Notes under the pieces: model-generated | The model's input: only the letters and a program-made list of their open reading frames with translations | Told to the model about the DNA's origin: nothing | Databases searched by the model: none | Shown: positions 1 through 64,000 of the stretch, piece after piece | How positions within the stretch are numbered: position 1 is the first letter of the stretch | Layout: each line of letters begins with the position of its first letter | Source of the DNA: Streptomyces tateyamensis | Lineage (GTDB): Bacteria > Actinomycetota > Actinomycetes > Streptomycetales > Streptomycetaceae | DNA: 64,000 nt | Reading direction: 5' to 3' | NCBI RefSeq assembly: GCF_003205575.1 | Contig: NZ_PYBW01000019.1 | Span: 1 to 64,000 of the forward strand | Program-made: the position numbers and the translations under genes

Positions 1-35
1 GCGGGCACCGGCCGCTCCCGCGCCCGGCCGTCCGG

Positions 36-2315
36 TCAGTGGTGGCCGGGGCGGGTCGGCTTGCCGGTGGGGCCGATGCCGCCGATCAGGCCCGGCGGGA
101 AGGTGAAGCCCCCGCCCGGCGGCGGGTTCGGGGTGCCCGGCGGCGGCTGGGTCGCGGGGCCGCCGGGGCTGTTCTGGTCGCCCGGGATCGGTGACGGCGA
201 GGAGCTCGGCGCGGTCGGCAGGTCGACCGTGACGAAGTTGCTGGCCGGGGTGCCGGCCAGCGCCGCGTTCATCGCCTGGACCCAGATCGGGCCGGGGCCG
301 GTGGCGCCGTAGACGCCCCCGTCGCCGGCGAAGGAGCGTCCGCCGATCTTGATGTTCCCGACCATCGGGACGTTGCCCTCGGGCCCGCCGAGCCAGACCA
401 CGCCGACCAGGTCGGGGGTGTAGCCGTCGAACCAGGCGGCCTGGCGCTTGTCCGCGGTACCGGTCTTGCCGGCGATCATGCGGCCGTCGTCCAGGCCCAG
501 GGCGGCACCGGTACCGCCCTTCTCGGTCACGCCCTTGAGCAGGGTGTTGATCGAGTCGGCGGTGGTCTGCTGGATCACCTGGTTGCAGTTGCCCTTCGGG
601 ACGGCCAGGTTCTTGCCGTCGATGCTGGTCACCGACTTGATCGCGACCGGGTCGCAGTGCACGCCGCGGGAGGCGAAGGTGGCGTAGACGCCCGCCATGT
701 CCAGCGGGCTCATCTCCTCGGTGCCCAGGCCGAGCGCCGGGAACGGGTCCAGCGGCTTGCCGCTGGCCTTGCCCCTGATGCCCAGCTTGCTGGCCATCTG
801 GGTGACGGCGCACATGCCGATGTCCTGCTCCATCTGGATGAAGTAGGTGTTGATCGAGCGGGCCATCGCCTCCGGCATCTGGAACGGCCCCTTCTCGTCG
901 GGGCTGTCGTTCGGGATCACCGAGCCGTCGGCCTTGTACATGCCGTTGCAGGTGGTCATCGAGGGGTAGGGCATCGAGGCCGGCGCCGGGTAGCTCTGGT
1001 CCAGCCCCTTGCCGCCCTCGATCGCGGCGGCGGCGACGATCGCCTTGAAGGTGGAGCCGGGCTGGAAGCCGTTGCCGCCGCCCATCGCCGCGTCCACGTT
1101 CAGGTTGACCACGGTCTGGTGCTTGCCGTTGTCCAGGCCGTAGGGCCGGGTCTGGGCCATCGCCAGGATCTCGCCGGTGCCGGGTTTGAGCATGGTCATC
1201 GCGGCCGAGACGGTGTCGGTGACGTAGACCTTGGTGGTGACCGCCTTGTAGGCGTCGGCCTGCTTGGCCGGGTCCAGGGTGGTGTAGATCTTCAGCCCGC
1301 CCTGGGTCCAGAGCTTGGACCGCTCAGCGGCCGAGGCGCCGAAGGCCGGGTCGGAGAGCACCACCTTGCGCACGTAGTCGCAGAAGAAGCCCTCGCCGTT
1401 GTTGGCGGTGATGCAGCCGTTCTGCGGCTCGTGGTAGTGGCTCAGGTCGAGTGGGGTGTCCTTGGCCTCCTTCGCCTGCTGGGCCGTGATGTGGTGGTAC
1501 TCCAGCATCTTGTCGATCACGGTGTCGCGGCGGGTCTGCGCGGCCTTGGGGTGCAGCAGCGGGTCGTACGCGGTGGGGTTCTGCACCAGGCCGGCCAGGG
1601 TCGCGGCCTCGGCGACGCTCAGGTCCTTGTCGCTCTTGCCGAAGTAGCGCTGGGCGGCCGCCTCGACGCCGTAGGCCTGGTGGCCGAAGAAGGTGATGTT
1701 CAGGTAGTTGGTGAGGATCTGGTCCTTGGACAGCTCCTCCTCCAGCTTGATCGCGTACTTCAGCTCCCTGATCTTGCGGCCGATGCTCTTCTTGGTCGCC
1801 TCGGCGAAGGCCGCCTGGTCGTCACCGGCCTCCTCGACGAAGACGTTCTTCACGTACTGCTGGGTCAGCGTGGAGGCGCCCTGCGAGGCGGCGTCGGTGG
1901 AGGCGTTCTTGCCGATGGCGCGCAGCACGCCCTTCGGGTCGACGGCGCCGTGCTGGAAGAAGCGGTTGTCCTCGATGTCGACCTGGGCCTGCCGGGTCAG
2001 CGGGGACATCTGGTCCTGGGTCAGTATCGTGCGGTCCCGGGCGTAGACCTTGGCGATCTGGTTGCCCTGGTTGTCGTAGATGTACGAGGCCTGGGAGAGG
2101 GTCGGCGTCTTGAAGTCGTCGGGGATGTTGTCGAAACTCTCGACGCCGTTCTTGGCCCCGAGCCCGACCGCGCCGACGGCGGGCAGGGCTAGGCCGGCGA
2201 GCAGCACGCCGGAGAGGATGCTGACGCCCAGGAACGTCATCCCGTGGCCGGCCAACTCCAGAGGGGAAGTCCGCCGGGGGGAGCGCTGGGCTGCAAAGTC
2301 GCGCTTCGAAGCCAT
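36..2315 (-). CDS. Bifunctional penicillin-binding protein (GT51 glycosyltransferase + transpeptidase), PBP1A type
   Basis: This is a class A penicillin-binding protein of about 759 residues that polymerises and cross-links peptidoglycan outside the membrane. A basic N-terminus (MASKRDFAAQRSPRR) is followed by one membrane segment near residues 25-50. The GT51 domain carries EDNRFFQHG with the catalytic glutamate and GASTLTQQ. The transpeptidase domain shows STFK (active serine), SINT and KTGTADK. The C-terminus is a Pro/Gly-rich disordered tail. I placed the start at the ATG at 2313-2315, just before the conserved N-terminus; the longer open frame upstream reads as non-coding, and no strong ribosome site is visible. 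It diverges from wblA, the arrangement known in Streptomyces coelicolor (SCO3580/SCO3579). Confidence 0.93.
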   Translation of the reverse strand: MASKRDFAAQRSPRRTSPLELAGHGMTFLGVSILSGVLLAGLALPAVGAVGLGAKNGVESFDNIPDDFKTPTLSQASYIYDNQGNQIAKVYARDRTILTQDQMSPLTRQAQVDIEDNRFFQHGAVDPKGVLRAIGKNASTDAASQGASTLTQQYVKNVFVEEAGDDQAAFAEATKKSIGRKIRELKYAIKLEEELSKDQILTNYLNITFFGHQAYGVEAAAQRYFGKSDKDLSVAEAATLAGLVQNPTAYDPLLHPKAAQTRRDTVIDKMLEYHHITAQQAKEAKDTPLDLSHYHEPQNGCITANNGEGFFCDYVRKVVLSDPAFGASAAERSKLWTQGGLKIYTTLDPAKQADAYKAVTTKVYVTDTVSAAMTMLKPGTGEILAMAQTRPYGLDNGKHQTVVNLNVDAAMGGGNGFQPGSTFKAIVAAAAIEGGKGLDQSYPAPASMPYPSMTTCNGMYKADGSVIPNDSPDEKGPFQMPEAMARSINTYFIQMEQDIGMCAVTQMASKLGIRGKASGKPLDPFPALGLGTEEMSPLDMAGVYATFASRGVHCDPVAIKSVTSIDGKNLAVPKGNCNQVIQQTTADSINTLLKGVTEKGGTGAALGLDDGRMIAGKTGTADKRQAAWFDGYTPDLVGVVWLGGPEGNVPMVGNIKIGGRSFAGDGGVYGATGPGPIWVQAMNAALAGTPASNFVTVDLPTAPSSSPSPIPGDQNSPGGPATQPPPGTPNPPPGGGFTFPPGLIGGIGPTGKPTRPGHH

Positions 2316-2734
2316 GGTGAGGACTCTACGTTGTGGATTCCGGCCCATCGGGGCACGTGTTCGCCTACGCTTGTCACAGCCTTGCGACAGCTTCGCTCCG
2401 TGTGCAGTGAACACTCCTGTGGGTGTTAAGAGTTGTCCGGTTTGACGGGCTATGAGGTACTTCGAACCGTCATTCATCTCGGCTGGCGGGGCAGTGGGGC
2501 GGCGTCCGTGGTGGCGCTGAGTGACAAAAGGGCCTTTCGGGACCGTGCAAGGCCCACGACCTGCGATCACTCCAACGAGTGATCTGCCCGGCACCCATAG
2601 TCCGATCGGGTCATTCGAGATTGGACCCCAAGGGGCTGTTGCGTCTCGCCAATCTTCCGTAACGTCCTCAACTGGCAACGGTGAATATGCCGTTGCCGCC
2701 GTGGGGGAACCTCGATGAGGGAGAGGACGGCGCC
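2316..2734. promoter_or_regulatory. Divergent intergenic region between the PBP gene and wblA
   Basis: About 420 bases with no convincing gene. The part nearest wblA is less G+C-rich than the surroundings. Both flanking genes must have their promoters here. wblA in S. coelicolor is controlled by several developmental regulators, but I could not pick out a specific binding site by eye. Confidence 0.6.
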
Positions 2735-3061
2735 GTGACGGGCTGGGTAGACGACTGGAGCGCGCAGGCTGCCTGCCGCACCACTGATCCGGACGAGCTC
2801 TTCGTCCAGGGGGCAGCGCAGAACCGGGCAAAGGCGGTGTGCAGCGGGTGTCCGGTGCGCACCGAGTGCCTGGCGGACGCGCTGGACAACCGGGTGGAGT
2901 TCGGTGTCTGGGGTGGGATGACCGAGCGGGAGCGCCGCGCCCTGCTGCGCCGCCGGCCGACGGTGATCTCCTGGCGGCGGCTGCTGGAGACCGCCCGGAT
3001 GGAGTACGAGGAGTCGCTGGCCACCGGGGTCATCCTGGTGGACTACGCGCAGGCGGGCTGA
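2735..3061 (+). CDS. wblA: WhiB-family iron-sulfur regulator WblA
   Basis: WblA is a [4Fe-4S] WhiB-like protein that in Streptomyces controls the change from aerial growth to sporulation and represses antibiotic production. The protein has 108 residues with four cysteines at 14, 36, 39 and 45 (C-x21-C-x2-C-x5-C) and the GVWGG turn at 57-61, followed by a basic ERERRALLRRRP stretch that contacts DNA. The sequence around AACRTTDPDELFVQG is almost that of S. coelicolor SCO3579. I chose the GTG at 2735 because GAGAGGA lies about nine bases upstream and the protein then begins like known WblA; an in-frame ATG at 2681 would add 18 residues. It converges on the ArsA-like pair, with a hairpin between them. 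Confidence 0.93.
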   Translation: MTGWVDDWSAQAACRTTDPDELFVQGAAQNRAKAVCSGCPVRTECLADALDNRVEFGVWGGMTERERRALLRRRPTVISWRRLLETARMEYEESLATGVILVDYAQAG

Positions 3062-3120
3062 GGGCGGGCTGCTGCCGGCCGCCTCCCCCCACGCCGCCGC
3101 ACCAGCCCGCCAGTGCGTAC

Positions 3121-3144
3121 CGGTCCGCCAGTCCTGGCGGACCG
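3121..3144. terminator. Hairpin between wblA and the ArsA-like gene
   Basis: Perfect 10-base inverted repeat (3121-3130 and 3135-3144) with a 4-base loop, between convergent genes. It has no U-tract, as is common in streptomycetes, and could serve both strands. Confidence 0.6.
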
Positions 3145-3163
3145 TCAGTCCTCTGGCGCCCGC

Positions 3164-4339
3164 TCAGTCGGTTCCCGCCAGCTGACGGCCGATCACCCGC
3201 AGGCCGTCCAGGTCGTGCACGTCCCCGGCCAATGCCGGCACTTCGATGATGGGCACATCGGGATAGACCGAGACGAACCGGTCACGGGTGCGCCGCTCCC
3301 GCCCCATCACCTCGACCCGCTCGGCGTGCAGCCGCAGCAGCCCTGCGGCCAGGGCCTCCGCCTCGGCCTGCCGCGGCTCGTGGTCCGCGCCGTTCTCCTC
3401 CAGCAGCTGCGCCGCCGCCTGTGCCCGCTCCGCGGTGAGCTGCGGCGCGTCGGTGGAGTGCACCCGGTTGAGCACCAGCCCGGCCAGCGGCATCTCGTCC
3501 GCGGCCAGCCGGTCCACGAAGTACGCGGCCTCGCGCAGCGCGTCCCGCTCCGGCGCCGCGACCACCAGGAAGGCGGTGCCGTCCGCCTTGAGCAGCTGGT
3601 AGGTGCTCTCGGCCCGCTCCCGGAAGCCGCCGAACATCGAGTCCATCGCGGCCACGAAGGTCTGCAGGTCGGTCAGCAGCTGGGCGCCGAAGATCTTCCC
3701 CAGGGTGCCGGTGAGCAGCCCCATCCCGACGTTGAGGAACTTCATCGCGCTACGGCCGCCGACCTTGGCCGGGGCCATCAGCACCCGGATGATCTTCCCG
3801 TCCAGGAACGAGCCGAGCCGGCCGGGTGCGTCCAGGAAGTCCAGCGCGGACCGGGACGGCGGGGTGTCCACCACGATCAGGTCCCAGCTGCCGGTGGCCT
3901 GCAGCTGGCCCAGCTTCTCCATCGCCATGTACTCCTGGGTGCCGGCGAACCCGGCCGAGAGCGACTGGTAGAAGGGGTTCTCCAGGATCGCCCGGGCCCG
4001 CTCCGGCTCGGCGTGCGCCAGCACCACCTCGTCGAAGGTCCGCTTCATGTCCAGCATCATGGCGTGCAGCTCGCCCGGACCGTCCGCCCCGGCCGCGCCC
4101 TTGACCGGGCGCGGGGTGTTGTCCAGCTCGGTCAGGCCCATCGACTGGGCCAGTCGGCGGGCCGGGTCGATGGTGAGCACCACGGTGCGCCGGCCCCGCT
4201 CGGCGGCCCGCAGCCCGATCGCGGCCGCGGTGGTGGTCTTGCCGACCCCGCCGGAGCCGCAGCAGACGATGATCCGGGTGGCCGGGTCGTCGATCAGCCG
4301 GTCCACGTCCAGTCCCGCAGGTCCGCTCGCGCCGGTCAT
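3164..4339 (-). CDS. ArsA-like P-loop ATPase, second of a pair
   Basis: A 391-residue ATPase of the ArsA/GET3 (SIMIBI) group. The deviant Walker A is GSGGVGKTTT near residue 30, followed by VVLTIDPARR, which corresponds to the A'-type aspartate motif. VDTPPSRSALDF near residue 180 is the switch region. There is no obvious cysteine pair for metal binding. The gene overlaps its upstream partner by four bases (ATGA, 4336-4339), so the two are co-translated and probably form a heterodimer. The same pair follows wblA in S. coelicolor (SCO3577/3578). Its client or cargo is not known; tail-anchored protein targeting and arsenite export are family roles that cannot be assumed here. Confidence 0.88.
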   Translation of the reverse strand: MTGASGPAGLDVDRLIDDPATRIIVCCGSGGVGKTTTAAAIGLRAAERGRRTVVLTIDPARRLAQSMGLTELDNTPRPVKGAAGADGPGELHAMMLDMKRTFDEVVLAHAEPERARAILENPFYQSLSAGFAGTQEYMAMEKLGQLQATGSWDLIVVDTPPSRSALDFLDAPGRLGSFLDGKIIRVLMAPAKVGGRSAMKFLNVGMGLLTGTLGKIFGAQLLTDLQTFVAAMDSMFGGFRERAESTYQLLKADGTAFLVVAAPERDALREAAYFVDRLAADEMPLAGLVLNRVHSTDAPQLTAERAQAAAQLLEENGADHEPRQAEAEALAAGLLRLHAERVEVMGRERRTRDRFVSVYPDVPIIEVPALAGDVHDLDGLRVIGRQLAGTD

Positions 4340-5367
4340 GCCGCCCCCTGCCGCTTCAGCTCGCCGGCCAGCCGGTACAGGCCGCCCAGGTCCACACCCC
4401 CGCCGAGCAGCGGGAGTTCGTAACTCGGCAGGTCGAGCGCCGCCAGGTCGGCGCGCTGCTCCTGCTCCAGCGCGACCCGCTCGGCATGCTCCCTGGCTTG
4501 CGCCAGCAGCGGGTCCAGCAGCGGCTCCACCGCCGCCCGCCGGGTTGCCGCGGTGCGGGAGCGCCCGCCCAGGCCGGCCTCCAGCAGCGCCTGCGCCACC
4601 TCCTCGCGGTGGTCGCCGTGCACCGCGGCCACCGCGGCGGCGTCCAGCACCGGCGGGCGCACCATGTTCACCAGCACCCCGCCGACCGGCAGCGCGGCCG
4701 CGCGCAGCTCGGCGAAGCCGTCCACGGTCTCCTGCACCGGCATCTCCTCCAGCAGGGTGACCAGGTGGACCGCGGTCTCCGGCGACCTGAGCACGCCCAT
4801 CACCGCCTGGGCCTGACTGTGTATCGGACCGAACCTGGCCAGCCCGGCCACCTCGGAGTTGACGTTCAGGAACCTGGTGAGGCGCCCGGTGGGCGGCGCG
4901 TCCATCACCACCGCGTCGTACACCCGGCGCCCGTCCGGGCCCTTGCGGCGGGCCGCCTCGCAGGCCTTGCCGGTGAGCAGCACGTCCCGCACCCCCGGGG
5001 CGACGGTGGTGGCGAAGTCGACGAAGCCGACCTTCTGCAGCGCCTTCCCGGCCCGGCCGAGCTTGTAGAACATGTCCAGGTACTCGAGCAGCGCCTGCTC
5101 GGTGTCGATGGCCAGCGCGAAGACCTCGCCGGTGCCCTTGCCCGCCGCGCCCACCTGGGCCGGCGACACGGTGGCCACCTTGCGCTCCTGGTACGGCAGC
5201 GCGGCGATCCCGAACAGCTCGGCGATGCCCTGTCGGCCCTCCACCTCGATCAACAGGGTCCGGCGGCCCTCAGCGGCCAGGGCCAGGGCCAGCGCGGCCG
5301 CCAGCGTGGTCTTGCCGGTGCCGCCCTTGCCGCTCACCACGTGCAGCCGCACGCCCTCCCAGTCCAC
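4336..5367 (-). CDS. ArsA-like P-loop ATPase, first of a pair
   Basis: A 343-residue ATPase with Walker A GKGGTGKTT near residue 14, LLIEVEGRQGIAELFG after it and VVMDAPPTGRLTRFL around residue 150. It belongs to the anion-transporting ATPase family and is the upstream partner of the overlapping ArsA-like gene. I placed the start at the GTG at 5367, which has GGAGG six bases upstream on the minus strand; an open frame extending to 5640 runs through the promoter region and across the divergent DUF4177 gene and is not credible. The protein starts directly with the nucleotide-binding strand, as the family does. Confidence 0.87.
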   Translation of the reverse strand: MDWEGVRLHVVSGKGGTGKTTLAAALALALAAEGRRTLLIEVEGRQGIAELFGIAALPYQERKVATVSPAQVGAAGKGTGEVFALAIDTEQALLEYLDMFYKLGRAGKALQKVGFVDFATTVAPGVRDVLLTGKACEAARRKGPDGRRVYDAVVMDAPPTGRLTRFLNVNSEVAGLARFGPIHSQAQAVMGVLRSPETAVHLVTLLEEMPVQETVDGFAELRAAALPVGGVLVNMVRPPVLDAAAVAAVHGDHREEVAQALLEAGLGGRSRTAATRRAAVEPLLDPLLAQAREHAERVALEQEQRADLAALDLPSYELPLLGGGVDLGGLYRLAGELKRQGAA

Positions 5368-5524
5368 GCTCCGCCTCCGTCCGTTCGCCGGTGCCCTTTT
5401 GCGAGCGTAACCAGCACCCGCGCCGGATGCCGGGAGCATCCGGCGACCGACCCGATCGGCGGCCCGCTTTGTGGCCCACCTCACATCCGCCGGACGGCCT
5501 TGCGAACCGTCTAGAGTCACCCCC

Positions 5525-5683
5525 ATGACCAAGTGGGAATACGTAACGGTGCCGCTGCTCGTGCACGCGACCAAGCAGATCCTTGACACCTGGGGCGAGG
5601 ACGGCTGGGAGCTGGTCCAGGTGGTGCCCGGGCCGAACAACCCGGAGCAGCTGGTGGCCTACCTGAAGCGGGAGAAGAGCTGA
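5525..5683 (+). CDS. DUF4177-type small protein
   Basis: A 52-residue protein beginning MTKWEYVTVPLLVH and ending in a basic LKREKS tail. It fits the small DUF4177 family (one alpha/beta unit, with the typical WGEDGWELVQVVPG stretch), whose function is unknown. The stop codon overlaps the ATG of the RidA-like gene by one base, so the two are translationally coupled. It faces away from the ArsA pair, with about 150 bases of shared promoter space. Confidence 0.85.
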   Translation: MTKWEYVTVPLLVHATKQILDTWGEDGWELVQVVPGPNNPEQLVAYLKREKS

Positions 5684-6150
5684 TGGGTGCCGTCGAGACC
5701 AGGCTGGCCGAGCTGGGCCTGACCCTGCCCGAGGTGGCCGCGCCGGTGGCCGCGTACGTCCCCGCGGTGCGCAACGGCGACCAGGTGCTGACCTCGGGCC
5801 AGCTGCCGATGGTCAAGGGCAAGCTGGAGCACACCGGCAAGGTCGGCGCCGAGGTGACCGCCGAGCAGGCCAAGGCGCTGGCGCAGATCTGCGCGCTGAA
5901 CGCGCTGGCCGCGGTGAAGTCGGTGATCGGCGACCTGGACCTGGTCGAGCAGGTGGTCAAGCTGGTCGGCTTCGTCGCCTCGGCCCCCGATTTCACCGGC
6001 CAGCCCGGCGTGGTGAACGGCGCCAGCGAGCTGCTCGGCCAGGTGCTGGGCGAGGCCGGCGTGCACGCGCGCAGCGCGGTGGGCGTCGCGGTGCTGCCGC
6101 TGGACGCCCCGGTCGAGGTGGAGATCCAGGTCCGGGTCCGCACCGCCTGA
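5683..6150 (+). CDS. RidA/YjgF-family protein
   Basis: A 155-residue protein of the RidA (YjgF/YER057c/UK114) superfamily. RidA proper hydrolyses reactive enamine/imine intermediates from PLP enzymes; this longer form belongs to a YjgF-like subgroup (VRNGDQVLTSGQLPM, then the ALAAVKSVIGDLDLVEQVVKLVGFV core). The C-terminal arginine of the VEIQVRVRTA end is where the classic RidA carboxylate-binding residue often lies, but I could not confirm the catalytic set. It is coupled to the DUF4177 gene upstream. A large perfect hairpin starts 20 bases after its stop. Confidence 0.85.
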   Translation: MGAVETRLAELGLTLPEVAAPVAAYVPAVRNGDQVLTSGQLPMVKGKLEHTGKVGAEVTAEQAKALAQICALNALAAVKSVIGDLDLVEQVVKLVGFVASAPDFTGQPGVVNGASELLGQVLGEAGVHARSAVGVAVLPLDAPVEVEIQVRVRTA

Positions 6151-6169
6151 GATCGACTCTTCTCAGCAC

Positions 6170-6198
6170 CATGCCCGGATGCATAGCATCCGGGCATG
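6170..6198. repeat. Perfect palindrome covering the start codon of the NUDIX gene
   Basis: Inverted repeat with 13-base arms (6170-6182 and 6186-6198) and a 3-base loop. The right arm contains the presumed ATG (6196-6198). It may terminate the RidA transcript, act as an operator, or hide the start codon in RNA. It is less G+C-rich than the neighbouring genes and has no mismatch. Confidence 0.75.
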
Positions 6199-7104
6199 GC
6201 TGCGAACCCGCCCGGCCCGACCCACGTCGTGCCACCGAGCCCCACCGGGCTCCCGATGCCGCCCGGCTGGCCCGCCCGGATCCGGGCGCTGGCCGCCGGC
6301 CGGCTGACCCCGCCGGCGCCCAAGCGCGCGGCCACCGTGGTGCTGCTGCGCGACGGTGCCGGGGAGCCCGAGGCGTACCTGCTGCGCCGGCGCGGCTCGA
6401 TGGCGTTCGCAGGCGGCATGTACGCCTATCCGGGTGGCGGGGTGGACCCGCGCGACGCCGAGGCGCCGCCTCCCTGGGCCGGCCCGAGCCCCGAGCAGTG
6501 GGCCCACCGGCTGGGCGTGGACCCGGCGACGGCGCAGGCGGTGGTCTGCGCGGCGGTGCGCGAGACCTTCGAGGAGGCCGGCGTGCTGCTGGCCGGCCCG
6601 GACGCCGAGCAGGTGGCCGCCGCCCGGGACTGGCGCGCCGAGCGGGCCGCGCTGGAGGCGCACCAGCTCTCCTTCGCCGAGTTCTGCCGGGAGCACCGGC
6701 TGGTGCTGCGCAGCGACCTGCTGGGCGGTTGGGCCCGATGGGTGACGCCGGCCTTCGAGGAGCGCCGGTACGACACCTGGTTCTTCGTCGCCGCGCTGCC
6801 GCCCGGCCAGCAGGCCGCGCACGAGGTCGGCGAGGCGGACCGGGTGGCCTGGCTGACGCCCGCCGCCGCGGTGCGCGGCTACGCCGAGGGCCGGTACGGC
6901 ATGCTGCCGCCGACCGTCTCGGTGCTGCGCGAGCTGCTGCCGCTGCGCTCGGCGGGCGAGGCGCTCGCCACCGCCGAGCGGCGCACGGTGACCCCCGTCC
7001 TCGGTCAGGCCGAGGTGACGGGTGATCGAATGACCGTTCGTTGGTCGGGGTATGAAGAGCTGACCATCGACGGCGTCTACCCCGAGGACGACCCCTCCAC
7101 CTAA
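6196..7104 (+). CDS. NUDIX-family hydrolase, large form
   Basis: A 302-residue protein of the large NUDIX group common in actinobacteria. Residues around 50-110 carry VVLLRDG, a GGMYAYPGGGVD stretch and the helix AAVRETFEEAGVLL, which matches the RE..EE.G core of the NUDIX box with a long insertion before it. The Mg2+-binding glutamates are present. The nucleotide substrate cannot be told from sequence. No Shine-Dalgarno is visible before the ATG at 6196, which sits inside a perfect hairpin; leaderless translation is possible. It lies upstream of a short peptide gene and an MBL hydrolase in the same direction. Confidence 0.85.
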   Translation: MAANPPGPTHVVPPSPTGLPMPPGWPARIRALAAGRLTPPAPKRAATVVLLRDGAGEPEAYLLRRRGSMAFAGGMYAYPGGGVDPRDAEAPPPWAGPSPEQWAHRLGVDPATAQAVVCAAVRETFEEAGVLLAGPDAEQVAAARDWRAERAALEAHQLSFAEFCREHRLVLRSDLLGGWARWVTPAFEERRYDTWFFVAALPPGQQAAHEVGEADRVAWLTPAAAVRGYAEGRYGMLPPTVSVLRELLPLRSAGEALATAERRTVTPVLGQAEVTGDRMTVRWSGYEELTIDGVYPEDDPST

Positions 7105-7119
7105 GGAAGGACAGGACCC

Positions 7120-7299
7120 ATGACCCACAACGACGTGGCTCAGGTGCGCACCCTCCCCGCCCGCAGCGTCGAGCCCCGCTCGCTGAACCGGCGGCTGGGC
7201 TGCGAGGACGGCGGCCCGTTCGCCGAGCTGACCGCGCGCACCCTGGTCCGCGACCTCGAATCCCGCACCCTGGTCCGCCGCACCGAGGGCGGCCGGTGA
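7120..7299 (+). CDS. Small protein (59 residues) coupled to the MBL hydrolase
   Basis: Starts at ATG 7120 with AAGGAAGG upstream and encodes a 59-residue basic protein beginning MTHNDVAQVRTLPAR. RTLVR occurs twice near the C-terminus. Its TGA overlaps the GTG of the following MBL gene (7296-7299), so coupling is clear. I do not recognise a family. Its place between the NUDIX and MBL genes, a good ribosome site and a closed coding frame make it likely to be real. It is too short for most gene finders. Confidence 0.6.
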   Translation: MTHNDVAQVRTLPARSVEPRSLNRRLGCEDGGPFAELTARTLVRDLESRTLVRRTEGGR

Positions 7300-8117
7300 C
7301 CACTCCACTGCCCGGTGACCCCGCCGACACCGTCGGCGGGGCCGCCACCGCCCGCGCACTGTGCGTGCTCGCGCCCAACCCGTCCCCGATGACGCTGGAC
7401 GGGACCAACACCTGGCTGCTCTGCGAGCCCGGCTCGGACCAGGCGGTGGTGGTCGACCCCGGTCCGCTCGACGAGGGCCACCTGCGCGCGGTGGTGGACG
7501 CGGCCGAGCGGCAGGGCCGGCGGATCGCGCTCACCCTGCTCACCCACGGGCACCACGACCACGCGGCGGGCGCGGCCCGGTTCGCCGAGCTGACCGGCAC
7601 CGCGGTGCGGGCGCTGGACCCGGCGCACCGGCTCGGCACGGAGGGGCTGCACGGCGGCCAGGTGATCGAGGTCGGCGGCCTGGAGCTGCGGGTGGTGGCC
7701 ACCCCCGGGCACACCGCGGACTCGCTCACCTTCCACCTGCCGGCCGACGGCGCGATCCTCACCGGGGACACCGTGCTGGGCCGCGGGACCACCATGGTCG
7801 CCCACCCCGACGGGGTGCTCGGCGACTACCTGGACTCCCTGCGCCGATTGCGCACGCTGGCGGCCGAGCACGGGGTGCGCACCGTGCTGCCCGGTCACGG
7901 GCCGGTGCTGGCGGACGCGCTGGGCACCGTCGAGTACTACCTGGCGCACCGGGCCGCGCGCCTGGCCCAGGTGGAGACCGCGGTGGAGGCCGGCTGCCGG
8001 ACCGCCGAGCAGGTGGTGGCGCGGGTCTACGCCGACGTGGACCGGGCACTGTGGCCCGCCGCCGAGCTGTCGGTGCGGGCCCAGCTGCGCTACCTGGAGG
8101 ACCACGGGCTGATCTGA
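7296..8117 (+). CDS. Metallo-beta-lactamase-fold hydrolase (LACTB2-like)
   Basis: A 273-residue MBL-fold enzyme. THGHHDHAAG near residue 85 is the HxHxDH zinc motif; further ligands are the His in TPGHTADS, the Asp in LTGDTVLG and the His in LPGHGPV. A C-terminal helical winged-helix-like region (AEQVVARVYADVD...) is typical of the LACTB2 and related nuclease/hydrolase group. The N-terminus PNPSPMTLDGTNTWL is strongly conserved in actinobacterial homologues. It may be an RNase or a thioesterase-like hydrolase; the substrate is not known. The start is the GTG that overlaps the stop of the 59-residue gene. Confidence 0.86.
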   Translation: MTTPLPGDPADTVGGAATARALCVLAPNPSPMTLDGTNTWLLCEPGSDQAVVVDPGPLDEGHLRAVVDAAERQGRRIALTLLTHGHHDHAAGAARFAELTGTAVRALDPAHRLGTEGLHGGQVIEVGGLELRVVATPGHTADSLTFHLPADGAILTGDTVLGRGTTMVAHPDGVLGDYLDSLRRLRTLAAEHGVRTVLPGHGPVLADALGTVEYYLAHRAARLAQVETAVEAGCRTAEQVVARVYADVDRALWPAAELSVRAQLRYLEDHGLI

Positions 8118-8128
8118 CGGCCCGTGGT
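8101..8128. terminator. Hairpin at the end of the MBL hydrolase gene
   Basis: Perfect 9-base arms (8101-8109 and 8120-8128) around a 10-base loop. The stop codon of the MBL gene lies in the loop. It stands between convergent genes (MBL gene and crp). Confidence 0.5.
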
Positions 8129-8197
8129 CCCTGAGGACGGATCAGCGGCAGGGGCGGAGCCGGTGCTGCACAGTGTCCCTGCGGGTGGCGCCGCGGA

Positions 8198-8872
8198 TCA
8201 GCGCGAGCGGCGGGAGAGCCGCTCGACGTCCATCAGCACCACGGCGCGGGCCTCCAGCTTGAGCCAGCCGCGGCCGGCGAAGTCGGCCAGCGCCTTGTTG
8301 ACCGTCTCGCGGGAGGCGCCGACCAGCTGGGCCAGCTCCTCCTGGGTCAGGTCGTGCGCGACGTGGATGCCCTCCTCGGACTGCACGCCGAACCGGCGGG
8401 ACAGGTCCAGCAGCGCCTTGGCCACCCGGCCCGGCACGTCGGAGAAGACCAGGTCGCTCATCACGTCGTTGGTCCGGCGCAGCCGGCGGGCGATCGCCCG
8501 CAGCAGCGCGATCGAGACCTCGGGGCGGGCGTGCAGCCAGGGCTGCAGGTCGCCGTGGCCCAGGCCCAGCAGCTTGACCTCGGTCAGTGCGGTGGCCGTG
8601 GCGGTGCGCGGGCCCGGGTCGAAGAGCGAGAGCTCGCCGATCATCTCGCTGGGGCCGAGCACCGCGAGCATGTTCTCGCGGCCGTCCGGCGAGGCCCGGT
8701 GCAGCTTCACCTTGCCCTCGGCGACCACGTAGAGCCGGTCGCCCGGGTCGCCCTCGTGGAAGAGCGACTCACCACGGGCGAGGGTCACCTCGGTCATGGA
8801 AGCGCGCAGCTCGCTGGCCTGTTCGTCGTCGAGCGCCGCGAAGAGCGCGGCGCGCCGCAGAACATCGTCCAC
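8198..8872 (-). CDS. crp: Crp, cAMP receptor protein family regulator
   Basis: A 224-residue global regulator nearly identical in its motifs to S. coelicolor Crp (SCO3571), which is needed for germination and influences antibiotic synthesis. The cyclic-nucleotide domain shows GDPGDRLYVVAEGKVKL and the phosphate-binding loop IGELSLFDPGPRTATATAL. The C-terminal winged helix includes LTQEELAQLVGASRETVNKAL, with the recognition helix at SRETVNKAL. The start is the GTG at 8872: AAGGAGG lies six bases upstream on the minus strand and the length then matches the family. A pair of 12-base direct repeats lies about 50 bases upstream. Confidence 0.95.
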   Translation of the reverse strand: MDDVLRRAALFAALDDEQASELRASMTEVTLARGESLFHEGDPGDRLYVVAEGKVKLHRASPDGRENMLAVLGPSEMIGELSLFDPGPRTATATALTEVKLLGLGHGDLQPWLHARPEVSIALLRAIARRLRRTNDVMSDLVFSDVPGRVAKALLDLSRRFGVQSEEGIHVAHDLTQEELAQLVGASRETVNKALADFAGRGWLKLEARAVVLMDVERLSRRSR

Positions 8873-8923
8873 GTGCTTCCTCCTTCTCGGCCGCCCACCG
8901 GGTGGGGTGGGCAGCTCACGTCT

Positions 8924-8950
8924 TGAAACCATGCTGACTGAAACCGTGCT
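8924..8950. promoter_or_regulatory. Direct repeat upstream of crp
   Basis: TGAAACCATGCT at 8924-8935 recurs as TGAAACCGTGCT at 8939-8950, a period of 15 bases. AGCATGG at 8962-8968 is also the inverse of CCATGCT at 8929-8935. The element lies 52-78 bases upstream of the crp start codon and could be a promoter-proximal operator. Confidence 0.4.
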
Positions 8951-9070
8951 TTACCTCACCAAGCATGGCGCATGTCGCTCCGATCATATGAGGAGGGGGT
9001 GCGCCATGGGGGTCGGTACGGGGCCATCCGTACGCATTGGTAACCCTGGCGTTGAGCCGGTCGGGGGACC

Positions 9071-10318
9071 TCAGCCGACGAAGCCCATCGCGGGATAGGC
9101 CGGCGAGGGGCCGTCCAGCAGGCAGGAGTCCCCGCCGCGCAGCCAGTGGTCGAAGTAGGCGGCCAGGTACGCGCGCTCGGTGCGCAGGGCGGCGGCCGGC
9201 GGCAGGGTGCCGAGCCGACTGGTCAGTTCCGCGCGGTCCAGGCCCAGCTGGGGCAGCAGCACCTCGGCGTCGGTGAACGAGGCGTGCGCGGCGCCGCGCA
9301 GCTGCAGCTGGCGGGTCCAGCCGGGCGTGTTCGCGCGGAACGCCGCGAAGCCGGGGGCGGTGTCGGCACCGTCCGGGTTGTCGGTGCCGACCAGCAGGAA
9401 CGGCCGGTCCAGCCCGTGCTCGGCGACCGGCATCAGACTGCCGTCGAAGTTGGTCAGGTTGCCGTCCAGGTCGACCCCGGCCCTGACCCGCGGGTCGGCG
9501 GCCATGGTGTCGGCCGCGGCGGTGCCGCCCAGCGAGTGGCCGAACATGCCGATCCGGTCCAGGTCCAGGGCGCCGGACAGGCGGGCGGGCAGCGGTCGGC
9601 CGTCGGCGTCCGGGTTGCGGCCCGCGGCCAGCCGGGTGAGTTCGTCCAGCAGGAACCGGGTGTCGGCGGTCCGTACGGCCAGCGACTTGGTGATGAAGGC
9701 GGCCGGGTCGGCGTACGGGACGTTGGTGGCCACCCGGCCGTCCGGGAACTCCACCTCGGGCGCCTCGTAGGTGCTGTCCAGCGTGACCACCACGTAGCCG
9801 TGCGCGGCCAGCTGCTCGACCAGGGTGGTGGCCCAGCTGCGCGGTTCGCCCAGGCCGGGCGAGTAGACCAGCACCGGGTGCGGGCCGCCGGTCGCGGCCG
9901 CCGGGGCGTCCTGGCAGGCGTGGGTGGCGGTGCCGGCCCAGTCGGTGCCGGCCGGGGTGCCGAGCCCCAGGTAGCTGTTGGCGGTCACCGCATCGAAGTG
10001 CGCGGCGGCGCCGGGCAGCATGTAGGGCGCCCGGTCCCGGCAGCCGCCGGTGGGCGCGGCCGGGTAGTAGACGGTGGCCGCCAGCTCGCGCACGGGCAGC
10101 TCGGGCCGCCACGAATCGGCGCGGCCGCGGTCCACTAGGTGCAGCGGCGCGGCGCCCACCGGGTACTCGCCGACGGGGAACGGCAGGCTCAGCGGCGCGG
10201 TCCGCGAGGGCGCCGGCGTCGCGGCCCCTGCGGGCAGCACCGCCCCCAGGGTGCACAGCCCGGTCAGGGCGGCGACGGCTGCAGTGCGGCGGACCAGGGA
10301 GAACTGAGGCTTCGTCAT
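9071..10318 (-). CDS. Secreted alpha/beta hydrolase (PAF-acetylhydrolase/lipase-like)
   Basis: A 415-residue exported esterase. Residues 1-33 form a signal peptide (basic start, hydrophobic core, VLPAGAATPA cleavage region). The nucleophile elbow is GHSLGG near residue 245; VLVYSPGLGEPRSW contains the oxyanion-hole region, and the histidine in AAHASFTD is a good candidate for the catalytic base. The order fits platelet-activating-factor acetylhydrolase-like and dienelactone hydrolase-type lipases. GGGAGG lies nine bases before the ATG. It begins the block that separates crp from nth and may be accessory. The natural ester substrate is unknown. Confidence 0.82.
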   Translation of the reverse strand: MTKPQFSLVRRTAAVAALTGLCTLGAVLPAGAATPAPSRTAPLSLPFPVGEYPVGAAPLHLVDRGRADSWRPELPVRELAATVYYPAAPTGGCRDRAPYMLPGAAAHFDAVTANSYLGLGTPAGTDWAGTATHACQDAPAAATGGPHPVLVYSPGLGEPRSWATTLVEQLAAHGYVVVTLDSTYEAPEVEFPDGRVATNVPYADPAAFITKSLAVRTADTRFLLDELTRLAAGRNPDADGRPLPARLSGALDLDRIGMFGHSLGGTAAADTMAADPRVRAGVDLDGNLTNFDGSLMPVAEHGLDRPFLLVGTDNPDGADTAPGFAAFRANTPGWTRQLQLRGAAHASFTDAEVLLPQLGLDRAELTSRLGTLPPAAALRTERAYLAAYFDHWLRGGDSCLLDGPSPAYPAMGFVG

Positions 10319-10417
10319 GTGATCGATCCTCCCGTCGGCCGCGGGTCGGCCGCCATCGGGGATCGCCCGGTGCTGACCCCGAGCAGCCGCTCAGGGGCGT
10401 CCCGGAGGGACATGCGG

Positions 10418-10459
10418 CGGCGGCCGGTGCGGTGGGAGCTCCCACCGCACCGGCCGCCG
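10418..10459. terminator. Long perfect hairpin after the large secreted protein gene
   Basis: A continuous palindrome of 42 bases (arms 10418-10438 and 10439-10459) with no mismatch, centred on AGCT. It begins 23 bases after the stop of the minus-strand 1551-residue gene and lies upstream of the lipase-like gene, isolating the two. Confidence 0.75.
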
Positions 10460-10481
10460 TCTTTCGGGACCCGGTGTTCCG

Positions 10482-13400
10482 TCAGCCGTTGTAGCGGACG
10501 GTCACCCCGCTGACGACGTGGTTGTCCGTCATCCCGCCGGACCCGCCGCCGAACCCGACCAGGACGGTCGGCGGCAGCTGGACCGCGCTGTCCAGGATCT
10601 GCGTCCCGTCCAGCGTCACCACCAGGTGCCCGGCGGCCGTGACCTGGACGTCGACTGCGTGGGTCGAGCCGCGCAGCGCCGCGATGTTGGTCGCCGACTG
10701 CTTGGTGGCCAACAGGATGTTGGCCGGGCCGCTCGTCCCGATCGTGGCGTAGTTGTACGAGTTGACGTCGGCGCCGGGCCAGGTCTGGAACCCGACGTAG
10801 GTCGCGGGCAGACCGCCGATACCGATCGACCCGCCGTTGGCGCCGAGCGACTTGGCGGTGACCCGGGCCGAGTCGAACAGCGCCAGCGCGAGCCCGTCAG
10901 CTCCGTTGCCGCCCCCGATCTGCTCGTTGAACGTCACGTGGAGTCCGGCGGACGGCACGGCCGTGCTGTTGATCACGGTACCGGCCGCCGAAGCCTGGCC
11001 GGCAGCGGTCAGCGTGGCGCTGGTGCCGTTCAGGGTCGCGGTCCCGTTGACCGACCAGCTCGCGTCGCCGAAGGCCGGCAGCGCCTTCATCGGGGCCTTG
11101 CCCGCGGTGATCGCCACGTTGCGCACGATGTGGTTGTCGTCGAGGCCGCCGGTGGAGGCGGTGAAGCCGACCAGCACGTTCGGCTGCAACTGGACGGCGG
11201 TGTCCAGCACCTGGGTGCCGTCGAGCTGGACCACCAGGTGGCTGACCGGCGTGTAGTCGACCGTCACCGTGTGGGTCCCGGTCCGCAGCGCGGCGACGGA
11301 GCCGTTCACCGAGGCGTAGGTCGGGTTGGCGGCGCCGGCGGTGGAGGTGGCCACCGCGACGAAGTTGCCGGAGTTGGCCGCGGGGGTCCAGTAGGTGTTG
11401 AGCGCGACCGCGACGCCCGGCAGGCCCGCGAAGCCGAGCGCGCCACCGCCGTTGCCCACCGCGCTGCTGGTGGCCGCGGCCGGGTCCAGCAGGGCGAAGG
11501 TCAGGCCGTCGGCGCCGGAGCCGCCGCCGATCTCGCTGGTGAAGGTGGCGTGCAGCCCCGAGGTCGGGACCGCGGTCGGGTAGAACGAGGTGCCCGTGCT
11601 GCCGCCGGCCCCGGCCTTGGTGAGCACCAGGTCGGTGCCGTTCAGCGCGGCCGAGCCGTTGCGCACCCAGGACGGGTCGCTGGGCGCGGGCAGTTGCTGC
11701 CCGAACGGGACGATCGGCGTACCGGTGCCGGTGATCGGCACGGTCGTCGCGCCACCGGTGGTGGTGACGGTCAGGCTGCCGCTCTGGGTGCCGGCCGCGC
11801 CCGGTGCGAAGGCGACCGGGACCTGGACGGCCGCGCCCGGGGCGACCGTGGCCCCGGTGGCGGGCAGGGTCGCGGTGAACGGGGTGGCCGGCGCGGTGAC
11901 GCCGGTGACCGTCGTGGTGGTGGTGCCCTTGTTGGTGAGCGTCAGGGTCAGACCCTTGGTGTCCCCGGTCGGGACGGTGCCGAAGTCGAGCGAGGGCGTG
12001 CCCGGGGTCAGCGCCGGGCCGCCCGGGGACGCCGTGCTGATGCTGACGTTGGAGACGGCGTGCACGTCCGCGGCGCCGCCGGTGCCGGCGGTGAAGCCGG
12101 CGAAGGCGGTGGCGGGCAGGGTCGGCGTGGTGTCCAGGTACTGGGTGCCGTCGATGCTCACCTTCAGGTGGCCGCTGACGATCTGGACCGCGACCTGGTG
12201 GGTCCCGGTGCGCAGCGAGCCGGGCACGTTCGCGCCGGCGAGGTAGGTCAGGCTGTCGGTGCCGGAGTTCGGACCGACGGCCACCGCCACGTAGTTGCCA
12301 GAGTTCAGGGCGGGGTTCCACCAGGTGTCCAGGACGACCGCGACGCCCGGGATCCCGGAGAAGCCGACGCCGCCACCGGTGGCGCCGAGCGCGTTGGCGG
12401 ATGACTTGCCCGCGTCCGCGAGGACGAAGGCCAGGCCGTCGCCGCCCGTGCCCGGGCCGAGCTGGGTGGTGAAGTTCGCCGTCAGGCCGTCCGTGGCCAC
12501 GGCACTGCGGTAGAACGCGGAGCCGGCGGCCGGGCCGGTCTGGCCGGTCAGCTGGAGCGCGCCGCCGCCGGGCAGGGTGGCGACCCCGTTGTTGGTCCAC
12601 TGGCTGGCGGCCGGGGCGGGCAGGGCGCCGAAGCCGGTGCCGGTCAGCGGCTGCAGCATGGAGCCCTGGCCGGCGTCACCGGTCAGCTGGTAGTTGGAGG
12701 TCACCGCGCCGGGGGCGGTCGGGGTGAAGGTGACCGACTGGTGCACCACCTGGTCCGGCCCGATCACCAGGCCCTCGGCCAGCGGGGCGGAGCTGGTGAA
12801 CGCGTCGTTGGGCGCCTTGGCCTTGGTGACGGTCACCGGGATGTTGCCGTCGTTGGTGATGTCGAACGAGACGGTCTTGGCACTGCCCACGGCCACCTGG
12901 CCGAAGTCCAGCGTCGCCGGACTGAGCGTCAGGTGCCCGACGCCGGCCTCGGCGGTGGCGGTGAGCGGGACGGCCAGGGAGCCCGAGGAGCTGTTCAGCG
13001 TGAGGGTGTCGGTGTTCTTGCCCGCCGCGGTCGGGGCGTAGAGCACGGTGGCGACGAAGGAGGCGCCCGGGGCCACCGAGGTGCCCGCGGCCGGCAGGCC
13101 GCTGACGGTGAACGGCGCACCCGGCAGGGCGGCGGTGCCGATCGTCTCGGCGGCGGTGCCGGTGTTGGTGATCTGCACGTTGAGGCTCGCCGTGGTCCCG
13201 GTCGGCTGGGTCGCGAAGGCCACCGTGGCGGGGGAGGCGCCCAGCCCCGGCTTGGTGCCGGTGCCGTGCAGGCTGATCAGGAAGCTGCCGGCCGTGGTGG
13301 TCACGGTCAGCGCTCCGCCGGCGCCGCCGGCGGCCGTCGGGGTGAACGAGACCGGGACCGAGACCTGCTGACCAGCAGTCAGGTTGATCGGCAGGGTCGG

Positions 13401-15137
13401 CGCGGTGACGCCGAACGGGGCGGCGGCGGTGATCGCGGTGATGCTGGTCGCGGTGGTGGCCGTCAGGGTCGCGGTGCCGGTGCCGGTGCTGCCGACGCCG
13501 ATCTGGCCGAGTTCGACGGACTGGGCGGTGAGGGTGGCCCGGGCGGGGCGGCCGAAGCCGTAGACCTTGCCGTCGCGGGTGCCGATGTAGACCCGGTTGC
13601 CGTCGGTGGCCGGGACCGCGAACTTGGCTGCGGTGCCGATCGGGGCCGACCAGACCAGCGACAGGTTGCCGTTGGCGTCCGGGACCGGGTTGTAGGCGCG
13701 CAGCGTGGCGTTCGCGCCGGTCGGGCCGCCGGCCCAGACCGCCCAGACCAGGGCGCTGCCCGAGGTGGTGCCGTCCGAGGTCACCACCGGCGAGCCGCTG
13801 GTGTAGGGGAAGGAGTCGCCGCTGGTGCCGGCGGCGGTCAGCGCGGGCGTGCCGTCGCCGGTCACGCCGGCCTTCAGGGCGCGCAGCGGACCGTTGCTGC
13901 CGACCAGGTAGACGTAACCGCCGTCGCCGCCCCAGACCGCCGGGTGGCCCCACTGGCCCTGGAACGGGCCGGTGGTGCCGACCACCGCGTCGGTGCCGTT
14001 GGCCCCCTGCGAGCGGCCGCCCAGGTTGTCCCGGTCGAGCAGGAACACCCGGCCGTCCTTGCCCTGCTGCACCATCAGGTGCGGGTGGGAGGGGGTGCCG
14101 AAGCTGTCGGGCAGGCCGACCGGGCCGCCGGAGGCGAGGTCGGTGTCGTTCTGGTCCAGGGTCGGCGCGTTGGCCGGGCTGAAGAAGTCGGCCGCGCTCA
14201 GGCTCCGGTCCGCGTTGACCTGCAGGCGGACCACGGACTCGGCCAGCACGCCCGGCGGCGTCTTGCCGGGGCCGGCCGGCGGGCTGATGCCGTTGCCGGT
14301 GCCGAGGAAGATCCGGCCGGGGCCGTCCGACATCAGGGCGCCACCGGCCTGCCAGATGCCGGCGCCGCTGTTGCTCGCGCCGGTCTCCGAGGCCCACATC
14401 GCGGTGATCCCCGGAGTGGTGGTGCTGACGCCGACCACGTAGCCGCGGTAGGGCGCCATGTCGCAGTGGCCGCCGAAGGCGGCGTAGACCACCCCGCCCA
14501 TCAGGAGCAGGCCGGGGCGCTGCATCTCGTGAAAGGCGTCGAAGGGCATGGTCGGGTCGTTGCTCGGCGCACCCTGGATGGTGACCGGCCAACCGGTCTT
14601 CTCCGCACCGGTGGCCGGGTCGAGCGCGTGCATGTACCAGTGCGGGTGCTGCACGTCCGCGCCGTCGTTCACCTTGGTGGTGAGGTAGACCGCGTTGCTC
14701 GCCGGGTCGTACACCGGGGTGCCGGTGGTGCCCACGTTGGGCGCCAGGTCACCGCAGTTGATGGCGGAGGACGGCCAGGTCGGGCCGAAGTCGCGGGTCC
14801 ACCGGACGGCACCGGTGGCCGGGTCGAGCCCGTAGGTCTTGTCGTTCTCGGTGCTGGCGATCAGCGTCCCGTTGACGGACAGCGGCTGGGCGTAGACCTG
14901 CCCGTCCAGCTGGGTGCTGAACAACTGCCCGAAGTCCGACGCCTGCACCGAGGTCGGACCGAGCCCCGGCTCGTGGCTGTCCCACCCCGTCCGCAGCAAA
15001 TCCGTCGACATCGTGGTGACGTCGGCCCGGGCCTGCCCGGCGCTCAACCCCACCAACGCGACCATCAGCGCCATGACCGGGACCAACGCCGATCTGCTGA
15101 TCCCCCCGCCGCGGCGGGTGCGCCCCTGTATGCCCAT
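10482..15137 (-). CDS. Very large secreted protein: PQQ-like propeller, ASH repeats and three lectin-like domains
   Basis: A protein of about 1551 residues with a signal peptide (LVPVMALMVALVGLSAGQARA). Residues of about 45-530 form a PQQ/quinoprotein-like beta-propeller (repeats such as LIASTENDKTYGLDPATGAV and VYIGTRDGKVYGF). About 535-830 are immunoglobulin-like ASH or choice-of-anchor D repeats (DFGQVAVGSAKTVSFDITN type). Three homologous L-type-lectin-like domains follow, each with a GADGL or GGDGLAF motif and a VGF end, with another ASH module between the first two. No membrane anchor is seen. I chose the ATG at 15137 because it starts the basic n-region. It probably binds polysaccharide outside the cell; enzymatic activity of the propeller is unproven. 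Confidence 0.8.
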   Translation of the reverse strand: MGIQGRTRRGGGISRSALVPVMALMVALVGLSAGQARADVTTMSTDLLRTGWDSHEPGLGPTSVQASDFGQLFSTQLDGQVYAQPLSVNGTLIASTENDKTYGLDPATGAVRWTRDFGPTWPSSAINCGDLAPNVGTTGTPVYDPASNAVYLTTKVNDGADVQHPHWYMHALDPATGAEKTGWPVTIQGAPSNDPTMPFDAFHEMQRPGLLLMGGVVYAAFGGHCDMAPYRGYVVGVSTTTPGITAMWASETGASNSGAGIWQAGGALMSDGPGRIFLGTGNGISPPAGPGKTPPGVLAESVVRLQVNADRSLSAADFFSPANAPTLDQNDTDLASGGPVGLPDSFGTPSHPHLMVQQGKDGRVFLLDRDNLGGRSQGANGTDAVVGTTGPFQGQWGHPAVWGGDGGYVYLVGSNGPLRALKAGVTGDGTPALTAAGTSGDSFPYTSGSPVVTSDGTTSGSALVWAVWAGGPTGANATLRAYNPVPDANGNLSLVWSAPIGTAAKFAVPATDGNRVYIGTRDGKVYGFGRPARATLTAQSVELGQIGVGSTGTGTATLTATTATSITAITAAAPFGVTAPTLPINLTAGQQVSVPVSFTPTAAGGAGGALTVTTTAGSFLISLHGTGTKPGLGASPATVAFATQPTGTTASLNVQITNTGTAAETIGTAALPGAPFTVSGLPAAGTSVAPGASFVATVLYAPTAAGKNTDTLTLNSSSGSLAVPLTATAEAGVGHLTLSPATLDFGQVAVGSAKTVSFDITNDGNIPVTVTKAKAPNDAFTSSAPLAEGLVIGPDQVVHQSVTFTPTAPGAVTSNYQLTGDAGQGSMLQPLTGTGFGALPAPAASQWTNNGVATLPGGGALQLTGQTGPAAGSAFYRSAVATDGLTANFTTQLGPGTGGDGLAFVLADAGKSSANALGATGGGVGFSGIPGVAVVLDTWWNPALNSGNYVAVAVGPNSGTDSLTYLAGANVPGSLRTGTHQVAVQIVSGHLKVSIDGTQYLDTTPTLPATAFAGFTAGTGGAADVHAVSNVSISTASPGGPALTPGTPSLDFGTVPTGDTKGLTLTLTNKGTTTTTVTGVTAPATPFTATLPATGATVAPGAAVQVPVAFAPGAAGTQSGSLTVTTTGGATTVPITGTGTPIVPFGQQLPAPSDPSWVRNGSAALNGTDLVLTKAGAGGSTGTSFYPTAVPTSGLHATFTSEIGGGSGADGLTFALLDPAAATSSAVGNGGGALGFAGLPGVAVALNTYWTPAANSGNFVAVATSTAGAANPTYASVNGSVAALRTGTHTVTVDYTPVSHLVVQLDGTQVLDTAVQLQPNVLVGFTASTGGLDDNHIVRNVAITAGKAPMKALPAFGDASWSVNGTATLNGTSATLTAAGQASAAGTVINSTAVPSAGLHVTFNEQIGGGNGADGLALALFDSARVTAKSLGANGGSIGIGGLPATYVGFQTWPGADVNSYNYATIGTSGPANILLATKQSATNIAALRGSTHAVDVQVTAAGHLVVTLDGTQILDSAVQLPPTVLVGFGGGSGGMTDNHVVSGVTVRYNG

Positions 15138-15629
15138 GCTCGACTTTCGGTAGATGGCGGGTGCGCGCGAATCGCCTCGCGCACACAACCCGTTTACTGG
15201 ACCGTCAGATTAGCGACACCGTGAGGCCCCCCGAGTGGCGGGGGCCGGTCGGCGCCCCCCGCCGCTCGGGGCGGCTGCCCCGTTGACCCGATCTGGTTGC
15301 CTCGTACCCGTCCTGATCGTCGCGGATCTGCGCGTGGTGGTGGGCAGTTCGGTGTGCGCCGATACTGTGCGCCGTGCTGAGCCGCACTGTCCGTCGGGGA
15401 GTTGACCCCCTCTAAGTCCGCCTCGCCCTCTCTCGGTCCCGGGCAAGTATCGGCAGTCCGGGCACCTGTTCGCACCCGGATTCAGGTTCGAACGGTGCAT
15501 GCCACAGCCGGCCGGGGCCCGGCGACCAGGTGACAGGTGGCTAGCTGGCGGACCGACAGAATGGGAGCCGCTGAACGCCGGACCGGCCTGACTCGAGCTG
15601 ACTCGAACTGACGAAGGAAAGCGCCACCC
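15138..15629. promoter_or_regulatory. Divergent intergenic region with a diverged repeat
   Basis: About 490 bases between the large secreted protein gene and the PurO-like gene. No credible gene is seen. It holds the first copy of an approximately 86-base repeat at 15325-15410 whose second copy is at 22524-22611. Confidence 0.5.
15325..15410 (-). repeat. Diverged intergenic repeat, copy 1
   Basis: Shares an identical 18-base block (15325-15342 with 22524-22541), then TTCGGTGTGC, GTGCTGAGC and a GGGGAGT...CCCC hairpin, at constant spacing within one or two bases of copy 2. Like copy 2 it lies upstream of a minus-strand gene, 190-270 bases before the start of the large secreted protein. Confidence 0.65.
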
Positions 15630-16313
15630 ATGAGCGACCTGACCACCCTGCTGTCGTCGAACCCGTACCCGGGCCGCGGTGTGCTCTGCGCCCGCACCCG
15701 CTCCGGAGCGGTGCTGGGCGGCTACTTCCTCACCGGCCGCAGTGCCGCGTCCAAGGACCGTGCACTCCGGGTGGACGGCGACGAGCTGCTGGTCGGGCCG
15801 GTCACGCCCACCGGTCACGACCCGCTCCGGCACTACGCCGCCGCCCAGTGCACCGCGGACTGGCTGGTATTCGGCAACGGCGAACAGGTCGCCCAGGTGA
15901 CCGAGCGGCTGCGGTCCGGCGCCTCGGCCGCCGAGTCGCTGGGCGGGCTCGAGTACGAACCGGACGCTCCGATCCGCACGTCGCGGATCACCGCGCTGCT
16001 GAGTCGTGACGGCGGGCGCACCGCGGTACTCGGCGCTGCCCGCCCGAGCACCGGCGGCCGGCTGTCCACCAACGTCATGACGCTCGCCGTGCAGGACCTG
16101 GAGCCCGGCGAGGCGGTGCTGCTGACCACGTACCGTTCGGACGGCCGGACCGTCCACGTCGCCGCGCCCTTCGACGAGACCACGGTGGACGCCACGACCG
16201 GCGCCGAGTTGCTGGACGAGATCTGGTCGGCCCTGAACCCCGGGTTCCGGGTCGCCGCCGTCGTCCTCGACCCGGAGAAGGGCCCGGCTTCGGCGATCCA
16301 GCGCGTGGCCTGA
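15630..16313 (+). CDS. PurO-type IMP cyclohydrolase-like protein
   Basis: A 227-residue protein whose start (LLSSNPYPGRGVLCARTRSG, then YFLTGRSAASKDR) matches the IMP cyclohydrolase (PurO, archaeal-type) family. PurO closes FAICAR to IMP, the last step of purine synthesis in archaea. Streptomycetes normally use bifunctional PurH, so this copy may act on another formamide nucleotide or be a divergent homologue. GAAGGAAAG lies seven bases before the ATG. It stands alone, divergent from the large secreted gene and convergent with an ABC exporter. Family assignment is firm, activity is not. Confidence 0.75.
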   Translation: MSDLTTLLSSNPYPGRGVLCARTRSGAVLGGYFLTGRSAASKDRALRVDGDELLVGPVTPTGHDPLRHYAAAQCTADWLVFGNGEQVAQVTERLRSGASAAESLGGLEYEPDAPIRTSRITALLSRDGGRTAVLGAARPSTGGRLSTNVMTLAVQDLEPGEAVLLTTYRSDGRTVHVAAPFDETTVDATTGAELLDEIWSALNPGFRVAAVVLDPEKGPASAIQRVA

Positions 16314-16361
16314 CGCTTCCAGCAGCAGTAAGCGGCCAAGGAGCTGGACCAGCCCCGGCAA

Positions 16362-16401
16362 GGGCGCCCGCGGGGGCCGGCCGAACCGCGCGCGGGCGCC
16401 C
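16362..16401. terminator. Hairpin between the PurO-like gene and the ABC permease
   Basis: Perfect 11-base arms (16362-16372 and 16391-16401) with an 18-base loop between convergent genes, likely bidirectional. Confidence 0.55.
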
Positions 16402-16419
16402 AGTGCGGAAGTTCCGTCC

Positions 16420-17787
16420 TCAGCCCGGCAGCAGGTCGACGTTGCCGTCGAGTTGCCAGAGCGGGTTCGGTACCGCCTGTCCTCCCACGACGATCAGGAA
16501 GTAGCCGTTCAGCTGCACCGGTCCGTCTCCGTCGGCGATGTACCGCCCGTTCGCGGCGATGTCGAGCTGGTAGACGGCCTGGGCGGTGGCGTTGTAGCCG
16601 GGGACGTTCCAGGAGACGGTGCAGCGCCAGTCGTTGCCCGGGCCCTGCTGCGGGCCGAGGCCCTCGCTCTTGTCGCAGACCGCGGTGGCCTGCAGTTGGG
16701 CCTCGGTGACGGCCGGCTGGCGCATCTGGGCTTGTTGGTACCGGTAGAGGTGGGCGAAGGCCGTGGCCATCGACCGCTGCACCTTGTCCTGGGTGATGCC
16801 GGAACCGCCCGCACCGGTCGCCGCGGCGACGACGGCCATCGTCGCGGCCAGCAGGCCGGCCAGCGGGAGGACGCCCGAGGTCAGCGCTCTGCGCCCGGCG
16901 CCGTCGTTGTTGAGGTTGGTGAAGTCCCGGCGGAGGAACAGCAGGTAGGCCAGTGCCGTGGCGACCACCGCCCAGGCCAGGCTGACCGCGACGCCGATCA
17001 GCAGCGGCCCGAGCTGCCGGGGATCGGCGAAGAGGCCGTTCCAGGAGATGAAGGCGTAGCCGGGAAGTGCCAGGCGCACGGCGACCGGCAGCGGCAGCAA
17101 CTGCGCGACCTGCATGCCGATGGCGACGAGCATGGGCAGGAGCAGGCCCATCGGGGACCGGCCCAGGGCGATGGATCCGAGCAGCCCGATGGCGGCCAGG
17201 GCGAGCGTCGGCGCCAGCGCGCAGAGCCAGGCCAGCAGGACGTCCCCGGCCGCGGCGCCACCGGTGAGCAGGTGGCCGTCCAGCCCGACCAGCGGCTGGT
17301 TCCCCTCCGCGAGCAGACCGCCGCCGATGCTGGACAGGGCCAGGCCCGCGACGAGCAGCACGATCACGGCGAGGCTGGCGATCGCTTTGGCCGCGAAGAT
17401 CCGCCGGTGCGAGCGGACCGTGACGATCAGGTGGCGCCAGGTGCCGAGCCGGTCCTCGGAGGCGAAGACGTCCCCGGCGACCATGGACGTGACCAGCGGC
17501 AGCGCCCAGGTGCCGGCGACACCGAGAACCACCAGCGACCCGGCCCAGCCGGTGGCGTGCATCCACCGGCCGAAGAGCGTGTCCGACGGCAGGGTGCCCT
17601 GCTGGTCGACCGCGAAGACCAGGATGCCCGGGCCGAGCCAGCAGAGCAGGAGCAGCAGGCGGACCCGCCAGGCGGAGAACTGCTTGACCAGCTCCATCCG
17701 GAGGATGCGGATGACCGGGACCGGGCGCCTGCGCGCAGTCCCGGGCCCGGCCCCGGCGGTGGGGGCCTCGGTGGCGGTCGCGGTCAT
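16420..17787 (-). CDS. ABC-2 type exporter permease
   Basis: A 455-residue membrane protein with about six hydrophobic segments (for example VRLLLLLCWLGPGILVF, AGSLVVLGVAGTWALPLV, AIASLAVIVLLVAGLALS and LAGLLAATMAVVAAATG) and an extracellular C-terminal domain after the last segment with two cysteines (VCDKSEG, WRCTVSW). It begins four bases inside the end of the ATP-binding gene (ATGA at 17784-17787), so both form one transporter. The N-terminal GDVFASEDRLGTWRHL region is the usual coupling part of ABC-2 permeases. The exported compound is unknown. Confidence 0.83.
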   Translation of the reverse strand: MTATATEAPTAGAGPGTARRRPVPVIRILRMELVKQFSAWRVRLLLLLCWLGPGILVFAVDQQGTLPSDTLFGRWMHATGWAGSLVVLGVAGTWALPLVTSMVAGDVFASEDRLGTWRHLIVTVRSHRRIFAAKAIASLAVIVLLVAGLALSSIGGGLLAEGNQPLVGLDGHLLTGGAAAGDVLLAWLCALAPTLALAAIGLLGSIALGRSPMGLLLPMLVAIGMQVAQLLPLPVAVRLALPGYAFISWNGLFADPRQLGPLLIGVAVSLAWAVVATALAYLLFLRRDFTNLNNDGAGRRALTSGVLPLAGLLAATMAVVAAATGAGGSGITQDKVQRSMATAFAHLYRYQQAQMRQPAVTEAQLQATAVCDKSEGLGPQQGPGNDWRCTVSWNVPGYNATAQAVYQLDIAANGRYIADGDGPVQLNGYFLIVVGGQAVPNPLWQLDGNVDLLPG

Positions 17788-18746
17788 CGGTCGGCCTCCG
17801 GCTCGGTCCGGGCGAGTTGGTCGGTCAGGGCGAGGAAGGCGGCTTCCAGCGGCGAGACGACGGGTGCCAACTCGCGTACCGCGATGTCCTCGCGGACCAT
17901 CCGGACCACGAGTTCGTCCATGGCTGCCACCCGTGCGCGTACCACGATCACGTCGGTGTCCGGTCGCGCGGCGGCATCACCGCCTTCGAGGATCTCGATG
18001 CCGGGCGTTCCGGCCGCGACCGCGCGGGTGGCCGCCGGGTCCGAGGCCCGTACCCGGTAGTCGAGTTCGCGGTCCTCGTCGGAGAGCTTCTTCACCGGGC
18101 CGGAGAAGACCACCCGCCCGGAGGCCAGGATGGTGACCTCGGAGCAGAGCGCCTCCAGGTCGTCCATCCGATGGCTCGACAGGACGACGGTGGCACCTTC
18201 GGCCGCGAGTCGGCGCAGGACACCGTGCACGTGCCTCTTGCCGGCCGGGTCCAGGCCGTTGGACGGCTCGTCGAGCACCAGCAGCCGGGGCCTGGTCAGC
18301 AGTGCCGCGGCCAGTCCCAGCCGCTGCCGCATGCCCAGGGAGAAGCCGCGGACCTTCTGATCGGCGGCCGCGGTGAGTCCGACCTGGGCCAGCGCCTCGT
18401 CCACGCTCAGGGTCGGCACGTCGTCAGGGCTCAGTACGGCGACCGTCGCAAGGTTCTGCCGCGCGGTGAGCGTGGGGTACAGCCCCGGCCCGTCGACGAA
18501 CCCTGAGACACCGTCGGGCGCGTCCGACCCACGTCCCAGCGGGGCGCCGAGTATCTCCAGACTGCCTTCGTCGGCGACGGCCAGGCCCAGGAGCAGGCCG
18601 AGGAGGGTGGTCTTGCCGGCACCGTTGGGGCCGACCAGGCCGTGGATCTGACCCTGCGTGATGCTCACATCGACGTGGTCGAGCGCGACGACATCACCGA
18701 AGACCTTGGTGATGCCGCGGCCCCGCACCGCGATGGGTGTTTCCAT
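17784..18746 (-). CDS. ABC transporter ATP-binding protein
   Basis: A 320-residue ATPase with Walker A GPNGAGKTT, a well-formed signature FSLGMRQRLGLA and Walker B RLLVLDEPSNGLDP, then a SSHRMDDL switch histidine. It belongs to the CcmA/DrrA-like exporter group. It is the first gene of a two-gene operon with the overlapping ABC-2 permease. The C-terminal portion (about 220-320) is the extension typical of this group. No drug-biosynthesis genes adjoin, so its substrate cannot be inferred. Confidence 0.9.
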   Translation of the reverse strand: METPIAVRGRGITKVFGDVVALDHVDVSITQGQIHGLVGPNGAGKTTLLGLLLGLAVADEGSLEILGAPLGRGSDAPDGVSGFVDGPGLYPTLTARQNLATVAVLSPDDVPTLSVDEALAQVGLTAAADQKVRGFSLGMRQRLGLAAALLTRPRLLVLDEPSNGLDPAGKRHVHGVLRRLAAEGATVVLSSHRMDDLEALCSEVTILASGRVVFSGPVKKLSDEDRELDYRVRASDPAATRAVAAGTPGIEILEGGDAAARPDTDVIVVRARVAAMDELVVRMVREDIAVRELAPVVSPLEAAFLALTDQLARTEPEADR

Positions 18747-18774
18747 GTGTCCGTCCCATCCTCAGAACCGGGTG

Positions 18775-18810
18775 CGCCGGGGTGGTACACCGCAGTGCAC
18801 CACCCCGGCG
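18775..18810. terminator. Hairpin between the phosphoesterase and ABC genes
   Basis: Twelve-base perfect arms (18775-18786 and 18799-18810) with a partly paired inner loop. It lies 45 bases downstream of the phosphoesterase stop only if read from the plus side; on the minus strand it is upstream of that gene's stop, between it and the ABC start, so it more likely isolates the ABC promoter region. Confidence 0.4.
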
Positions 18811-18854
18811 TCCTTGCGAGCTCGAATACCGCCGCGATCAGCTGCCTGTCAGGC

Positions 18855-21599
18855 TCAGCCGACGTTCAGCGCGGTGTCGTCGAGCACGAACGAGGTCTGC
18901 TTCTGGTAGTCCTCGGCGCCGGTGAACTTCAGCGTCACCTGCTGCCCGGCGAACGCGCTCAGGTTGAAGGTGTGCTGCGAGAACCCGGTGTTGTGGTTGA
19001 GGTTGGAGTAGGTGTACAGGGTGCGGAGAACGGTGCCGGAGCTGTTCAGCACCTGCAGCTTGAGGGTGTCGTAGGCCGTGGTGGTCGAGGTCTCGGCCGT
19101 GTCGATGTGCATCCAGAAGTTGAAGGTGTAGTTGGTACAGCCGCTGGGCAGCGTCACGGTCTGGGCCAGCGTGTCGGTGGTGGTCGCGCCCCAGCCGTCG
19201 AGCCAGGCGTCGTAGGTGCCGCTGCGGGCGGGCTCGGAGGTGCTGCTGCTGATCACGTCCACCGGGCTGTGCGTCGACGTCACCGTCCACGGGCCCGGGT
19301 TGGACGGGCCGTTCTCGAAGCCCGCGTTGCCGAGCAGCTGCCGCGCCTGGCAGCCGGTGCCGCTGGGGGTGGCGGACGCCTCGTTGCTCTTCGCCCCCTC
19401 GCCCACGCCGTTCACCGCGCTGACGGTGTAGTAGTAGGTCTGACCGGCGGTCAGGCCCGTGTCGGTGCACGAGGTCACCGCGCCCAGGCCGCTGCAGCCG
19501 CCGCTGGTCAGCAGCGTCTCGCCGCCGCTGGCGGTGCCGCGGTACACCTTGTACGAGGTGATGTTCTCGCCGCCGGTGTTGGACGGCGGTGTCCAGTTCA
19601 GCGCGACCTGCCCGGTTCCGGCCGTGCCGGTCAGGCCGGTGGGTGCGCCCGGTACCGTCGCGGCGATCGGAGCGGCGGTGATGGTCACCGTCGAGGTCGC
19701 GGAGTTGGCGGGCGAGGCGCTGTCGGTGACGGTCAGCGTCGCGGTGTAGGTGCCCGCGTTGCTGTAGGTGTGGCTCGGGTTCTGGGTGGTGCTGGTGGTC
19801 CCGTCGCCGAAGTTCCAGCTGTAGCTGTACGCCGGGGTGCCACCGGTTCCGGTGCCGGTGAAGGCGACGTTCAGGGGTACCTGACCGGAGGTCGGGGTGG
19901 CCGAGGCGCTGGCCGCCAGCGGATTGCCGACGGCGCTGACCGTCGTCGTCACCTGCGAGGTCGCGGTGTGGGCGGGCGAGGCGGCGTCGGTGACGGTCAG
20001 CGTCGCGGTGTAGGTGCCCGCGGCGGTGTAGGTGTGGCTCGGGTTCTGGGTCGTGCTGGTGGCCCCGTCGCCGAAGTTCCAGCTGTAGCTGTACGGCGCC
20101 GTGCCGCCGCTGGCCGAGCCGGTGAAGTTCTCCGTCAGCGGCGCGTTGCCGTTGGTCGGCGAGCCCTTGGCGGTCGCGGACAGCGGGGTCGAGCCCTGCA
20201 CCCAGAAGTCCTCGAGCGGGTCGCCGAGCGCGGCCTGGTCCGCGGTCGTCATCGGGAACGTGGAGGTGCCCAGGTTGTCGTTCGGGTCGATGACGCCGGA
20301 GTGCACGTTCTCCATCGTGCGTTCCATCGCCGCGAGCACGTTGCCCGTGTTGTACGCCACGTGCGAGACGTAGTGCTGCTTCACGTAGGCCGGGTTCCCG
20401 ATGACCAGCAGCGGCACGCGGTAGGTGTTGCTCACGTGGTCCGAACCGTTGCTGCCGTTCTGGGTGTCGTCCTCGGTGACGACGATCAGGGTGTTGTCCT
20501 TGTACGTCGGGTTGGTCATGATCGAGTTGACGATGTTGTTCGTCGCCGTGTCGTTGCCCGGGACGTCCTGGTAGGTGCCGGGGTGGTCGTTGAACAGCTC
20601 GACGTAGTTGTACGCCGGCATCCCGTTGGTGTTGATGAAGTTCAGGTAGTCGTTCGACACCGTGCTGTCGGGGATGCTCTGGTTCAGGCAGGTGTACTCG
20701 TTGGTGTGCAGCTCTTCGGGGATGTTCGTCCCCGGGCGGTTGGGCGGAAGCACCTCGGCCTTGCCGGTGCCCGGGTTCTTCCAGTAGCCGCTACCGCTGT
20801 TGAGCATCCAGTAGATGTCCCCGTTCATGATGAACGTGTACGGGCTGGAGCCGCTGCTGCTGCCGGACGGAGGCGTGCAGGCGTTGGTGCCCTCGTCGGT
20901 GGGGCCGGAGTCGCTCCGCAGGAAGCGGTCGAACTGCGTGCCGTTCGCGGGGTACGACTGCTGCTGGCTGCTGGACGAGGACTGCCCCGAGAACAGGAAC
21001 CAGTGGTTGGGACCGGACGGCGGCTGGACCCCGGTGCTGTACGAGTCGGACAGCGAGTAGGTCTTGGCCAGCGAGTGCAGGTTCGGCACCGAGCTGATGT
21101 GGTTGGTGCTCTGCACCTGGCCGTTGCACCCGGCGGCGATCGTGGTCGCGCAGTCGCCGAGGTAGTCGTCGAAGGTGTGGTTCTCCCGGTAGATGACCAC
21201 GAAGTGCTGGAACGGCGGGAAGTACGGCGCCGTCGGGTTCACCGCCGCGGCAGGCTGTGCCGTGACGGCCTGCTGCCCGTTGACCGTCTGCATGACGGTC
21301 TTGTTGGTGATGTTGAAGTCCTTGGGCTGCGGGAACTTCGTGAACTCGACACCGGGCGCGGCGAACTTCGCGCCGGTGCAGTCGAAGTCGTCCGGCTTGT
21401 AGTTCATCGGCCGCTTGCCGGCCGGCAGGTTCTTGGCGTTCGCCGGACTGCTCGCCGGGTCCCACCCCTTCAGCGTGCACGAGCCGACGCCGCTCGTCGG
21501 GCGCCCACCGGCCCCCGCGGCCCCGACCAGCGAGAGCCCACTCAGGGCGAGGGCGGCTACCAGCGCCGCACTCGCCGATCTCCTTCTCCACTTTCTCAT
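18855..21599 (-). CDS. Secreted phosphoesterase (phospholipase C-like) with PKD and Fn3 modules
   Basis: A 914-residue exported enzyme. After a signal peptide (ASAALVAALALSGLSLVGAAGAGG) the catalytic domain, about residues 100-470, has VVIYRENHTFDDYLGDC, SGPNHWFLFSG and VVTEDDTQNG followed by DHVSNTYRVP, the signature of the non-haemolytic phospholipase C/acid phosphatase family. Two near-identical PKD domains follow (YSYSWNFGDG twice), then a fibronectin type III domain (PGAPTGLTGTAGTGQVALNW) and a C-terminal jelly-roll-like module with a cysteine pair. GGAGG precedes the ATG by seven bases. The modules suggest substrate or matrix binding. It probably releases phosphate from phospholipids or other esters outside the cell. 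Confidence 0.85.
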   Translation of the reverse strand: MRKWRRRSASAALVAALALSGLSLVGAAGAGGRPTSGVGSCTLKGWDPASSPANAKNLPAGKRPMNYKPDDFDCTGAKFAAPGVEFTKFPQPKDFNITNKTVMQTVNGQQAVTAQPAAAVNPTAPYFPPFQHFVVIYRENHTFDDYLGDCATTIAAGCNGQVQSTNHISSVPNLHSLAKTYSLSDSYSTGVQPPSGPNHWFLFSGQSSSSSQQQSYPANGTQFDRFLRSDSGPTDEGTNACTPPSGSSSGSSPYTFIMNGDIYWMLNSGSGYWKNPGTGKAEVLPPNRPGTNIPEELHTNEYTCLNQSIPDSTVSNDYLNFINTNGMPAYNYVELFNDHPGTYQDVPGNDTATNNIVNSIMTNPTYKDNTLIVVTEDDTQNGSNGSDHVSNTYRVPLLVIGNPAYVKQHYVSHVAYNTGNVLAAMERTMENVHSGVIDPNDNLGTSTFPMTTADQAALGDPLEDFWVQGSTPLSATAKGSPTNGNAPLTENFTGSASGGTAPYSYSWNFGDGATSTTQNPSHTYTAAGTYTATLTVTDAASPAHTATSQVTTTVSAVGNPLAASASATPTSGQVPLNVAFTGTGTGGTPAYSYSWNFGDGTTSTTQNPSHTYSNAGTYTATLTVTDSASPANSATSTVTITAAPIAATVPGAPTGLTGTAGTGQVALNWTPPSNTGGENITSYKVYRGTASGGETLLTSGGCSGLGAVTSCTDTGLTAGQTYYYTVSAVNGVGEGAKSNEASATPSGTGCQARQLLGNAGFENGPSNPGPWTVTSTHSPVDVISSSTSEPARSGTYDAWLDGWGATTTDTLAQTVTLPSGCTNYTFNFWMHIDTAETSTTTAYDTLKLQVLNSSGTVLRTLYTYSNLNHNTGFSQHTFNLSAFAGQQVTLKFTGAEDYQKQTSFVLDDTALNVG

Positions 21600-21989
21600 C
21601 GCCGTGCCTCCGTTCGATGACGGTGCATGCTCAGATGACTGCCGTCCGTATGGTCACCGCGAAAGGGACGTTGGGCAAGTAGATGCGCGTAGATTTCCAG
21701 GAACAAGGGATGTTGTCGTCCCACATTCGTCCCCGGTTGCCCGAAGGTTCGACAGCCTTTCGGTCCTCAACGCTTGCTGACGGCCCACCAGCTCGTGCGA
21801 GCACGTGAGGTGACGATGTGACAGGTGAGCTCTGACGGGCCGGCTGAGCCTCGACTGCACGGGCGATTCACGCTGCTGACGGGCGCGCCCGGCTGAGCGG
21901 GGCGGGTCGCTGCCCGCGGAGCGGAACGCCGCCCACGGGGTCGGCCGGGCGGCGTAGCATGCTCCGACGATGAGCCGCGCTGCGTGAGG
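21600..21989. other. Intergenic region with an IS66-flank-like 16-mer
   Basis: About 390 bases without a convincing gene. TGACGATGTGACAGGT at 21811-21826 is identical to 54872-54887, just upstream of the IS66 transposase. It may be the scar of an insertion sequence end. Confidence 0.4.
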
Positions 21990-22487
21990 TCAGCTTGTGG
22001 CTGCGCCGTTGCCGGAGTGAGGGCAGGGGCCGGCGTCGCTGCCGAGGGTTGACCGGACCGGCCCCGGCGGGAAGTCGGCCGACGGCTGCCCGGCCGCGAG
22101 GGCGTTCCAGCGGTCGACCCACGGCCCAGCCAGCTCGGGGCAGCACCACGCCTGGGCCCAGTTCCGGTTCGTCCGGTCCCTCGCGCGTTCCAGCGCAGGG
22201 CTGAAGCCGGCCTTGATCCGGAAGTTCTCCAGATGCCGCCGGAAGAGGATCAGTTGGATGTGGCGCCGGCGGCCCCCGCGGTGTATCCCGATGACCTCCA
22301 GGCGATCGTCATCGTTGTAGTAGCGGGGTGGTGGCACCCAGAGTTTCGCGCCCGGGGCGAAGTGCTTGAGGCCCGACTCGATCTGCTCACCGCCGTGGCC
22401 GTGCCTGGTCTCCCGGGCGACGTTGGCGACGACGTACCACTGGCGCATCCCGGTGGCTTCCCGGACTCCGTTGCTCGTGCTGGTCAT
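21990..22487 (-). CDS. Unknown protein, 165 residues
   Basis: I do not recognise this family. The reading frame from ATG 22487 gives MTSTSNGVREATGMRQWYVV, an alpha/beta-looking middle (LEVIGIHRGGRRRHIQLILF) rich in basic and aromatic residues, and a Trp-rich section (RNWAQAWCCPELAGPWVDRW). The lower G+C at its 5' end suggests it was acquired. A later ATG at MRQWYVV is a possible start. The second copy of the intergenic repeat lies 37 bases upstream. Confidence 0.6.
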   Translation of the reverse strand: MTSTSNGVREATGMRQWYVVANVARETRHGHGGEQIESGLKHFAPGAKLWVPPPRYYNDDDRLEVIGIHRGGRRRHIQLILFRRHLENFRIKAGFSPALERARDRTNRNWAQAWCCPELAGPWVDRWNALAAGQPSADFPPGPVRSTLGSDAGPCPHSGNGAATS

Positions 22488-22523
22488 TGATGTGGATACC
22501 CCGTTCCCGCCCTCGCCGTCAGG

Positions 22524-22611
22524 GATCTGCGCGTGGTGGTGTGTTGTTCGGTGTGCACCGTTACTTGTGCGCTGTGCTGAGCTGCGTTGTTCCGGTGGGG
22601 AGTCGAACCCC
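22524..22611 (-). repeat. Diverged intergenic repeat, copy 2
   Basis: Partner of the element at 15325-15410, about 7.2 kb away in the same orientation. It ends in a GGGG...CCCC hairpin whose minus-strand loop (TTCGACT) looks like a tRNA T-arm, but no other tRNA part is present. Confidence 0.65.
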
Positions 22612-22713
22612 TGCGCTGCTCTCTGCGCGCCAAGAAAGGGGCCGGATTGACCGCCGACCCGCGGTGTGCGCACGCTTCCCTGACGGTTACCTGCTCCACA
22701 TCGTGCGGTGCCG

Positions 22714-23175
22714 TCAGTCCACCAGGTCCACCGTCCAGTTGGTGCGCTGGATCGCCACGTCGACCTCGCGGATCTCGCGCGCCAACTGGTCCGCCTGTGC
22801 CCGCAATTCGGCGACCGGCAGGGCTGCCAGCATCTTGAGTTCGGACCGCAGCTGGCGCGCGCCGCCGCGACCGGCGGCGGCGTCGGCCGCAGCGGTCACC
22901 ACCGAGTGCCGCAGCCGTAGCACGTCCCGGCGGGCCAGTGCGTCGGTGAGGGTGCTGCCGTCGTCCATCACGACGGTGGCGTTGGTGCGGTTGATCCGCC
23001 GGATCAGCGCCTCCAGATCCTCGAGCACGGCGCCGGCCTCGACCAGCAGCTGCCCCGCGTCCTCGGCCGGGAGTTCGCCCTCCTGGTACCGCGCACTGCC
23101 CACGATCCGTGCCCGCAGCTGCTCAACCCGCCGCGTCGCGTCCGCCCGCTGGGCCAGCCCCTCGGCCAGCTTCAT
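22714..23175 (-). CDS. DIP1984-family protein
   Basis: A 153-residue, mostly helical protein (MKLAEGLAQRADATRRVEQLRARI...). The sequence with LEALIRRINRTNATVV and REIREVDVAIQRTNWTVDL is that of the DIP1984 family, found in many actinobacteria and some proteobacteria; function unknown. The start is the ATG at 23175, which removes an upstream stretch that lacks family similarity. It appears monocistronic. Confidence 0.8.
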   Translation of the reverse strand: MKLAEGLAQRADATRRVEQLRARIVGSARYQEGELPAEDAGQLLVEAGAVLEDLEALIRRINRTNATVVMDDGSTLTDALARRDVLRLRHSVVTAAADAAAGRGGARQLRSELKMLAALPVAELRAQADQLAREIREVDVAIQRTNWTVDLVD

Positions 23176-23367
23176 CGGTCCACCTCCACCGTCTTCGCTC
23201 TCGCGAAAGTATGAGGAACACCTCCGCGTGCACGCATCCCGATTACGCAGCACCCGCAACCGAGGGTCCGGCCCGGGCCTCGGCGGTCACGGTGACCCGG
23301 ACCTACGCAGCGCGGCATACGGGTCCTGCACGGCGTGGTGTCGCAGCCGCGTCCTAGAGTCCTCGCC

Positions 23368-24024
23368 ATGACCGTGCTGATGATCGACGCAGGACCCGTG
23401 GTGGCAGACGCCCTGGTGACCCGCACCGGAGGCGTGCCGCTGGCTCCGGCCGGGACTGTCTGGCCGCGTTGCGCGACTTGCGCCGGTCCCATGCAGTTCC
23501 TGGCGCAGATCGTCCTGGACGACCTGGGCCGCCACCAAGGCCAGGGAGAGGAGCGGGGCCGGGGCATGCTCCAGGTGTTCATGTGCCAGAACGACCCCGG
23601 CATGTGCGACGAGTGGAACCCGAGCGAGGGCGGGAACCGCGCGATGCTGGTGCCGGCCGACGGGTCGCAGCCGATGCCGCTGCCCGAACTCGGCGAGGAC
23701 GACGACGAGGAGGCGATCCTGCTCGGCGCGGTCCACGCCGCCGCCTTCGATACCGTCGCCGCAGACTGCGCCGACGCCGACGAGGAGTGGACCGAAAGGA
23801 GCGGTCGGCCGCGCCTGGACGTCCTCGGCCAACTGGGCGGCGCGCCCTGCTGGCTCCAGGACGAGGAGACCCCCGCCTGCCCGTCCTGTGCCCACCCGAT
23901 GCCGCTGGTCGCCCAGCTGGAGGAGGGTCCCGACCACACCACCGCGATGAACTTCGGCGGCGGCAGCGCCTACGCCTTCGCCTGCGAGCCCTGCGGACAG
24001 GCCGCCTTCCTGTGGCAGTGCTGA
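23368..24024 (+). CDS. DUF1963 (YwqG)-like protein with paired CxxC motifs
   Basis: A 218-residue acidic protein. PRCATCAGPMQFLAQI near residue 35 resembles the YwqG/DUF1963 core (W-P-x-C-x-x-C-G-x-x-M-x-F-l-x-Q). Cysteine pairs CATC, CPSC and CEPC suggest one or two zinc-binding sites. Function is unknown. The ATG at 23368 fits the region's codon pattern; no strong ribosome site is seen. Confidence 0.7.
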   Translation: MTVLMIDAGPVVADALVTRTGGVPLAPAGTVWPRCATCAGPMQFLAQIVLDDLGRHQGQGEERGRGMLQVFMCQNDPGMCDEWNPSEGGNRAMLVPADGSQPMPLPELGEDDDEEAILLGAVHAAAFDTVAADCADADEEWTERSGRPRLDVLGQLGGAPCWLQDEETPACPSCAHPMPLVAQLEEGPDHTTAMNFGGGSAYAFACEPCGQAAFLWQC

Positions 24025-24096
24025 CCGTCGTTGACCGCGTTCGAGCTGCTGAAAGGCAGTCGCCTCGGCGGGGTGACAGGGGCTAACGTCCGGCGC

Positions 24097-25438
24097 ATGT
24101 GGGAAGGACTCGATATCGTCGACTGGCCTGGGCTGAAGCACAACTAGGGTCGGCTGAGGACACGCCGGTCTTGTTGCGCCGGTTCGAGGGGTCGGACGTC
24201 GAGGACGTTCAGGAAGCGGCCGGCGAACTCGACGGTCAGTTGTTCCATCAGGGGGGGCTGGGTCTGCAACGCCGCTACCGCGGCGCTGCCGTTCCTGGTG
24301 CGGTTGGCGGGTAGGACAGGGGTCCTGTGCCGGCCTGAGCTGCTGGAAGTGTTGGCTCACCTGGCGTCGGCGTCCGCCAAGGCTGCGCCGGAGCATGTGG
24401 ATCCGGGGTGGCGCCCGGCCTGGAACGCGGTGCTGCCCGAGGTGCTGGCTCTGCTGGCTGATCCTGATCCCGTGATCAGGCGACAGGTGGCCTACCTGGT
24501 CGGTGTCGCTGGCGGCGTAACGGAGCAGCGGTTGGCCGCTCTGCTCGGGGCCCTCGATGGGGAGCAGGACGAGGTGACGCGGTTGGACCTGGTGCTCTCG
24601 ATCGGCAGGGTGTCCGGCGCCGCACCGAATGCTGACGTCGCAGACCGATTGGAGGCGCTGCTGGATGCCGTGCAGCCCCAGCTGCGGCTCGCGGCGGTCC
24701 ACGCGCTGACCGTGAGTGACGCCGGGCCCCGCGCGCCGTGGCTGGAACTCGTCCTGGCAGCCGTACGGGACCCGAGCGTCGAGCTCTGGCGGGGTTCCGC
24801 ATGGATCGGCACCGGAGTACGGGGAGTGCACCTGTGGACAGGGATGCTGTTCCCAGGCGCCGCTCCGGACTATGCGCTCGGGCTGCTGGCCGATCACCCG
24901 GACCCCGAGCAACGGGTCGGCGCCCTCGCGCAGGCAGCCCGTGTGCTCTCGGACTGGCACTCACCCACCACTGCGCTGCTGCCCGCCCTGGTGGAGCGCT
25001 TGGCGGACCCTGATACCGAAGTCCGCTACCACCGAGGGTCGCTTCCCGCATCCAGACTTGCGCAGGCTCGCTGACCTCGGCCCGCACGCTGCCGGATACG
25101 CCGACCGGCTGCGGACGATGGCTGCTGCGACGGAGGACTCCTGGGTGAGCGTGGAGGCGGCGCACGCACTGTGGGCTGCGACGGGCGATACGGAGGCGGC
25201 AGTCCCCACCCTGCTGACGGCCGTTCAGCGGCTGGCTGACGGGGTGTTCTACCCGGTCATGCTGACCGCAGTCCGCTACCTGACCCGGATGGGCTCGGCC
25301 GCGCGCCCAGCAGCCCGTGCCCTACGCGACCTTCCGAGCCTGGACCGGCGCGTGCACAGCTCTGGCAACTGGCGAGCCTTCACCCAGGATGAGGCGATCC
25401 GCGCCGCCGTCGGGGAGCTGCTGGCTACCGCCGGTTGA
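24097..25438 (+). pseudogene. HEAT-repeat domain protein gene, broken by three frameshifts
   Basis: The start MWEGLDIVDWPGLKHN is that of a HEAT-repeat family found in many streptomycetes. It then hits a stop; the family sequence resumes in another frame with GSAEDTPVLLRRFEGSDVEDVQEAA, breaks again at a run of seven G (24251-24257) after LFHQGG, continues as NAATAALPFLVRLAGR and five or more HEAT-like helical repeats (DPDPVIRRQVAYLVG and others) to about 25035, and finishes in a third frame with DLRRLADLGPHAAGYADRL to the stop at 25438. Either a decayed gene or clustered indel errors. Confidence 0.8.
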
Positions 25439-25721
25439 GAACGCAGTCGGCGGTACTGCCGAGTGAACCGTGGCCTGAAGCCGGATGTGACGGCATTTGG
25501 TTCGCCCAGATGCGGGTGGCAGATGAAGGGCCAGCGGGTGCGGGCGCAGCGGGCTGCCCGAGAATTCGGCTTCGGCTCGTCTGCTTTCCGAGCCTGACGC
25601 TGTACGTCTCGCAGTGACCCGTGGATCTGTCGATCCGACTGGCAGCGGGTTCAACATCGGCGCGGCACCTGGACGTCTGAACGCACCCATGCCCATGGCC
25701 GTACGGCGTAGCCTTCGGGGC
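25439..25721. other. Gap upstream of nth
   Basis: About 280 bases with nothing recognisable. It must contain the nth promoter and marks the right edge of the block inserted between crp and nth. Confidence 0.4.
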
Positions 25722-26654
25722 ATGGCAGAGAGCAAGGTCCGGAAGGCGACAGAGCCCACGCCGGCCGCGAAGACGGTGGCGGTGAAGGCCAAGAAGCCGG
25801 AGTCGCAGTTGGCGATGGTACGGCGGGCGCGGAAGATCAACCGCGAGTTGGCGCTGCTGTATCCGTACGCGCATCCGGAGTTGGACTTCGAGTCGCCGTT
25901 CGAGTTGCTGGTGGCCACCGTCCTGTCGGCGCAGACGACGGACCTGCGGGTGAACCAGACGACGCCGGCGCTGTTCGCCAAGTACCCGACGCCGGTGGCG
26001 ATGGCGGGGGCGAACCCGGAGGAGCTGGAGGAGCTGATCCGCCCGACCGGGTTCTTCCGGAACAAGGCGAAGTCGCTGCTGGGCCTGTCGACGATGATCC
26101 GCGACGAGTTCGGCGGAGAGGTGCCCGGCACCCTGGAGCAACTGGTCCGGCTGCCCGGCGTGGGCCGCAAGACGGCCAACGTGGTCCTCGGCAACGCCTT
26201 CGGGGTGCCCGGGATCACGGTGGACACCCACTTCGGGCGGCTGGTGCGGCGGTTCGGGTGGACCCAGGAGGAGGATCCGGTGGCGGTGGAGACCGCAGTG
26301 GCAGAGATCTTCCCGAAGTCCGAGTGGACGATGCTCTCGCACCGGGTGATCTTCCACGGCCGCCGGGTCTGCCACGCGCGCAAGCCGGCCTGCGGCGCCT
26401 GCGGCATCGCCTCGCTCTGCCCGTCGTACGGCGCGGGCGAGACCGACCCCGAGAAGGCCCGCGCACTGCTCAAGTACGAACTGGGCGGCCAGCCCGGCCA
26501 GCGGCTGCGCCCGCCCGCCGGGTTCCCCGGGCGGGCGGCGCCCCCGGCGCAGCCGCAGGGACAGGAGCAGCCGCAGGCACCGGAGCAGGGGCAGGGACAG
26601 GAGCAGCCGCAGGCACCGGAGCAGGGGCAGGGGCAGGAGGGGGAGCGCGAGTGA
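25722..26654 (+). CDS. nth: Endonuclease III (DNA glycosylase/AP lyase)
   Basis: Nth removes oxidised pyrimidines and nicks abasic sites in base-excision repair. The HhH motif [17 protein letters not shown] contains the catalytic lysine, VDTHFGRL the catalytic aspartate, and [17 protein letters not shown] (C-x6-C-x2-C-x5-C) the [4Fe-4S] ligands. A basic N-terminal extension ([16 protein letters not shown]) and a Gln/Pro/Glu-rich C-terminal tail made of a duplicated 12-residue unit flank the core. I chose the ATG at 25722, as in homologues, although the frame is open upstream. The TGA overlaps a possible GTG of the next NUDIX gene. Confidence 0.92.
26556..26627 (+). repeat. 36-base tandem duplication in the 3' end of nth
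   Basis: Two identical 36-base copies (26556-26591, 26592-26627) followed by a partial one encode the Gln/Pro-rich tail of Nth. Perfect identity suggests recent slippage. Confidence 0.85.
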
Positions 26655-26671
26655 GGAGCGAGGAGGTCCAG

Positions 26672-27331
26672 GTGGGCATCGAGCGGGACGGGCTGCCGGA
26701 CTGGCTGCTGCCCGTGCGTCAGGCCGCCGAGACGGTCCGGCCGGAGCAGCTGAGCCGGTTCCTCCCGCCGCCCCAGGGCGGGCGGCACTCCGCGGTGCTG
26801 CTGCTCTTCGGTACCGGCCCGGAGGGACCGGATCTGCTGCTGACCCAGCGCTCGGCCTCGCTGCGCTCGCACGCCGGCCAGGTCTCCTTCCCCGGCGGCA
26901 CGCTGGACCCCGTGGACGGCGACCCGGCGGGCGCCGGTCCGGTGGCGGCGGCGCTGCGCGAAGCGGAGGAGGAGACCGGGCTGGACCCGACCGGGGTCCA
27001 GGTGTTCGCCACGCTGCCCGCGCTCTACATTCCCGTCAGCGACTTCGTGGTGACTCCGGTGCTGGGTTGGTGGCGGCGGGAGAGCCCGGTGGCGCCGGTG
27101 GACCTGGGGGAGACCGGTGCGGTCTTCCGGGCGCCGCTCGCGGTGCTCACCGACCCGGCCCGGCGCGGCCGGTTCCGCCACCCCTCGGGCTTCAGCGGCC
27201 CGGCCTTCGAGGTGGAGGGGCACGTGGTCTGGGGGTTCACCGCCGGCGTGATCGACCGGGTGCTGCACTTCAGCGGACTGGAACGGCCCTGGGACGGCAG
27301 CCGGGTGATCGCCCTGGGCAGCGCGGGGTAG
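26672..27331 (+). CDS. NUDIX hydrolase of the CoA pyrophosphatase type
   Basis: A 219-residue enzyme expected to split CoA or its derivatives into 4'-phosphopantetheine and adenosine 3',5'-bisphosphate. LLTQRSASLRSHAGQVSFPGG is split here as LLTQRSASLRSHA plus GQVSFPGG and is the CoA-specific signature preceding the NUDIX box; ALREAEEETGL supplies the metal-binding glutamates. The GTG at 26672 has AGGAGG six bases upstream, better than the GTG at 26651 that overlaps the nth stop. The nth-NUDIX-MarP order is conserved in S. coelicolor (SCO3569-3567). Confidence 0.88.
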   Translation: MGIERDGLPDWLLPVRQAAETVRPEQLSRFLPPPQGGRHSAVLLLFGTGPEGPDLLLTQRSASLRSHAGQVSFPGGTLDPVDGDPAGAGPVAAALREAEEETGLDPTGVQVFATLPALYIPVSDFVVTPVLGWWRRESPVAPVDLGETGAVFRAPLAVLTDPARRGRFRHPSGFSGPAFEVEGHVVWGFTAGVIDRVLHFSGLERPWDGSRVIALGSAG

Positions 27332-27436
27332 GACGCCTCCTAGACCGGGGTAAGGCGGGAGTACCGGCGACAACCGGGACGAAACGGTTACCTGGTCCGT
27401 TGCCGGGGGGCATCCGGTCCATGGGAGGGTGTCGGG

Positions 27437-28621
27437 GTGAACGTGCTGGATCTGCTGCTGCTCGCCGCCGCGATCGGTTTCGCCGTGTCCGGGTACCGGC
27501 AGGGCTTCGTCGTCGGCATCCTGTCCGTGCTCGGCTTCCTCGGTGGCGGGTTGATCGCGGTGGAGCTGCTGCCGCTGCTGCTCAGCCACCTCAGCCCCGG
27601 CACCACCGCCTCGGTGGTGGCCGTGGTGGTGGTGATCGTCTTCGCCGCGATCGGCCAGGCGGCCACCACCCAGCTCGGCTGGAAGCTGCGCGGGCGGATC
27701 GGCGGCAGCCCGGCCAAGCTGCTCGACTCCTTCGGCGGCTCGGTGGTCAACGTGCTCTCGATGCTGCTGGTGGCCTGGCTGATCGGGTCCGCGCTGGCGG
27801 GCACCTCGATGCCCACGGTGTCCAAGGAGGTCCGCACGTCCAAGGTGCTCGGCGGGGTGCAGCAGGCGCTGCCGGCCGACGCGCCGAACTGGTTCTCCGA
27901 CTTCAGCAAGGTGCTCTCGCAGAACGGGTTCCCGCAGGTCTTCAACCCCTTCGAGCACGAGCCGATCACCGAGGTGCAGCCGCCCGACCCGGCGCTGGCC
28001 GACACCCCCGCGCTGGCCAAGGCCCGGCAGAGCCTGGTCAAGGTGGTGGGCACCGCGACCTCCTGCGGCAAGACCCTGGAGGGCAGCGGGTTCGTCTTCG
28101 CGCCGCACCGGGTGATGACCAACGCGCACGTGGTCGGCGGGGTGTCGGAGCCCACCGTGCAGATCGGCGGCACCGGACAGCTCTACGACGCGACCGTGGT
28201 CCGCTACGACTGGCAGCGCGACATCGCGGTGCTGGAGGTCCCCAAGCTGACCGCGCCGCCGCTGGCCTTCGCGGGCGAGGCGCACACCAACGACAGCGCG
28301 ATCGTGGCCGGTTTCCCGGAGAACGGCGCGTTCAACGTGCAGCCCGCGCGCATCCGCGGGCGGATCCAGGCCAACGGTCCGGACATCTACCACCGCGGCC
28401 AGGTGGTCCGGGACGTCTACTCGGTCCGCTCGCTGGTCCGCCAGGGCAACAGCGGCGGTCCGCTGCTCACCCCGAACGGCGAGGTGTACGGGGTGGTCTT
28501 CGCCAAGTCCTTGGACAGCCCCGACACCGGCTACGTGCTGACCGCCGCCGAGGTGAAGCCGGACGCCACCGAGGGCAGCGGCGCCACCACCCAGGTGGAC
28601 ACCCAGGGCTGCGCGCTCTAG
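27437..28621 (+). CDS. MarP-like membrane serine protease
   Basis: A 394-residue protein with four membrane segments in a CvpA-like N-terminal domain (residues 1-125; MNVLDLLLLAAAIGF, ILSVLGFLGGGLIAV, SVVAVVVVIVFAAIG, VVNVLSMLLVAWLIG) and a trypsin-like periplasmic-side domain: His in MTNAHVVGG, Asp in RDIAVLEV, Ser in GNSGGPLL. CGKT and the final QGCAL provide two cysteines that can form the regulatory disulfide. MarP of Mycobacterium is needed for acid and oxidative stress survival. Start is GTG 27437. Confidence 0.88.
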   Translation: MNVLDLLLLAAAIGFAVSGYRQGFVVGILSVLGFLGGGLIAVELLPLLLSHLSPGTTASVVAVVVVIVFAAIGQAATTQLGWKLRGRIGGSPAKLLDSFGGSVVNVLSMLLVAWLIGSALAGTSMPTVSKEVRTSKVLGGVQQALPADAPNWFSDFSKVLSQNGFPQVFNPFEHEPITEVQPPDPALADTPALAKARQSLVKVVGTATSCGKTLEGSGFVFAPHRVMTNAHVVGGVSEPTVQIGGTGQLYDATVVRYDWQRDIAVLEVPKLTAPPLAFAGEAHTNDSAIVAGFPENGAFNVQPARIRGRIQANGPDIYHRGQVVRDVYSVRSLVRQGNSGGPLLTPNGEVYGVVFAKSLDSPDTGYVLTAAEVKPDATEGSGATTQVDTQGCAL

Positions 28622-28777
28622 CGCCGCCCCGTTGCTGACGCACCGTCCGGCCGGTTGGCCGGCAGGCGATCCGGCGGTCCGTCAGTTCCTCCTGGTAGCG
28701 TCGGCCGCGCTCACTCGTTCGGCTCAATCCGGCCGCCCGGGGGTGCGAGGAACGGCGACACGAAGGAGTAACCGGGC

Positions 28778-29479
28778 ATGATGGGTCATTCGCACGCGGT
28801 CAGCGGTGCGATGTTGTTCGCGGGCTCAGCGCCCTTCCTGCCGCCGCTGCTGCTGCACACCCACCTCAGGCCGGCCGACGTGCTGCTCGGCACCGTGCTC
28901 TGCGCCGGCGCCGCTCTGCTGCCCGACCTGGACCACCACGACGGGACGATCGCCAACTTCCTCGGCCCGATCTCGAAGATTCTGTGCCGCTTGGTGGCCT
29001 GGATCTCCGGCGGCCACCGGCACGCGACCCACTCGCTGCTCTTCGTGGCACTGATGGGCGCCGGTACCTGGGCCGGTGTGAGCTACCTGGGCCGCTACTT
29101 CACGATGGGAATGTCCTTCTTCCTGCTCGCGCTGGCGATCAAGGCGCTGCGGCTGCACCCGCCGGGCGACGGTGTGCACACCTGGCTGACCGTCATGGGC
29201 CTGTCGGTGGTGGGCGTGGCAGTGATGGACCGGTGGATGCCCTCCGCCCCGGGCTGGCTGCCGTACGCGGTGGCGCTGGGCTCGCTGGCCCACCTGCTCG
29301 GCGACTGCCTGACCAAGCAGGGGGCCCCGCTGCTGTGGCCGCACCGGGAGCGCTACGAGATCGTGCTGATCAAGCGCAGCGGCAACGACGTGGAGACCAA
29401 GGTGCTGGTCCCGATCATGACGGTGGCCACCATCGCGCTGCTGGCGCTGACCACCTTCGAGCCGACGGCGATGGGGTAG
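28778..29479 (+). CDS. YdjM-like membrane-bound metal-dependent hydrolase family protein
   Basis: A 233-residue integral membrane protein. MMGHSHAVSGAML, a DLDHHDGTI metal motif and RHATHSLLF are the histidine/aspartate signatures of the YdjM (LexA-regulated, PF04307) family. Four or five membrane segments follow. GAAGGAG precedes the ATG by nine bases; a second ATG directly after the first is an alternative. The role is unknown, possibly lipid or phosphoester hydrolysis. Confidence 0.82.
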   Translation: MMGHSHAVSGAMLFAGSAPFLPPLLLHTHLRPADVLLGTVLCAGAALLPDLDHHDGTIANFLGPISKILCRLVAWISGGHRHATHSLLFVALMGAGTWAGVSYLGRYFTMGMSFFLLALAIKALRLHPPGDGVHTWLTVMGLSVVGVAVMDRWMPSAPGWLPYAVALGSLAHLLGDCLTKQGAPLLWPHRERYEIVLIKRSGNDVETKVLVPIMTVATIALLALTTFEPTAMG

Positions 29480-29600
29480 CTGCCCGGCGGCCGGAGCGGA
29501 GGGTGTGACGGGCACCGGACTGGACGGTATGTCAGTCCCGGAACGGACGACGGGTCAGCCTCGAAGCCGGCAGCGGGTCAACCTGTCGGCGGACGGTAGG

Positions 29601-29861
29601 TCAGGCGTCGCGGCGCAGGCGGGCGCTGACCCAGCGGGCGCGGCGGCCCAGGATGCGCGGGATGCCCAGCGGGTGCGGCGAACTGCTGCGCTCCGCGGGC
29701 CACTCGCCCGTGCGCACGCTGCTCTGGTGGGGGCTCGGATAGGGGCTGCCGGCGTACGGGGTGACGCTCTGACGGGTACCGTCCTGGCCTTGGGCGGTCT
29801 GCGCGCTGTGGCTGGGGCGACGGCCGCGGGAGGCGGCGGCGCGATCGGGCATCCAGGTCAT
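29601..29861 (-). CDS. Possible small basic protein (86 residues)
   Basis: An open frame in the roughly 500-base gap 29480-29982. The product is Arg/Ser/Pro-rich and ends LGRRARWVSARLRRDA. It has no convincing ribosome site and no recognised family. The rest of the gap shows nothing except short repeats of GACGG-GGTCAG type near 29520-29600. Confidence 0.35.
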   Translation of the reverse strand: MTWMPDRAAASRGRRPSHSAQTAQGQDGTRQSVTPYAGSPYPSPHQSSVRTGEWPAERSSSPHPLGIPRILGRRARWVSARLRRDA

Positions 29862-29982
29862 GCTGGATGGATGCCCCTGTGCTCCTGGGGGTAACCACCT
29901 TCGTTCGGGCGAAATGGCCTATGCCGCAGTCATGTGAACATCTCGTCATATGTACGGCAGGGCAGGGGCGAGCCCGCGCGGC

Positions 29983-31104
29983 TCAGCGCTTGTGCTGGTC
30001 GACCCAGGCGAGCAACTCGGCGTTGAGCTCCGCCGGGGCCTCCTCCTGCGGGAAGTGGCCCACCCCCGGCAGCAGCCGCCAGCGGTACGGCGCTGCCACG
30101 TACTCACCCGCGCCGAGCGCGGTGCGGGCCAGCAGCACCGGGTCCGCCGCCCCCTGGATGTGCAGGGTCGGCGCGGTGACCGGCTTCTTCATCCGGCGGG
30201 CGAACTGGATGCCGTCCGGCCGCGCGATCGAGCGGACCAGCCAGCGGTACGGCTCGATCGAGCAGTGCGCGGTGCTCGGGATCCGGATCGCGTTGCGGTA
30301 GTTGCGCAGGGCCTCCTCGTCCGGCTGCTGCGGGCCGGACCAGGCGGTGAGGTACTCGGCGACCTGCGCCGCGTCGTCGGCCACCAGGCGGCGTTCCGGT
30401 ATCCACGGGCGCTGGAAGCCCAGCACGTGGTCGAAGGCGGCCATCTGGTGGCGGTCCTTGAGCAGTGCCCGGCGCAGGTGGCGCGGGTGCGCGGCGGAGA
30501 CCACGGTGAGGCTCTGGATCACCGAGGGCCGCATCACGGCGGCCACCCAGGCGAGGGAGCCGCCCAGGTCGTGGCCGACCAGGTGGGCGCTGTGCTCGCC
30601 GAGCGAGCGGATCACACCGGTGATGTCGAGGGCGAGGTTGGCCGGGTCGTAGCCGCGCGGGGTGCGGTCGCTGCCACCGGTGCCGCGCAGGTCCAGCGCC
30701 ACGGCCCGGTAGCCCGCGTCGGCGAGCGCGGACATCTGGTGGCGCCAGGCCCACCAGTACTGCGGCCACCCGTGCACCAGCAGGACCAGTGGCCCCGTGC
30801 CCTGTTCGGCGATGTGGAACCGGGCCCCGTTGGCCGCCAGATCGCGGTGGGTCCACGGGCCGGCGGTGCGCACGTTCCAGCTGTTCGCCCGACCTGTGAC
30901 GGCGGAGGCCCCTGCGGGCGGGCGACCCTGGCCGGGCCCCTCGGCCGCCGCCCTCGGGACGGCGACCGGGCCGGCGGCCGAGGGGTCGACCGAGCCGTCG
31001 ACCGAGCCGTTGACCTGGAGCGGGCCGTCGACCGGCAGCGGATCGGTGGGCGTGGCGGGCGGCCCGGCGGTCACGGGTGGGGTGGGCGTCTGGTCGAGCG
31101 GCAT
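29983..31104 (-). CDS. Alpha/beta hydrolase, epoxide hydrolase-like
   Basis: A 373-residue protein whose first about 75 residues are a Pro/Gly/Val-rich linker. The core has VLLVHGWPQYWWAW (oxyanion HGWP) and the nucleophile elbow GHDLGG, where aspartate replaces serine, as in epoxide hydrolases and haloalkane dehalogenases. LRGTGGSDRTP and the catalytic-base histidine in GVGHFPQEEAP also fit epoxide hydrolases. The substrate is unknown. No signal peptide is seen, so the long N-terminus is odd; a start nearer residue 75 is possible. Confidence 0.82.
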   Translation of the reverse strand: MPLDQTPTPPVTAGPPATPTDPLPVDGPLQVNGSVDGSVDPSAAGPVAVPRAAAEGPGQGRPPAGASAVTGRANSWNVRTAGPWTHRDLAANGARFHIAEQGTGPLVLLVHGWPQYWWAWRHQMSALADAGYRAVALDLRGTGGSDRTPRGYDPANLALDITGVIRSLGEHSAHLVGHDLGGSLAWVAAVMRPSVIQSLTVVSAAHPRHLRRALLKDRHQMAAFDHVLGFQRPWIPERRLVADDAAQVAEYLTAWSGPQQPDEEALRNYRNAIRIPSTAHCSIEPYRWLVRSIARPDGIQFARRMKKPVTAPTLHIQGAADPVLLARTALGAGEYVAAPYRWRLLPGVGHFPQEEAPAELNAELLAWVDQHKR

Positions 31105-31283
31105 ACCGAGAGCGTTTCACATCCCGGCCGGGAACACTGTCCCGGCAGTTCTACAGAGGCAGGAGCGGCGGTGGAGCCGGGCTGGAGCCGTGGGTACGGG
31201 GCCGTGCGGGACGTGCCGCCGGTGGTGCGACGCGGGTGGCCCGGCACGAGTGGCACGGCGCGCGGGGCACCCGGCGCGCGGGG

Positions 31284-31754
31284 TCAGCGCTCCAGCTGGG
31301 CGAGTTCCTCGGGGGTGGCCGGACGCGGACGGGCGTTCTTCAGCACCTCGGCGGTGGCCTGGGCGCCCTCGATGGTGCGGCGCGGCGGCTCGATCTTCTT
31401 GAACGAGCGCCAGGCCAGCAGGCCCAGCACGGCCGCCAGCAGCCAGAACAGCCCCATGACGATGGCGAACGAGCCGTCCAGCGGGATCCCCGCACGCAGG
31501 TTCAGCAGGTAGGCGATGGCGAAGCTGGCCATCGGGAGCGAGGCGACCAGGAAGACACCGGCGATGATCGCGGAGGTGCTGCCCGCCACCCCGCGCTTGA
31601 CGTCCTGTCGGATCTCAGCCTTGGCGAGGGCGATCTCGTCGTGGACCAGGGCCGACAGGTCGGCGGTGGCCGCGGCGAACAGCTGTCCGACCGAGCGCTC
31701 GCCCTCGTAGGGCGCGCGGGAGCTGCCGGACGGACCTGCGGATCCTGCGGACAT
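31284..31754 (-). CDS. Phage holin-family (Act_holin_3-type) membrane protein
   Basis: A 156-residue protein with two membrane segments (AIIAGVFLVASLPMASFAIAYLL and FAIVMGLFWLLAAVLGLLAW) and an amphipathic N-terminal part (SVGQLFAAATADLSALVHDEIALAKAE). It matches the actinobacterial putative holin superfamily III proteins that lie near nhaA in streptomycetes; no phage genes are near, so lysis is unlikely. GGAG lies before the ATG at 31754. Confidence 0.8.
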   Translation of the reverse strand: MSAGSAGPSGSSRAPYEGERSVGQLFAAATADLSALVHDEIALAKAEIRQDVKRGVAGSTSAIIAGVFLVASLPMASFAIAYLLNLRAGIPLDGSFAIVMGLFWLLAAVLGLLAWRSFKKIEPPRRTIEGAQATAEVLKNARPRPATPEELAQLER

Positions 31755-31921
31755 CTGGTCTTCTCCTCTGCTGAGATTCCGGACAGCTCAGAATCATGCC
31801 CCTAGCGGCCAGTCAAACACCACTTCGGGTCACCCCTGGCGGACCTGGTGTCACCCGCTCGTGCCATCGAACTGACCTGTCTGTCCGTCACCCCGACGCC
31901 AGGTCACCCCTCTGGATGAGT

Positions 31922-33337
31922 TCAGGGGTGAGCCGTTGCCCCGTTCGGGTCGCGCTGGTAGACGTCGGGGATGCCGTCCCCGTCGCTGTCCAGGTCCTCT
32001 GCCTCGCAGAGCCGGCGGTAGTGCCGGTTGCGCAGCTTGAGCAGCACGGTGGCGACCACGGCGCAGAGCAGCGAGCCGACCAGCACCGCGGCCTTCGCCC
32101 GGTCGGCCAGCGCCGGGTCGCCCGGGAAGGCCAGCTCGCTGATCAGCAGTGAGACGGTGAAGCCGATTCCGGCCAGGGTGGAGAGGGCGAACAGGTCGGC
32201 CCAGCTGAGTTGCGGGTTGAGCTCGGCGCGGGTGTAGCGGGCGGCCAGCCAGGTGCCGCCGAAGATGCCCAGCGTCTTGCCGACCAGCAGGCCCAGCACC
32301 ACGCCCAGCGGCATCGCCTGGGTGAAGACCTCGCGCAGCGCGGTGGTCGAGACGGTCACCCCCGCCGCGAAGAGCGCGAACACCGGGACCGCGATGCCCG
32401 CGGATAGTGGGCGGACCAGGTGCTCGATGTGCTCGCCGGGTGACTGCTTCTCGTCGCCCTCGCGGTGGCAGCGCAGCATCAGGCCCATCGCCACGCCCGC
32501 CACGGTCGCATGCACACCGCTCTCGTGCATCAGCGCCCAGTTCACCAGCGCGAGCGGCACGAACAGGTACCAGCCGTGCACCCCGTGCCGGTGCAGGAAC
32601 CAGAAGACGATCAGGCCGCCCAACGCCGCTCCGAGCGCCCAGAACTTGATCCCGGAGCTGTAGAAGACCGCGATGATCAGGATGGCGATCAGGTCGTCGA
32701 CCACGGCCAGGGTGAGCAGGAAGGCCCGCAGCGCGGAGGGGAGGTGACTGCTGACCACGGCCAGCACGCCGAGTGCGAAGGCGATGTCGGTGGCGGTGGG
32801 GATGGCCCAGCCGCTCGGGTGGCCGCCGGAGCCGCTGTTGGCCACGGCGAAGACGACGGCGGGCAGCGCCACCCCGCACAGCGCCGCGGCCACCGGGAGC
32901 AGCGCCGCGCTCGGCGAGCGGAGCTCGCCGGCCACGAACTCGCGCTTGAGCTCGATGCCGGCGACGAAGAAGAAGACCGTCAGCAGTCCGTCCTTGGCCC
33001 ACGCCTCCAGTGGGAGGTCCAGGTGCAGCGGGACCGAGGGGCCGATCGTGTAGTGCAGCACGCTCTGGTAGGCGGCCGGCCAGACGTTGGCCCAGACGAG
33101 GGCGACCACGGCCGCGATCAGCAGCAGGATGCCGCCGACGGTCTCGGTGCGCAGCGCGTCGGCGAGGAAGCGGCGCTCCGGCAGCGGCAGCAGGCCGAGG
33201 AACTGGCGGCGCTGGGTCGGCGGAGTGGAGGGTGGCGGGTTGTCGGCCGGAGGAGTGTTGGGTGGGTCGTTGTTGGGTGGCGGAGTGTTGGGTGGCGGGG
33301 TGTTGGGCGGCGGAGTGTTGGGCGGCGGGTTGGCCAC
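31922..33337 (-). CDS. nhaA: Na+/H+ antiporter NhaA
   Basis: A 471-residue pH-regulated antiporter with about eleven membrane segments. PTATDIAFALGVLAVV and LTLAVVDDLIAILIIA contain the paired aspartates of the sodium site. The first 50 residues are a Pro/Asn-rich tail of repeated NTPPP units, and the last residues (DLDSDGDGIPDVY) look like a calcium-binding DxDxDG loop. The GTG at 33337 has AGGAGG seven bases upstream, which I prefer over the ATG at 33367. It sits next to the holin-family gene. Confidence 0.9.
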   Translation of the reverse strand: MANPPPNTPPPNTPPPNTPPPNNDPPNTPPADNPPPSTPPTQRRQFLGLLPLPERRFLADALRTETVGGILLLIAAVVALVWANVWPAAYQSVLHYTIGPSVPLHLDLPLEAWAKDGLLTVFFFVAGIELKREFVAGELRSPSAALLPVAAALCGVALPAVVFAVANSGSGGHPSGWAIPTATDIAFALGVLAVVSSHLPSALRAFLLTLAVVDDLIAILIIAVFYSSGIKFWALGAALGGLIVFWFLHRHGVHGWYLFVPLALVNWALMHESGVHATVAGVAMGLMLRCHREGDEKQSPGEHIEHLVRPLSAGIAVPVFALFAAGVTVSTTALREVFTQAMPLGVVLGLLVGKTLGIFGGTWLAARYTRAELNPQLSWADLFALSTLAGIGFTVSLLISELAFPGDPALADRAKAAVLVGSLLCAVVATVLLKLRNRHYRRLCEAEDLDSDGDGIPDVYQRDPNGATAHP

Positions 33338-33600
33338 CTCGGGACCTCCTGGCACGGCAGACGGCATGGTTCATCCAATTTTATGGTGAATTGCCGTGGG
33401 GGGCGTGTGAGGGGGGATCAGGTGCCGGGGTGGCGAGCAGGTCGTCGTCGGCGGTGGCTGAGCGGCGTCGACTGACGGGTGGTCGACTTCCGCTGCGGGG
33501 GGATGGATGAGCGCGTGCGCGACCGACAAACCGAACTTATCGTCATATCAACGCACCCCGTTGAGGGTCGCCGCACCAACTCCACTCGGAGGCAGATCCC

Positions 33601-34098
33601 ATGTCCCTTCAGGAACCGGCCGATCAGGCCGGGCCGTCCGCGCCGGTACCTTCCGGCCGGTCCGCTGAACCGCAGCAGGCGCCGGGGAGTGACGGCGCGC
33701 CGGGCGCGCCACCCCTGTTACCGCCGAGCGGCATCGGGCGACCGGTCCCAGTGAGTGGGGCCGGGCGACCGGTCCCGGTGAGCGGAATCGGGCGTCCCGT
33801 CCCGGTGAGCGGGGGCGGGCGTCCCGTCCCGGTGAGCGGGGGCGGCCGGCCGATCCCGGTGAGTGGCTCAGGCCGACCGGCGGTCCCGTCCGTGCCGGGG
33901 ACAGCGGCCAGGTCCGCTCGGGCTGCTGCCCAGGCCGCGAGCGGGGCTCCGACGGAGGCCAGGGGAAGTGCCGGGGCAAGAGGCGAGGCTGGGGCCGGCG
34001 CCAGCGGGTCTGCCCGGGGGCCGTGGCCAGCCGGGCGGTCGGCGGGTCGCACCGCTTCGGTGGACCGGCCCAGCCGCTGGTGTCCGGGCGTGCGGTGA
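33601..34098 (+). CDS. Proline-rich repeat ORF, possibly the displaced N-terminus of the beta-lactamase-family protein
   Basis: A 165-residue frame with an excellent ribosome site (GGAGG, eight bases before ATG 33601). Residues 40-95 contain about six copies of an 8-residue unit G-R-P-V-P-V-S-G. It ends by TGA at 34098, overlapping the following beta-lactamase-family frame by 76 bases, with a different frame. The downstream frame has no comparable ribosome site. Either the two are one gene with an indel near 34.0 kb, or this is a separate disordered protein. Confidence 0.5.
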   Translation: MSLQEPADQAGPSAPVPSGRSAEPQQAPGSDGAPGAPPLLPPSGIGRPVPVSGAGRPVPVSGIGRPVPVSGGGRPVPVSGGGRPIPVSGSGRPAVPSVPGTAARSARAAAQAASGAPTEARGSAGARGEAGAGASGSARGPWPAGRSAGRTASVDRPSRWCPGVR

Positions 34099-35789
34099 GT
34101 CCGGGCCGGTCGGGAGGTGTTGGTCAGTCTGCGGTCCCGGCGTTCCCGGCGGTCCCCGGAGGTTCGGCGGGCTCGGCGGTCTCGACGAGTCAGGTGGGTC
34201 CGGCGGGTTCGACGAGTCCGGCAGCTGCGGCAGCTACGGCGGGTCCATGGGCGCCTGGTCGTCCCGTGCTTCCCGATCGCTCCGCGCTTCCTGAGCGCCC
34301 CGGTGGACCCTGGCGGACCAGTGTGCTGGGCCGTCCAGGTGTTCCGGGCCGCTTCGTGTCCGCGCCGATGTCCGCACCTGCGTCAGCATTTGCACCGGCA
34401 CCGATATCAGCGCCAAAGGCAGCACCGGTGTCCGTGCCGCCGGCCCAGCCGAGCCGCTTGGTGCAGCCCGCCCAGTCGGCCGGGCGAGCGCCGATCTGCC
34501 GGCCCGGGCGCGGGACGCTCGCCACCCCCGACAGTCGCCGACTGGACCGGCTGCTGCGGCCGCTGTTCCATAGCCTGCCCCCGACCAGCGGGATCGCGGT
34601 CGCCGTGGTCCGCGGCGAGGAACGCACCGTCGCCTGCCGGGGTTTCACCGACCCCGCCGCCCGGCGTCCGGTTCGCGCGGACAGTCGCTTCGAGCTCGGC
34701 TCGATCACCAAGACCTTCACCGCACTGCTGCTCGCCGAGCTGGTGGCCCGCGGCGAGGTGCGGTACGACGACCCGATCGACGCCTACCTGCCGGTCGGCG
34801 CAGTCCCCGGTTACCCGAAGGAACGCCCGATCACCCTGCTCCACCTGGCCACCCACACCTCCGGGCTGCCCCGGTTGCCGTTCGGGCTGGAAGCGAGTGC
34901 GGCGTCCCAGTGGTTCACCCGGCCCTGTGCGACCTTCGGCACCACCCACCTGCTCCGCAGCCTTTCCCGCACGCCCGTGCGGGGAACCCCTGGCACCCAG
35001 GTGCGCTACTCGAGTCTGGGTAGCGGTCTGCTGGGCCTGGCGCTGGAGAACGCGTCCGGTACCCGGTACCAGGACCTGCTGGCCGAGCGGATCTGCGAAC
35101 CGCTCGGGCTGATCGACACCTCCTGCGGGGCCGGCGACGAGGGCGGTGGCAGCTACCGGCGGGGGCGCCGGGTGCCGTCGTTCCGCTTCCCGACCTTGCC
35201 CGGCGCGGCCGGGCTGCGCTCCAGCGCGGACGACATGCTGCGCTACCTGCAGGCGCTGATCGCCGCCGACCGGTCCTGGGTCAGCCGACTGGACGTGCTC
35301 GGCACTGCCCAGGGCCACCCGCTGGACCCGGGCTCTGCGCTGCGGATCGCGCTGAGTGAGGTCAGCCGGCCACGGGCGGCCCGCCGACTCGGCGGGACCA
35401 GGGTCTGCCTCGGCTGGAAGCAGCGCGCGCGGGCCGCATCGATCGCGCAGGCGCATGCGGAAGCGGAAGCGGAGGCAGCGTCACGGGAGGCTGAGGCGGA
35501 GGCGGAGGCGGAGGCGGAGGCGGAGGCGGTGTCAGGGGAGGCCGGCGAAGCCACGCCTGCGCCGGACCTCGCGGTGCCCGCGGCAGCCGCGCAGTCCGCG
35601 CCGACCCCGGGACTGCTCTTCCACGAGGGTGGTACCCGCGACTTCCTCGCCTTCGCCGGCTTCGACCCCGGGCGCGGCACTGGGATGGTCGCGCTGGTCA
35701 GCGGTCCGCCGCAGCACCGGCGACAGTTCCTGCAGTCCGCCTACGACACGGTGCGCGGGCTCTGCACCGAGCCGCAGTCGAGCTGCTGA
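34023..35789 (+). CDS. Beta-lactamase-family serine hydrolase (class C/AmpC-like)
   Basis: Up to 588 residues. After about 165 residues of low-complexity Pro/Ala/Ser sequence, the catalytic domain starts at TPDSRRLDRLLRPLF. Nucleophile motif SITK, LATHTSGLPRLP, YSSLG in place of the usual YxN and HEGGT for the third motif are present. A Glu/Ala repeat (about 25 residues, near 35450-35540) is inserted before the last motif. The family includes esterases and D-aminopeptidases. The start is uncertain: GTG 34023 opens the frame, but the real start is probably at 33601 in another frame. Confidence 0.75.
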   Translation: MASRAVGGSHRFGGPAQPLVSGRAVSPGRSGGVGQSAVPAFPAVPGGSAGSAVSTSQVGPAGSTSPAAAAATAGPWAPGRPVLPDRSALPERPGGPWRTSVLGRPGVPGRFVSAPMSAPASAFAPAPISAPKAAPVSVPPAQPSRLVQPAQSAGRAPICRPGRGTLATPDSRRLDRLLRPLFHSLPPTSGIAVAVVRGEERTVACRGFTDPAARRPVRADSRFELGSITKTFTALLLAELVARGEVRYDDPIDAYLPVGAVPGYPKERPITLLHLATHTSGLPRLPFGLEASAASQWFTRPCATFGTTHLLRSLSRTPVRGTPGTQVRYSSLGSGLLGLALENASGTRYQDLLAERICEPLGLIDTSCGAGDEGGGSYRRGRRVPSFRFPTLPGAAGLRSSADDMLRYLQALIAADRSWVSRLDVLGTAQGHPLDPGSALRIALSEVSRPRAARRLGGTRVCLGWKQRARAASIAQAHAEAEAEAASREAEAEAEAEAEAEAVSGEAGEATPAPDLAVPAAAAQSAPTPGLLFHEGGTRDFLAFAGFDPGRGTGMVALVSGPPQHRRQFLQSAYDTVRGLCTEPQSSC

Positions 35790-35819
35790 TCCGGCAATCC
35801 GGCAAGCCCGAGGACGGAC

Positions 35820-35860
35820 CAGTGGGGCCTTCCGCGCACCGCGCGCGGAAGGCCCCACTG
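35820..35860. terminator. Strong bidirectional terminator between the beta-lactamase-like gene and acsA
   Basis: Perfect 18-base arms (35820-35837 and 35843-35860) with a 5-base loop, between convergent genes. This is one of the best hairpins of the window. Confidence 0.8.
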
Positions 35861-35883
35861 GGGGCAGGCGAGGTGAGCCTCGA

Positions 35884-37848
<1,965 letters not shown>

Positions 37849-38458
37849 CGCGCACTCCTCATCGAGTCTGTTCAAGGCGCTCCCCCGCAGTCACACACGG
37901 TCTGCGGAGAGAAACTCCGTTGTTGCGGGACCTCTCCCGCCCAGGGATTGTCCCGTGTATCCCAGCGCACAGCTCACCAGGCGAACAGGTCGGTTGACAA
38001 GGGGCCCAGGGAAATTGGTGTAGACCTTTGATCGATTGACGACCACTGGAAGCCGCCTGCCTCGGGCAGCCGGTCGGCGAACGGCCCGGCGGGCGCGAGG
38101 GTTTGCCGGCGTTTTGCCGGCTTCCGGGACGGCCGGGCAGCCCGGCGGACGGCGCGGACCTGGGCAGATCACCCGCGTGCCGTGCTCGGAACGTTGACGG
38201 GGAGCACCCTCGGTACTCCACTGGAAGTACCAGTTCGACAGGGGGCATCGCGGGGTCGCCGCGGTGCTCCGGTCGTCAGATCGTCGCGCGCAAGGTGTGC
38301 ATGCGCCCTCTTGTCCGGTCGCACTTCGTCTACGACCGGGTGGGCCTCGCGACGAGCGGGGAGCGGGGTCGGCGGGCCCGCCGACCCCGGGGCGAACCGC
38401 GACCTGCGCGCTGTACGGGCTGTCCCGTGCTGGCACGGCACTGTCGTGGAGTTGAACC
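37849..38458. promoter_or_regulatory. Non-coding region upstream of acsA and the YiiX-like gene
   Basis: About 610 bases between divergent genes. Two overlapping small palindromes lie at 38212-38231 and 38220-38234. The sequence near 38101-38121 repeats TTTGCCGGC. No gene is seen. Confidence 0.5.
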
Positions 38459-39001
38459 ATGTCGGAAACCTCCATCACTTCGGAAACCCCCTCCGCCGCC
38501 GCTCCGCTGCCGAGACCCGGCGACTTCGCGGTCGTCCACATGGACGGTGACACCGGCCGTCTGATCCGGATCGGCCAGTGGCTCAACGGGGACGGCTTCG
38601 CCGACTACGAACACGCCTTCCTCCTCGTCGGCGACGGGGAGGTGATAGAGGCCGAACCGGGAGGCGCCCGGCAGGCCTCGCTCACCGAGTACACGGGCCG
38701 GCTGATCCGCTGGTCGACCGGGCGCTTCGAGCTGACGAACGATCAACGCGCTGCCGTCATCGCCGCCGCTCGCGGCTACCTGAAGGTCCCTTACAGCTTC
38801 CTCGACTACGCGGCCCTGGCCGCCCACCGATTCCGGCTGCCGGGCAGCACCCTCCTCCGCGGGTACGTTGCCGACACCCGGCATCAGATCTGTTCGCAAC
38901 TGGTGGACCAGTGCTACCAGGACGCGGGGATCAAGCTCTTCGACGACGGGCGCTGGACCGGCTACGTGACCCCCGCCGACCTCGGCCGGCTGCTGTGCTG
39001 A
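38459..39001 (+). CDS. YiiX-like permuted NlpC/P60 peptidase
   Basis: A 180-residue cysteine-hydrolase-fold protein. The order of catalytic residues is inverted compared with NlpC: histidine in DYEHAFLLVGDGEVIEAEP comes before the cysteine in QICSQLVDQCYQ, as in YiiX/YebB-like proteins. It begins with the typical RPGDFAVVHMDGDTGRLIRIGQ strand. It has no signal peptide, so it should act in the cytosol. Substrate unknown: amide or acyl groups are possible. Confidence 0.75.
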   Translation: MSETSITSETPSAAAPLPRPGDFAVVHMDGDTGRLIRIGQWLNGDGFADYEHAFLLVGDGEVIEAEPGGARQASLTEYTGRLIRWSTGRFELTNDQRAAVIAAARGYLKVPYSFLDYAALAAHRFRLPGSTLLRGYVADTRHQICSQLVDQCYQDAGIKLFDDGRWTGYVTPADLGRLLC

Positions 39002-39169
39002 CTGGTCGTCGCTCGGCCGCTGCGGTCGTCGGCGGCGCCGGCCTTCGGTGTTCTTCACTGACCGTCGTCGACCGCCGGCGGTCTTCATCGGGTGGGCGGC
39101 CGCTGCTGTTCGGGCGACCGCTCACCCCTCGACTCATCTCCCTGCACCAGGGCGTGTCGCCGCCTGCGC

Positions 39170-41491
39170 TCAGGCGGCGCTGGCCAACTCCTGCCAGGCC
39201 GGTACGGCGGCGAACCGCCCGCTGGCCTGGTCCAGCACGTAGGCCTGGGCCGTGGCGAAGTCGAAGTACATCCCGACCAGGCGCAGTTCGCCCGCCTGAA
39301 CCCGCCGCCCGACGGCCGGATTGGCCATCAGCTGATCGAGCTGCTGGACCACGTTGGTGATGCAGAGCTCCTCGATCCGGTCGGCCACCGGGCGATCCGC
39401 GAACTCGGCGGGCACCCGGGCCAACCGGGCCAGCGAGCCGCGGCCGTTGCGCAGCCACCGGGCCAACGGCGTGGGCCGGCCGGGCTGTTCGTGCACCCCG
39501 TCCAGCAGGGCTTTCATCGCGCCGCAGCCGGAATGGCCGCAGACGGTGATGCTGCGCACTTCGAGCACCTCGACGGCGTACTGCACCGCGGCCGCCACCG
39601 AGTCGTCCGCCGCCCCGGGCTCGTGGGGGGCCGGGACGAGGTTGCCGACGTTGCGGACGGTGAAGAGGTCGCCCGGCCCGCTGCTGGTGATCATGCTGGT
39701 GACCAGCCGCGAATCGGCACACGTGAGGAAGAGCTGGGACGGGGTCTGCCCCTCCCGGGCCAGCCGCGCCAACTCGGGGCGGATCAGCGGAGCGGTGTGC
39801 TGCTGGAACCCGCGCACCCCGTCCAACAGGCGTCCGTGCGGATCGTCCGGCTGCTCGAGGCTGTGGTGGCCGACCCAGGGAGTCCAGGCCCGGTGGCGGT
39901 GCGGGGCGGCGGTACCGCTGCGGATCGTCCCGTCGGGATCCAGCACCGCGCCGTCCTGATGGTTGGTCAGCAGAGCGACCCGGCCGCCCCGCGCGATGTG
40001 GTCGGCCCGCCAGGAGTGCAGTGCCTCGTAGGCGGCATGGTCGAGAAAGGCGCCGTCGTGGCAGACGGTGACGGCGGCGCCGACCGGGATCGAGGTGAGC
40101 GCCCTGGCCAGCCGGGGGACCGCGACGAAGGTCAGCGGACCGTGGGTGCGCACCTCCACGGTGCCGTCGCTGCGACGCGCCACGTCCACATGGGCCCGGG
40201 TGAGCCGGTAGAGGGCGAGCAGGGCAGCGGTGAATGCGCCGGCGACCACGCCGAGCGGGACCCCGAGCGCCACCACGCCCACCACGGTGGCCAGGTAGAC
40301 GGTGAACTCGCGGTGCCGGTGGACCCGGCGGATGTGCGCGAAGCTCACCATCTGGATCCCCACCACCAGCACCAGTGCGGCGAGGGCGGAAAGCGGGATG
40401 TGGCGCAGGCCCCCCGCGAAGGCGAGCGCGGCCAGCAGCACCCAGGCGCCGTGCAGCACGGCCGCCCAGCGGCTGCGCGCACCGGCCTGCACGTTCGCCG
40501 TGCTGCGGACCGCGCCACCGGCCACCGGGAGCCCGCCGAACAGCCCGGAGACCAGGTTCGCCAGACCCTGGCCGCGCAGCTCGCGATTGAGATCGCCGCT
40601 GCGGCCGCTGAGCCGGTCGACGGCCACGGCGCACAGCAGTGACTCCACGCTGGCGACCACCGTCACCGTGGCGACCGCTCCCAGCAGGCCGAGCACCGAG
40701 CCCTGCGGCAGCGCGGCCAGGCCGTGCTCGCGCCAGCTGGGCAGCTCCACCCGGGCCAGCTGGAAGTGGCCGACGACCGCCAGCAGCGTCCCCGCGGCGA
40801 CCGCGACCAGGGCGGCCGGCACCCGGGCCAGGACGGCGCCGATCCGCCCCGCGCGGCCGGGCAGTCGGCTGACCCTCGGCCAGCCGAAGAGCACCGCGAT
40901 GGCGAGCAGCCCGACGGCGAGCGCAGGTGGATGCGGACCGGCCAGCTGGGCCGGCAGCGCGGCGAGGTTGGCCGGTGCGGAACTCTGCGGGGCGCCGCCG
41001 AGGACCACGTGCAGCTGGGCGATGGCGATGGTCAGGCCGACCCCGGCCAGCATGCCGTGCACCACGGCGGGGGAGACCGCCAGCGCGGAGCGGGCCACCC
41101 GCAGCGCACCAAGCAGGAGTTGGAGCAGTCCGGCGCCGATGGTGATGGCGCAGGTGGCCTGCCACCCGTAGTGCGCGATGAGCCCGGCCGTGATCACCGT
41201 GAGGGCCGCCGAGGGGCCGCTGACCTGGAGCGGGGTACCGCCGAACAGGCCCGCGACGATCCCGCCCGCGGCAGCGGCGACCAGTCCCGCCGACAGCGGT
41301 GCCCCGGTGGCCAGCGCGATCCCGAGCGAGAACGGCACCGCGATCAGGAACACCACCAGCGAGGCCGTCAGATCCGCCGTGGCCGGACGGCGCGGCCCTC
41401 CGCGGGTGGGGGCGGGCCCGGAAGCCGGCGGGGCATGGCTGTCCGCGGTGACGTCGGTGAGCTGGGCGGCGGGGGAGGGGTGCAGGGACAT
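39170..41491 (-). CDS. SulP anion transporter fused to beta-carbonic anhydrase
   Basis: A 773-residue fusion. Residues of about 35-430 are a SulP permease with 10-12 membrane segments (GTPLQVSGPSAALTVITAG is the signature). A short STAS-like part with CHDGAFLDHAAYEALHSW follows at about 440-500. From about 545 the C-terminal domain is a beta-carbonic anhydrase: CADSRLV, then HSGCGAM supply Cys, Asp/Arg, His and Cys of the zinc site. It probably imports bicarbonate or another anion and interconverts CO2/HCO3- at the membrane. GGAAG precedes the ATG. Confidence 0.9.
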   Translation of the reverse strand: MSLHPSPAAQLTDVTADSHAPPASGPAPTRGGPRRPATADLTASLVVFLIAVPFSLGIALATGAPLSAGLVAAAAGGIVAGLFGGTPLQVSGPSAALTVITAGLIAHYGWQATCAITIGAGLLQLLLGALRVARSALAVSPAVVHGMLAGVGLTIAIAQLHVVLGGAPQSSAPANLAALPAQLAGPHPPALAVGLLAIAVLFGWPRVSRLPGRAGRIGAVLARVPAALVAVAAGTLLAVVGHFQLARVELPSWREHGLAALPQGSVLGLLGAVATVTVVASVESLLCAVAVDRLSGRSGDLNRELRGQGLANLVSGLFGGLPVAGGAVRSTANVQAGARSRWAAVLHGAWVLLAALAFAGGLRHIPLSALAALVLVVGIQMVSFAHIRRVHRHREFTVYLATVVGVVALGVPLGVVAGAFTAALLALYRLTRAHVDVARRSDGTVEVRTHGPLTFVAVPRLARALTSIPVGAAVTVCHDGAFLDHAAYEALHSWRADHIARGGRVALLTNHQDGAVLDPDGTIRSGTAAPHRHRAWTPWVGHHSLEQPDDPHGRLLDGVRGFQQHTAPLIRPELARLAREGQTPSQLFLTCADSRLVTSMITSSGPGDLFTVRNVGNLVPAPHEPGAADDSVAAAVQYAVEVLEVRSITVCGHSGCGAMKALLDGVHEQPGRPTPLARWLRNGRGSLARLARVPAEFADRPVADRIEELCITNVVQQLDQLMANPAVGRRVQAGELRLVGMYFDFATAQAYVLDQASGRFAAVPAWQELASAA

Positions 41492-41917
41492 GGGCTTCCG
41501 TTCTCGGGCGGCCGAGCGCAGCGGGCTTCGGGTAGTAGCGCTGCGCGGGGGATCGGCAGGGCGTTCGTCTCGACGGCGGGCGGGGTGGCCGGGCCGCGGC
41601 GCCCGGTGGCGCCTGGACCGCAGCAGCCGTCGCTGCCGCCGGATCTCGGTGCTTCTAACTCGGTCGGGAGTCGATACATCAAGACTTGGTAAACGGTGAG
41701 TAATGGAAGCTTTGCATAGCGTATGCGTGTGCGGGAGTGCTGGAGCCGAGATTCACCCCTGCGGGTGGCGTGCGCGCACGGTGCACGCCGCTGCGACCTG
41801 GCGGAACGCCCGAGGGGCCGGACGTACACCCCCCGGCGGGGATGCGCGTCCGGCCCCTCGACGGGCGCCGCGCGGACTCGGCCCTACTGGCTCGGCCCGG
41901 TACTCATGCGGGAGTGC
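41492..41917. other. Gap between the SulP fusion and the ATPase
   Basis: About 425 bases. The half next to the SulP fusion is A+T-rich (41665-41730) with palindrome GCATAGCGTATGC at 41714-41726, a likely promoter/operator of the fusion gene. The other half holds the terminator of the ATPase gene. No gene seen. Confidence 0.5.
41811..41860. terminator. Hairpin downstream of the ATPase gene
   Basis: Perfect 14-base arms (41811-41824, 41847-41860) with a 22-base loop, starting about 58 bases past the minus-strand ATPase stop. Confidence 0.5.
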
Positions 41918-42925
41918 TCAGGCGTGCGCACCCGCCTGGTCGCGCGTCTCCTGCTCGGCCCGCTGCTGGTGCAGGACGAACGACGGGTCGACCTGGGTCG
42001 CCAGGTCCAGCCCGGTCTTGGCGTTGCCCCAGCTCTCCGCGTTTCGCAGGTGGAACTGGATCGCCTGCTCGGTGTACCGGCGCGGGTCGCGCAGCTGGTG
42101 GGCGGCGTCCGCCTCCTGGTGCAGCAGCTCCAGCACCGCCCGGTTCTCCGGCTCCAGGCTGCTCAGCGGCGGCTCGCTGCCCTGCTCGAGGCGGCGCACC
42201 CAGTCCGAGTGCCCGAAGGAGGTCAGCAGGTCCTCGCCCACCTCGCGGCGCAGGTAGGCGAGGTCGTCCGCGTTCTGCACCTTGTTGCCGACCACCCGCA
42301 GCGTGACGCCGAAGTCCCGCGCGTACTCCTTGTACTGGCGGTAGACCGAGACGCCCTTCCGGGTCGGCTCGGCGACCAGGAAGGTGAGGTCGAAGCGGGT
42401 GAACAGGCCCGAGGCGAAGGAGTCCGAACCAGCCGTCATGTCGGTCACCACGTACTCGTCCTGACCGTCCTGCAGGTGGTTGAGCAGCAGCTCCACCGCG
42501 CCCACCTTGGAGTGGTAGCAGGCCACCCCGAGGTCCTCCTCGGTGAAGGCGCCGGTCACCATCAGGCGCACCGAGCCCTCGTCCAACGCCACCGGCCGGG
42601 CGCAGGCGGCGTACACCGGGTTCTCCTCCACGATCCGCAGCAGGCGCGAACCGGGCCCGGGCGGCGTGGTCTTGATCATGGCGTCGGCGGACGAGATCAA
42701 CGGGTTGCCGCCGCGCAGGTACTCCTTGATCTCCGGCAGGTGCGCGCCCAGCGAGGGCAGCCCGGCCGCCTGATGGTCGGTCAGCCCGAGGGCGGGGCCC
42801 AGGTGCTGGTTGATGTCGGCGTCCACCGCGATGACCGGCCGGCCGGTGGCGGCCAGATGGCGGATGAACAGCGCCGACAGCGTGGTCTTGCCGCTGCCGC
42901 CCTTGCCGACGAAGGCGATCTTCAT
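41918..42925 (-). CDS. CooC/ArsA-like P-loop ATPase
   Basis: A 335-residue SIMIBI ATPase beginning MKIAFVGKGGSGKTTLS, the deviant Walker A with two lysines, then VIAVDADINQHLG. DMTAGSDSFASGLFTRFD is the switch II region and FLVAEPTRKGVSVYRQY the equivalent of a P-loop family loop. CooC-like proteins insert metals such as nickel into enzymes. No metalloenzyme adjoins, but a Fur-like palindrome lies just upstream, making a metal link plausible. I chose the ATG at 42925, with GGAG six bases before it. An alternative start at 43012 would cover the palindrome. Confidence 0.82.
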   Translation of the reverse strand: MKIAFVGKGGSGKTTLSALFIRHLAATGRPVIAVDADINQHLGPALGLTDHQAAGLPSLGAHLPEIKEYLRGGNPLISSADAMIKTTPPGPGSRLLRIVEENPVYAACARPVALDEGSVRLMVTGAFTEEDLGVACYHSKVGAVELLLNHLQDGQDEYVVTDMTAGSDSFASGLFTRFDLTFLVAEPTRKGVSVYRQYKEYARDFGVTLRVVGNKVQNADDLAYLRREVGEDLLTSFGHSDWVRRLEQGSEPPLSSLEPENRAVLELLHQEADAAHQLRDPRRYTEQAIQFHLRNAESWGNAKTGLDLATQVDPSFVLHQQRAEQETRDQAGAHA

Positions 42926-42979
42926 CTTGGACTCCCGGCTCTGCTCCGTCGACCAACCGCGCGGGCTTCGACGGGCTAG

Positions 42980-42996
42980 TTGATAATCGTTATCGT
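42980..42996. promoter_or_regulatory. Fur/Zur-like palindrome upstream of the ATPase gene
   Basis: TTGATAATCGTTATCGT with a perfect core GATAA-TCG-TTATC (42982-42994) in an otherwise G+C-rich region, 55-70 bases before the ATPase start. It resembles Fur-family (Fur, Zur) boxes of the GATAATxATTATC type. GATAA recurs at 43001. Confidence 0.6.
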
Positions 42997-43122
42997 CTCC
43001 GATAAAGGCCATCGTAGTCGGGGTTTACCGCCCTTCGCCCGAGGGAAGCAAGGATTGCCTCGAACGGGTGATGCCGGGGCTGCTGTGAGGTGCGGGGCTC
43101 GAGGGTCGTTACTCTCGGGTAG

Positions 43123-44034
43123 GTGAGCACTGGAACCGATCCGCTGGCCCCGCTGGCCGACCTGCCCGGGGTGTCCGAGTCCGTCGCCGAGGTCCGCAAG
43201 GCGGTGGACCGGCTCTACGGGCACCGGGTGATGCGCCGCCGCGCCGCCGAGGTCACCGCCGAGTCGGCCATCCGGGGCGCCCGGGCCTCCGCCGCGCTGG
43301 CCGGAGCCGACTGGCCGCTGGAGGAGGTGCGCCGGCGCAGCGACTTCAGCGCCGGCCCCGAGGAGCGTGCCGTCGGCGGCGCGCTGCGCGTCTCGGCCGA
43401 GTCCGGACAGCTGCTGAGCGTCTGGCGGACCTCGCCGCTGCAGGTGCTCGCCCGGCTGCACCTGCTGGCGGCCGGTGACGCCGCGTCGGCCGCCGGCCGG
43501 CCGCGCCGGGGCGAGGAGACTGCCGAGGAGCTCTTCCCGCTCGAACTGGCGCCGGTCGAGGGCGTCGCAGCGCCGATCGACATGGCCGGGCCTGCGCCGA
43601 CGGCCGGGCCGGTCGAACTGCCGGCGGCCCCGTCGGGCGCCGAGGTGACGGCGCGGCTGGACCAGCTCGCCCAGCTCTTGGTGGCCCGGGCCGGCACGGT
43701 GGGCAGCGGCGTGCCGGCGCTGGTGGTCGCGGCCGTGGTGCACGGCGAACTGCTCGCGCTGCGGCCGTTCGAGAGTCACAACGGGTTGGTGGCGCGAGCA
43801 GCGCAGCGGATCGTGCTGATCGCCGAGGGCCTGGACCCGAAGGCGATCTGCCCGGCCGAGGTGGGCCTGGCCGAACTCGGCACGGCGGCCTACCGCGACG
43901 CGCTGGCCGGTTACCTGTCCGGTACGCCGGACGGGCTGGCGCGGTGGATCCGGCACTGCGGGCTGGCGCTGCGGCTGGGCGTCCGGGAAAGCACCGCGGT
44001 CTGCGAGGCGATGCAGCGCGGGATGATCCGTTAA
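43123..44034 (+). CDS. Degenerate Fic-domain protein
   Basis: A 303-residue protein from GTG 43123. An N-terminal helical region has AIRGARASAALAGADWPLEEVRR, reminiscent of the Fic inhibitory helix. The Fic core appears as LRPFESHNGLVARAAQRI, where the expected HPFxxGNGRxxR has lost its catalytic histidine and its arginine. It is therefore unlikely to AMPylate. Related proteins occupy the same place near ssd in other streptomycetes. No ribosome site is evident. It is the last core-like gene before the mobile region. Confidence 0.7.
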   Translation: MSTGTDPLAPLADLPGVSESVAEVRKAVDRLYGHRVMRRRAAEVTAESAIRGARASAALAGADWPLEEVRRRSDFSAGPEERAVGGALRVSAESGQLLSVWRTSPLQVLARLHLLAAGDAASAAGRPRRGEETAEELFPLELAPVEGVAAPIDMAGPAPTAGPVELPAAPSGAEVTARLDQLAQLLVARAGTVGSGVPALVVAAVVHGELLALRPFESHNGLVARAAQRIVLIAEGLDPKAICPAEVGLAELGTAAYRDALAGYLSGTPDGLARWIRHCGLALRLGVRESTAVCEAMQRGMIR

Positions 44035-44130
44035 ACGCACACTACCTTGCGGGCGGCTTGGCCCGTCAACGCCGTCGTACTCGGGTGAGGCGGCTCAGCG
44101 AAAGCGACCTCGTGGAGGCAGAGACCGTCC

Positions 44131-45081
44131 TCAGGCTGTCGCGCTACTCGGCTGCCCGGCGCTCAGCGCCGCGAGCAGAGCGGCTCGGGCTCGGGCCGCA
44201 CCACCCGGCGTCGCGGCAGAACCGCCGCCCACCGCGATCACCCGCGCCCCGAGACCCGCGCAGGCCCGGCAAATGCCCGGCTGCGGCACCGGGTCGTGGC
44301 ACTTGGTGCACTCGGCGTACGACAGCGCGACAGCGGGCTGCTCAGGGGCGTGTACGGGCGGCATCTTGCGCGTCAGGCGGTTGCGGAGCACGCCGACCGG
44401 CGAGTGCACGGTCGCGGGCAAGCCCGGCAGCAGCGCCTGGGCCAGCTCGCCCTGGGTACTGCCCCGCTCCAGCCACTGCGCCACCAGGGGCGCCAGTTCC
44501 ATCGCCTCGGCCTCGCCTAGGCGCAGGCGTGGCTCGGGCTTGATCACCCGGAACAGCGCCAGCGCTGCCGCGCGGGCCTGCTCGTCCGGCACCGCCGGAG
44601 GTTCCTGGTCGATGTCGTGGCCCCCCTCCCGCCCTCCCTGCTCGTCGCCGGACCTGGCGTCGGCCGACGGCTCGTCGGCAGACTCGGCGGGGAGGGAGGG
44701 TTCTTTGACCAGGTCCTTTACAAGAGGGGCGTCAGCTGCGCCGGTCTTCGCACCACCGGAGTCCGGACGGGGGACACCCGGCAGCTCCAGTTGCGGGGTG
44801 TCGAAGACGTGGGCCTCGCTGCGGATCGTCCCGTCGGGCATCCGGATCTTCACGACCCGGTAGTAGCCGGCCTCGGTCAGCTCCTTGAGGGCCTTGCGGA
44901 TCGCCCCGCGTCCCTGCGGGCTGGAGTCGGCCATCGCCCGGCCGTCCTCGCGCCAGTAGTCGGGGCGCGAGAGGAGGTCGATCAGCAGGCCGCGGGCGGT
45001 GTAGGTCAGCCGCCGCTGCTGCAGCAGGGTGTTGGGCAGCACAGTGAAATTGCGCGCGTGGGCGCTACGATGTACACGCAT
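44131..45081 (-). CDS. Winged-helix protein of the mobile-element type
   Basis: A 316-residue protein. Residues 1-95 (NTLLQQRRLTYTARGLLIDLLSRPDYWREDG and GRGAIRKALKELTEAGYYRVVK) form a winged-helix DNA-binding domain, like those of replication initiators. The middle is acidic and disordered. The C-terminal 60 residues contain a CTKCHDPVPQPGICRAC zinc ribbon. Such proteins are common near integrated elements in streptomycetes. It marks the left start of the mobile region here. Function as regulator or initiator is inferred. Confidence 0.7.
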   Translation of the reverse strand: MRVHRSAHARNFTVLPNTLLQQRRLTYTARGLLIDLLSRPDYWREDGRAMADSSPQGRGAIRKALKELTEAGYYRVVKIRMPDGTIRSEAHVFDTPQLELPGVPRPDSGGAKTGAADAPLVKDLVKEPSLPAESADEPSADARSGDEQGGREGGHDIDQEPPAVPDEQARAAALALFRVIKPEPRLRLGEAEAMELAPLVAQWLERGSTQGELAQALLPGLPATVHSPVGVLRNRLTRKMPPVHAPEQPAVALSYAECTKCHDPVPQPGICRACAGLGARVIAVGGGSAATPGGAARARAALLAALSAGQPSSATA

Positions 45082-45105
45082 CGGGAGGTCGCACTCCTGT
45101 TGCCG

Positions 45106-45168
45106 GACCCCGGGGTGTTAGAGCACCGCCGGGGTCACCTATGTTCGGTTGGGACTACGCAACGTAGT
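45106..45168. promoter_or_regulatory. Divergent control region with two inverted repeats
   Basis: A hairpin with 12 paired bases and one bulge (45106-45117 with 45124-45136) and a perfect small palindrome ACTACG-CAA-CGTAGT (45154-45168), between the winged-helix gene and the HAD gene. Confidence 0.45.
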
Positions 45169-45336
45169 ACACACACTGTCTCACGACCGAGGGTTTTCCC
45201 GAGCGACCTCGATCACATTCGCCTTGGCTGTCGAACGCCTGGTGGCGGCAGCGGGTGAGCTGTCAGAAGCCTCGCTGATCGGACAAGTCGCTGTGCACGC
45301 CCCCTGTGTTGCCGGGCCGAACAGTAGAGTCCGGGT

Positions 45337-45984
45337 GTGAAGCGACTCGCGTTCTTCGACCTGGATGACACCCTCGTTGACCGTGGGCAGGCGTTCGGCG
45401 AGTGCGTCCGGACGTTCTGCTCCGATCTCGGCTTTGACGAGGACGTCGAGCAGTGGCTCCTGGGAGCGATGTACGAACGCGCCTACCGCAGTGACTTCGA
45501 GAAGCTACGCGAGCGGTTCTCCCTGACGGTCCCAGTCGGCGAGCTGTGGCAGCGGTACTCCCGTGGGATGGCCGACGCCGTGATCTCTACCCCAGCTGTG
45601 CTGTCGGGGCTTGAACGACTTCGTTCGACGGGGTGGTTGGTCGTCGTGGTGACCAACGGTGCCGGCGACATCCAACGCGCGAAGCTCGCGCGGACAGGCA
45701 TCGACAAGCGCGTCGATGCCGTCTGCATCTCGGAGGAGATCGGGATCCGAAAGCCCGACGTGGGAATCTTCCGCGAGGCAGCTCGCATGGTGGGGGCGGA
45801 AGGCCTGCCGGGTGGCTGGATGGTCGGCGACAGCGCGCAGAACGATGTCGCTGGCGGCCGGGCCGCCGGCCTGCGGACGATCTGGCTCTCGGACGGCAGT
45901 GACGGCGTCGAAGCCGATCACGTCGTTTCCAACGCTGCGGAGGCGATTGATCTGCTGCTTGGCCTGGATGGGGCGCACGCATGA
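45337..45984 (+). CDS. HAD-superfamily phosphatase
   Basis: A 215-residue enzyme with FFDLDDTLVD (motif I nucleophile aspartates), VVVTNGAGDIQ (motif II), the lysine of GIRKPDVGIF (motif III) and MVGDSAQNDVAGG (motif IV). This is a class I cap (HAD-IA) phosphatase such as phosphoglycolate phosphatase or a nucleotidase. The start is GTG 45337. Its stop overlaps the next gene's ATG (45981-45984), so the two are co-translated. In this island it may remove phosphate from a sugar or nucleotide intermediate. Confidence 0.85.
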   Translation: MKRLAFFDLDDTLVDRGQAFGECVRTFCSDLGFDEDVEQWLLGAMYERAYRSDFEKLRERFSLTVPVGELWQRYSRGMADAVISTPAVLSGLERLRSTGWLVVVVTNGAGDIQRAKLARTGIDKRVDAVCISEEIGIRKPDVGIFREAARMVGAEGLPGGWMVGDSAQNDVAGGRAAGLRTIWLSDGSDGVEADHVVSNAAEAIDLLLGLDGAHA

Positions 45985-46826
45985 CTGGCGGTCAGGCCGT
46001 GGTGGGGGTTCTTCACCCTGGCAGCATGGGCGCGGCGGTTGCAGCCCAGGTCCGTGCCACCGGGGCGACGGTTTTGTGGTGCTCGGCGGGCCGTGGTGCA
46101 TCTACTCGGCAACGGGCGGCCGAGGTCGGACTGACGGAGGTCTCCGGCCTCGGGGAGTTGGTGGGGCGAAGCCAGATCCTGCTGTCGATCTGCCCGCCGG
46201 CTGCTGCCGAGGCCGTGGCCAACGAGGTTGCGGCACACGGTTTCAAGGACGGTGTGTACGTCGAGGCCAACGCCATTACTCCCGGGCGGGTCGGCCGGAT
46301 CGCGGCGGTGCTTCCCGATGCCACGGTGGTGGATGGCTCGGTGATCGGCTCGCCACCGCGTGACGGCAAGCGGCCACGGCTGTTCCTGTCGGGGCCGGGA
46401 GACGCGGCCGACCAGGTGGTGAAACTCTTCGCCGCCACGGACGTTCAGGCCCGCGTGCTCGGCACCGAGCTTGGCCAAGCCAGCGCCCTCAAACTCGCCT
46501 ACACGAGCTACCAGAAGGCGTCGCGGGTGCTCGCCGCGCTGTCGTACGCGCTGGCTGCCGATCACGGCGTCGAGGATGAGCTGCTGGAGGTGGCTGCCGG
46601 CCGCTCGGGAAGCTATCTGCTGGAGACCGGCTACATCGCCAAGACCGCTGCCCGCGCCTGGCGTTGGGGACCCGAGCTGATCGAGGCAGCCGAGTTGCTG
46701 GAGGAGTGCGGGCTGCCGGGTGATCCGATGCGCGGAGCCGCCGACGCGCTCGTCCGTTGGGAGGGCGAGCGAGATGCCGAGCTGGGCCTGGCGGAGGCCC
46801 TGGCTCGGCTCCACAGCTCGCGTTAG
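45981..46826 (+). CDS. 6-phosphogluconate dehydrogenase-like NAD(P)-dependent reductase (DUF1932)
   Basis: A 281-residue reductase of the beta-hydroxyacid dehydrogenase family. The nucleotide-binding start is VVGVLHPGSMGAAVAAQV, where HPGSMG replaces the standard GLGNMG. The catalytic lysine should be in GQASALKLAYTSYQK. The helical C-terminus resembles DUF1932. It is co-translated with the HAD gene and ends tail to tail, with four bases of overlap, with the minus-strand kinase gene. Substrate unknown; a carboxylic acid or imine is likely. Confidence 0.82.
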   Translation: MTGGQAVVGVLHPGSMGAAVAAQVRATGATVLWCSAGRGASTRQRAAEVGLTEVSGLGELVGRSQILLSICPPAAAEAVANEVAAHGFKDGVYVEANAITPGRVGRIAAVLPDATVVDGSVIGSPPRDGKRPRLFLSGPGDAADQVVKLFAATDVQARVLGTELGQASALKLAYTSYQKASRVLAALSYALAADHGVEDELLEVAAGRSGSYLLETGYIAKTAARAWRWGPELIEAAELLEECGLPGDPMRGAADALVRWEGERDAELGLAEALARLHSSR

Positions 46827-47374
46827 CCGACTCGGCCCAGCGCCTTGATGATGGCCTGGGCCGACTCCAGCGCTGGCTGCTGGTCGGTTCGCAGGTGCAG
46901 GGCCCACTCGACCTCCGGGTTCGCCTGGAGATCGGCTGCGGTGGCGTCCCAGGCCGCCAGCCGAGCTTGGGTGTCCGTGTCGCCGCGCAGGGCGGAGCGC
47001 TGCTCGGTCACCGCGCGCGGGCAGTTCAGTTGGACGGTGAGCCAGGCTGTCGGGTAGCCCGTCGCAAGAGCGTTGATGCCGGCGATCTGGCCCAGGTGCA
47101 CGATCGGAATCTGGCCGGCGGCGAAGACTGCGTCGAGCCCGGGGCGGTCCACCAGGTAGATGCTGTTGTAGCGGTCGTTGCGGTAGATGACGTTGCCGGC
47201 GGCTTCGAGCTGGTGGAGCTGCTCGATGGTGCCCATCCGGTAGCCCTGGCTACGGCCTTCGCCGATCTTGAGCCTGGCGAACTGGACGAGCTGCGGATCC
47301 TGCTCGACGAGGGCGGCCGTGATGGTGTCCTTACCGCTGGCGGGAGGTCCGTACAAGATGATCCCGTTCTTCAT
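46823..47374 (-). CDS. Small P-loop kinase, guanylate-kinase-like
   Basis: A 183-residue kinase. GIILYGPPASGKDTITAAL is the Walker A region. YRMGTIEQLHQLEAAGNVIY and NDRYNSIYLVDRPGLDAVFAAGQ resemble the guanylate kinase fold, but the sequence does not fit Gmk well. It begins four bases inside the end of the XRE-kinase gene (ATGA, 47371-47374), so both are one transcript. A nucleoside-, base- or RNA-end-directed kinase is possible. Confidence 0.75.
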   Translation of the reverse strand: MKNGIILYGPPASGKDTITAALVEQDPQLVQFARLKIGEGRSQGYRMGTIEQLHQLEAAGNVIYRNDRYNSIYLVDRPGLDAVFAAGQIPIVHLGQIAGINALATGYPTAWLTVQLNCPRAVTEQRSALRGDTDTQARLAAWDATAADLQANPEVEWALHLRTDQQPALESAQAIIKALGRVG

Positions 47375-48411
47375 GCGTGTGCCACCCCCAGGGCGAATCG
47401 GGCTTGGTCGGTGAGTGCGATGGCGGAGCCGTAGCGGTTGTCCACGACGAGGTGCGGGACGGACGGGCGCAGGCCGAGGTCGAGCCCGTCGAGGTACTGG
47501 CCCCAGTTGCTGAGTTTCCAGGCGTCGCGGGCGGCGGACCGGAAGCCGATGTACTCGCGCATCGAGTCCTCGTCGCAGGTGAGCCAGATCGGGGTGACGT
47601 CGACTTGGTAGGCGGCGCACCGGTTGGTGAGCCGCCGCATCCATGCGGGGTCGGTCATCTCGCTGATGAACGGCGCGGTGGCCACCGTGGAGATGCCGCA
47701 CTCGACGTTGACGAGGATCGACTCCATGAGGCACTGGTACTCCAGCGGCCGTACCTGGGTGCGGTAGGTCTCGGAGTGGCGGTCGTTGGGGTCGCAGCCG
47801 AGTTCGGTGAGCAGTCGCTCCACCAACGGTCGGGTGAGCGGGTCCTTGTCCAGCAGTGGCCAGCCGGTCAGCTGGGAGATGAACTTGGCGAACTCCGACT
47901 TCCCGCTTCCGGCGTAGCCGCCGACCAGGACGAGGGAGGGTCTGTTCGGGTCACCGCCGGTGTGCCGTCGGCGCCAGGCGTCCAGTATCCGCTGGTGGAC
48001 GCCCTGGGGGCGCTCGGCGGTCGGCTCAGGCAGAAGCTGCTGCAGCGCCTTCACCACGGCTCGCACGCGGGTGGTGTCCACGTGATCGCGAAACTCGGTG
48101 AGCTGGTGTTCAACTTCCTCGCCGGGCAGAGCCTTTCGGAAGCCCAGCTCGGGCTCGGTCGCCTGGTACAGCAGGCAGTAGGCGCGGCGGTAGTGAGGGC
48201 CCGGATAGACCTCGCCCTGCTCGTGTTGCCACAGGGTCTGGAAGTTGGCGGCCGGGGCCGAGAGCCCCGCGCGGCGGGCTGTGTCGCGGAGCCGCTCGCC
48301 GGCTGCCTCCAGCGTGAGGCCGTGGGCTTCTCGCATCTCTCGCAACTTCTCGGGGCGCCAGCCCGATCGGTCCTTGCTCAAGTCCGCCACCAGCTCACTG
48401 TTCGTCAGCAC
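47371..48411 (-). CDS. XRE DNA-binding domain fused to a zeta-toxin/AAA_33-like kinase
   Basis: A 346-residue two-domain protein. Residues 15-95 (LREMREAHGLTLEAAGERL...NFQTLWQHEQGEVYPGP) are an XRE-type helix-turn-helix. Residues 150-346 are a P-loop kinase with VLVGGYAGSGKSEFAK and PIWLTCDEDSMREYIGFR (lid arginine), as in zeta toxins and polynucleotide kinases. The GTG at 48411 has a weak ribosome site. It is divergent from the TrpD-like operon and may regulate it in response to a phosphorylated small molecule. A toxin role is an alternative. Confidence 0.78.
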   Translation of the reverse strand: MLTNSELVADLSKDRSGWRPEKLREMREAHGLTLEAAGERLRDTARRAGLSAPAANFQTLWQHEQGEVYPGPHYRRAYCLLYQATEPELGFRKALPGEEVEHQLTEFRDHVDTTRVRAVVKALQQLLPEPTAERPQGVHQRILDAWRRRHTGGDPNRPSLVLVGGYAGSGKSEFAKFISQLTGWPLLDKDPLTRPLVERLLTELGCDPNDRHSETYRTQVRPLEYQCLMESILVNVECGISTVATAPFISEMTDPAWMRRLTNRCAAYQVDVTPIWLTCDEDSMREYIGFRSAARDAWKLSNWGQYLDGLDLGLRPSVPHLVVDNRYGSAIALTDQARFALGVAHA

Positions 48412-48585
48412 GATCCCGAGCGTAGGGGCGAGGCCGTCGATCGCGTGTGTAAGCGGATGTTGAAAACCCGCTGAACGGGACGGCGAGCAACCTCGGCAAC
48501 TCGGAGTGATACGGCGATCACGCTATGCCCGCTGTGATGTTCCTGGCAACAGCGCCCACCGGTACGAACGAACTGGAGGAGCACC
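48412..48585. promoter_or_regulatory. Divergent promoter region of the XRE-kinase and TrpD-like operons
   Basis: 174 bases with no gene. GGAGG lies six bases before the TrpD-like ATG. It is the only place from which both operons can be started, so an XRE operator is expected here. Confidence 0.55.
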
Positions 48586-49698
48586 ATGTTCCGTCCCACA
48601 TCACGCTCTGAGATTCAGTCAGGTGCTCTGGTGCCCAGGCAGATCCGTAGGGTCTCTCCGTCTCCGGGTGCTGCTGATGGCTCGTACTCCGTCGACATGC
48701 AGCAGTTCTCCGAGGCTCTTCACGGCGGCGGAGACGACGCCGACGACTGTTGGCGCGCCTGGGCGCGTCGGCTGCTCGACAGCAACAGCCTCAGCCCGGG
48801 GCTTCTCGCGAGCGTCTGGGCGGAGGTCGTCGCGTTCGACGAGACGCTCGCGGCGTTCCTGGCCAGCCCGGTGCCGGTCCCAGGCCGAACGGTGGTCGTC
48901 TCGGGCAGTGGCAAGGAGACCTTCAAGACGTTCAACGTGTCGACGGCCGCTGCACTGCTGGCCACCGCCAGCGGCGTGAATGTCGTGAAGGGCACCTCGT
49001 CGTCGGTCTCGGCCGTCTCCGGCTCGTCCGACGTCCTGGCGGCGCTCGGCATTCCCACACTGACCGAGCCCAGCCGAATCCCGGAGTTCGTCGCCACGTA
49101 CGGCATCGCCTTCGTCAACTACGCCTCCTTCTGTCCGCGTTACGCGGCCCGCTACGACGGCCGGTTCGATTTCCTCAGCCCGATGAGCTTCTTCATGCCG
49201 GCGGCGACCCTGGTCGTCTCGGCCGATGCCTTCCTGCACGGGCTGGCCCACGACGACGTGGAAACTGCCGCGCTCGGGATCCACGCCGCACGCCCCGATA
49301 TCGCCCGTGGCCGAGTCGTCACGACCTGGGTCGGACCGGGCCAGCGGATCGACGAGCTCGCGTCCTTCGGGACCAGCACCAGCGCTGTGCTGCGGCACGG
49401 TGGCGTGCAACTCCTCAAGCACCACCAGGACGGCGCGGCCGGTCCGTGGCAGCGAGCGGTGCGCCACCGCTCCGATCACGCCTCGAACGCTGCGGCCCTG
49501 GTCGAGTCGCTCCGCCCCGACGGTGACCCGGCCGCCACCGACCTCGTCGAGCGCAACGCCGCAGCCATCCTCGCCACCGCACACCTGGGGGTCGGGGAGG
49601 AGGACGCCCTGCAGTTGGTTCGCGAGGCCCGTCTCGACGGCCGGGCCCAGCGCCTCCTCTCCCGCCTTCGCACCGCCACCTCGAAGGGAATCCGATGA
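48586..49698 (+). CDS. TrpD-like anthranilate phosphoribosyltransferase homologue
   Basis: A 370-residue protein that follows TrpD from end to end. A helical N-terminal domain precedes the PRPP region, where SGSGKETFKTFNVSTAAALL stands in place of GTGGDGAxTFNISTAAAxV. GTSSSVSAVSGSSDVLAALG matches KHGNRSVSSKSGSADVLEALG, and RIDELASFGTS keeps the DE pair that binds Mg-PRPP. The substrate pocket residues after KHGN are changed. It should transfer phosphoribose to an aromatic amine or base other than anthranilate. It is the first gene of a four-gene operon and overlaps the next by ATGA. Confidence 0.82.
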   Translation: MFRPTSRSEIQSGALVPRQIRRVSPSPGAADGSYSVDMQQFSEALHGGGDDADDCWRAWARRLLDSNSLSPGLLASVWAEVVAFDETLAAFLASPVPVPGRTVVVSGSGKETFKTFNVSTAAALLATASGVNVVKGTSSSVSAVSGSSDVLAALGIPTLTEPSRIPEFVATYGIAFVNYASFCPRYAARYDGRFDFLSPMSFFMPAATLVVSADAFLHGLAHDDVETAALGIHAARPDIARGRVVTTWVGPGQRIDELASFGTSTSAVLRHGGVQLLKHHQDGAAGPWQRAVRHRSDHASNAAALVESLRPDGDPAATDLVERNAAAILATAHLGVGEEDALQLVREARLDGRAQRLLSRLRTATSKGIR

Positions 49699-50696
49699 CT
49701 CCTCAGCCCCTGCCGGTCACCGAGGACTGGGTCGCCAAGTCGCTCGGCCCGCTGACTCGCCGGTTCACTCACCACGACCAGCTCCAGGCCGTCCTCCCGC
49801 TCGAGGCCGACCGGCCGCTGGCGGTCGTCACCGGCTTCGGCCCCACCAACGCTCCCACGGCCGGCACGCTGTCCGTGATGCTCGGGGTCATCGAGCTGCA
49901 GCGCTACCTCCGAGTGCCGATGACCGTCATCGTCTCCGAGCTGGGCGCCTGGAACTCCCGGAACGTGTCGTGGAGCCAGCTCACCGACGTCCGCGACCAG
50001 ATGTTCGCCTTCATGCGGGTGATCGGCCTCGACTCCCAGGCCGGGATCGCCCCGGTGCAACTGCGTTCGCACATCGACCAGGCCAACCTCGTGCGCTGCG
50101 GGCGAATCGCCCGCTTCCTCAGCCGCCAGGACTTCCTCGACCACCACGAGGACTTGGTGGACCTCTACCAGGACCACGGCCTGCTCGGCAGCGAGGTCGG
50201 CCTTACCATCGACGCGCTCTACACCGTGGCCGACATCCTCGGCCCGGCAGAGGAAGGCGCCGCGCGGGTGCTGATGCTCTCCGGCCTGGAAGAGAGCTAC
50301 TTCACCGAGCTCTCCCGCCTCGTCCTCCAGCGGCAGCGTGAGGCCGGCGACCTCAGCCTTGGCTGGCAGTTAGACCTCGGCGCGCTGTACTTCCGGGTCC
50401 TGGAGGGGCTCGGCGGCTACCCCAAGATGTCGAAGAGCATCCCCGCTTCGGGCATCCACCTCGGGATGCCCGACGACGAGATCGCCGGACGCATCCTCGC
50501 CGACGACGAGGCCAGCCAACGGCCGCTGCTCTCGGCGATCGAGCTGAGCAGCGGGTGGACCATGGTGGAGATCGACCACGCCCGCGCGACGTACCAGCGC
50601 AGGCGCCAGGAACCCGCCGGCTGGACGCTGAGCAAGCAGCGGTTCGCCGAGACGTTCGCCACCTACGCCAAGATCTGGCGTGAGTGCGGCCGGTGA
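49695..50696 (+). CDS. Divergent tryptophanyl-tRNA synthetase-like enzyme
   Basis: A 333-residue class I synthetase of the Trp/Tyr group. GFGPTNAPTAGTLSVML replaces the TrpRS start GxxPTGxxHLGN, so the HIGH motif reads TAGT. GYPKMSKSIPAS keeps KMSKS. The length equals normal TrpRS, but the sequence is only distantly similar to the TrpRS gene that lies 3 kb away. It may adenylate Trp or a Trp-like amino acid for use in a small molecule, or charge tRNA. It is in the middle of the operon, overlapped at both ends. Confidence 0.75.
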   Translation: MTPQPLPVTEDWVAKSLGPLTRRFTHHDQLQAVLPLEADRPLAVVTGFGPTNAPTAGTLSVMLGVIELQRYLRVPMTVIVSELGAWNSRNVSWSQLTDVRDQMFAFMRVIGLDSQAGIAPVQLRSHIDQANLVRCGRIARFLSRQDFLDHHEDLVDLYQDHGLLGSEVGLTIDALYTVADILGPAEEGAARVLMLSGLEESYFTELSRLVLQRQREAGDLSLGWQLDLGALYFRVLEGLGGYPKMSKSIPASGIHLGMPDDEIAGRILADDEASQRPLLSAIELSSGWTMVEIDHARATYQRRRQEPAGWTLSKQRFAETFATYAKIWRECGR

Positions 50697-51616
50697 CAGC
50701 CGAACCGGCGTACATCGTGCTCGGAGGTGCCGGCCGACTCGGCCGGCACCTCCTCCCGAAGGTCCGTGCGCAGGGCGGCCGCGTCATCGGCATCTCCCGC
50801 GCCCGGCCCAGCGAGCCCGCGGAGCGGTATGCGGACTGGGTACGCGCCGACCTCACCGAGACCGCCCGCTGGCCGCAGGTGCAGGAAGCGCTTCGCACCC
50901 TGCTCGATGGCCAGAACGAGGTAGTGATCGCGGACCTCCTGCTTGACCGGGGCAGCGTCACCTCCATGCGCCAGTCGATCGCTGCAGCCACCCGCTTCGT
51001 CGTCCGGACGCGCCAGATGCTCGTTGCCGAGGGACTCGCGGTGAGAGTCCGCGCCGCCAGCACCACGGCCGCGCTGGCACCGCGCGGCCTGCAAACCCCC
51101 TACGGAGTGGCCAAACGCGAACAAGCCCTCATCTACTCGCGGTTGGACTGCATCGACCTGGTTCTCCTGCCGCAGCTGGTTGCTGTCGACCAGGCGGCAG
51201 GTCCGACGGACGGCGACAGCGTGACCAGCGGCGGGAGCTGTTCCTATGAGGCGGCAGCCGGAGCACTGCACGCTGTCAGTTTCCAACCGGCCGGGCGATC
51301 TCTCTGGGTCGTCCGCAGCGACGTCCCGTACCAACCGACTCCGCGCGGTCTCGCCGGCCTTCCCAGCGCGGTCGGCGCCCTGATCGCCTCGCGAACCACT
51401 GGCCGGGACAGCCCCACCGCGCATCGCCAGGCCAGCCGCGAACGCCTGGCCCTCCTGCCGACTCACATCCGGGCCCGCGTCGACCACCACGGCGCCCCTG
51501 AGCAGCTACTCCGCCCGTTCGAGAGACGCCTGCACATGCCACGCGCCCGAACCGTCATCGCGGGCAGTCAGCCCGCACCCGACCAACCGGAGGAAGACCG
51601 TGCACACCGCCCCTGA
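50693..51616 (+). CDS. NAD(P)-binding Rossmann-fold reductase/epimerase-like protein
   Basis: A 307-residue protein starting AEPAYIVLGGAGRLGRHLLPK (GxxGxxG), with DLTETARWPQVQEAL and STTAALAPRGLQTPYGVAKREQ, where YGVAK matches the YxxxK catalytic pair of extended short-chain dehydrogenases. It lacks a clear match to a named epimerase. I chose the GTG at 50693 that overlaps the stop of the synthetase-like gene. The C-terminus runs about 17 bases into the FAD-oxidase gene. Confidence 0.75.
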   Translation: MTAEPAYIVLGGAGRLGRHLLPKVRAQGGRVIGISRARPSEPAERYADWVRADLTETARWPQVQEALRTLLDGQNEVVIADLLLDRGSVTSMRQSIAAATRFVVRTRQMLVAEGLAVRVRAASTTAALAPRGLQTPYGVAKREQALIYSRLDCIDLVLLPQLVAVDQAAGPTDGDSVTSGGSCSYEAAAGALHAVSFQPAGRSLWVVRSDVPYQPTPRGLAGLPSAVGALIASRTTGRDSPTAHRQASRERLALLPTHIRARVDHHGAPEQLLRPFERRLHMPRARTVIAGSQPAPDQPEEDRAHRP

Positions 51617-52643
51617 GACCGTGGTCCTCGGCACAGGCTTCGCCGGCCTCACTGCGGCGGTGCGGCTGGCCGAGGACGGCCACCGCCTGCGCTGCCACGG
51701 CGACAGCGCTATCGGAGCCTCGCAGCAGAACTTCGGGCAGCTCCACTCCGGCGCCGTCTACGCCCCCGTGCTCCCCGAGGTGGCCGCCGCCTGCTGGCAG
51801 CACCGGACCCGGTGGTTCAGCCTGCTCGGCTCGGAGGTCTCGCGCTCGCACGGTCTGGCGCTGTTCTCCAGCCACGCCGAGGTCGAGCGGTACACACGGG
51901 CGTGGTCGAACCTCGATATCCCCGTACGTCCGTTGTCCACTCGGGAGCTGGACAGCGCAGGAGTTCTCCCGTGGCCCGCCCCGGACGCCGCCTTCGCCCT
52001 TCCCGACATCTCGGTGGACGTGACGGCCCTGCGCGCCAGGACCCAGGCGCACGCGGCGAACCTGGGCGTCCCCTTTGCTCCGCCCGAGTCGTGCGCTCCC
52101 GTGTTGTCCGGCAACGAGGTCATCCTGTGGGGACCGTCCCTCGGGTACTACCGACCCGGCACTCTGGTCCTCGCCGCAGGGCACCGCACGGTCCATCTGC
52201 TTGACCTGCTCGGCATCCAACACCCGCTCGCCATCAGCCGCCTGCCGTACGGGGTGCTGGAAGGCTCGAACCAGCAGCACCCGCTCACCTACTGGCTCGA
52301 CGGCGACATGCTCGCACTCAGCCCCCAGCCGAACGGGCTCCACGTAGCTCTGCCCGGCCGACCCACGGATCCCATAGACGAGAGCAAGGAGCACTACCGT
52401 CTCGCAGCCTCGCTCGCCGAACGCTGGCCCGCACTCCCGGCCGAGAAGCTCCGCCTCAGGTGGGGACAGGTTGCCGAGCCGGCGGGCGTCCAGCCTGACC
52501 CGTCGGCCCTCGTGGTCGACCTCAGCTCCCCTCCCCCGGGGTGGGGCCAGGTAGCCAACCTGATCGTCTGCCTGCCCGGCAAGTGGACCACTGCCTGGCA
52601 TGCAGCCGACCAGGTGGCTCAGGCGGTAGCCACGAGAATCTGA
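51600..52643 (+). CDS. FAD-dependent oxidoreductase of the DAO family
   Basis: A 347-residue flavoenzyme. TVVLGTGFAGLTAAVRLAED is the FAD-binding dinucleotide motif, and SQQNFGQLHSGAVYAP fits the DAO/L-2-hydroxyglutarate oxidase group. TLVLAAGHRT near residue 190 is the second FAD-contact strand. GGAGGA lies just before the GTG at 51600. It may oxidise an amine or hydroxy acid made by the upstream enzymes. It ends only 12 bases before the stop of the converging trpS. Confidence 0.8.
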   Translation: MHTAPETVVLGTGFAGLTAAVRLAEDGHRLRCHGDSAIGASQQNFGQLHSGAVYAPVLPEVAAACWQHRTRWFSLLGSEVSRSHGLALFSSHAEVERYTRAWSNLDIPVRPLSTRELDSAGVLPWPAPDAAFALPDISVDVTALRARTQAHAANLGVPFAPPESCAPVLSGNEVILWGPSLGYYRPGTLVLAAGHRTVHLLDLLGIQHPLAISRLPYGVLEGSNQQHPLTYWLDGDMLALSPQPNGLHVALPGRPTDPIDESKEHYRLAASLAERWPALPAEKLRLRWGQVAEPAGVQPDPSALVVDLSSPPPGWGQVANLIVCLPGKWTTAWHAADQVAQAVATRI

Positions 52644-52655
52644 CCAGCAGTCAGG

Positions 52656-53675
52656 TCAGCCGATTCCGACGGCCTTGCGGACCTGCTCCAACACCGGGTG
52701 GGCGCGCTTCCGGGCCTTTGCCGCCCCGATGGCCAGCAGCTCCTCAAGCTCGCTGCCGGGCTGCATCAGCTCGTCGTAACGCGCGCGCATCGGCCCCAAC
52801 TCCTCGCTGAGGACCGCGTAGAGCTCGTTCTTGAGATCACCCCAACCCATCCCGCCGGCCTCCAGCCGGGCGCGGACGTCGGCCGTCCTGTCCGGGCTGG
52901 CGAAGTGGGTGAGCAACTGGAACACCGAGGAGGCGTCGGGATTCTTCGGCGCCTCCACTGGCGTGCTGTCGGTGGGAATCCGGCGCACGATCTTCCGGAT
53001 CTCCGCCTCGGGAGCGAAGAGCGGGATCGTGTTGCCGTACGACTTGCTCATCTTCCGCCCGTCGGTCCCGGGCAGGGTTCGGCCGCTGTCCTCGGTGGGA
53101 ACGACAGCCTTGGGGATCTTGAGCCGGAAGCTGTCGCCATAGACGGCATTGAAGGCTCCAGCGATATCGGCCGCGTACTCGACGTGCTGCAGTTGGTCCT
53201 TGCCGACTGGAACGAGGTCGGCCTCCATGATCAGGATGTCAACTGCCATCAGCACCGGGTAGTTGAACAGCCCCATGTTGACCCCGGCGTCGAGGTCCTC
53301 CACGCCCGCCTCACGGTTCCGGTCCCGCGCGGCCTTGTAGGCGTGGGCCCGGTTCATCAGCCCCTTGGCGCTGAAGCACGAGAGAACCCAGTGTAGTTCG
53401 AAGATCTCCGGCACGTCCGACTGACGGTAGAAGATCGTCCGCTCCGGGTCGAGCCCGGCGGCCAGCCAGGTGGCCGCGACCGACCGGGTCCATCGCGCGA
53501 GCAACTCCGGATCGCGCACCGACGTCAGAGCGTGGTAGTCCGCGATGAAGTAGATGGACTCGGCTCCGTCAGCCAGCTCCAGCGCCGGCTTGATGGCTCC
53601 GATGAAGTTGCCGAGATGCGGCTCTCCAGTGGGCTTGATGCCGGTGAGCGACACCTTGAGATCAGCATTCACCAT
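52656..53675 (-). CDS. trpS: Tryptophanyl-tRNA synthetase, accessory copy
   Basis: A 339-residue TrpRS. The HIGH motif is GIKPTGEPHLGN, KMSKS is DGRKMSKS, and the AMP/Trp-binding region includes VPVGKDQLQHVE and FNYPVLMAVDILIMEAD. It does not resemble the usual streptomycete housekeeping TrpRS (which begins with SGIQPT...HLGNYLGA) but a separate clade. An extra TrpRS is known to protect producers of indolmycin and chuangxinmycin. The ATG at 53675 begins MVNADLKVS; no strong ribosome site is visible. It converges on the four-gene operon. Confidence 0.88.
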   Translation of the reverse strand: MVNADLKVSLTGIKPTGEPHLGNFIGAIKPALELADGAESIYFIADYHALTSVRDPELLARWTRSVAATWLAAGLDPERTIFYRQSDVPEIFELHWVLSCFSAKGLMNRAHAYKAARDRNREAGVEDLDAGVNMGLFNYPVLMAVDILIMEADLVPVGKDQLQHVEYAADIAGAFNAVYGDSFRLKIPKAVVPTEDSGRTLPGTDGRKMSKSYGNTIPLFAPEAEIRKIVRRIPTDSTPVEAPKNPDASSVFQLLTHFASPDRTADVRARLEAGGMGWGDLKNELYAVLSEELGPMRARYDELMQPGSELEELLAIGAAKARKRAHPVLEQVRKAVGIG

Positions 53676-53794
53676 GCACAAAGCCTACCGGCGCCGACCT
53701 GAAGAGGCCGGTGATTTGGCAGGGTTGCGATCCAGGACACTGGCCCCAGTACAGCTCGCCCGTCGGCGCCGGCGATGTCTGACGCTTGCGACGG

Positions 53795-54172
53795 TCACAT
53801 CACGGCTCGTAGCGTGCCGCGGAAGTGCTCGAGCGTCGTCTGCAGGTCAGCGATCGAGGCTTCCGCGGATTCGCTGCGTCGACGCTCCGTGGTCAGTTGC
53901 CGCTGGAGATCCTCGATCGTGGACTTCTGCTCGGTGTTCTCGCTCTTGAGTTTGGCCAGAGCCTTGCTCGTAGCCGCCGGGCTGTTGAGGTTGTGCCCCG
54001 GGCCCGCGAGCGGCATTCCGAGTGCCTCTCGCCGCTGGCGGATCCGCTTCTGGACGGCAGAGACGGTAATTCCGTACTCGTCGGCGATGTCCTTGACGGA
54101 GCGCTCTCCGCTGATGACGGAATCGGACAGGTTGTCCCAGAGACCCTCGGGCACCTTGCGCTCGAACGCCAC
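53795..54172 (-). CDS. Small helix-turn-helix protein with coiled coil
   Basis: A 125-residue protein. Residues 20-52 (ERSVKDIADEYGITVSAVQKRIRQRR) are a helix-turn-helix of the DnaA/MerR-like or sigma-4-like type; residues 73-112 are a coiled coil (LAKLKSENTEQKSTIEDLQRQL). The GTG start at 54172 has GGAGG four bases upstream. It may be a regulator or plasmid partition/silencing protein. It stands alone between trpS and a small unknown gene. Confidence 0.65.
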   Translation of the reverse strand: MAFERKVPEGLWDNLSDSVISGERSVKDIADEYGITVSAVQKRIRQRREALGMPLAGPGHNLNSPAATSKALAKLKSENTEQKSTIEDLQRQLTTERRRSESAEASIADLQTTLEHFRGTLRAVM

Positions 54173-54374
54173 AGCTCCTCCAGTGAATCAGTTGTTGTCG
54201 CCTACGCGATGTCGGGAAGGAGTTTGCCGGGGCTGGGGAGCCACGCCTCATCCAGAACGCCACACTTCACACGATCGGATGAAGATACGCTCAATTCATC
54301 GGCATCTTAAGTGAGTTATGGGAGATCACCGCGCGAGCCCCCGCGCCTGCGCGGGTCGGCGGATGCAGGCGAAG

Positions 54375-54773
54375 CTAGGCACTGGCGGCTGAACTCGGCG
54401 CCAGCGCAAGGTGGCGAAGTTCCTCGGGAAGGTCCCATTCGACGACTTGTAACCCGTATCGTGCGATCGTCTGTGCGGACAGTCCAAGCGCCCTCAGCGG
54501 CGTGCTCTTTCGCTTGATTGCCCACCGGTGACGCCAGTACTGCTCGTGGTAACTCAACGAATCCCACGAGTCGACGGTGACCCCTCCGCTTGCAAGCCCC
54601 TCCAACGGCAGTCCTGGCCACGGCGGCGGGGGAACCCACGCCCCCGAACTCAAGTTCACCAAGATCCAGGCCGTGCTGTAGTCCACGAGTTGTTCTCCGT
54701 GAACCGCCCAGAACCGGGAAGCGCGGTACTGCAGGATCGGCGCGAGGAACCACCGAACAGTCGTGATCTGCAT
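54375..54773 (-). CDS. Unknown protein, 132 residues
   Basis: I do not recognise a family. The sequence is rich in Trp and Leu (WAVHGEQLVDYSTAWILVNL, YHEQYWRHRWAIKRKSTPL). It lies directly next to the IS66 element. Lower G+C than the core genes suggests acquisition. No strong ribosome site is seen. Confidence 0.5.
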   Translation of the reverse strand: MQITTVRWFLAPILQYRASRFWAVHGEQLVDYSTAWILVNLSSGAWVPPPPWPGLPLEGLASGGVTVDSWDSLSYHEQYWRHRWAIKRKSTPLRALGLSAQTIARYGLQVVEWDLPEELRHLALAPSSAASA

Positions 54774-54916
54774 CAGAGCAGACTGCCCGCACGGGCCCGG
54801 CGCTCCGATGCGCCACGAGCTGGTTCACCGGAAAGGTAAGCATTCAGGAGCTTGGGCGGTCTGTGGCGGGTTGACGATGTGACAGGTCGGTTGGGTCTCT
54901 GCCAGGCTTCGGGGTC

Positions 54917-56392
54917 GTGCCTGCTGCTGCCGAGTCCGCTGTGTCGCGCGAGGATCTCCTCGCGCTGGTCGCGGTGCTGCGTGAGCAGAACGCGGCGTTG
55001 GCCGAGCAGAACGCGGTGCTGTCGGCGCGGGTCGTGCAGCAGGACGCGGAGATCGAGCGGTTGCGGGGGCGGGTCGCGGAGCTGGAACGGCGGCTGGACC
55101 GCAACTCCGGGAACTCGAACCTGCCGCCCTCGACGGACCTGTTCGGCCGCCCGAAGCCCGACCCTGAGCCGAGGAGCCCGCGGGCACGCGGCAAGCAGAA
55201 GGGCGCCCCGGGCTCGGGGCTGGTGATGGTCGAGGCCCCGGACCGGGTCGAGGACCACCGCCCCGCCAACTGCGCCGATTGCGGGGAGGGGCTCGGCGGG
55301 CGGGCGTCGGCGGGCTTCGCGCGCCGCCAGGTCTTCGACGTCCCGCTGGTGAGCGTGGCGGTAACCGAGCACCGGCTGCACAAGATCGCTTGCGACTGCG
55401 GGCACGTCACCGTCGCGACCGCGCCGGACCTGGTCGCCGGCTCGCCGTCCTCCTACGGGCCGAACCTACGCGCGCTGGCCGCCTACCTGCTGGTCCACCA
55501 GCACGTGCCGGTCGAGCGGACCGCGGAGCTGATCGCGGACCTGACCGGCGCCGCGGTGTCCACCGGCTGGGTCTCCTCGGTCCTGGCCGAGGCCGCCGAC
55601 CTGACCGTCGGCTCCGTCGACCTGATCCGCGCCCTCCTCACGCTCGGCCATGTCCTGCACGCCGACGAGACCACCACCCGGATCGGCAGCGCGCGCCGCT
55701 GGCTGCACGTCGCCTGCAACGACAGGCTCACGCTGCTCGGCCTCGCCCCGCGCTCGAAGGCCGGCGCCGACACCCTCGGGGTACTGCCCGGCTTCCGCGG
55801 CACCCTGGTCCACGACTCCCTGTCCTTCTACGGCGGTTACGCGGACACCGCCCACCAGCTGTGCGGCGCGCACCTCGTGCGTGAGCTGACCGCCGCCGAG
55901 GAGGACTGGCCGAAGCAGAAGTGGCACCAGCAGATCCGCTGGGCCTTGGCGGGGCTGAACCGGCAGGCCAGGCGCGTGCGAGGCGGCGAGATCCCCGAAA
56001 TCCCGCCCCGGAGCCTGGAGTTCTACCAGCGGCACTACCACCAGGGCGTCAACGTCGGCCTCTCCCTCCACCCCAGAGCCGAGGGCCGCAAACAGACCCG
56101 GGCCCGCAACCTCCTCGAACGCCTCCGCGACCGCGCGCACGACGTGCTCCGCTTCGCCGACCACCCGAAACAGGTCCCCTTCACCAACAACACCGGCGAG
56201 AGAGCACTCCGCCCGGTGAAGACCCAGGTCAAGATCTCCGGCTGCCACCAGTCCGAAACAGGTGCCGCGGCCTGGCTCGCCGTGCGCTCCTACCTCGACT
56301 CCGCCCGCAAGCACGGCCTGAGCGCCTTCGACGCCATCCACCGCGCCTTCACCGGCAACCTCTGGATGCCACCCATCGCCCTGCCCGCCTGA
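54917..56392 (+). mobile_element. IS66-family transposase
   Basis: A 491-residue IS66 (TnpC) transposase. A leucine-zipper-like start (LLALVAVLREQNAALAEQNAV) is followed by the RNSGNSNLPPSTDLFG region, a zinc finger (CADCGEG...CDCGH), and the DDE catalytic domain: D in HADETTTRIG, D in VHDSLSFYGG and E in NNTGERALRPVK. No TnpA/TnpB partner genes are seen, as in short IS66 forms. Terminal inverted repeats could not be identified by eye. The element has interrupted an alpha/beta hydrolase gene on its right. Confidence 0.9.
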
Positions 56393-56488
56393 CCAGCGAA
56401 CATCACACAGCGTCATATATCAGGCGCATTCCTCGTGAATGCATACCCGGAAAGAGCGACCTCATCCGACAGTACGTACGCACAGAGC

Positions 56489-56656
56489 TTGTGTCAGCCG
56501 TCGTCGGCCGTTAATCCCGAGTTGAAGCGCTTCGTGGCCAAGCGCATGGGCACCACCACCGAGGTGGCCGACGGCAGCCACGTCGTCATGCTCCCCCGCC
56601 CCGACGTGGTGCTGACCGCCATCCGCGCTGCCGCGAAGGCAGTCCAGGAGGCCTGA
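56489..56656 (+). pseudogene. C-terminal remnant of an alpha/beta hydrolase
   Basis: The reading frame ends with NPELKRFVAKRMGTTTEV, then GSHVVMLPRPDVVLTAIRAA, the usual last segment of alpha/beta hydrolases, with the catalytic histidine in SHVVML. Only about 50 residues remain; the catalytic serine part is absent. The IS66 element 100 bases upstream has probably removed or displaced it. Confidence 0.65.
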
Positions 56657-56729
56657 TCGGCAGCGCCAGCCCCCAACTCGGCCCCAGCCGCCCAACCGGC
56701 GGCTGGGGCCGAGCGCTGGTCAATTCGAC

Positions 56730-57062
56730 CTATTCATCCCATACCGCGCCGGCGAGTAGCCCATCGAAGGCCAAAGCCCTCATGGCGTCAGCGAAGTTGT
56801 CCCACTCGCGGTCGGGCTCGGTGTAGTGCTGGTCGAAGTAGGTGCGGGTGAGGTCGGGCTCGGGCCATTCGTTCGCGCAGCGGCAGCGGACGAAGACCTG
56901 GGGGCCGACGTTGAGGAGGAGCCAGTCCCGGCGGGCGCGGCACTTGGGGCAGGTGATGGGAACGCCGCGGGCGTCGAGTTCGCCCGGGTGGGGGAGGGCA
57001 CGGATGACGGGCTGGTAGGGCTCGGGGCGGGGGTTATGGAAGTCGGGGTCGTAGTCGGTCAT
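56730..57062 (-). CDS. Unknown protein with zinc-finger-like cysteines, 110 residues
   Basis: Begins MTDYDPDFHNPRPEPYQPV; contains CPKCRARRDWLLLNVGPQVF and a later CRCA, giving C-x2-C...C-x-C for a zinc ribbon. GAAAGGA lies six bases before the ATG at 57062. Typical of small proteins carried on integrated plasmids; the role is unknown. Confidence 0.65.
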   Translation of the reverse strand: MTDYDPDFHNPRPEPYQPVIRALPHPGELDARGVPITCPKCRARRDWLLLNVGPQVFVRCRCANEWPEPDLTRTYFDQHYTEPDREWDNFADAMRALAFDGLLAGAVWDE

Positions 57063-57195
57063 GTGGTCCTTTCGGGTCAGTGACGCGATGCAAGGGACCC
57101 CAAGACGTGCGGCGGTCGGGAAGTTCCCGACCGCCGCAGAAGACATCACATCTACACCTGGGCCGAGAGGTTACCCCGGCACGGTGTGCTGATCG

Positions 57196-57561
57196 TCAGC
57201 CCTCGTCAATGCAGACGAGTCCGAGCAGGTGCTCGAACTCGTCGTAGCCGTCCTTGGTCATGATGGCGACGGCGTCACCGAGGATGGCGCCTGCGGGGAG
57301 CTGGGCCCAGTAGCGCATGAGGAAGGCGCCGAGGGCCTCGACGAAGTCGCCCCGCTCAAGCTCAGCAGCGACCTTGCGGTTGGACAGGGCGACGAGGACC
57401 TCGATCTCCTGCGGGGTGACGCTCTCGGCTGCGGCCTGCTCGGCCTTGGTGAAGGGGCGTCCACCGTTGAGGAGGGACCAGGTGTTGGTGTCGGGGCGGA
57501 CCGTGTAATCCGCGTCGAGCAGCAGCGCGATGACGTTGTGGCGGATGGCGGACTGGGGCAT
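57196..57561 (-). CDS. Unknown protein, 121 residues
   Basis: Begins MPQSAIRHNVIALLLDADYT and continues with a largely helical acidic sequence (TPQEIEVLVALSNRKVAAELERGDFVEAL). AGGAG precedes the ATG by seven bases. No family recognised. It lies immediately downstream of the relaxase in the same orientation and may belong to the mobilisation operon. Confidence 0.6.
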   Translation of the reverse strand: MPQSAIRHNVIALLLDADYTVRPDTNTWSLLNGGRPFTKAEQAAAESVTPQEIEVLVALSNRKVAAELERGDFVEALGAFLMRYWAQLPAGAILGDAVAIMTKDGYDEFEHLLGLVCIDEG

Positions 57562-57616
57562 GTAAAGGCTCCTGGGAAGGGGTTGGTGGGGGGCCGCCGA
57601 GGCTTCGGCGGTGGGG

Positions 57617-59392
57617 TCAGCGCCTGGCCCGGGTGGCCGGAGTGTGCGGCTGCGCTGATGAAGGTGTGGGCACTGGCGTGGGCGTCGGGGCGGTGACGGG
57701 CATACGGGTGGTGGGGCTCTTGGCGAGTGCGGCATGGGTGCGGCGCTCCTCGGGTTTGGTCGTGGGTGTGGGGGTGGGTAGGCCGGTGTCACGGCGGATG
57801 CGCCAGGTGAGGACTGCGGCGGGCGAGTCAGCGGCGGCGAGTTCGCGTCGGCCGGCTGCCTGGGCGAGCAGGACTGTGGGGTCGTGGCCGGCAGCTTCGG
57901 CCTCGGCGAGGGTGGCGGCGAGCGCGTTCCAGCCGTTCTCGTCCAGCACCCTGGTGGCCTGGGCGGCGGGAAGTGCCTGCCGGACGGCCTGCGCCTGCCG
58001 GTCGCGCATGGGTTGGGCCAGGCGCCGGCCCTGGATGTCGAGGTGGGCGATCGGCTTGCCGGCGTGCCGCGCATAGGCGGTTCGCAGGTGGGCGGCAGCC
58101 TCGCGGGCGTGGCCCGCCTGGTGTTGGTGGCCGCGTGCGGCATGCCACTTGGCGATGACGATGGCCAGCAGGACCAGGCTGGAGAGGATGGTGGCGGCGG
58201 CGGTGCCGTCCTCCCCTCGGTTGCCGGTGGGTCCGGCGTGGAGGATGGCGCGGGCGGCCGAGCGCATGGCGCGCCGGTCCGCGCTGGCGGCGCGGGTCTG
58301 CGTGACGGCCGTGTATTCGAGGGCGCGGGCGGCCTGGTTGATCTCCTTGCGGGTGAGGACGGGGCTGGTTGCGGCGAGGGAGTCGAGGATCTCGATACCG
58401 TCGCTGATCATCGCCCCGGCTAGGCCGGCCACCTGGTCGTCGTCGAGGGCGGGCAGGGCGCCGTCGATGACGATGCTGGCCTGGTGGCGCCCGGAGGTGG
58501 GCCAGGTGCGCTGGTCGGGGTCCGGGTAGGCGGGCTGGTCGATGCCTGCGGCGAAGCGGGCCTGGATCTTGGGCCGGGTGAGGTCAGGGGCGAGCTTGCT
58601 GCCGGAGAACCAGAGCGGCTCGTCGCCTTCGGAGTTGGGGAGGGCGAAGGTGTAGCCGGTCACGTCGCCCGAGGGCGCGCGGCGCACGCCGAGTAGCACG
58701 CCCTGGCCGGCGAGCCGGGCGGTGAACTCCTCCTCGTCGCCGGCCCCGGCGAGGGCACGGCGCACGGCGGTGCGCAAGCTCTGGCGCTGAGTCTCCTCCA
58801 GGCCGAGGCGCTTGGCCTTGTGGATCTCGGAGCCCTTGGCGCGCTTGGGGATGGCCGCGCGGTACTCCTTCGTGCGGGTCTCGGACAGATCGCGCAACCG
58901 GTACTGGTGCTCGATCTCGGTGAGTTCGTCCTCCACACGGTCCTGGTCCTTGCGCAGGCGGGCCTGCTTGAGGTTGGCGCGCACGGTGGTGGCGAGGATG
59001 TGGATGTGGTCGTCGGCGTGGCGCACGGCGATCCAGCGGCAGCCGTCCGGGTCGCCGTCGGGGGCGATGCCTGCGGCGGCCACGATGCGGCGGGCGATGT
59101 CGCCCCACTCCTCGTCGCTGAGGATGCGGTCACTCGCGTCGGCGCGCACGGGTCGGTGGTAGACGTGCTTGTCGATCTTCCTGCCGTATTGGACGACGTG
59201 CAGGTCGAGGGCGTCCCGGAGCTGGGCGAGCGTGGCGGTGCGCTCGCGGCGGGGCACGCGTCCGGGATCGGGGGCGAAGCCGTCCCAGGACGCGACGATG
59301 TGCGGGTCGGTGTGCTCGTTGTGCTTGCCGGGCCCGAAGAGGTACTTGAGTGCTCCGCGGGTGTCGGAGCCGGGGATGGGCTTGCTGATCAC
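57617..59392 (-). CDS. Relaxase/mobilisation nuclease (MOBP-type)
   Basis: A 591-residue relaxase that nicks oriT and pilots the strand in conjugation. ALKYLFGPGKHNEHTDPH holds the candidate catalytic Tyr; AVRHADDHIHILATTVR is the histidine triad (HxxDxxHxH type) that binds the metal. A hydrophobic segment (ILSSLVLLAIVIAKW) near residue 405 could anchor or contact the coupling protein. The C-terminus is Pro/Thr-rich. It begins four bases inside the end of mobC (ATGA, 59389-59392). Confidence 0.85.
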   Translation of the reverse strand: MISKPIPGSDTRGALKYLFGPGKHNEHTDPHIVASWDGFAPDPGRVPRRERTATLAQLRDALDLHVVQYGRKIDKHVYHRPVRADASDRILSDEEWGDIARRIVAAAGIAPDGDPDGCRWIAVRHADDHIHILATTVRANLKQARLRKDQDRVEDELTEIEHQYRLRDLSETRTKEYRAAIPKRAKGSEIHKAKRLGLEETQRQSLRTAVRRALAGAGDEEEFTARLAGQGVLLGVRRAPSGDVTGYTFALPNSEGDEPLWFSGSKLAPDLTRPKIQARFAAGIDQPAYPDPDQRTWPTSGRHQASIVIDGALPALDDDQVAGLAGAMISDGIEILDSLAATSPVLTRKEINQAARALEYTAVTQTRAASADRRAMRSAARAILHAGPTGNRGEDGTAAATILSSLVLLAIVIAKWHAARGHQHQAGHAREAAAHLRTAYARHAGKPIAHLDIQGRRLAQPMRDRQAQAVRQALPAAQATRVLDENGWNALAATLAEAEAAGHDPTVLLAQAAGRRELAAADSPAAVLTWRIRRDTGLPTPTPTTKPEERRTHAALAKSPTTRMPVTAPTPTPVPTPSSAQPHTPATRARR

Positions 59393-60159
59393 CGGCGCTT
59401 CGCCTTCGCCAGGCGCGTCGCCGCACTGTCGATCTCAGCGATCACCTGGCGGCCCTTGTCGAACGCCCGGTGGACGGCGATGGCGGCGTCGCGGACCGCG
59501 GAGGGCTCGAGGTCGATGCCGGAGTTGTGGTCGCGGCCGAGCTGGTTGAGGTTGTTGGCCGCGCCGGCGTACTGACGCCGAAGCGCGCGCAGCTCGTCGA
59601 TCGCCTCGTCCAGGCGCGCATCGCGGTCGCCGACGCCGCAACCGCCGTCGGCGGACAGCACCTTGAGGGAGAGATAGTGCGCCACGGCGAGATGCTCGGC
59701 GGCGGCCCGCCGCTCGATCTCGGCTTTCACCTCGGGGCTGACGCGGAAGGAGAGCTTGGTGTGCTTCGGGTTCTCGTCGTCGCGGCGGCGGCGCTTGGGC
59801 GCGCGGTGGGCGTCGGCTCGATCGGCACGGAGTGCGACGCGATGCGCGGCGCGAGCGGGTACGACAACGGCGAGCGGCAGCGAGTCGGCGGCGCGCGCGG
59901 GCGCGGAGCTGCTGGGCTTCTCCTCCTTCGCCGCGCCCTCGCGGTGAAGGTCCGGTGTTGCCGAGCGCGCCCCCGCGCTCGGCAACACCGGCTCGTCCAC
60001 GCCCCCCTGGGCGTGGACGTCCGCGTCCGGACCCCGATAAGGGGTCCGGACGCACTCGCTTGCTCCGCTGTTGACCTGGCTCCGGTCAACTCCCTTGCAG
60101 GACAGTGAGGTTACAACACCGGCCGGGTGCTCGTGCGCGGCCGGTCGGGTGGTGGTCAC
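59389..60159 (-). CDS. MobC-like relaxosome protein
   Basis: Up to 256 residues. The conserved part is the C-terminal half: KHTKLSFRVSPEVKAEIERRA (ribbon-helix-helix) and LRRQYAGAANNLNQLGRDHNSG, the MobC core. The first about 110 residues are low complexity and run through three perfect DNA hairpins, so the true start may lie further in. GTG 60159 has GGAG seven bases upstream and is the best start by ribosome site. It helps the relaxase load at oriT. Confidence 0.8.
   Translation of the reverse strand: MTTTRPAAHEHPAGVVTSLSCKGVDRSQVNSGASECVRTPYRGPDADVHAQGGVDEPVLPSAGARSATPDLHREGAAKEEKPSSSAPARAADSLPLAVVVPARAAHRVALRADRADAHRAPKRRRRDDENPKHTKLSFRVSPEVKAEIERRAAAEHLAVAHYLSLKVLSADGGCGVGDRDARLDEAIDELRALRRQYAGAANNLNQLGRDHNSGIDLEPSAVRDAAIAVHRAFDKGRQVIAEIDSAATRLAKAKRR
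59952..60053. repeat. Three consecutive perfect hairpins, oriT candidate
   Basis: Inverted repeats with arms 59952-59969/59974-59991 (18 bases, 4-base loop), 59994-60004/60009-60019 (11 bases, 4-base loop) and 60023-60035/60041-60053 (13 bases, 5-base loop), all perfect, lying back to back. They sit at the 5' end of mobC, the usual oriT position in mobilisable elements. Confidence 0.7.
60070..60090. repeat. Fourth inverted repeat next to the triple hairpin
   Basis: Perfect 7-base arms (60070-60076 and 60084-60090, GTTGACC/GGTCAAC) with a 7-base loop. It may be a binding site for MobC or another relaxosome protein. Confidence 0.5.
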
Positions 60160-60253
60160 AGGGGTGCTCCAGGGATGGACTGGTGGTGGAGGTGGGGCGA
60201 GTGTCCGGCGGGGTGGGCTGGCCGAGCCGGTGCGGCATCACGGTCGGGCTGCC

Positions 60254-60280
60254 GGGTGTCCGGTGCGTCGCCGGACACCC
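60254..60280. terminator. Hairpin after the DUF2637 gene
   Basis: Perfect 10-base arms (60254-60263 and 60271-60280) with a 7-base loop, five bases beyond the minus-strand stop at 60286. Likely terminator of the upstream operon before mobC. Confidence 0.6.
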
Positions 60281-60285
60281 GCTGG

Positions 60286-61248
60286 TCAACGCCTGCCGCG
60301 CTGTTCGGCGTCGTTCCTCTCGGCGCGCAGGATGCCCATGACGTCGGTCAGGCGGTCGCCGGAGATCGTTACGCCCCTGGCGCGGACGGCCTTGCGGACA
60401 CTGGCCCGGCTGAGCCGTCCGGTGCGCTGCCACGCCTGGCGGCCGATGTCGGCGAGCGCCTCCTTGGAAGCGCCCGGCGGACGGCCGACGGGCTTGGCTG
60501 CCCTTGCGGGTGAGGGAGTTCCGGACAGGCCGTGCCCGGTGGTTCCGCGGTCGACGCTGTCCTGGGTCCGGGCGTGCTCCTCACCAGCTGGAGCGGGCGA
60601 AGGCGGCTCCGCCGGTCCGTCGCCCTCGTCGCCCGTCCGCTTGGGGGAGGGATTTCCGAACAGGGCCTGACCTGCGGATTCGTGGTCGGTCTGGTCGCCA
60701 GACGGAGGCGCCGCGAGGGCCGTGGACGGGCCAGTCTGGGCGGTGGCCGGCTCGACGGTGCTGGCGGTCGCCGTGGACGAGCGGACGCGCTCGCGCTCCA
60801 CGGCGACCCCCTGGTCGAGGGGTGCGGACGGGTCGCTGGCGGCGTGGCGGCCGGGAGTTCCGGACGCTGTGGCGGTCGCGGCCTCGGACAGGGCTGCTGC
60901 CGTGTCGGGAACCGGACGGCTGGCAGGGCGGAGACCGTGGCGGGCGATGAGGATGTACAGATGGACGGACCCGCCGAGGGCGAGTGGGGCGAGGGTGGAC
61001 AGCAGGCCGACGACGCTGTACGCGTCGCGCAGGACGAGCAGGGCCCGGACTCCGTAGGCGATGAACCCGTCGACGATCAGTGGAAAGAGGTAGGTGAGAG
61101 GGCCGCGCACGTGGACGGCGACGGCCATCTGCTGGAGCGCGTCATACGAGAGCGCGAAGCCGGCGGCGCCGAGGAGAGCGACCGCTATGCGGTCCCAGGC
61201 GCTGGCACGCCGTTCCGGCAGCGTGGCGCGGCGGATGGTGGTGGGCAT
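60286..61248 (-). CDS. DUF2637 membrane protein with C-terminal DNA-binding-like region (SpdA-type)
   Basis: A 320-residue protein. Three membrane segments in the DUF2637 domain (IAVALLGAAGFALSYDAL, LFPLIVDGFIAYGVRALLVL, LLSTLAPLALGGSVHLYIL) are followed by a long disordered stretch and a C-terminal helical RLSRASVRKAVRARGVTISG region. Such proteins lie in actinobacterial integrative elements near rep genes and are linked with plasmid spread. I chose the ATG at 61248; a GTG at 61311 would cover a palindrome. Confidence 0.75.
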   Translation of the reverse strand: MPTTIRRATLPERRASAWDRIAVALLGAAGFALSYDALQQMAVAVHVRGPLTYLFPLIVDGFIAYGVRALLVLRDAYSVVGLLSTLAPLALGGSVHLYILIARHGLRPASRPVPDTAAALSEAATATASGTPGRHAASDPSAPLDQGVAVERERVRSSTATASTVEPATAQTGPSTALAAPPSGDQTDHESAGQALFGNPSPKRTGDEGDGPAEPPSPAPAGEEHARTQDSVDRGTTGHGLSGTPSPARAAKPVGRPPGASKEALADIGRQAWQRTGRLSRASVRKAVRARGVTISGDRLTDVMGILRAERNDAEQRGRR

Positions 61249-61310
61249 GAGGGGCTTGGTGCTCCGAGGTCGTTGAGGGGGATCCGAGGCCGGGCCGTGG
61301 TGGGCGCGCA

Positions 61311-61340
61311 CGCGTTTCCCCTCTTAAGGAGGGGAACGCG
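61311..61340. promoter_or_regulatory. Inverted repeat upstream of the DUF2637 gene
   Basis: Arms 61311-61323 and 61329-61340 with one bulged T and a TTAAG loop, in the 288-base gap between the helicase stop (61537) and the DUF2637 start. It could be an operator or a terminator of the helicase gene. Confidence 0.5.
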
Positions 61341-61536
61341 CGTGCGGCTGGCGGCGCGTGAACGGCATGCAGGGACGCGTGCGCTGTGGGCTCACCGATT
61401 TCGGTGGTCTGCATGCGCGGTGTGGGCGGCTCGTGGTGGCCGGCACGCCCGGTGGCGCGTGATCGACTGCGTGATCCGCGCCGCCGGGGTGGCCGCCCGT
61501 CCTACGCGGGCCGGGCGAGCACCGAGCCGAAGCCGG

Positions 61537-63099
61537 TCAGGACACTGCGGCGATGTGCCGGACCGTGGAGCGGTATCGGGTCTGCTGGCCGCCTCCGGTC
61601 CCGCCCGTGGTGCCGTCCTGGCGGGTGGCCTTGCCGGCCTTGACGAGGGTCTCCAGGCGCCTGCGGGCCTTCTCGATGTCGGAGCGGTCCGGGTCGGCCT
61701 CGCCGGTCAGTCGGCAGGCCAGCTCGCGCGCGGTCATGCCCTGCGGGGAGGCGGAGAGGATGGCGGCCGGGTCGAGGGCAGCCTCGACGGTCGAGGTACC
61801 CCGTGTGTGGTCGTGGACCACCGACAGCGGGCCGACGTCCCCGGTGACGGTCTTGAGCTGGTGCAGCTTGACGATCGGATCCCCGGCCGCGCCGCCGAGG
61901 AACAGCACGCTGCCGGCTCCGGCGGTGAACCACGCCGACCCGTACACCCGGTCCAGGACCGGCCGCTCGCCGCGTTTGGCGTCGCCGCCGGACTTGCGCT
62001 GGTGGTGCAGCTCCAGCAGCTGGGTGCCGGAGCGCAGGAGCCGCTGGCGGGCGTTGTTGTAGGACAGCCCGGCCTCGTCGTCGGTGAGCTTGCCGACGAC
62101 GTCCTTGAGGCTGTCGATGACCACGGTGTCCGCCCGGTGGGCCTCGGCCATCTCGGCCAGCAGGTTGGGCTCCCGGTCGAGGCCGGCGGGCAGCGGACCA
62201 GTCCAGAAGACCAACCGCTCCGCGAGGTGGCGCCGGTCGGCGGGCATGACGCGGCGGGCGAAGGCGCGGGCGATCTGCGGCGGGCGGTCCATTGCCAGGT
62301 AGAGGACACGCTCGCCCTCGGCGACCGGCATGTCCAGCACGGCCGACAGCAGGCCGAGGCGGGCCAGGACGACTTGGTGGGCGATCGTGGTTTTGCCCAC
62401 GCCCGGCGGGCCGACCAGCATCAGGGACTCGCCGTCGGCCCAGGCGGTCTGCTCGCGGCTGCCCCAGATCGGGGCGACCTGGTCGCCGAGGTCCTGGACG
62501 AATGACCAGCCGTCCACCGCGAACCTCGTCAGCCGCTGACCCCCTGAGCCGAAGCCCCGATCGGCGGCACTGGACAGCTCGGCGTCGAGCGCGGCCTTGA
62601 TCCGCTCCGGGTCGGCGCCCTCGGCGTCGGTCTGCTGGAGCAGACGGACGGCGGTGGCCTGCCAGCGCCGCAGCTCGGCCTTCTCCCGCACGATCTGCGC
62701 GTGGTAGTCCGCGCCGGAAACCGGGATGGCGGCGGTGAACAGGCGGGCCAGGTAGGACGGGCCGCCGACCCGGCTGAGGTTGCCGCCCTTGGCGAGCTGA
62801 GCGCCGACGGCGATCGGGTCCGTCGGGGCGCCCTCGTCTCGCAGAACGAGCAGCGCGCGCCAGATGTCGCTGTGGGCGGGCCGGTAGAAGTCGCCCGGCT
62901 CAAGGATCGGGCGGATCACGTCGATGGCCTCCGCCTGGAACATGCCGGTGCCCAGCACCATCGCCTCGGCGTCCAGGTCGTGCGGCGGCACCGGCAACCC
63001 GCCCAGCCCAACCAGGGCCGACGAGGTGGGATCGTCGTCCTGGAAGGGGGGTGCGGTGCGGGGGGCGGGAAACGTACCGGGAAACGTACGCTGGGACAC
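61537..63099 (-). CDS. DnaB-N/AAA RepA-like helicase
   Basis: A 520-residue protein. Residues 35-150 are the DnaB N-terminal domain (DLDAEAMVLGTGMFQAEAID... and PTDPIAVGAQLAKGGNLSRVG). Residues 215-420 are a RecA/AAA_25 ATPase with GPPGVGKTT and TVVIDSLKDV. A C-terminal winged-helix-like region follows. It resembles the RepA-type helicases of integrated plasmids. The GTG at 63099 has AAGGAG four bases upstream; the open frame upstream lacks similarity. It probably drives replication of the excised element. Confidence 0.8.
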   Translation of the reverse strand: MSQRTFPGTFPAPRTAPPFQDDDPTSSALVGLGGLPVPPHDLDAEAMVLGTGMFQAEAIDVIRPILEPGDFYRPAHSDIWRALLVLRDEGAPTDPIAVGAQLAKGGNLSRVGGPSYLARLFTAAIPVSGADYHAQIVREKAELRRWQATAVRLLQQTDAEGADPERIKAALDAELSSAADRGFGSGGQRLTRFAVDGWSFVQDLGDQVAPIWGSREQTAWADGESLMLVGPPGVGKTTIAHQVVLARLGLLSAVLDMPVAEGERVLYLAMDRPPQIARAFARRVMPADRRHLAERLVFWTGPLPAGLDREPNLLAEMAEAHRADTVVIDSLKDVVGKLTDDEAGLSYNNARQRLLRSGTQLLELHHQRKSGGDAKRGERPVLDRVYGSAWFTAGAGSVLFLGGAAGDPIVKLHQLKTVTGDVGPLSVVHDHTRGTSTVEAALDPAAILSASPQGMTARELACRLTGEADPDRSDIEKARRRLETLVKAGKATRQDGTTGGTGGGQQTRYRSTVRHIAAVS

Positions 63100-63184
63100 G
63101 GAACTCCTTGCGTGGTGCCGTGCGGCTGGCAGGCCGGCGGCACCCGTGTTGATCGTTATTTGTGGGCGGTCGTCAGGAGTCGTC

Positions 63185-63216
63185 TCGGCCCTTGGTGCTT
63201 CAACACCAGGGGCCGA
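63185..63216. terminator. Hairpin between the small regulator gene and the helicase
   Basis: Stem of 13 pairs with one G-U (63185-63197 and 63204-63216) and a 6-base loop, followed on the plus strand by CCCCTTTT. It could also be an operator for the helicase gene. Confidence 0.5.
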
Positions 63217-63382
63217 CCCCTTTTCCCGGAGTCCGCGCCGTTCGCGGGTCCCCGGGTGGGCGCGGTCAGGCCGCGCGGGCCACGGCACCGGCCGTGGCGG
63301 TCCCCATCAGGTCGGCCAGGCGGGCCGCGCTTCGGGGGCGCGGGCGAGGAGAAGGAGAGGCCGGGCAGGGCTGCTCTGCCGG

Positions 63383-63763
63383 TCACGACTTGGCCGCCTT
63401 CGACGCAGGGGCGTCAGAGCTCGCGGCCAGGCCCGCGATGGCCAGCGACTGGGCACGGTAGGCCACGCCCTGCTGCACGTGGCCGTTGAAGACGTTCGCC
63501 CACGGGGTGACGACCAGACCGACCGGGCGCACGACCGCACCCGCAGTCAGCGAGGGGTCCACCCCGCATTCGGGAACGGTGACCTTGATCAGCTGGGCGG
63601 TGCCCTCGTAGGTCTCAAGCAGGTGGACGGTGTAGAGGGTCGCGCCACTCTCACGGTCGGTGGCGACCTTCCCAGTTGCCGCGTCCACCAGCTTCGGGAC
63701 GGCCGGGGTGGCGACCATGTGCACGGTGTCGGTCAGGTCGGGACGGATGGTGATGCGAGCCAT
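63383..63763 (-). CDS. Small regulator-like protein of integrative elements (SCO3933-like)
   Basis: A 126-residue protein starting MARITIRPDLTDTVHMV, with LYTVHLLETYEG and a later VGLVVTPWANVF. It resembles the small SCO3933-type regulatory proteins of streptomycete integrative elements such as SLP1. GGAG lies five bases before the ATG at 63763. It is the first visible gene of the minus-strand replication-mobilisation block. The role is not established. Confidence 0.6.
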   Translation of the reverse strand: MARITIRPDLTDTVHMVATPAVPKLVDAATGKVATDRESGATLYTVHLLETYEGTAQLIKVTVPECGVDPSLTAGAVVRPVGLVVTPWANVFNGHVQQGVAYRAQSLAIAGLAASSDAPASKAAKS

Positions 63764-64000
63764 GGAAACTCCAGGGAGTCGAGGAAAATGGTGGGAATGA
63801 CGGGCCGGCGAATCGGATGTCCGCGCCCCTGCATCCGCAGCCAAGAGTGCTGGTAGCAAGGAACCGGATAGCGGCCGGTCTTCTTGAGGGACTCGGTAGC
63901 CCTTACGAGCGCCAGAAAGGCGACGAGAGACGCCGAGAATCCGACGGGAACAACGGAGAGGAATCAGCCCTGGCATAAGTGGGTGCACATCCCGCAACTG
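63764..64000. other. Right end of the window, non-coding as far as seen
   Basis: About 240 bases in which I see no gene or structure. The mobile element continues beyond the window. Confidence 0.3.

Follow-up and report, generated by a model that had tools for sequence, protein, structure and literature searches.

Among described conjugation systems, those with MOBP relaxases come closest to the DNA analyzed here. At their transfer origins (oriT), as described in PMC3772185, an inverted repeat is followed directly on its 3' side by the nick region, whose consensus is (C/T)ATCCTG(C/T). PMC4175270 describes how, in the IncU plasmid RA3, a ribbon-helix-helix (RHH) MobC with the NLNQ motif, the motif of the MobC clade that accompanies MOBP relaxases, is encoded just before a MOBP relaxase; oriT lies beside mobC, several inverted repeats are present, and nicking takes place outside the gene, at a distance of 50 nt on the upstream side of the predicted start of mobC transcription. 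MTnSag1 has its oriT inside a resistance gene, an arrangement for which a 2017 review proposes a chance origin (PMC5704250). According to the same review, Streptomyces ICEs move double-stranded DNA, and among canonical mobilizable elements both oriT and nick were known at that time for some members from Bacteroidetes and Firmicutes only. Later work predicts relaxase-type ICEs in Streptomyces (PMC9513070), and a survey of Mycolicibacterium plasmids reports no known oriT by database comparison (PMC8190616). In the excerpts covered, actinobacterial transfer is described as TraB-type and T4SS-type (PMC5704250, PMC3218068, PMC9513070, PMC12857230, PMC8190616), one of these five works having limited its relaxase search to MOBF.

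We analyzed 64,000 nt of Streptomyces tateyamensis DNA (contig NZ_PYBW01000019.1), the whole of which is called the window below. It contains a cluster of hairpins that, judging by sequence comparison, is very probably an oriT. We consider it highly likely that the cluster serves a mobile element as its oriT, that the element's relaxase is MOBP-like and that the site is embedded in the open mobC frame (Table 1). Like the MOBP origins served by RP4 TraI and VirD2, the window family has a conserved nick region immediately preceded, on the strand that we predict to be cut, by an inverted repeat, and an HUH-type relaxase is encoded beside the site. Unlike them, the Streptomyces loci have the core CTTGCT[C/G], preceded by variable bases, and several hairpins in a row that lie inside the mobC coding frame. 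RA3 shares the NLNQ-bearing MobC before the relaxase, the oriT beside mobC and the presence of several inverted repeats, and differs in having its nick outside the gene. MTnSag1 shares the placement within a coding gene; here, in contrast to a chance origin, the arrangement recurs in 72 of 74 loci and inside a gene of the relaxosome itself. Actinobacterial plasmids, Streptomyces plasmids among them, have the same core-and-hairpin unit together with a homologous relaxase and MobC.

Table 1. Positions of the features discussed; window coordinates except in the last row, which concerns two other loci
Feature	Positions	Strand	Description
Relaxase gene	57617..59392	-	591 aa; 4-nt overlap with mobC
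mobC	59389..60159	-	256 aa; GTG start at 60159, GGAG upstream
Hairpin D	59926..59949	+	imperfect; loop of 4 nt, 10-bp stem including one mismatch; within mobC
Hairpin C	59952-59969/59974-59991	+	perfect 18-bp stem, loop 4
Hairpin B	59994-60004/60009-60019	+	perfect 11-bp stem, loop 4
Hairpin A	60023-60035/60041-60053	+	perfect 13-bp stem, loop 5
Nick-region core	60053..60068	-	GCGGAGCAAGCGAGTG (plus strand CACTCGCTTGCTCCGC); 16-mer with one A/G choice
Predicted nick	60062..60063	+	CTTG|CTCC, predicted from the MOBP site YATCCTG|Y
DUF2637 protein gene	60286..61311	-	upstream of mobC, same direction
DnaB-N/AAA replication-type protein gene	61537..63288	-
SCO3933-family regulatory protein gene	63383..63763	-
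Resolvase + Recombinase proteins	L006 15176-16951; L009 66-1811		45% mutual identity

The initial annotation had pointed to three hairpins with arms of 18, 11 and 13 bases and no mismatches, within 3 bases of each other at the 5' end of mobC. Exact stems of these lengths were confirmed, separated by 2 bases (C to B) and 3 bases (B to A) and spanning approximately codons 36-70 of the mobC frame; in the reading direction of mobC, the core comes first, then hairpins A, B and C, and then the remaining gene. Three such stems together are far beyond chance. The window contains 15 perfect stems with arms of at least 10 and loops of 3-8, as against 0-3 in each of 12 dinucleotide shuffles of the whole window, in which the longest arm was 12. 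Folded as single-stranded DNA, positions 59940-60080 gave z = -11.5, and none of 200 shuffles folded as well. Two other identities for the hairpins were tried and rejected: a terminator, because within 59900-60400 none of the stems has a T run after it, and a known RNA family, no Rfam match having been found at E up to 0.5 in 59000-61500. Separately, another perfect 11-bp stem at 60253-60281, just after the DUF2637 gene, is perhaps a terminator without a T run.

Two further copies of the module are present in the host genome (7.46 Mb, 439 contigs), on contigs C405 and C17. Their relaxases are 70% identical to that of the window and their MobC proteins 64% and 49%; the C17 copy retains hairpins A and B with different letters, and hairpin C was not found there as a stem. 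Scanning genome contigs with the three own-genome relaxases identified 472 related stretches. The set analyzed below consists of 83 loci: the window, the two other own-genome copies and the best 80 of the 472 relatives. A MobC match was present in 78 of the 83 and absent from L040, L058, L065, L066 and L075. The core ([G/C]AGC[A/G]AG) with one or more hairpins was found in 74 of the 83. Among the 78 MobC-bearing loci, L026 had no candidate core, and L023, L085 and L086 were left out, their best candidates (phases 2, 2 and 0) not being a core with a close hairpin; a separate core search found none in these four or in the five loci lacking a MobC match.

Within the 74 loci, the core 7-mer is GAGCAAG in 65, CAGCAAG in seven and GAGCGAG in two, and the stem of hairpin A begins 11-12 nt from the first core base in 61. 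Hairpins starting no more than 105 nt from the core number three or more in 51 loci, two in 21 and one in 2. The summed stem score, averaged over the 74 loci, was 29.4, compared with 4.8 after mononucleotide shuffling. In its outer 9 bp, hairpin A pairs with itself at 8.65 of 9 positions, and at 2.91 when arms are exchanged between loci that differ in sequence (36 distinct 5' arms); because the cross-paired stems had been selected as stems, the shuffle is the fairer control. Among seven close relatives, 12 pairs had changed on both sides, compared with 4.7 in shuffles, and none of 500 shuffles scored as high. Hairpin A covaries best (9 of 13 pairs changed on both sides), followed in these seven by hairpin B (2 of 11, with 87.0% of cells paired), and hairpin C covaries least (1 of 18, with 78.7% paired). 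The comparison indicates that the hairpins are maintained through compensatory change while their letters vary, hairpin C only partly so.

Exactly three copies of the 16-mer GCGGAGCAAGC[A/G]AGTG are present in the 7.46 Mb genome, one for each copy of the module and all of them at a mobC-relaxase pair; the reversed 16-mer used as a control does not occur in the genome at all. The window octamer TCGCTTGC (60056-60063) is three bases off YATCCTGY. By analogy with the MOBP sites, the cut is predicted to lie outside the hairpins, on the plus strand 9 nt to the right of hairpin A. Hairpin A, which adjoins the nick region, is likely to be the inverted repeat bound by the relaxase.

Plasmids provide a closer match to the MOBP consensus. 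A related relaxase was present in 276 plasmid records, and 12 of these were fetched for comparison; MOB-suite typed five of the 12 as MOBP and seven as non-mobilizable. The core and hairpin A lie upstream of mobC-relaxase in ten of the 12, from eight genera (Arthrobacter, Paenarthrobacter, Gordonia, Rhodococcus twice, Curtobacterium, Brevibacterium, Micrococcus and Streptomyces twice), with a variant core in L092 and L095. In one Gordonia and two Rhodococcus plasmids (L089, L090 and L096), the sequence reads TATCTTGC, one base off (C/T)ATCCTG(C/T), and the hairpin is 5' of the core on that strand. The oriT is intergenic in ten of the 12. It precedes a short mobC by 108-219 nt, its phase relative to mobC varies, and five of the ten have stops in between. 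The Streptomyces plasmid L098 is embedded, its core being present and unregistered by the hairpin rule of the plasmid count, and the Nocardiopsis plasmid L093 is the one among the 12 in which no core was found. The initial annotation's suggestion of an oriT thus gains support from sequence comparison: the near-invariant core, the compensatory hairpins and the plasmid relatives all speak for it.

These observations also bear on whether the hairpins act mainly as RNA, attenuating the mobC-relaxase mRNA or slowing its translation. Two points favor such a function: the RNA of the minus strand has a folding energy of -103 kcal/mol (z = -7.8), and the hairpins come early in the operon. It would nevertheless leave unexplained why a near-invariant core sits at near-fixed spacing beside hairpin A, and why core and hairpin are found upstream of mobC in the plasmids; nor does the array show a terminator-like T run or an Rfam match. 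We therefore think it unlikely that the hairpins are primarily RNA elements. An RNA function can be an additional role of hairpins that belong to an oriT.

The two proteins of the mobC-relaxase pair resemble relaxosome components. MobC matches the NikA-like family PF21983 with 31 bits (cut-off 27) and the MobC family PF05713 with 20.9, under the cut-off of 23.2, and within its NLNQ motif, N203, N205 and Q206 are invariant in 27 rows. The peptide encoded at the hairpins had been described as low in complexity; it is so, and in the AlphaFold model MobC residues 1-94 have pLDDT below 50, mostly confident helices following after approximately residue 140. The model thus predicts a disordered stretch of residues 1-94 with the NikA/MobC-like part after it. 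The Pfam Relaxase family (PF03432) had no match at E 0.01 to the window relaxase or anywhere in the genome; its homologs L061 (49% identity) and L098 (53%) score above the Pfam cut-off. Residues Y17, H125, H129 and H131 are invariant in 12 diverse rows, and we take them to be the conserved N-terminal tyrosine and the H-x-D-x-H-x-H motif of HUH relaxases. The top VIA-align match of the relaxase model is MobM bound to its oriT (Z 11.4, rmsd 3.5, 162 aligned), with MobA of R1162, 4ht4 (presumably NES), TrwC and TraI at Z 8-9; the list also holds unrelated helical matches to the C-terminal part. Foldseek returned nothing under E 0.001, although MobM ranked among its best matches, and when the sequences of the three own-genome relaxases were searched against solved structures, the single match (E 0.26) was unrelated. 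As modeled, the relaxase has an HUH relaxase fold.

Reportedly, the oriT of ICEBs1 lies near the start of nicK. In the family described here, the core occupies the same mobC codon phase in 73 of 74 loci (L039 included, though it is not embedded), and the frame is open through oriT in one phase in 72 of 74. The distance from the core to the mobC stop takes 23 different lengths among the 72 embedded loci, all equal modulo 3, much of this phase-keeping variation falling beyond the hairpins in the reading direction of mobC. From 66 nt before to 110 nt after the core, the mobC frame contains stops in one of 73 loci (L039), whereas the other two forward frames contain them in 58 and 38 of the 73. 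An ATG or GTG stands exactly 22 codons upstream of the core codon in 55 of the 72 embedded loci, compared with 17 of 1606 other in-frame codons. In the window's own group, the start codon is 31 codons before the core. Loci without an ATG or GTG at the usual place include OWN3, which has a CTG behind AAGGAG, and L077, which has an ATG 7 codons before the core; the start candidate of L009 is a CTG behind AGGAG. The stop count, the 1606-codon background, the cross-pairing counts, the tree labels and the codon-position comparison below carry L039 as embedded, and the recount over 72 loci is without it.

In 53 of the 70 loci with an assigned start, the first codon of mobC and a TGA share bases in the form NTGA; the A would follow by chance at a frequency of approximately 0.24, and 45 of these 53 overlaps terminate an upstream open frame of at least 60 codons. 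The upstream neighbor was judged by this direct count, a search for GC patterns being ambiguous. The overlap suggests that mobC is translationally coupled to the gene upstream.

In a comparison of 120 pairs of loci drawn from 38, the third codon position received 0.30 of the changes in the hairpin region and 0.30 in the leader, and 0.63 in the rest of mobC; codon-level selection on the encoded peptide, sought as a third-codon excess, was found in neither the hairpin region nor the leader. Because of this, translation through the site is argued from frame, stops and starts. It seems that the DNA structure sets the sequence and that MobC tolerates the encoded stretch as a loose tail.

In a second alternative, the oriT is genuine, translation of mobC begins only beyond the hairpins, and the open frame that precedes this start is an untranslated leader. 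It draws on the leader's lack of third-position excess, on the intergenic oriT of the plasmid relatives and on two sister Kitasatospora loci, L014 and L039, that are not embedded: in L039, the frame is closed by a stop after the core, with an ATG preceded by AGGA on the far side of the hairpins, and in L014 the core is out of the mobC phase and there is a similar downstream ATG. Such a leader is hard to reconcile with a phase preserved in 73 of 74 loci, mobC-frame stops confined to L039 while the other frames are interrupted so often, a start codon fixed 22 codons upstream in 55 of 72, and the NTGA overlap in 53 of 70. We accordingly regard an untranslated leader as improbable, and return to an oriT embedded in a translated mobC. 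In L014 and L039, mobC is again outside oriT, and these loci offer a natural test of the effect of embedding.

A tree of 91 relaxases, midpoint-rooted for drawing only, with several intergenic rows on long branches and L039 labeled as embedded, separated 13 intergenic rows from the remainder at 99/92. On this tree the embedded state needs two changes, and L014 and L039 are sisters (100/99) within the embedded group; the pattern fits one capture of oriT by mobC and one later release. Across the phylum, the relaxase was found at E 1e-8 or better in 13 of 396 genomes, its own included. We examined 17 of the 19 loci outside its own genome, leaving out the partial hits L111 and L112. Four of the 17 are embedded and three have a core outside an open mobC frame (the stem of L110 being weak); no core was found in the other ten, which comprise partial hits and the strong same-family relaxases L105, L115 and L116.

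In the window, the minus-strand tract reads SCO3933-family regulator, DnaB-N/AAA protein, DUF2637 protein, NikA/MobC-like protein, relaxase. Over the 83 stretches of at most 17 kb, a DnaB-type neighbor recurs in 3, an SCO3933-type neighbor in none and DUF2637 in 34. Multi-hairpin arrays are known at rolling-circle and telomere-like replication origins, and the element has a replication-type gene, yet it is very improbable that the array is a replication origin or other palindromic element (a rolling-circle double-strand origin or telomere-like palindromes) instead of an oriT, since the core-hairpin unit tracks the relaxase gene while the DnaB-type, SCO3933-type and DUF2637 neighbors vary among loci, and since in three plasmids, as in RP4, an inverted repeat is followed on its 3' side by an octamer resembling a nick site.

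The window's contig ends at 64131, before the element does. No pore or TraB family matched among the 18 window proteins scanned, and a VirD4-type protein is encoded elsewhere in the genome, on contig C212; for these reasons, the element may depend on a helper for transfer. AICEs carry a TraB/FtsK gene for double-strand transfer; FtsK-family matches in the genome lie on contigs other than the three that bear the module. Canonical integrative and mobilizable elements combine an integrase with a relaxase and lack type IV pore genes of their own. Resolvase and Recombinase domains occur together in proteins of 591 and 582 aa that are encoded approximately 8 kb from the C405 relaxase and near the L009 relaxase, and those of L006 and L009 are likely to be serine integrases.

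Next to the mobilization genes, 45337-53675 encodes a HAD hydrolase, a DUF1932 protein, an HTH/AAA protein, a Glycos_transf_3 protein, an epimerase, a DAO oxidoreductase and a tRNA-synt_1b protein of the Trp/Tyr class, which we read as TrpS-like. An IS66-family transposase (54917-56392) lies between the relaxase region and this trpS-like gene. The 45337-53675 segment is possibly biosynthetic cargo. Kin of it were found in one of the 83 loci, Kitasatospora L010, where 3' of the relaxase the TrpS-like (91% identity), DAO (72%), epimerase (62%) and 49695-50696 (87%) proteins have relatives in the same order; perhaps this is a travelling cluster with a self-resistance trpS.

We propose that the embedded oriT would work as follows. 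mobC would be translated through the site, and MobC and the relaxase would assemble on it in supercoiled form, as MOBP systems suggest. The relaxase would bind hairpin A on the plus strand, nick that strand at 60062/60063 and remain on the 5' end at 60063, and MobC would bind part of the hairpin array. The DUF2637 side and the replication gene would then enter the recipient first and mobC-relaxase last, and hairpins A-C would form the end of the transferred strand and aid re-joining. Because the plus strand, the one to be nicked, is the mobC template, the nick would separate the start codon from the main part of mobC; each nick would thus cut the gene near its start, to be restored only by re-joining. 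Read-through probably allows an oriT to exist within a tightly packed operon.

A more speculative extension, which we put forward tentatively and find doubtful as a whole, is that mobC is a self-splitting gene, the relaxosome cutting the template strand of its own mobC. An intact mobC-relaxase operon would exist only in the un-nicked or re-joined element. Relaxosome synthesis would be off during strand exit, and expression in the recipient would be delayed until the circle closes. One embedding event would have occurred, in a relaxase lineage mainly of Streptomycetaceae, when translation of mobC came to be coupled to that of a gene upstream. Finally, read-through of the hairpins would prevent shortening of the operon transcript.

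In the literature covered, partly as excerpts and with most subscription journals outside its scope, we found neither an oriT inside mobC nor an oriT of this Streptomyces relaxase lineage. The new point is that oriT appears, from comparison of the loci, to lie inside the protein-coding part of mobC, an arrangement conserved in dozens of relatives. If the oriT is translated, always in one frame although the lengths vary widely, this would be a clear case of a DNA structure and a reading frame in one sequence. The core-plus-hairpin rule could aid oriT finding in actinobacteria, where seven of the 12 fetched plasmids were typed as non-mobilizable. Overall, a relaxase lineage with 472 relatives among the scanned stretches has a predictable single-strand transfer origin, and its mobility and its cargo therefore become testable.
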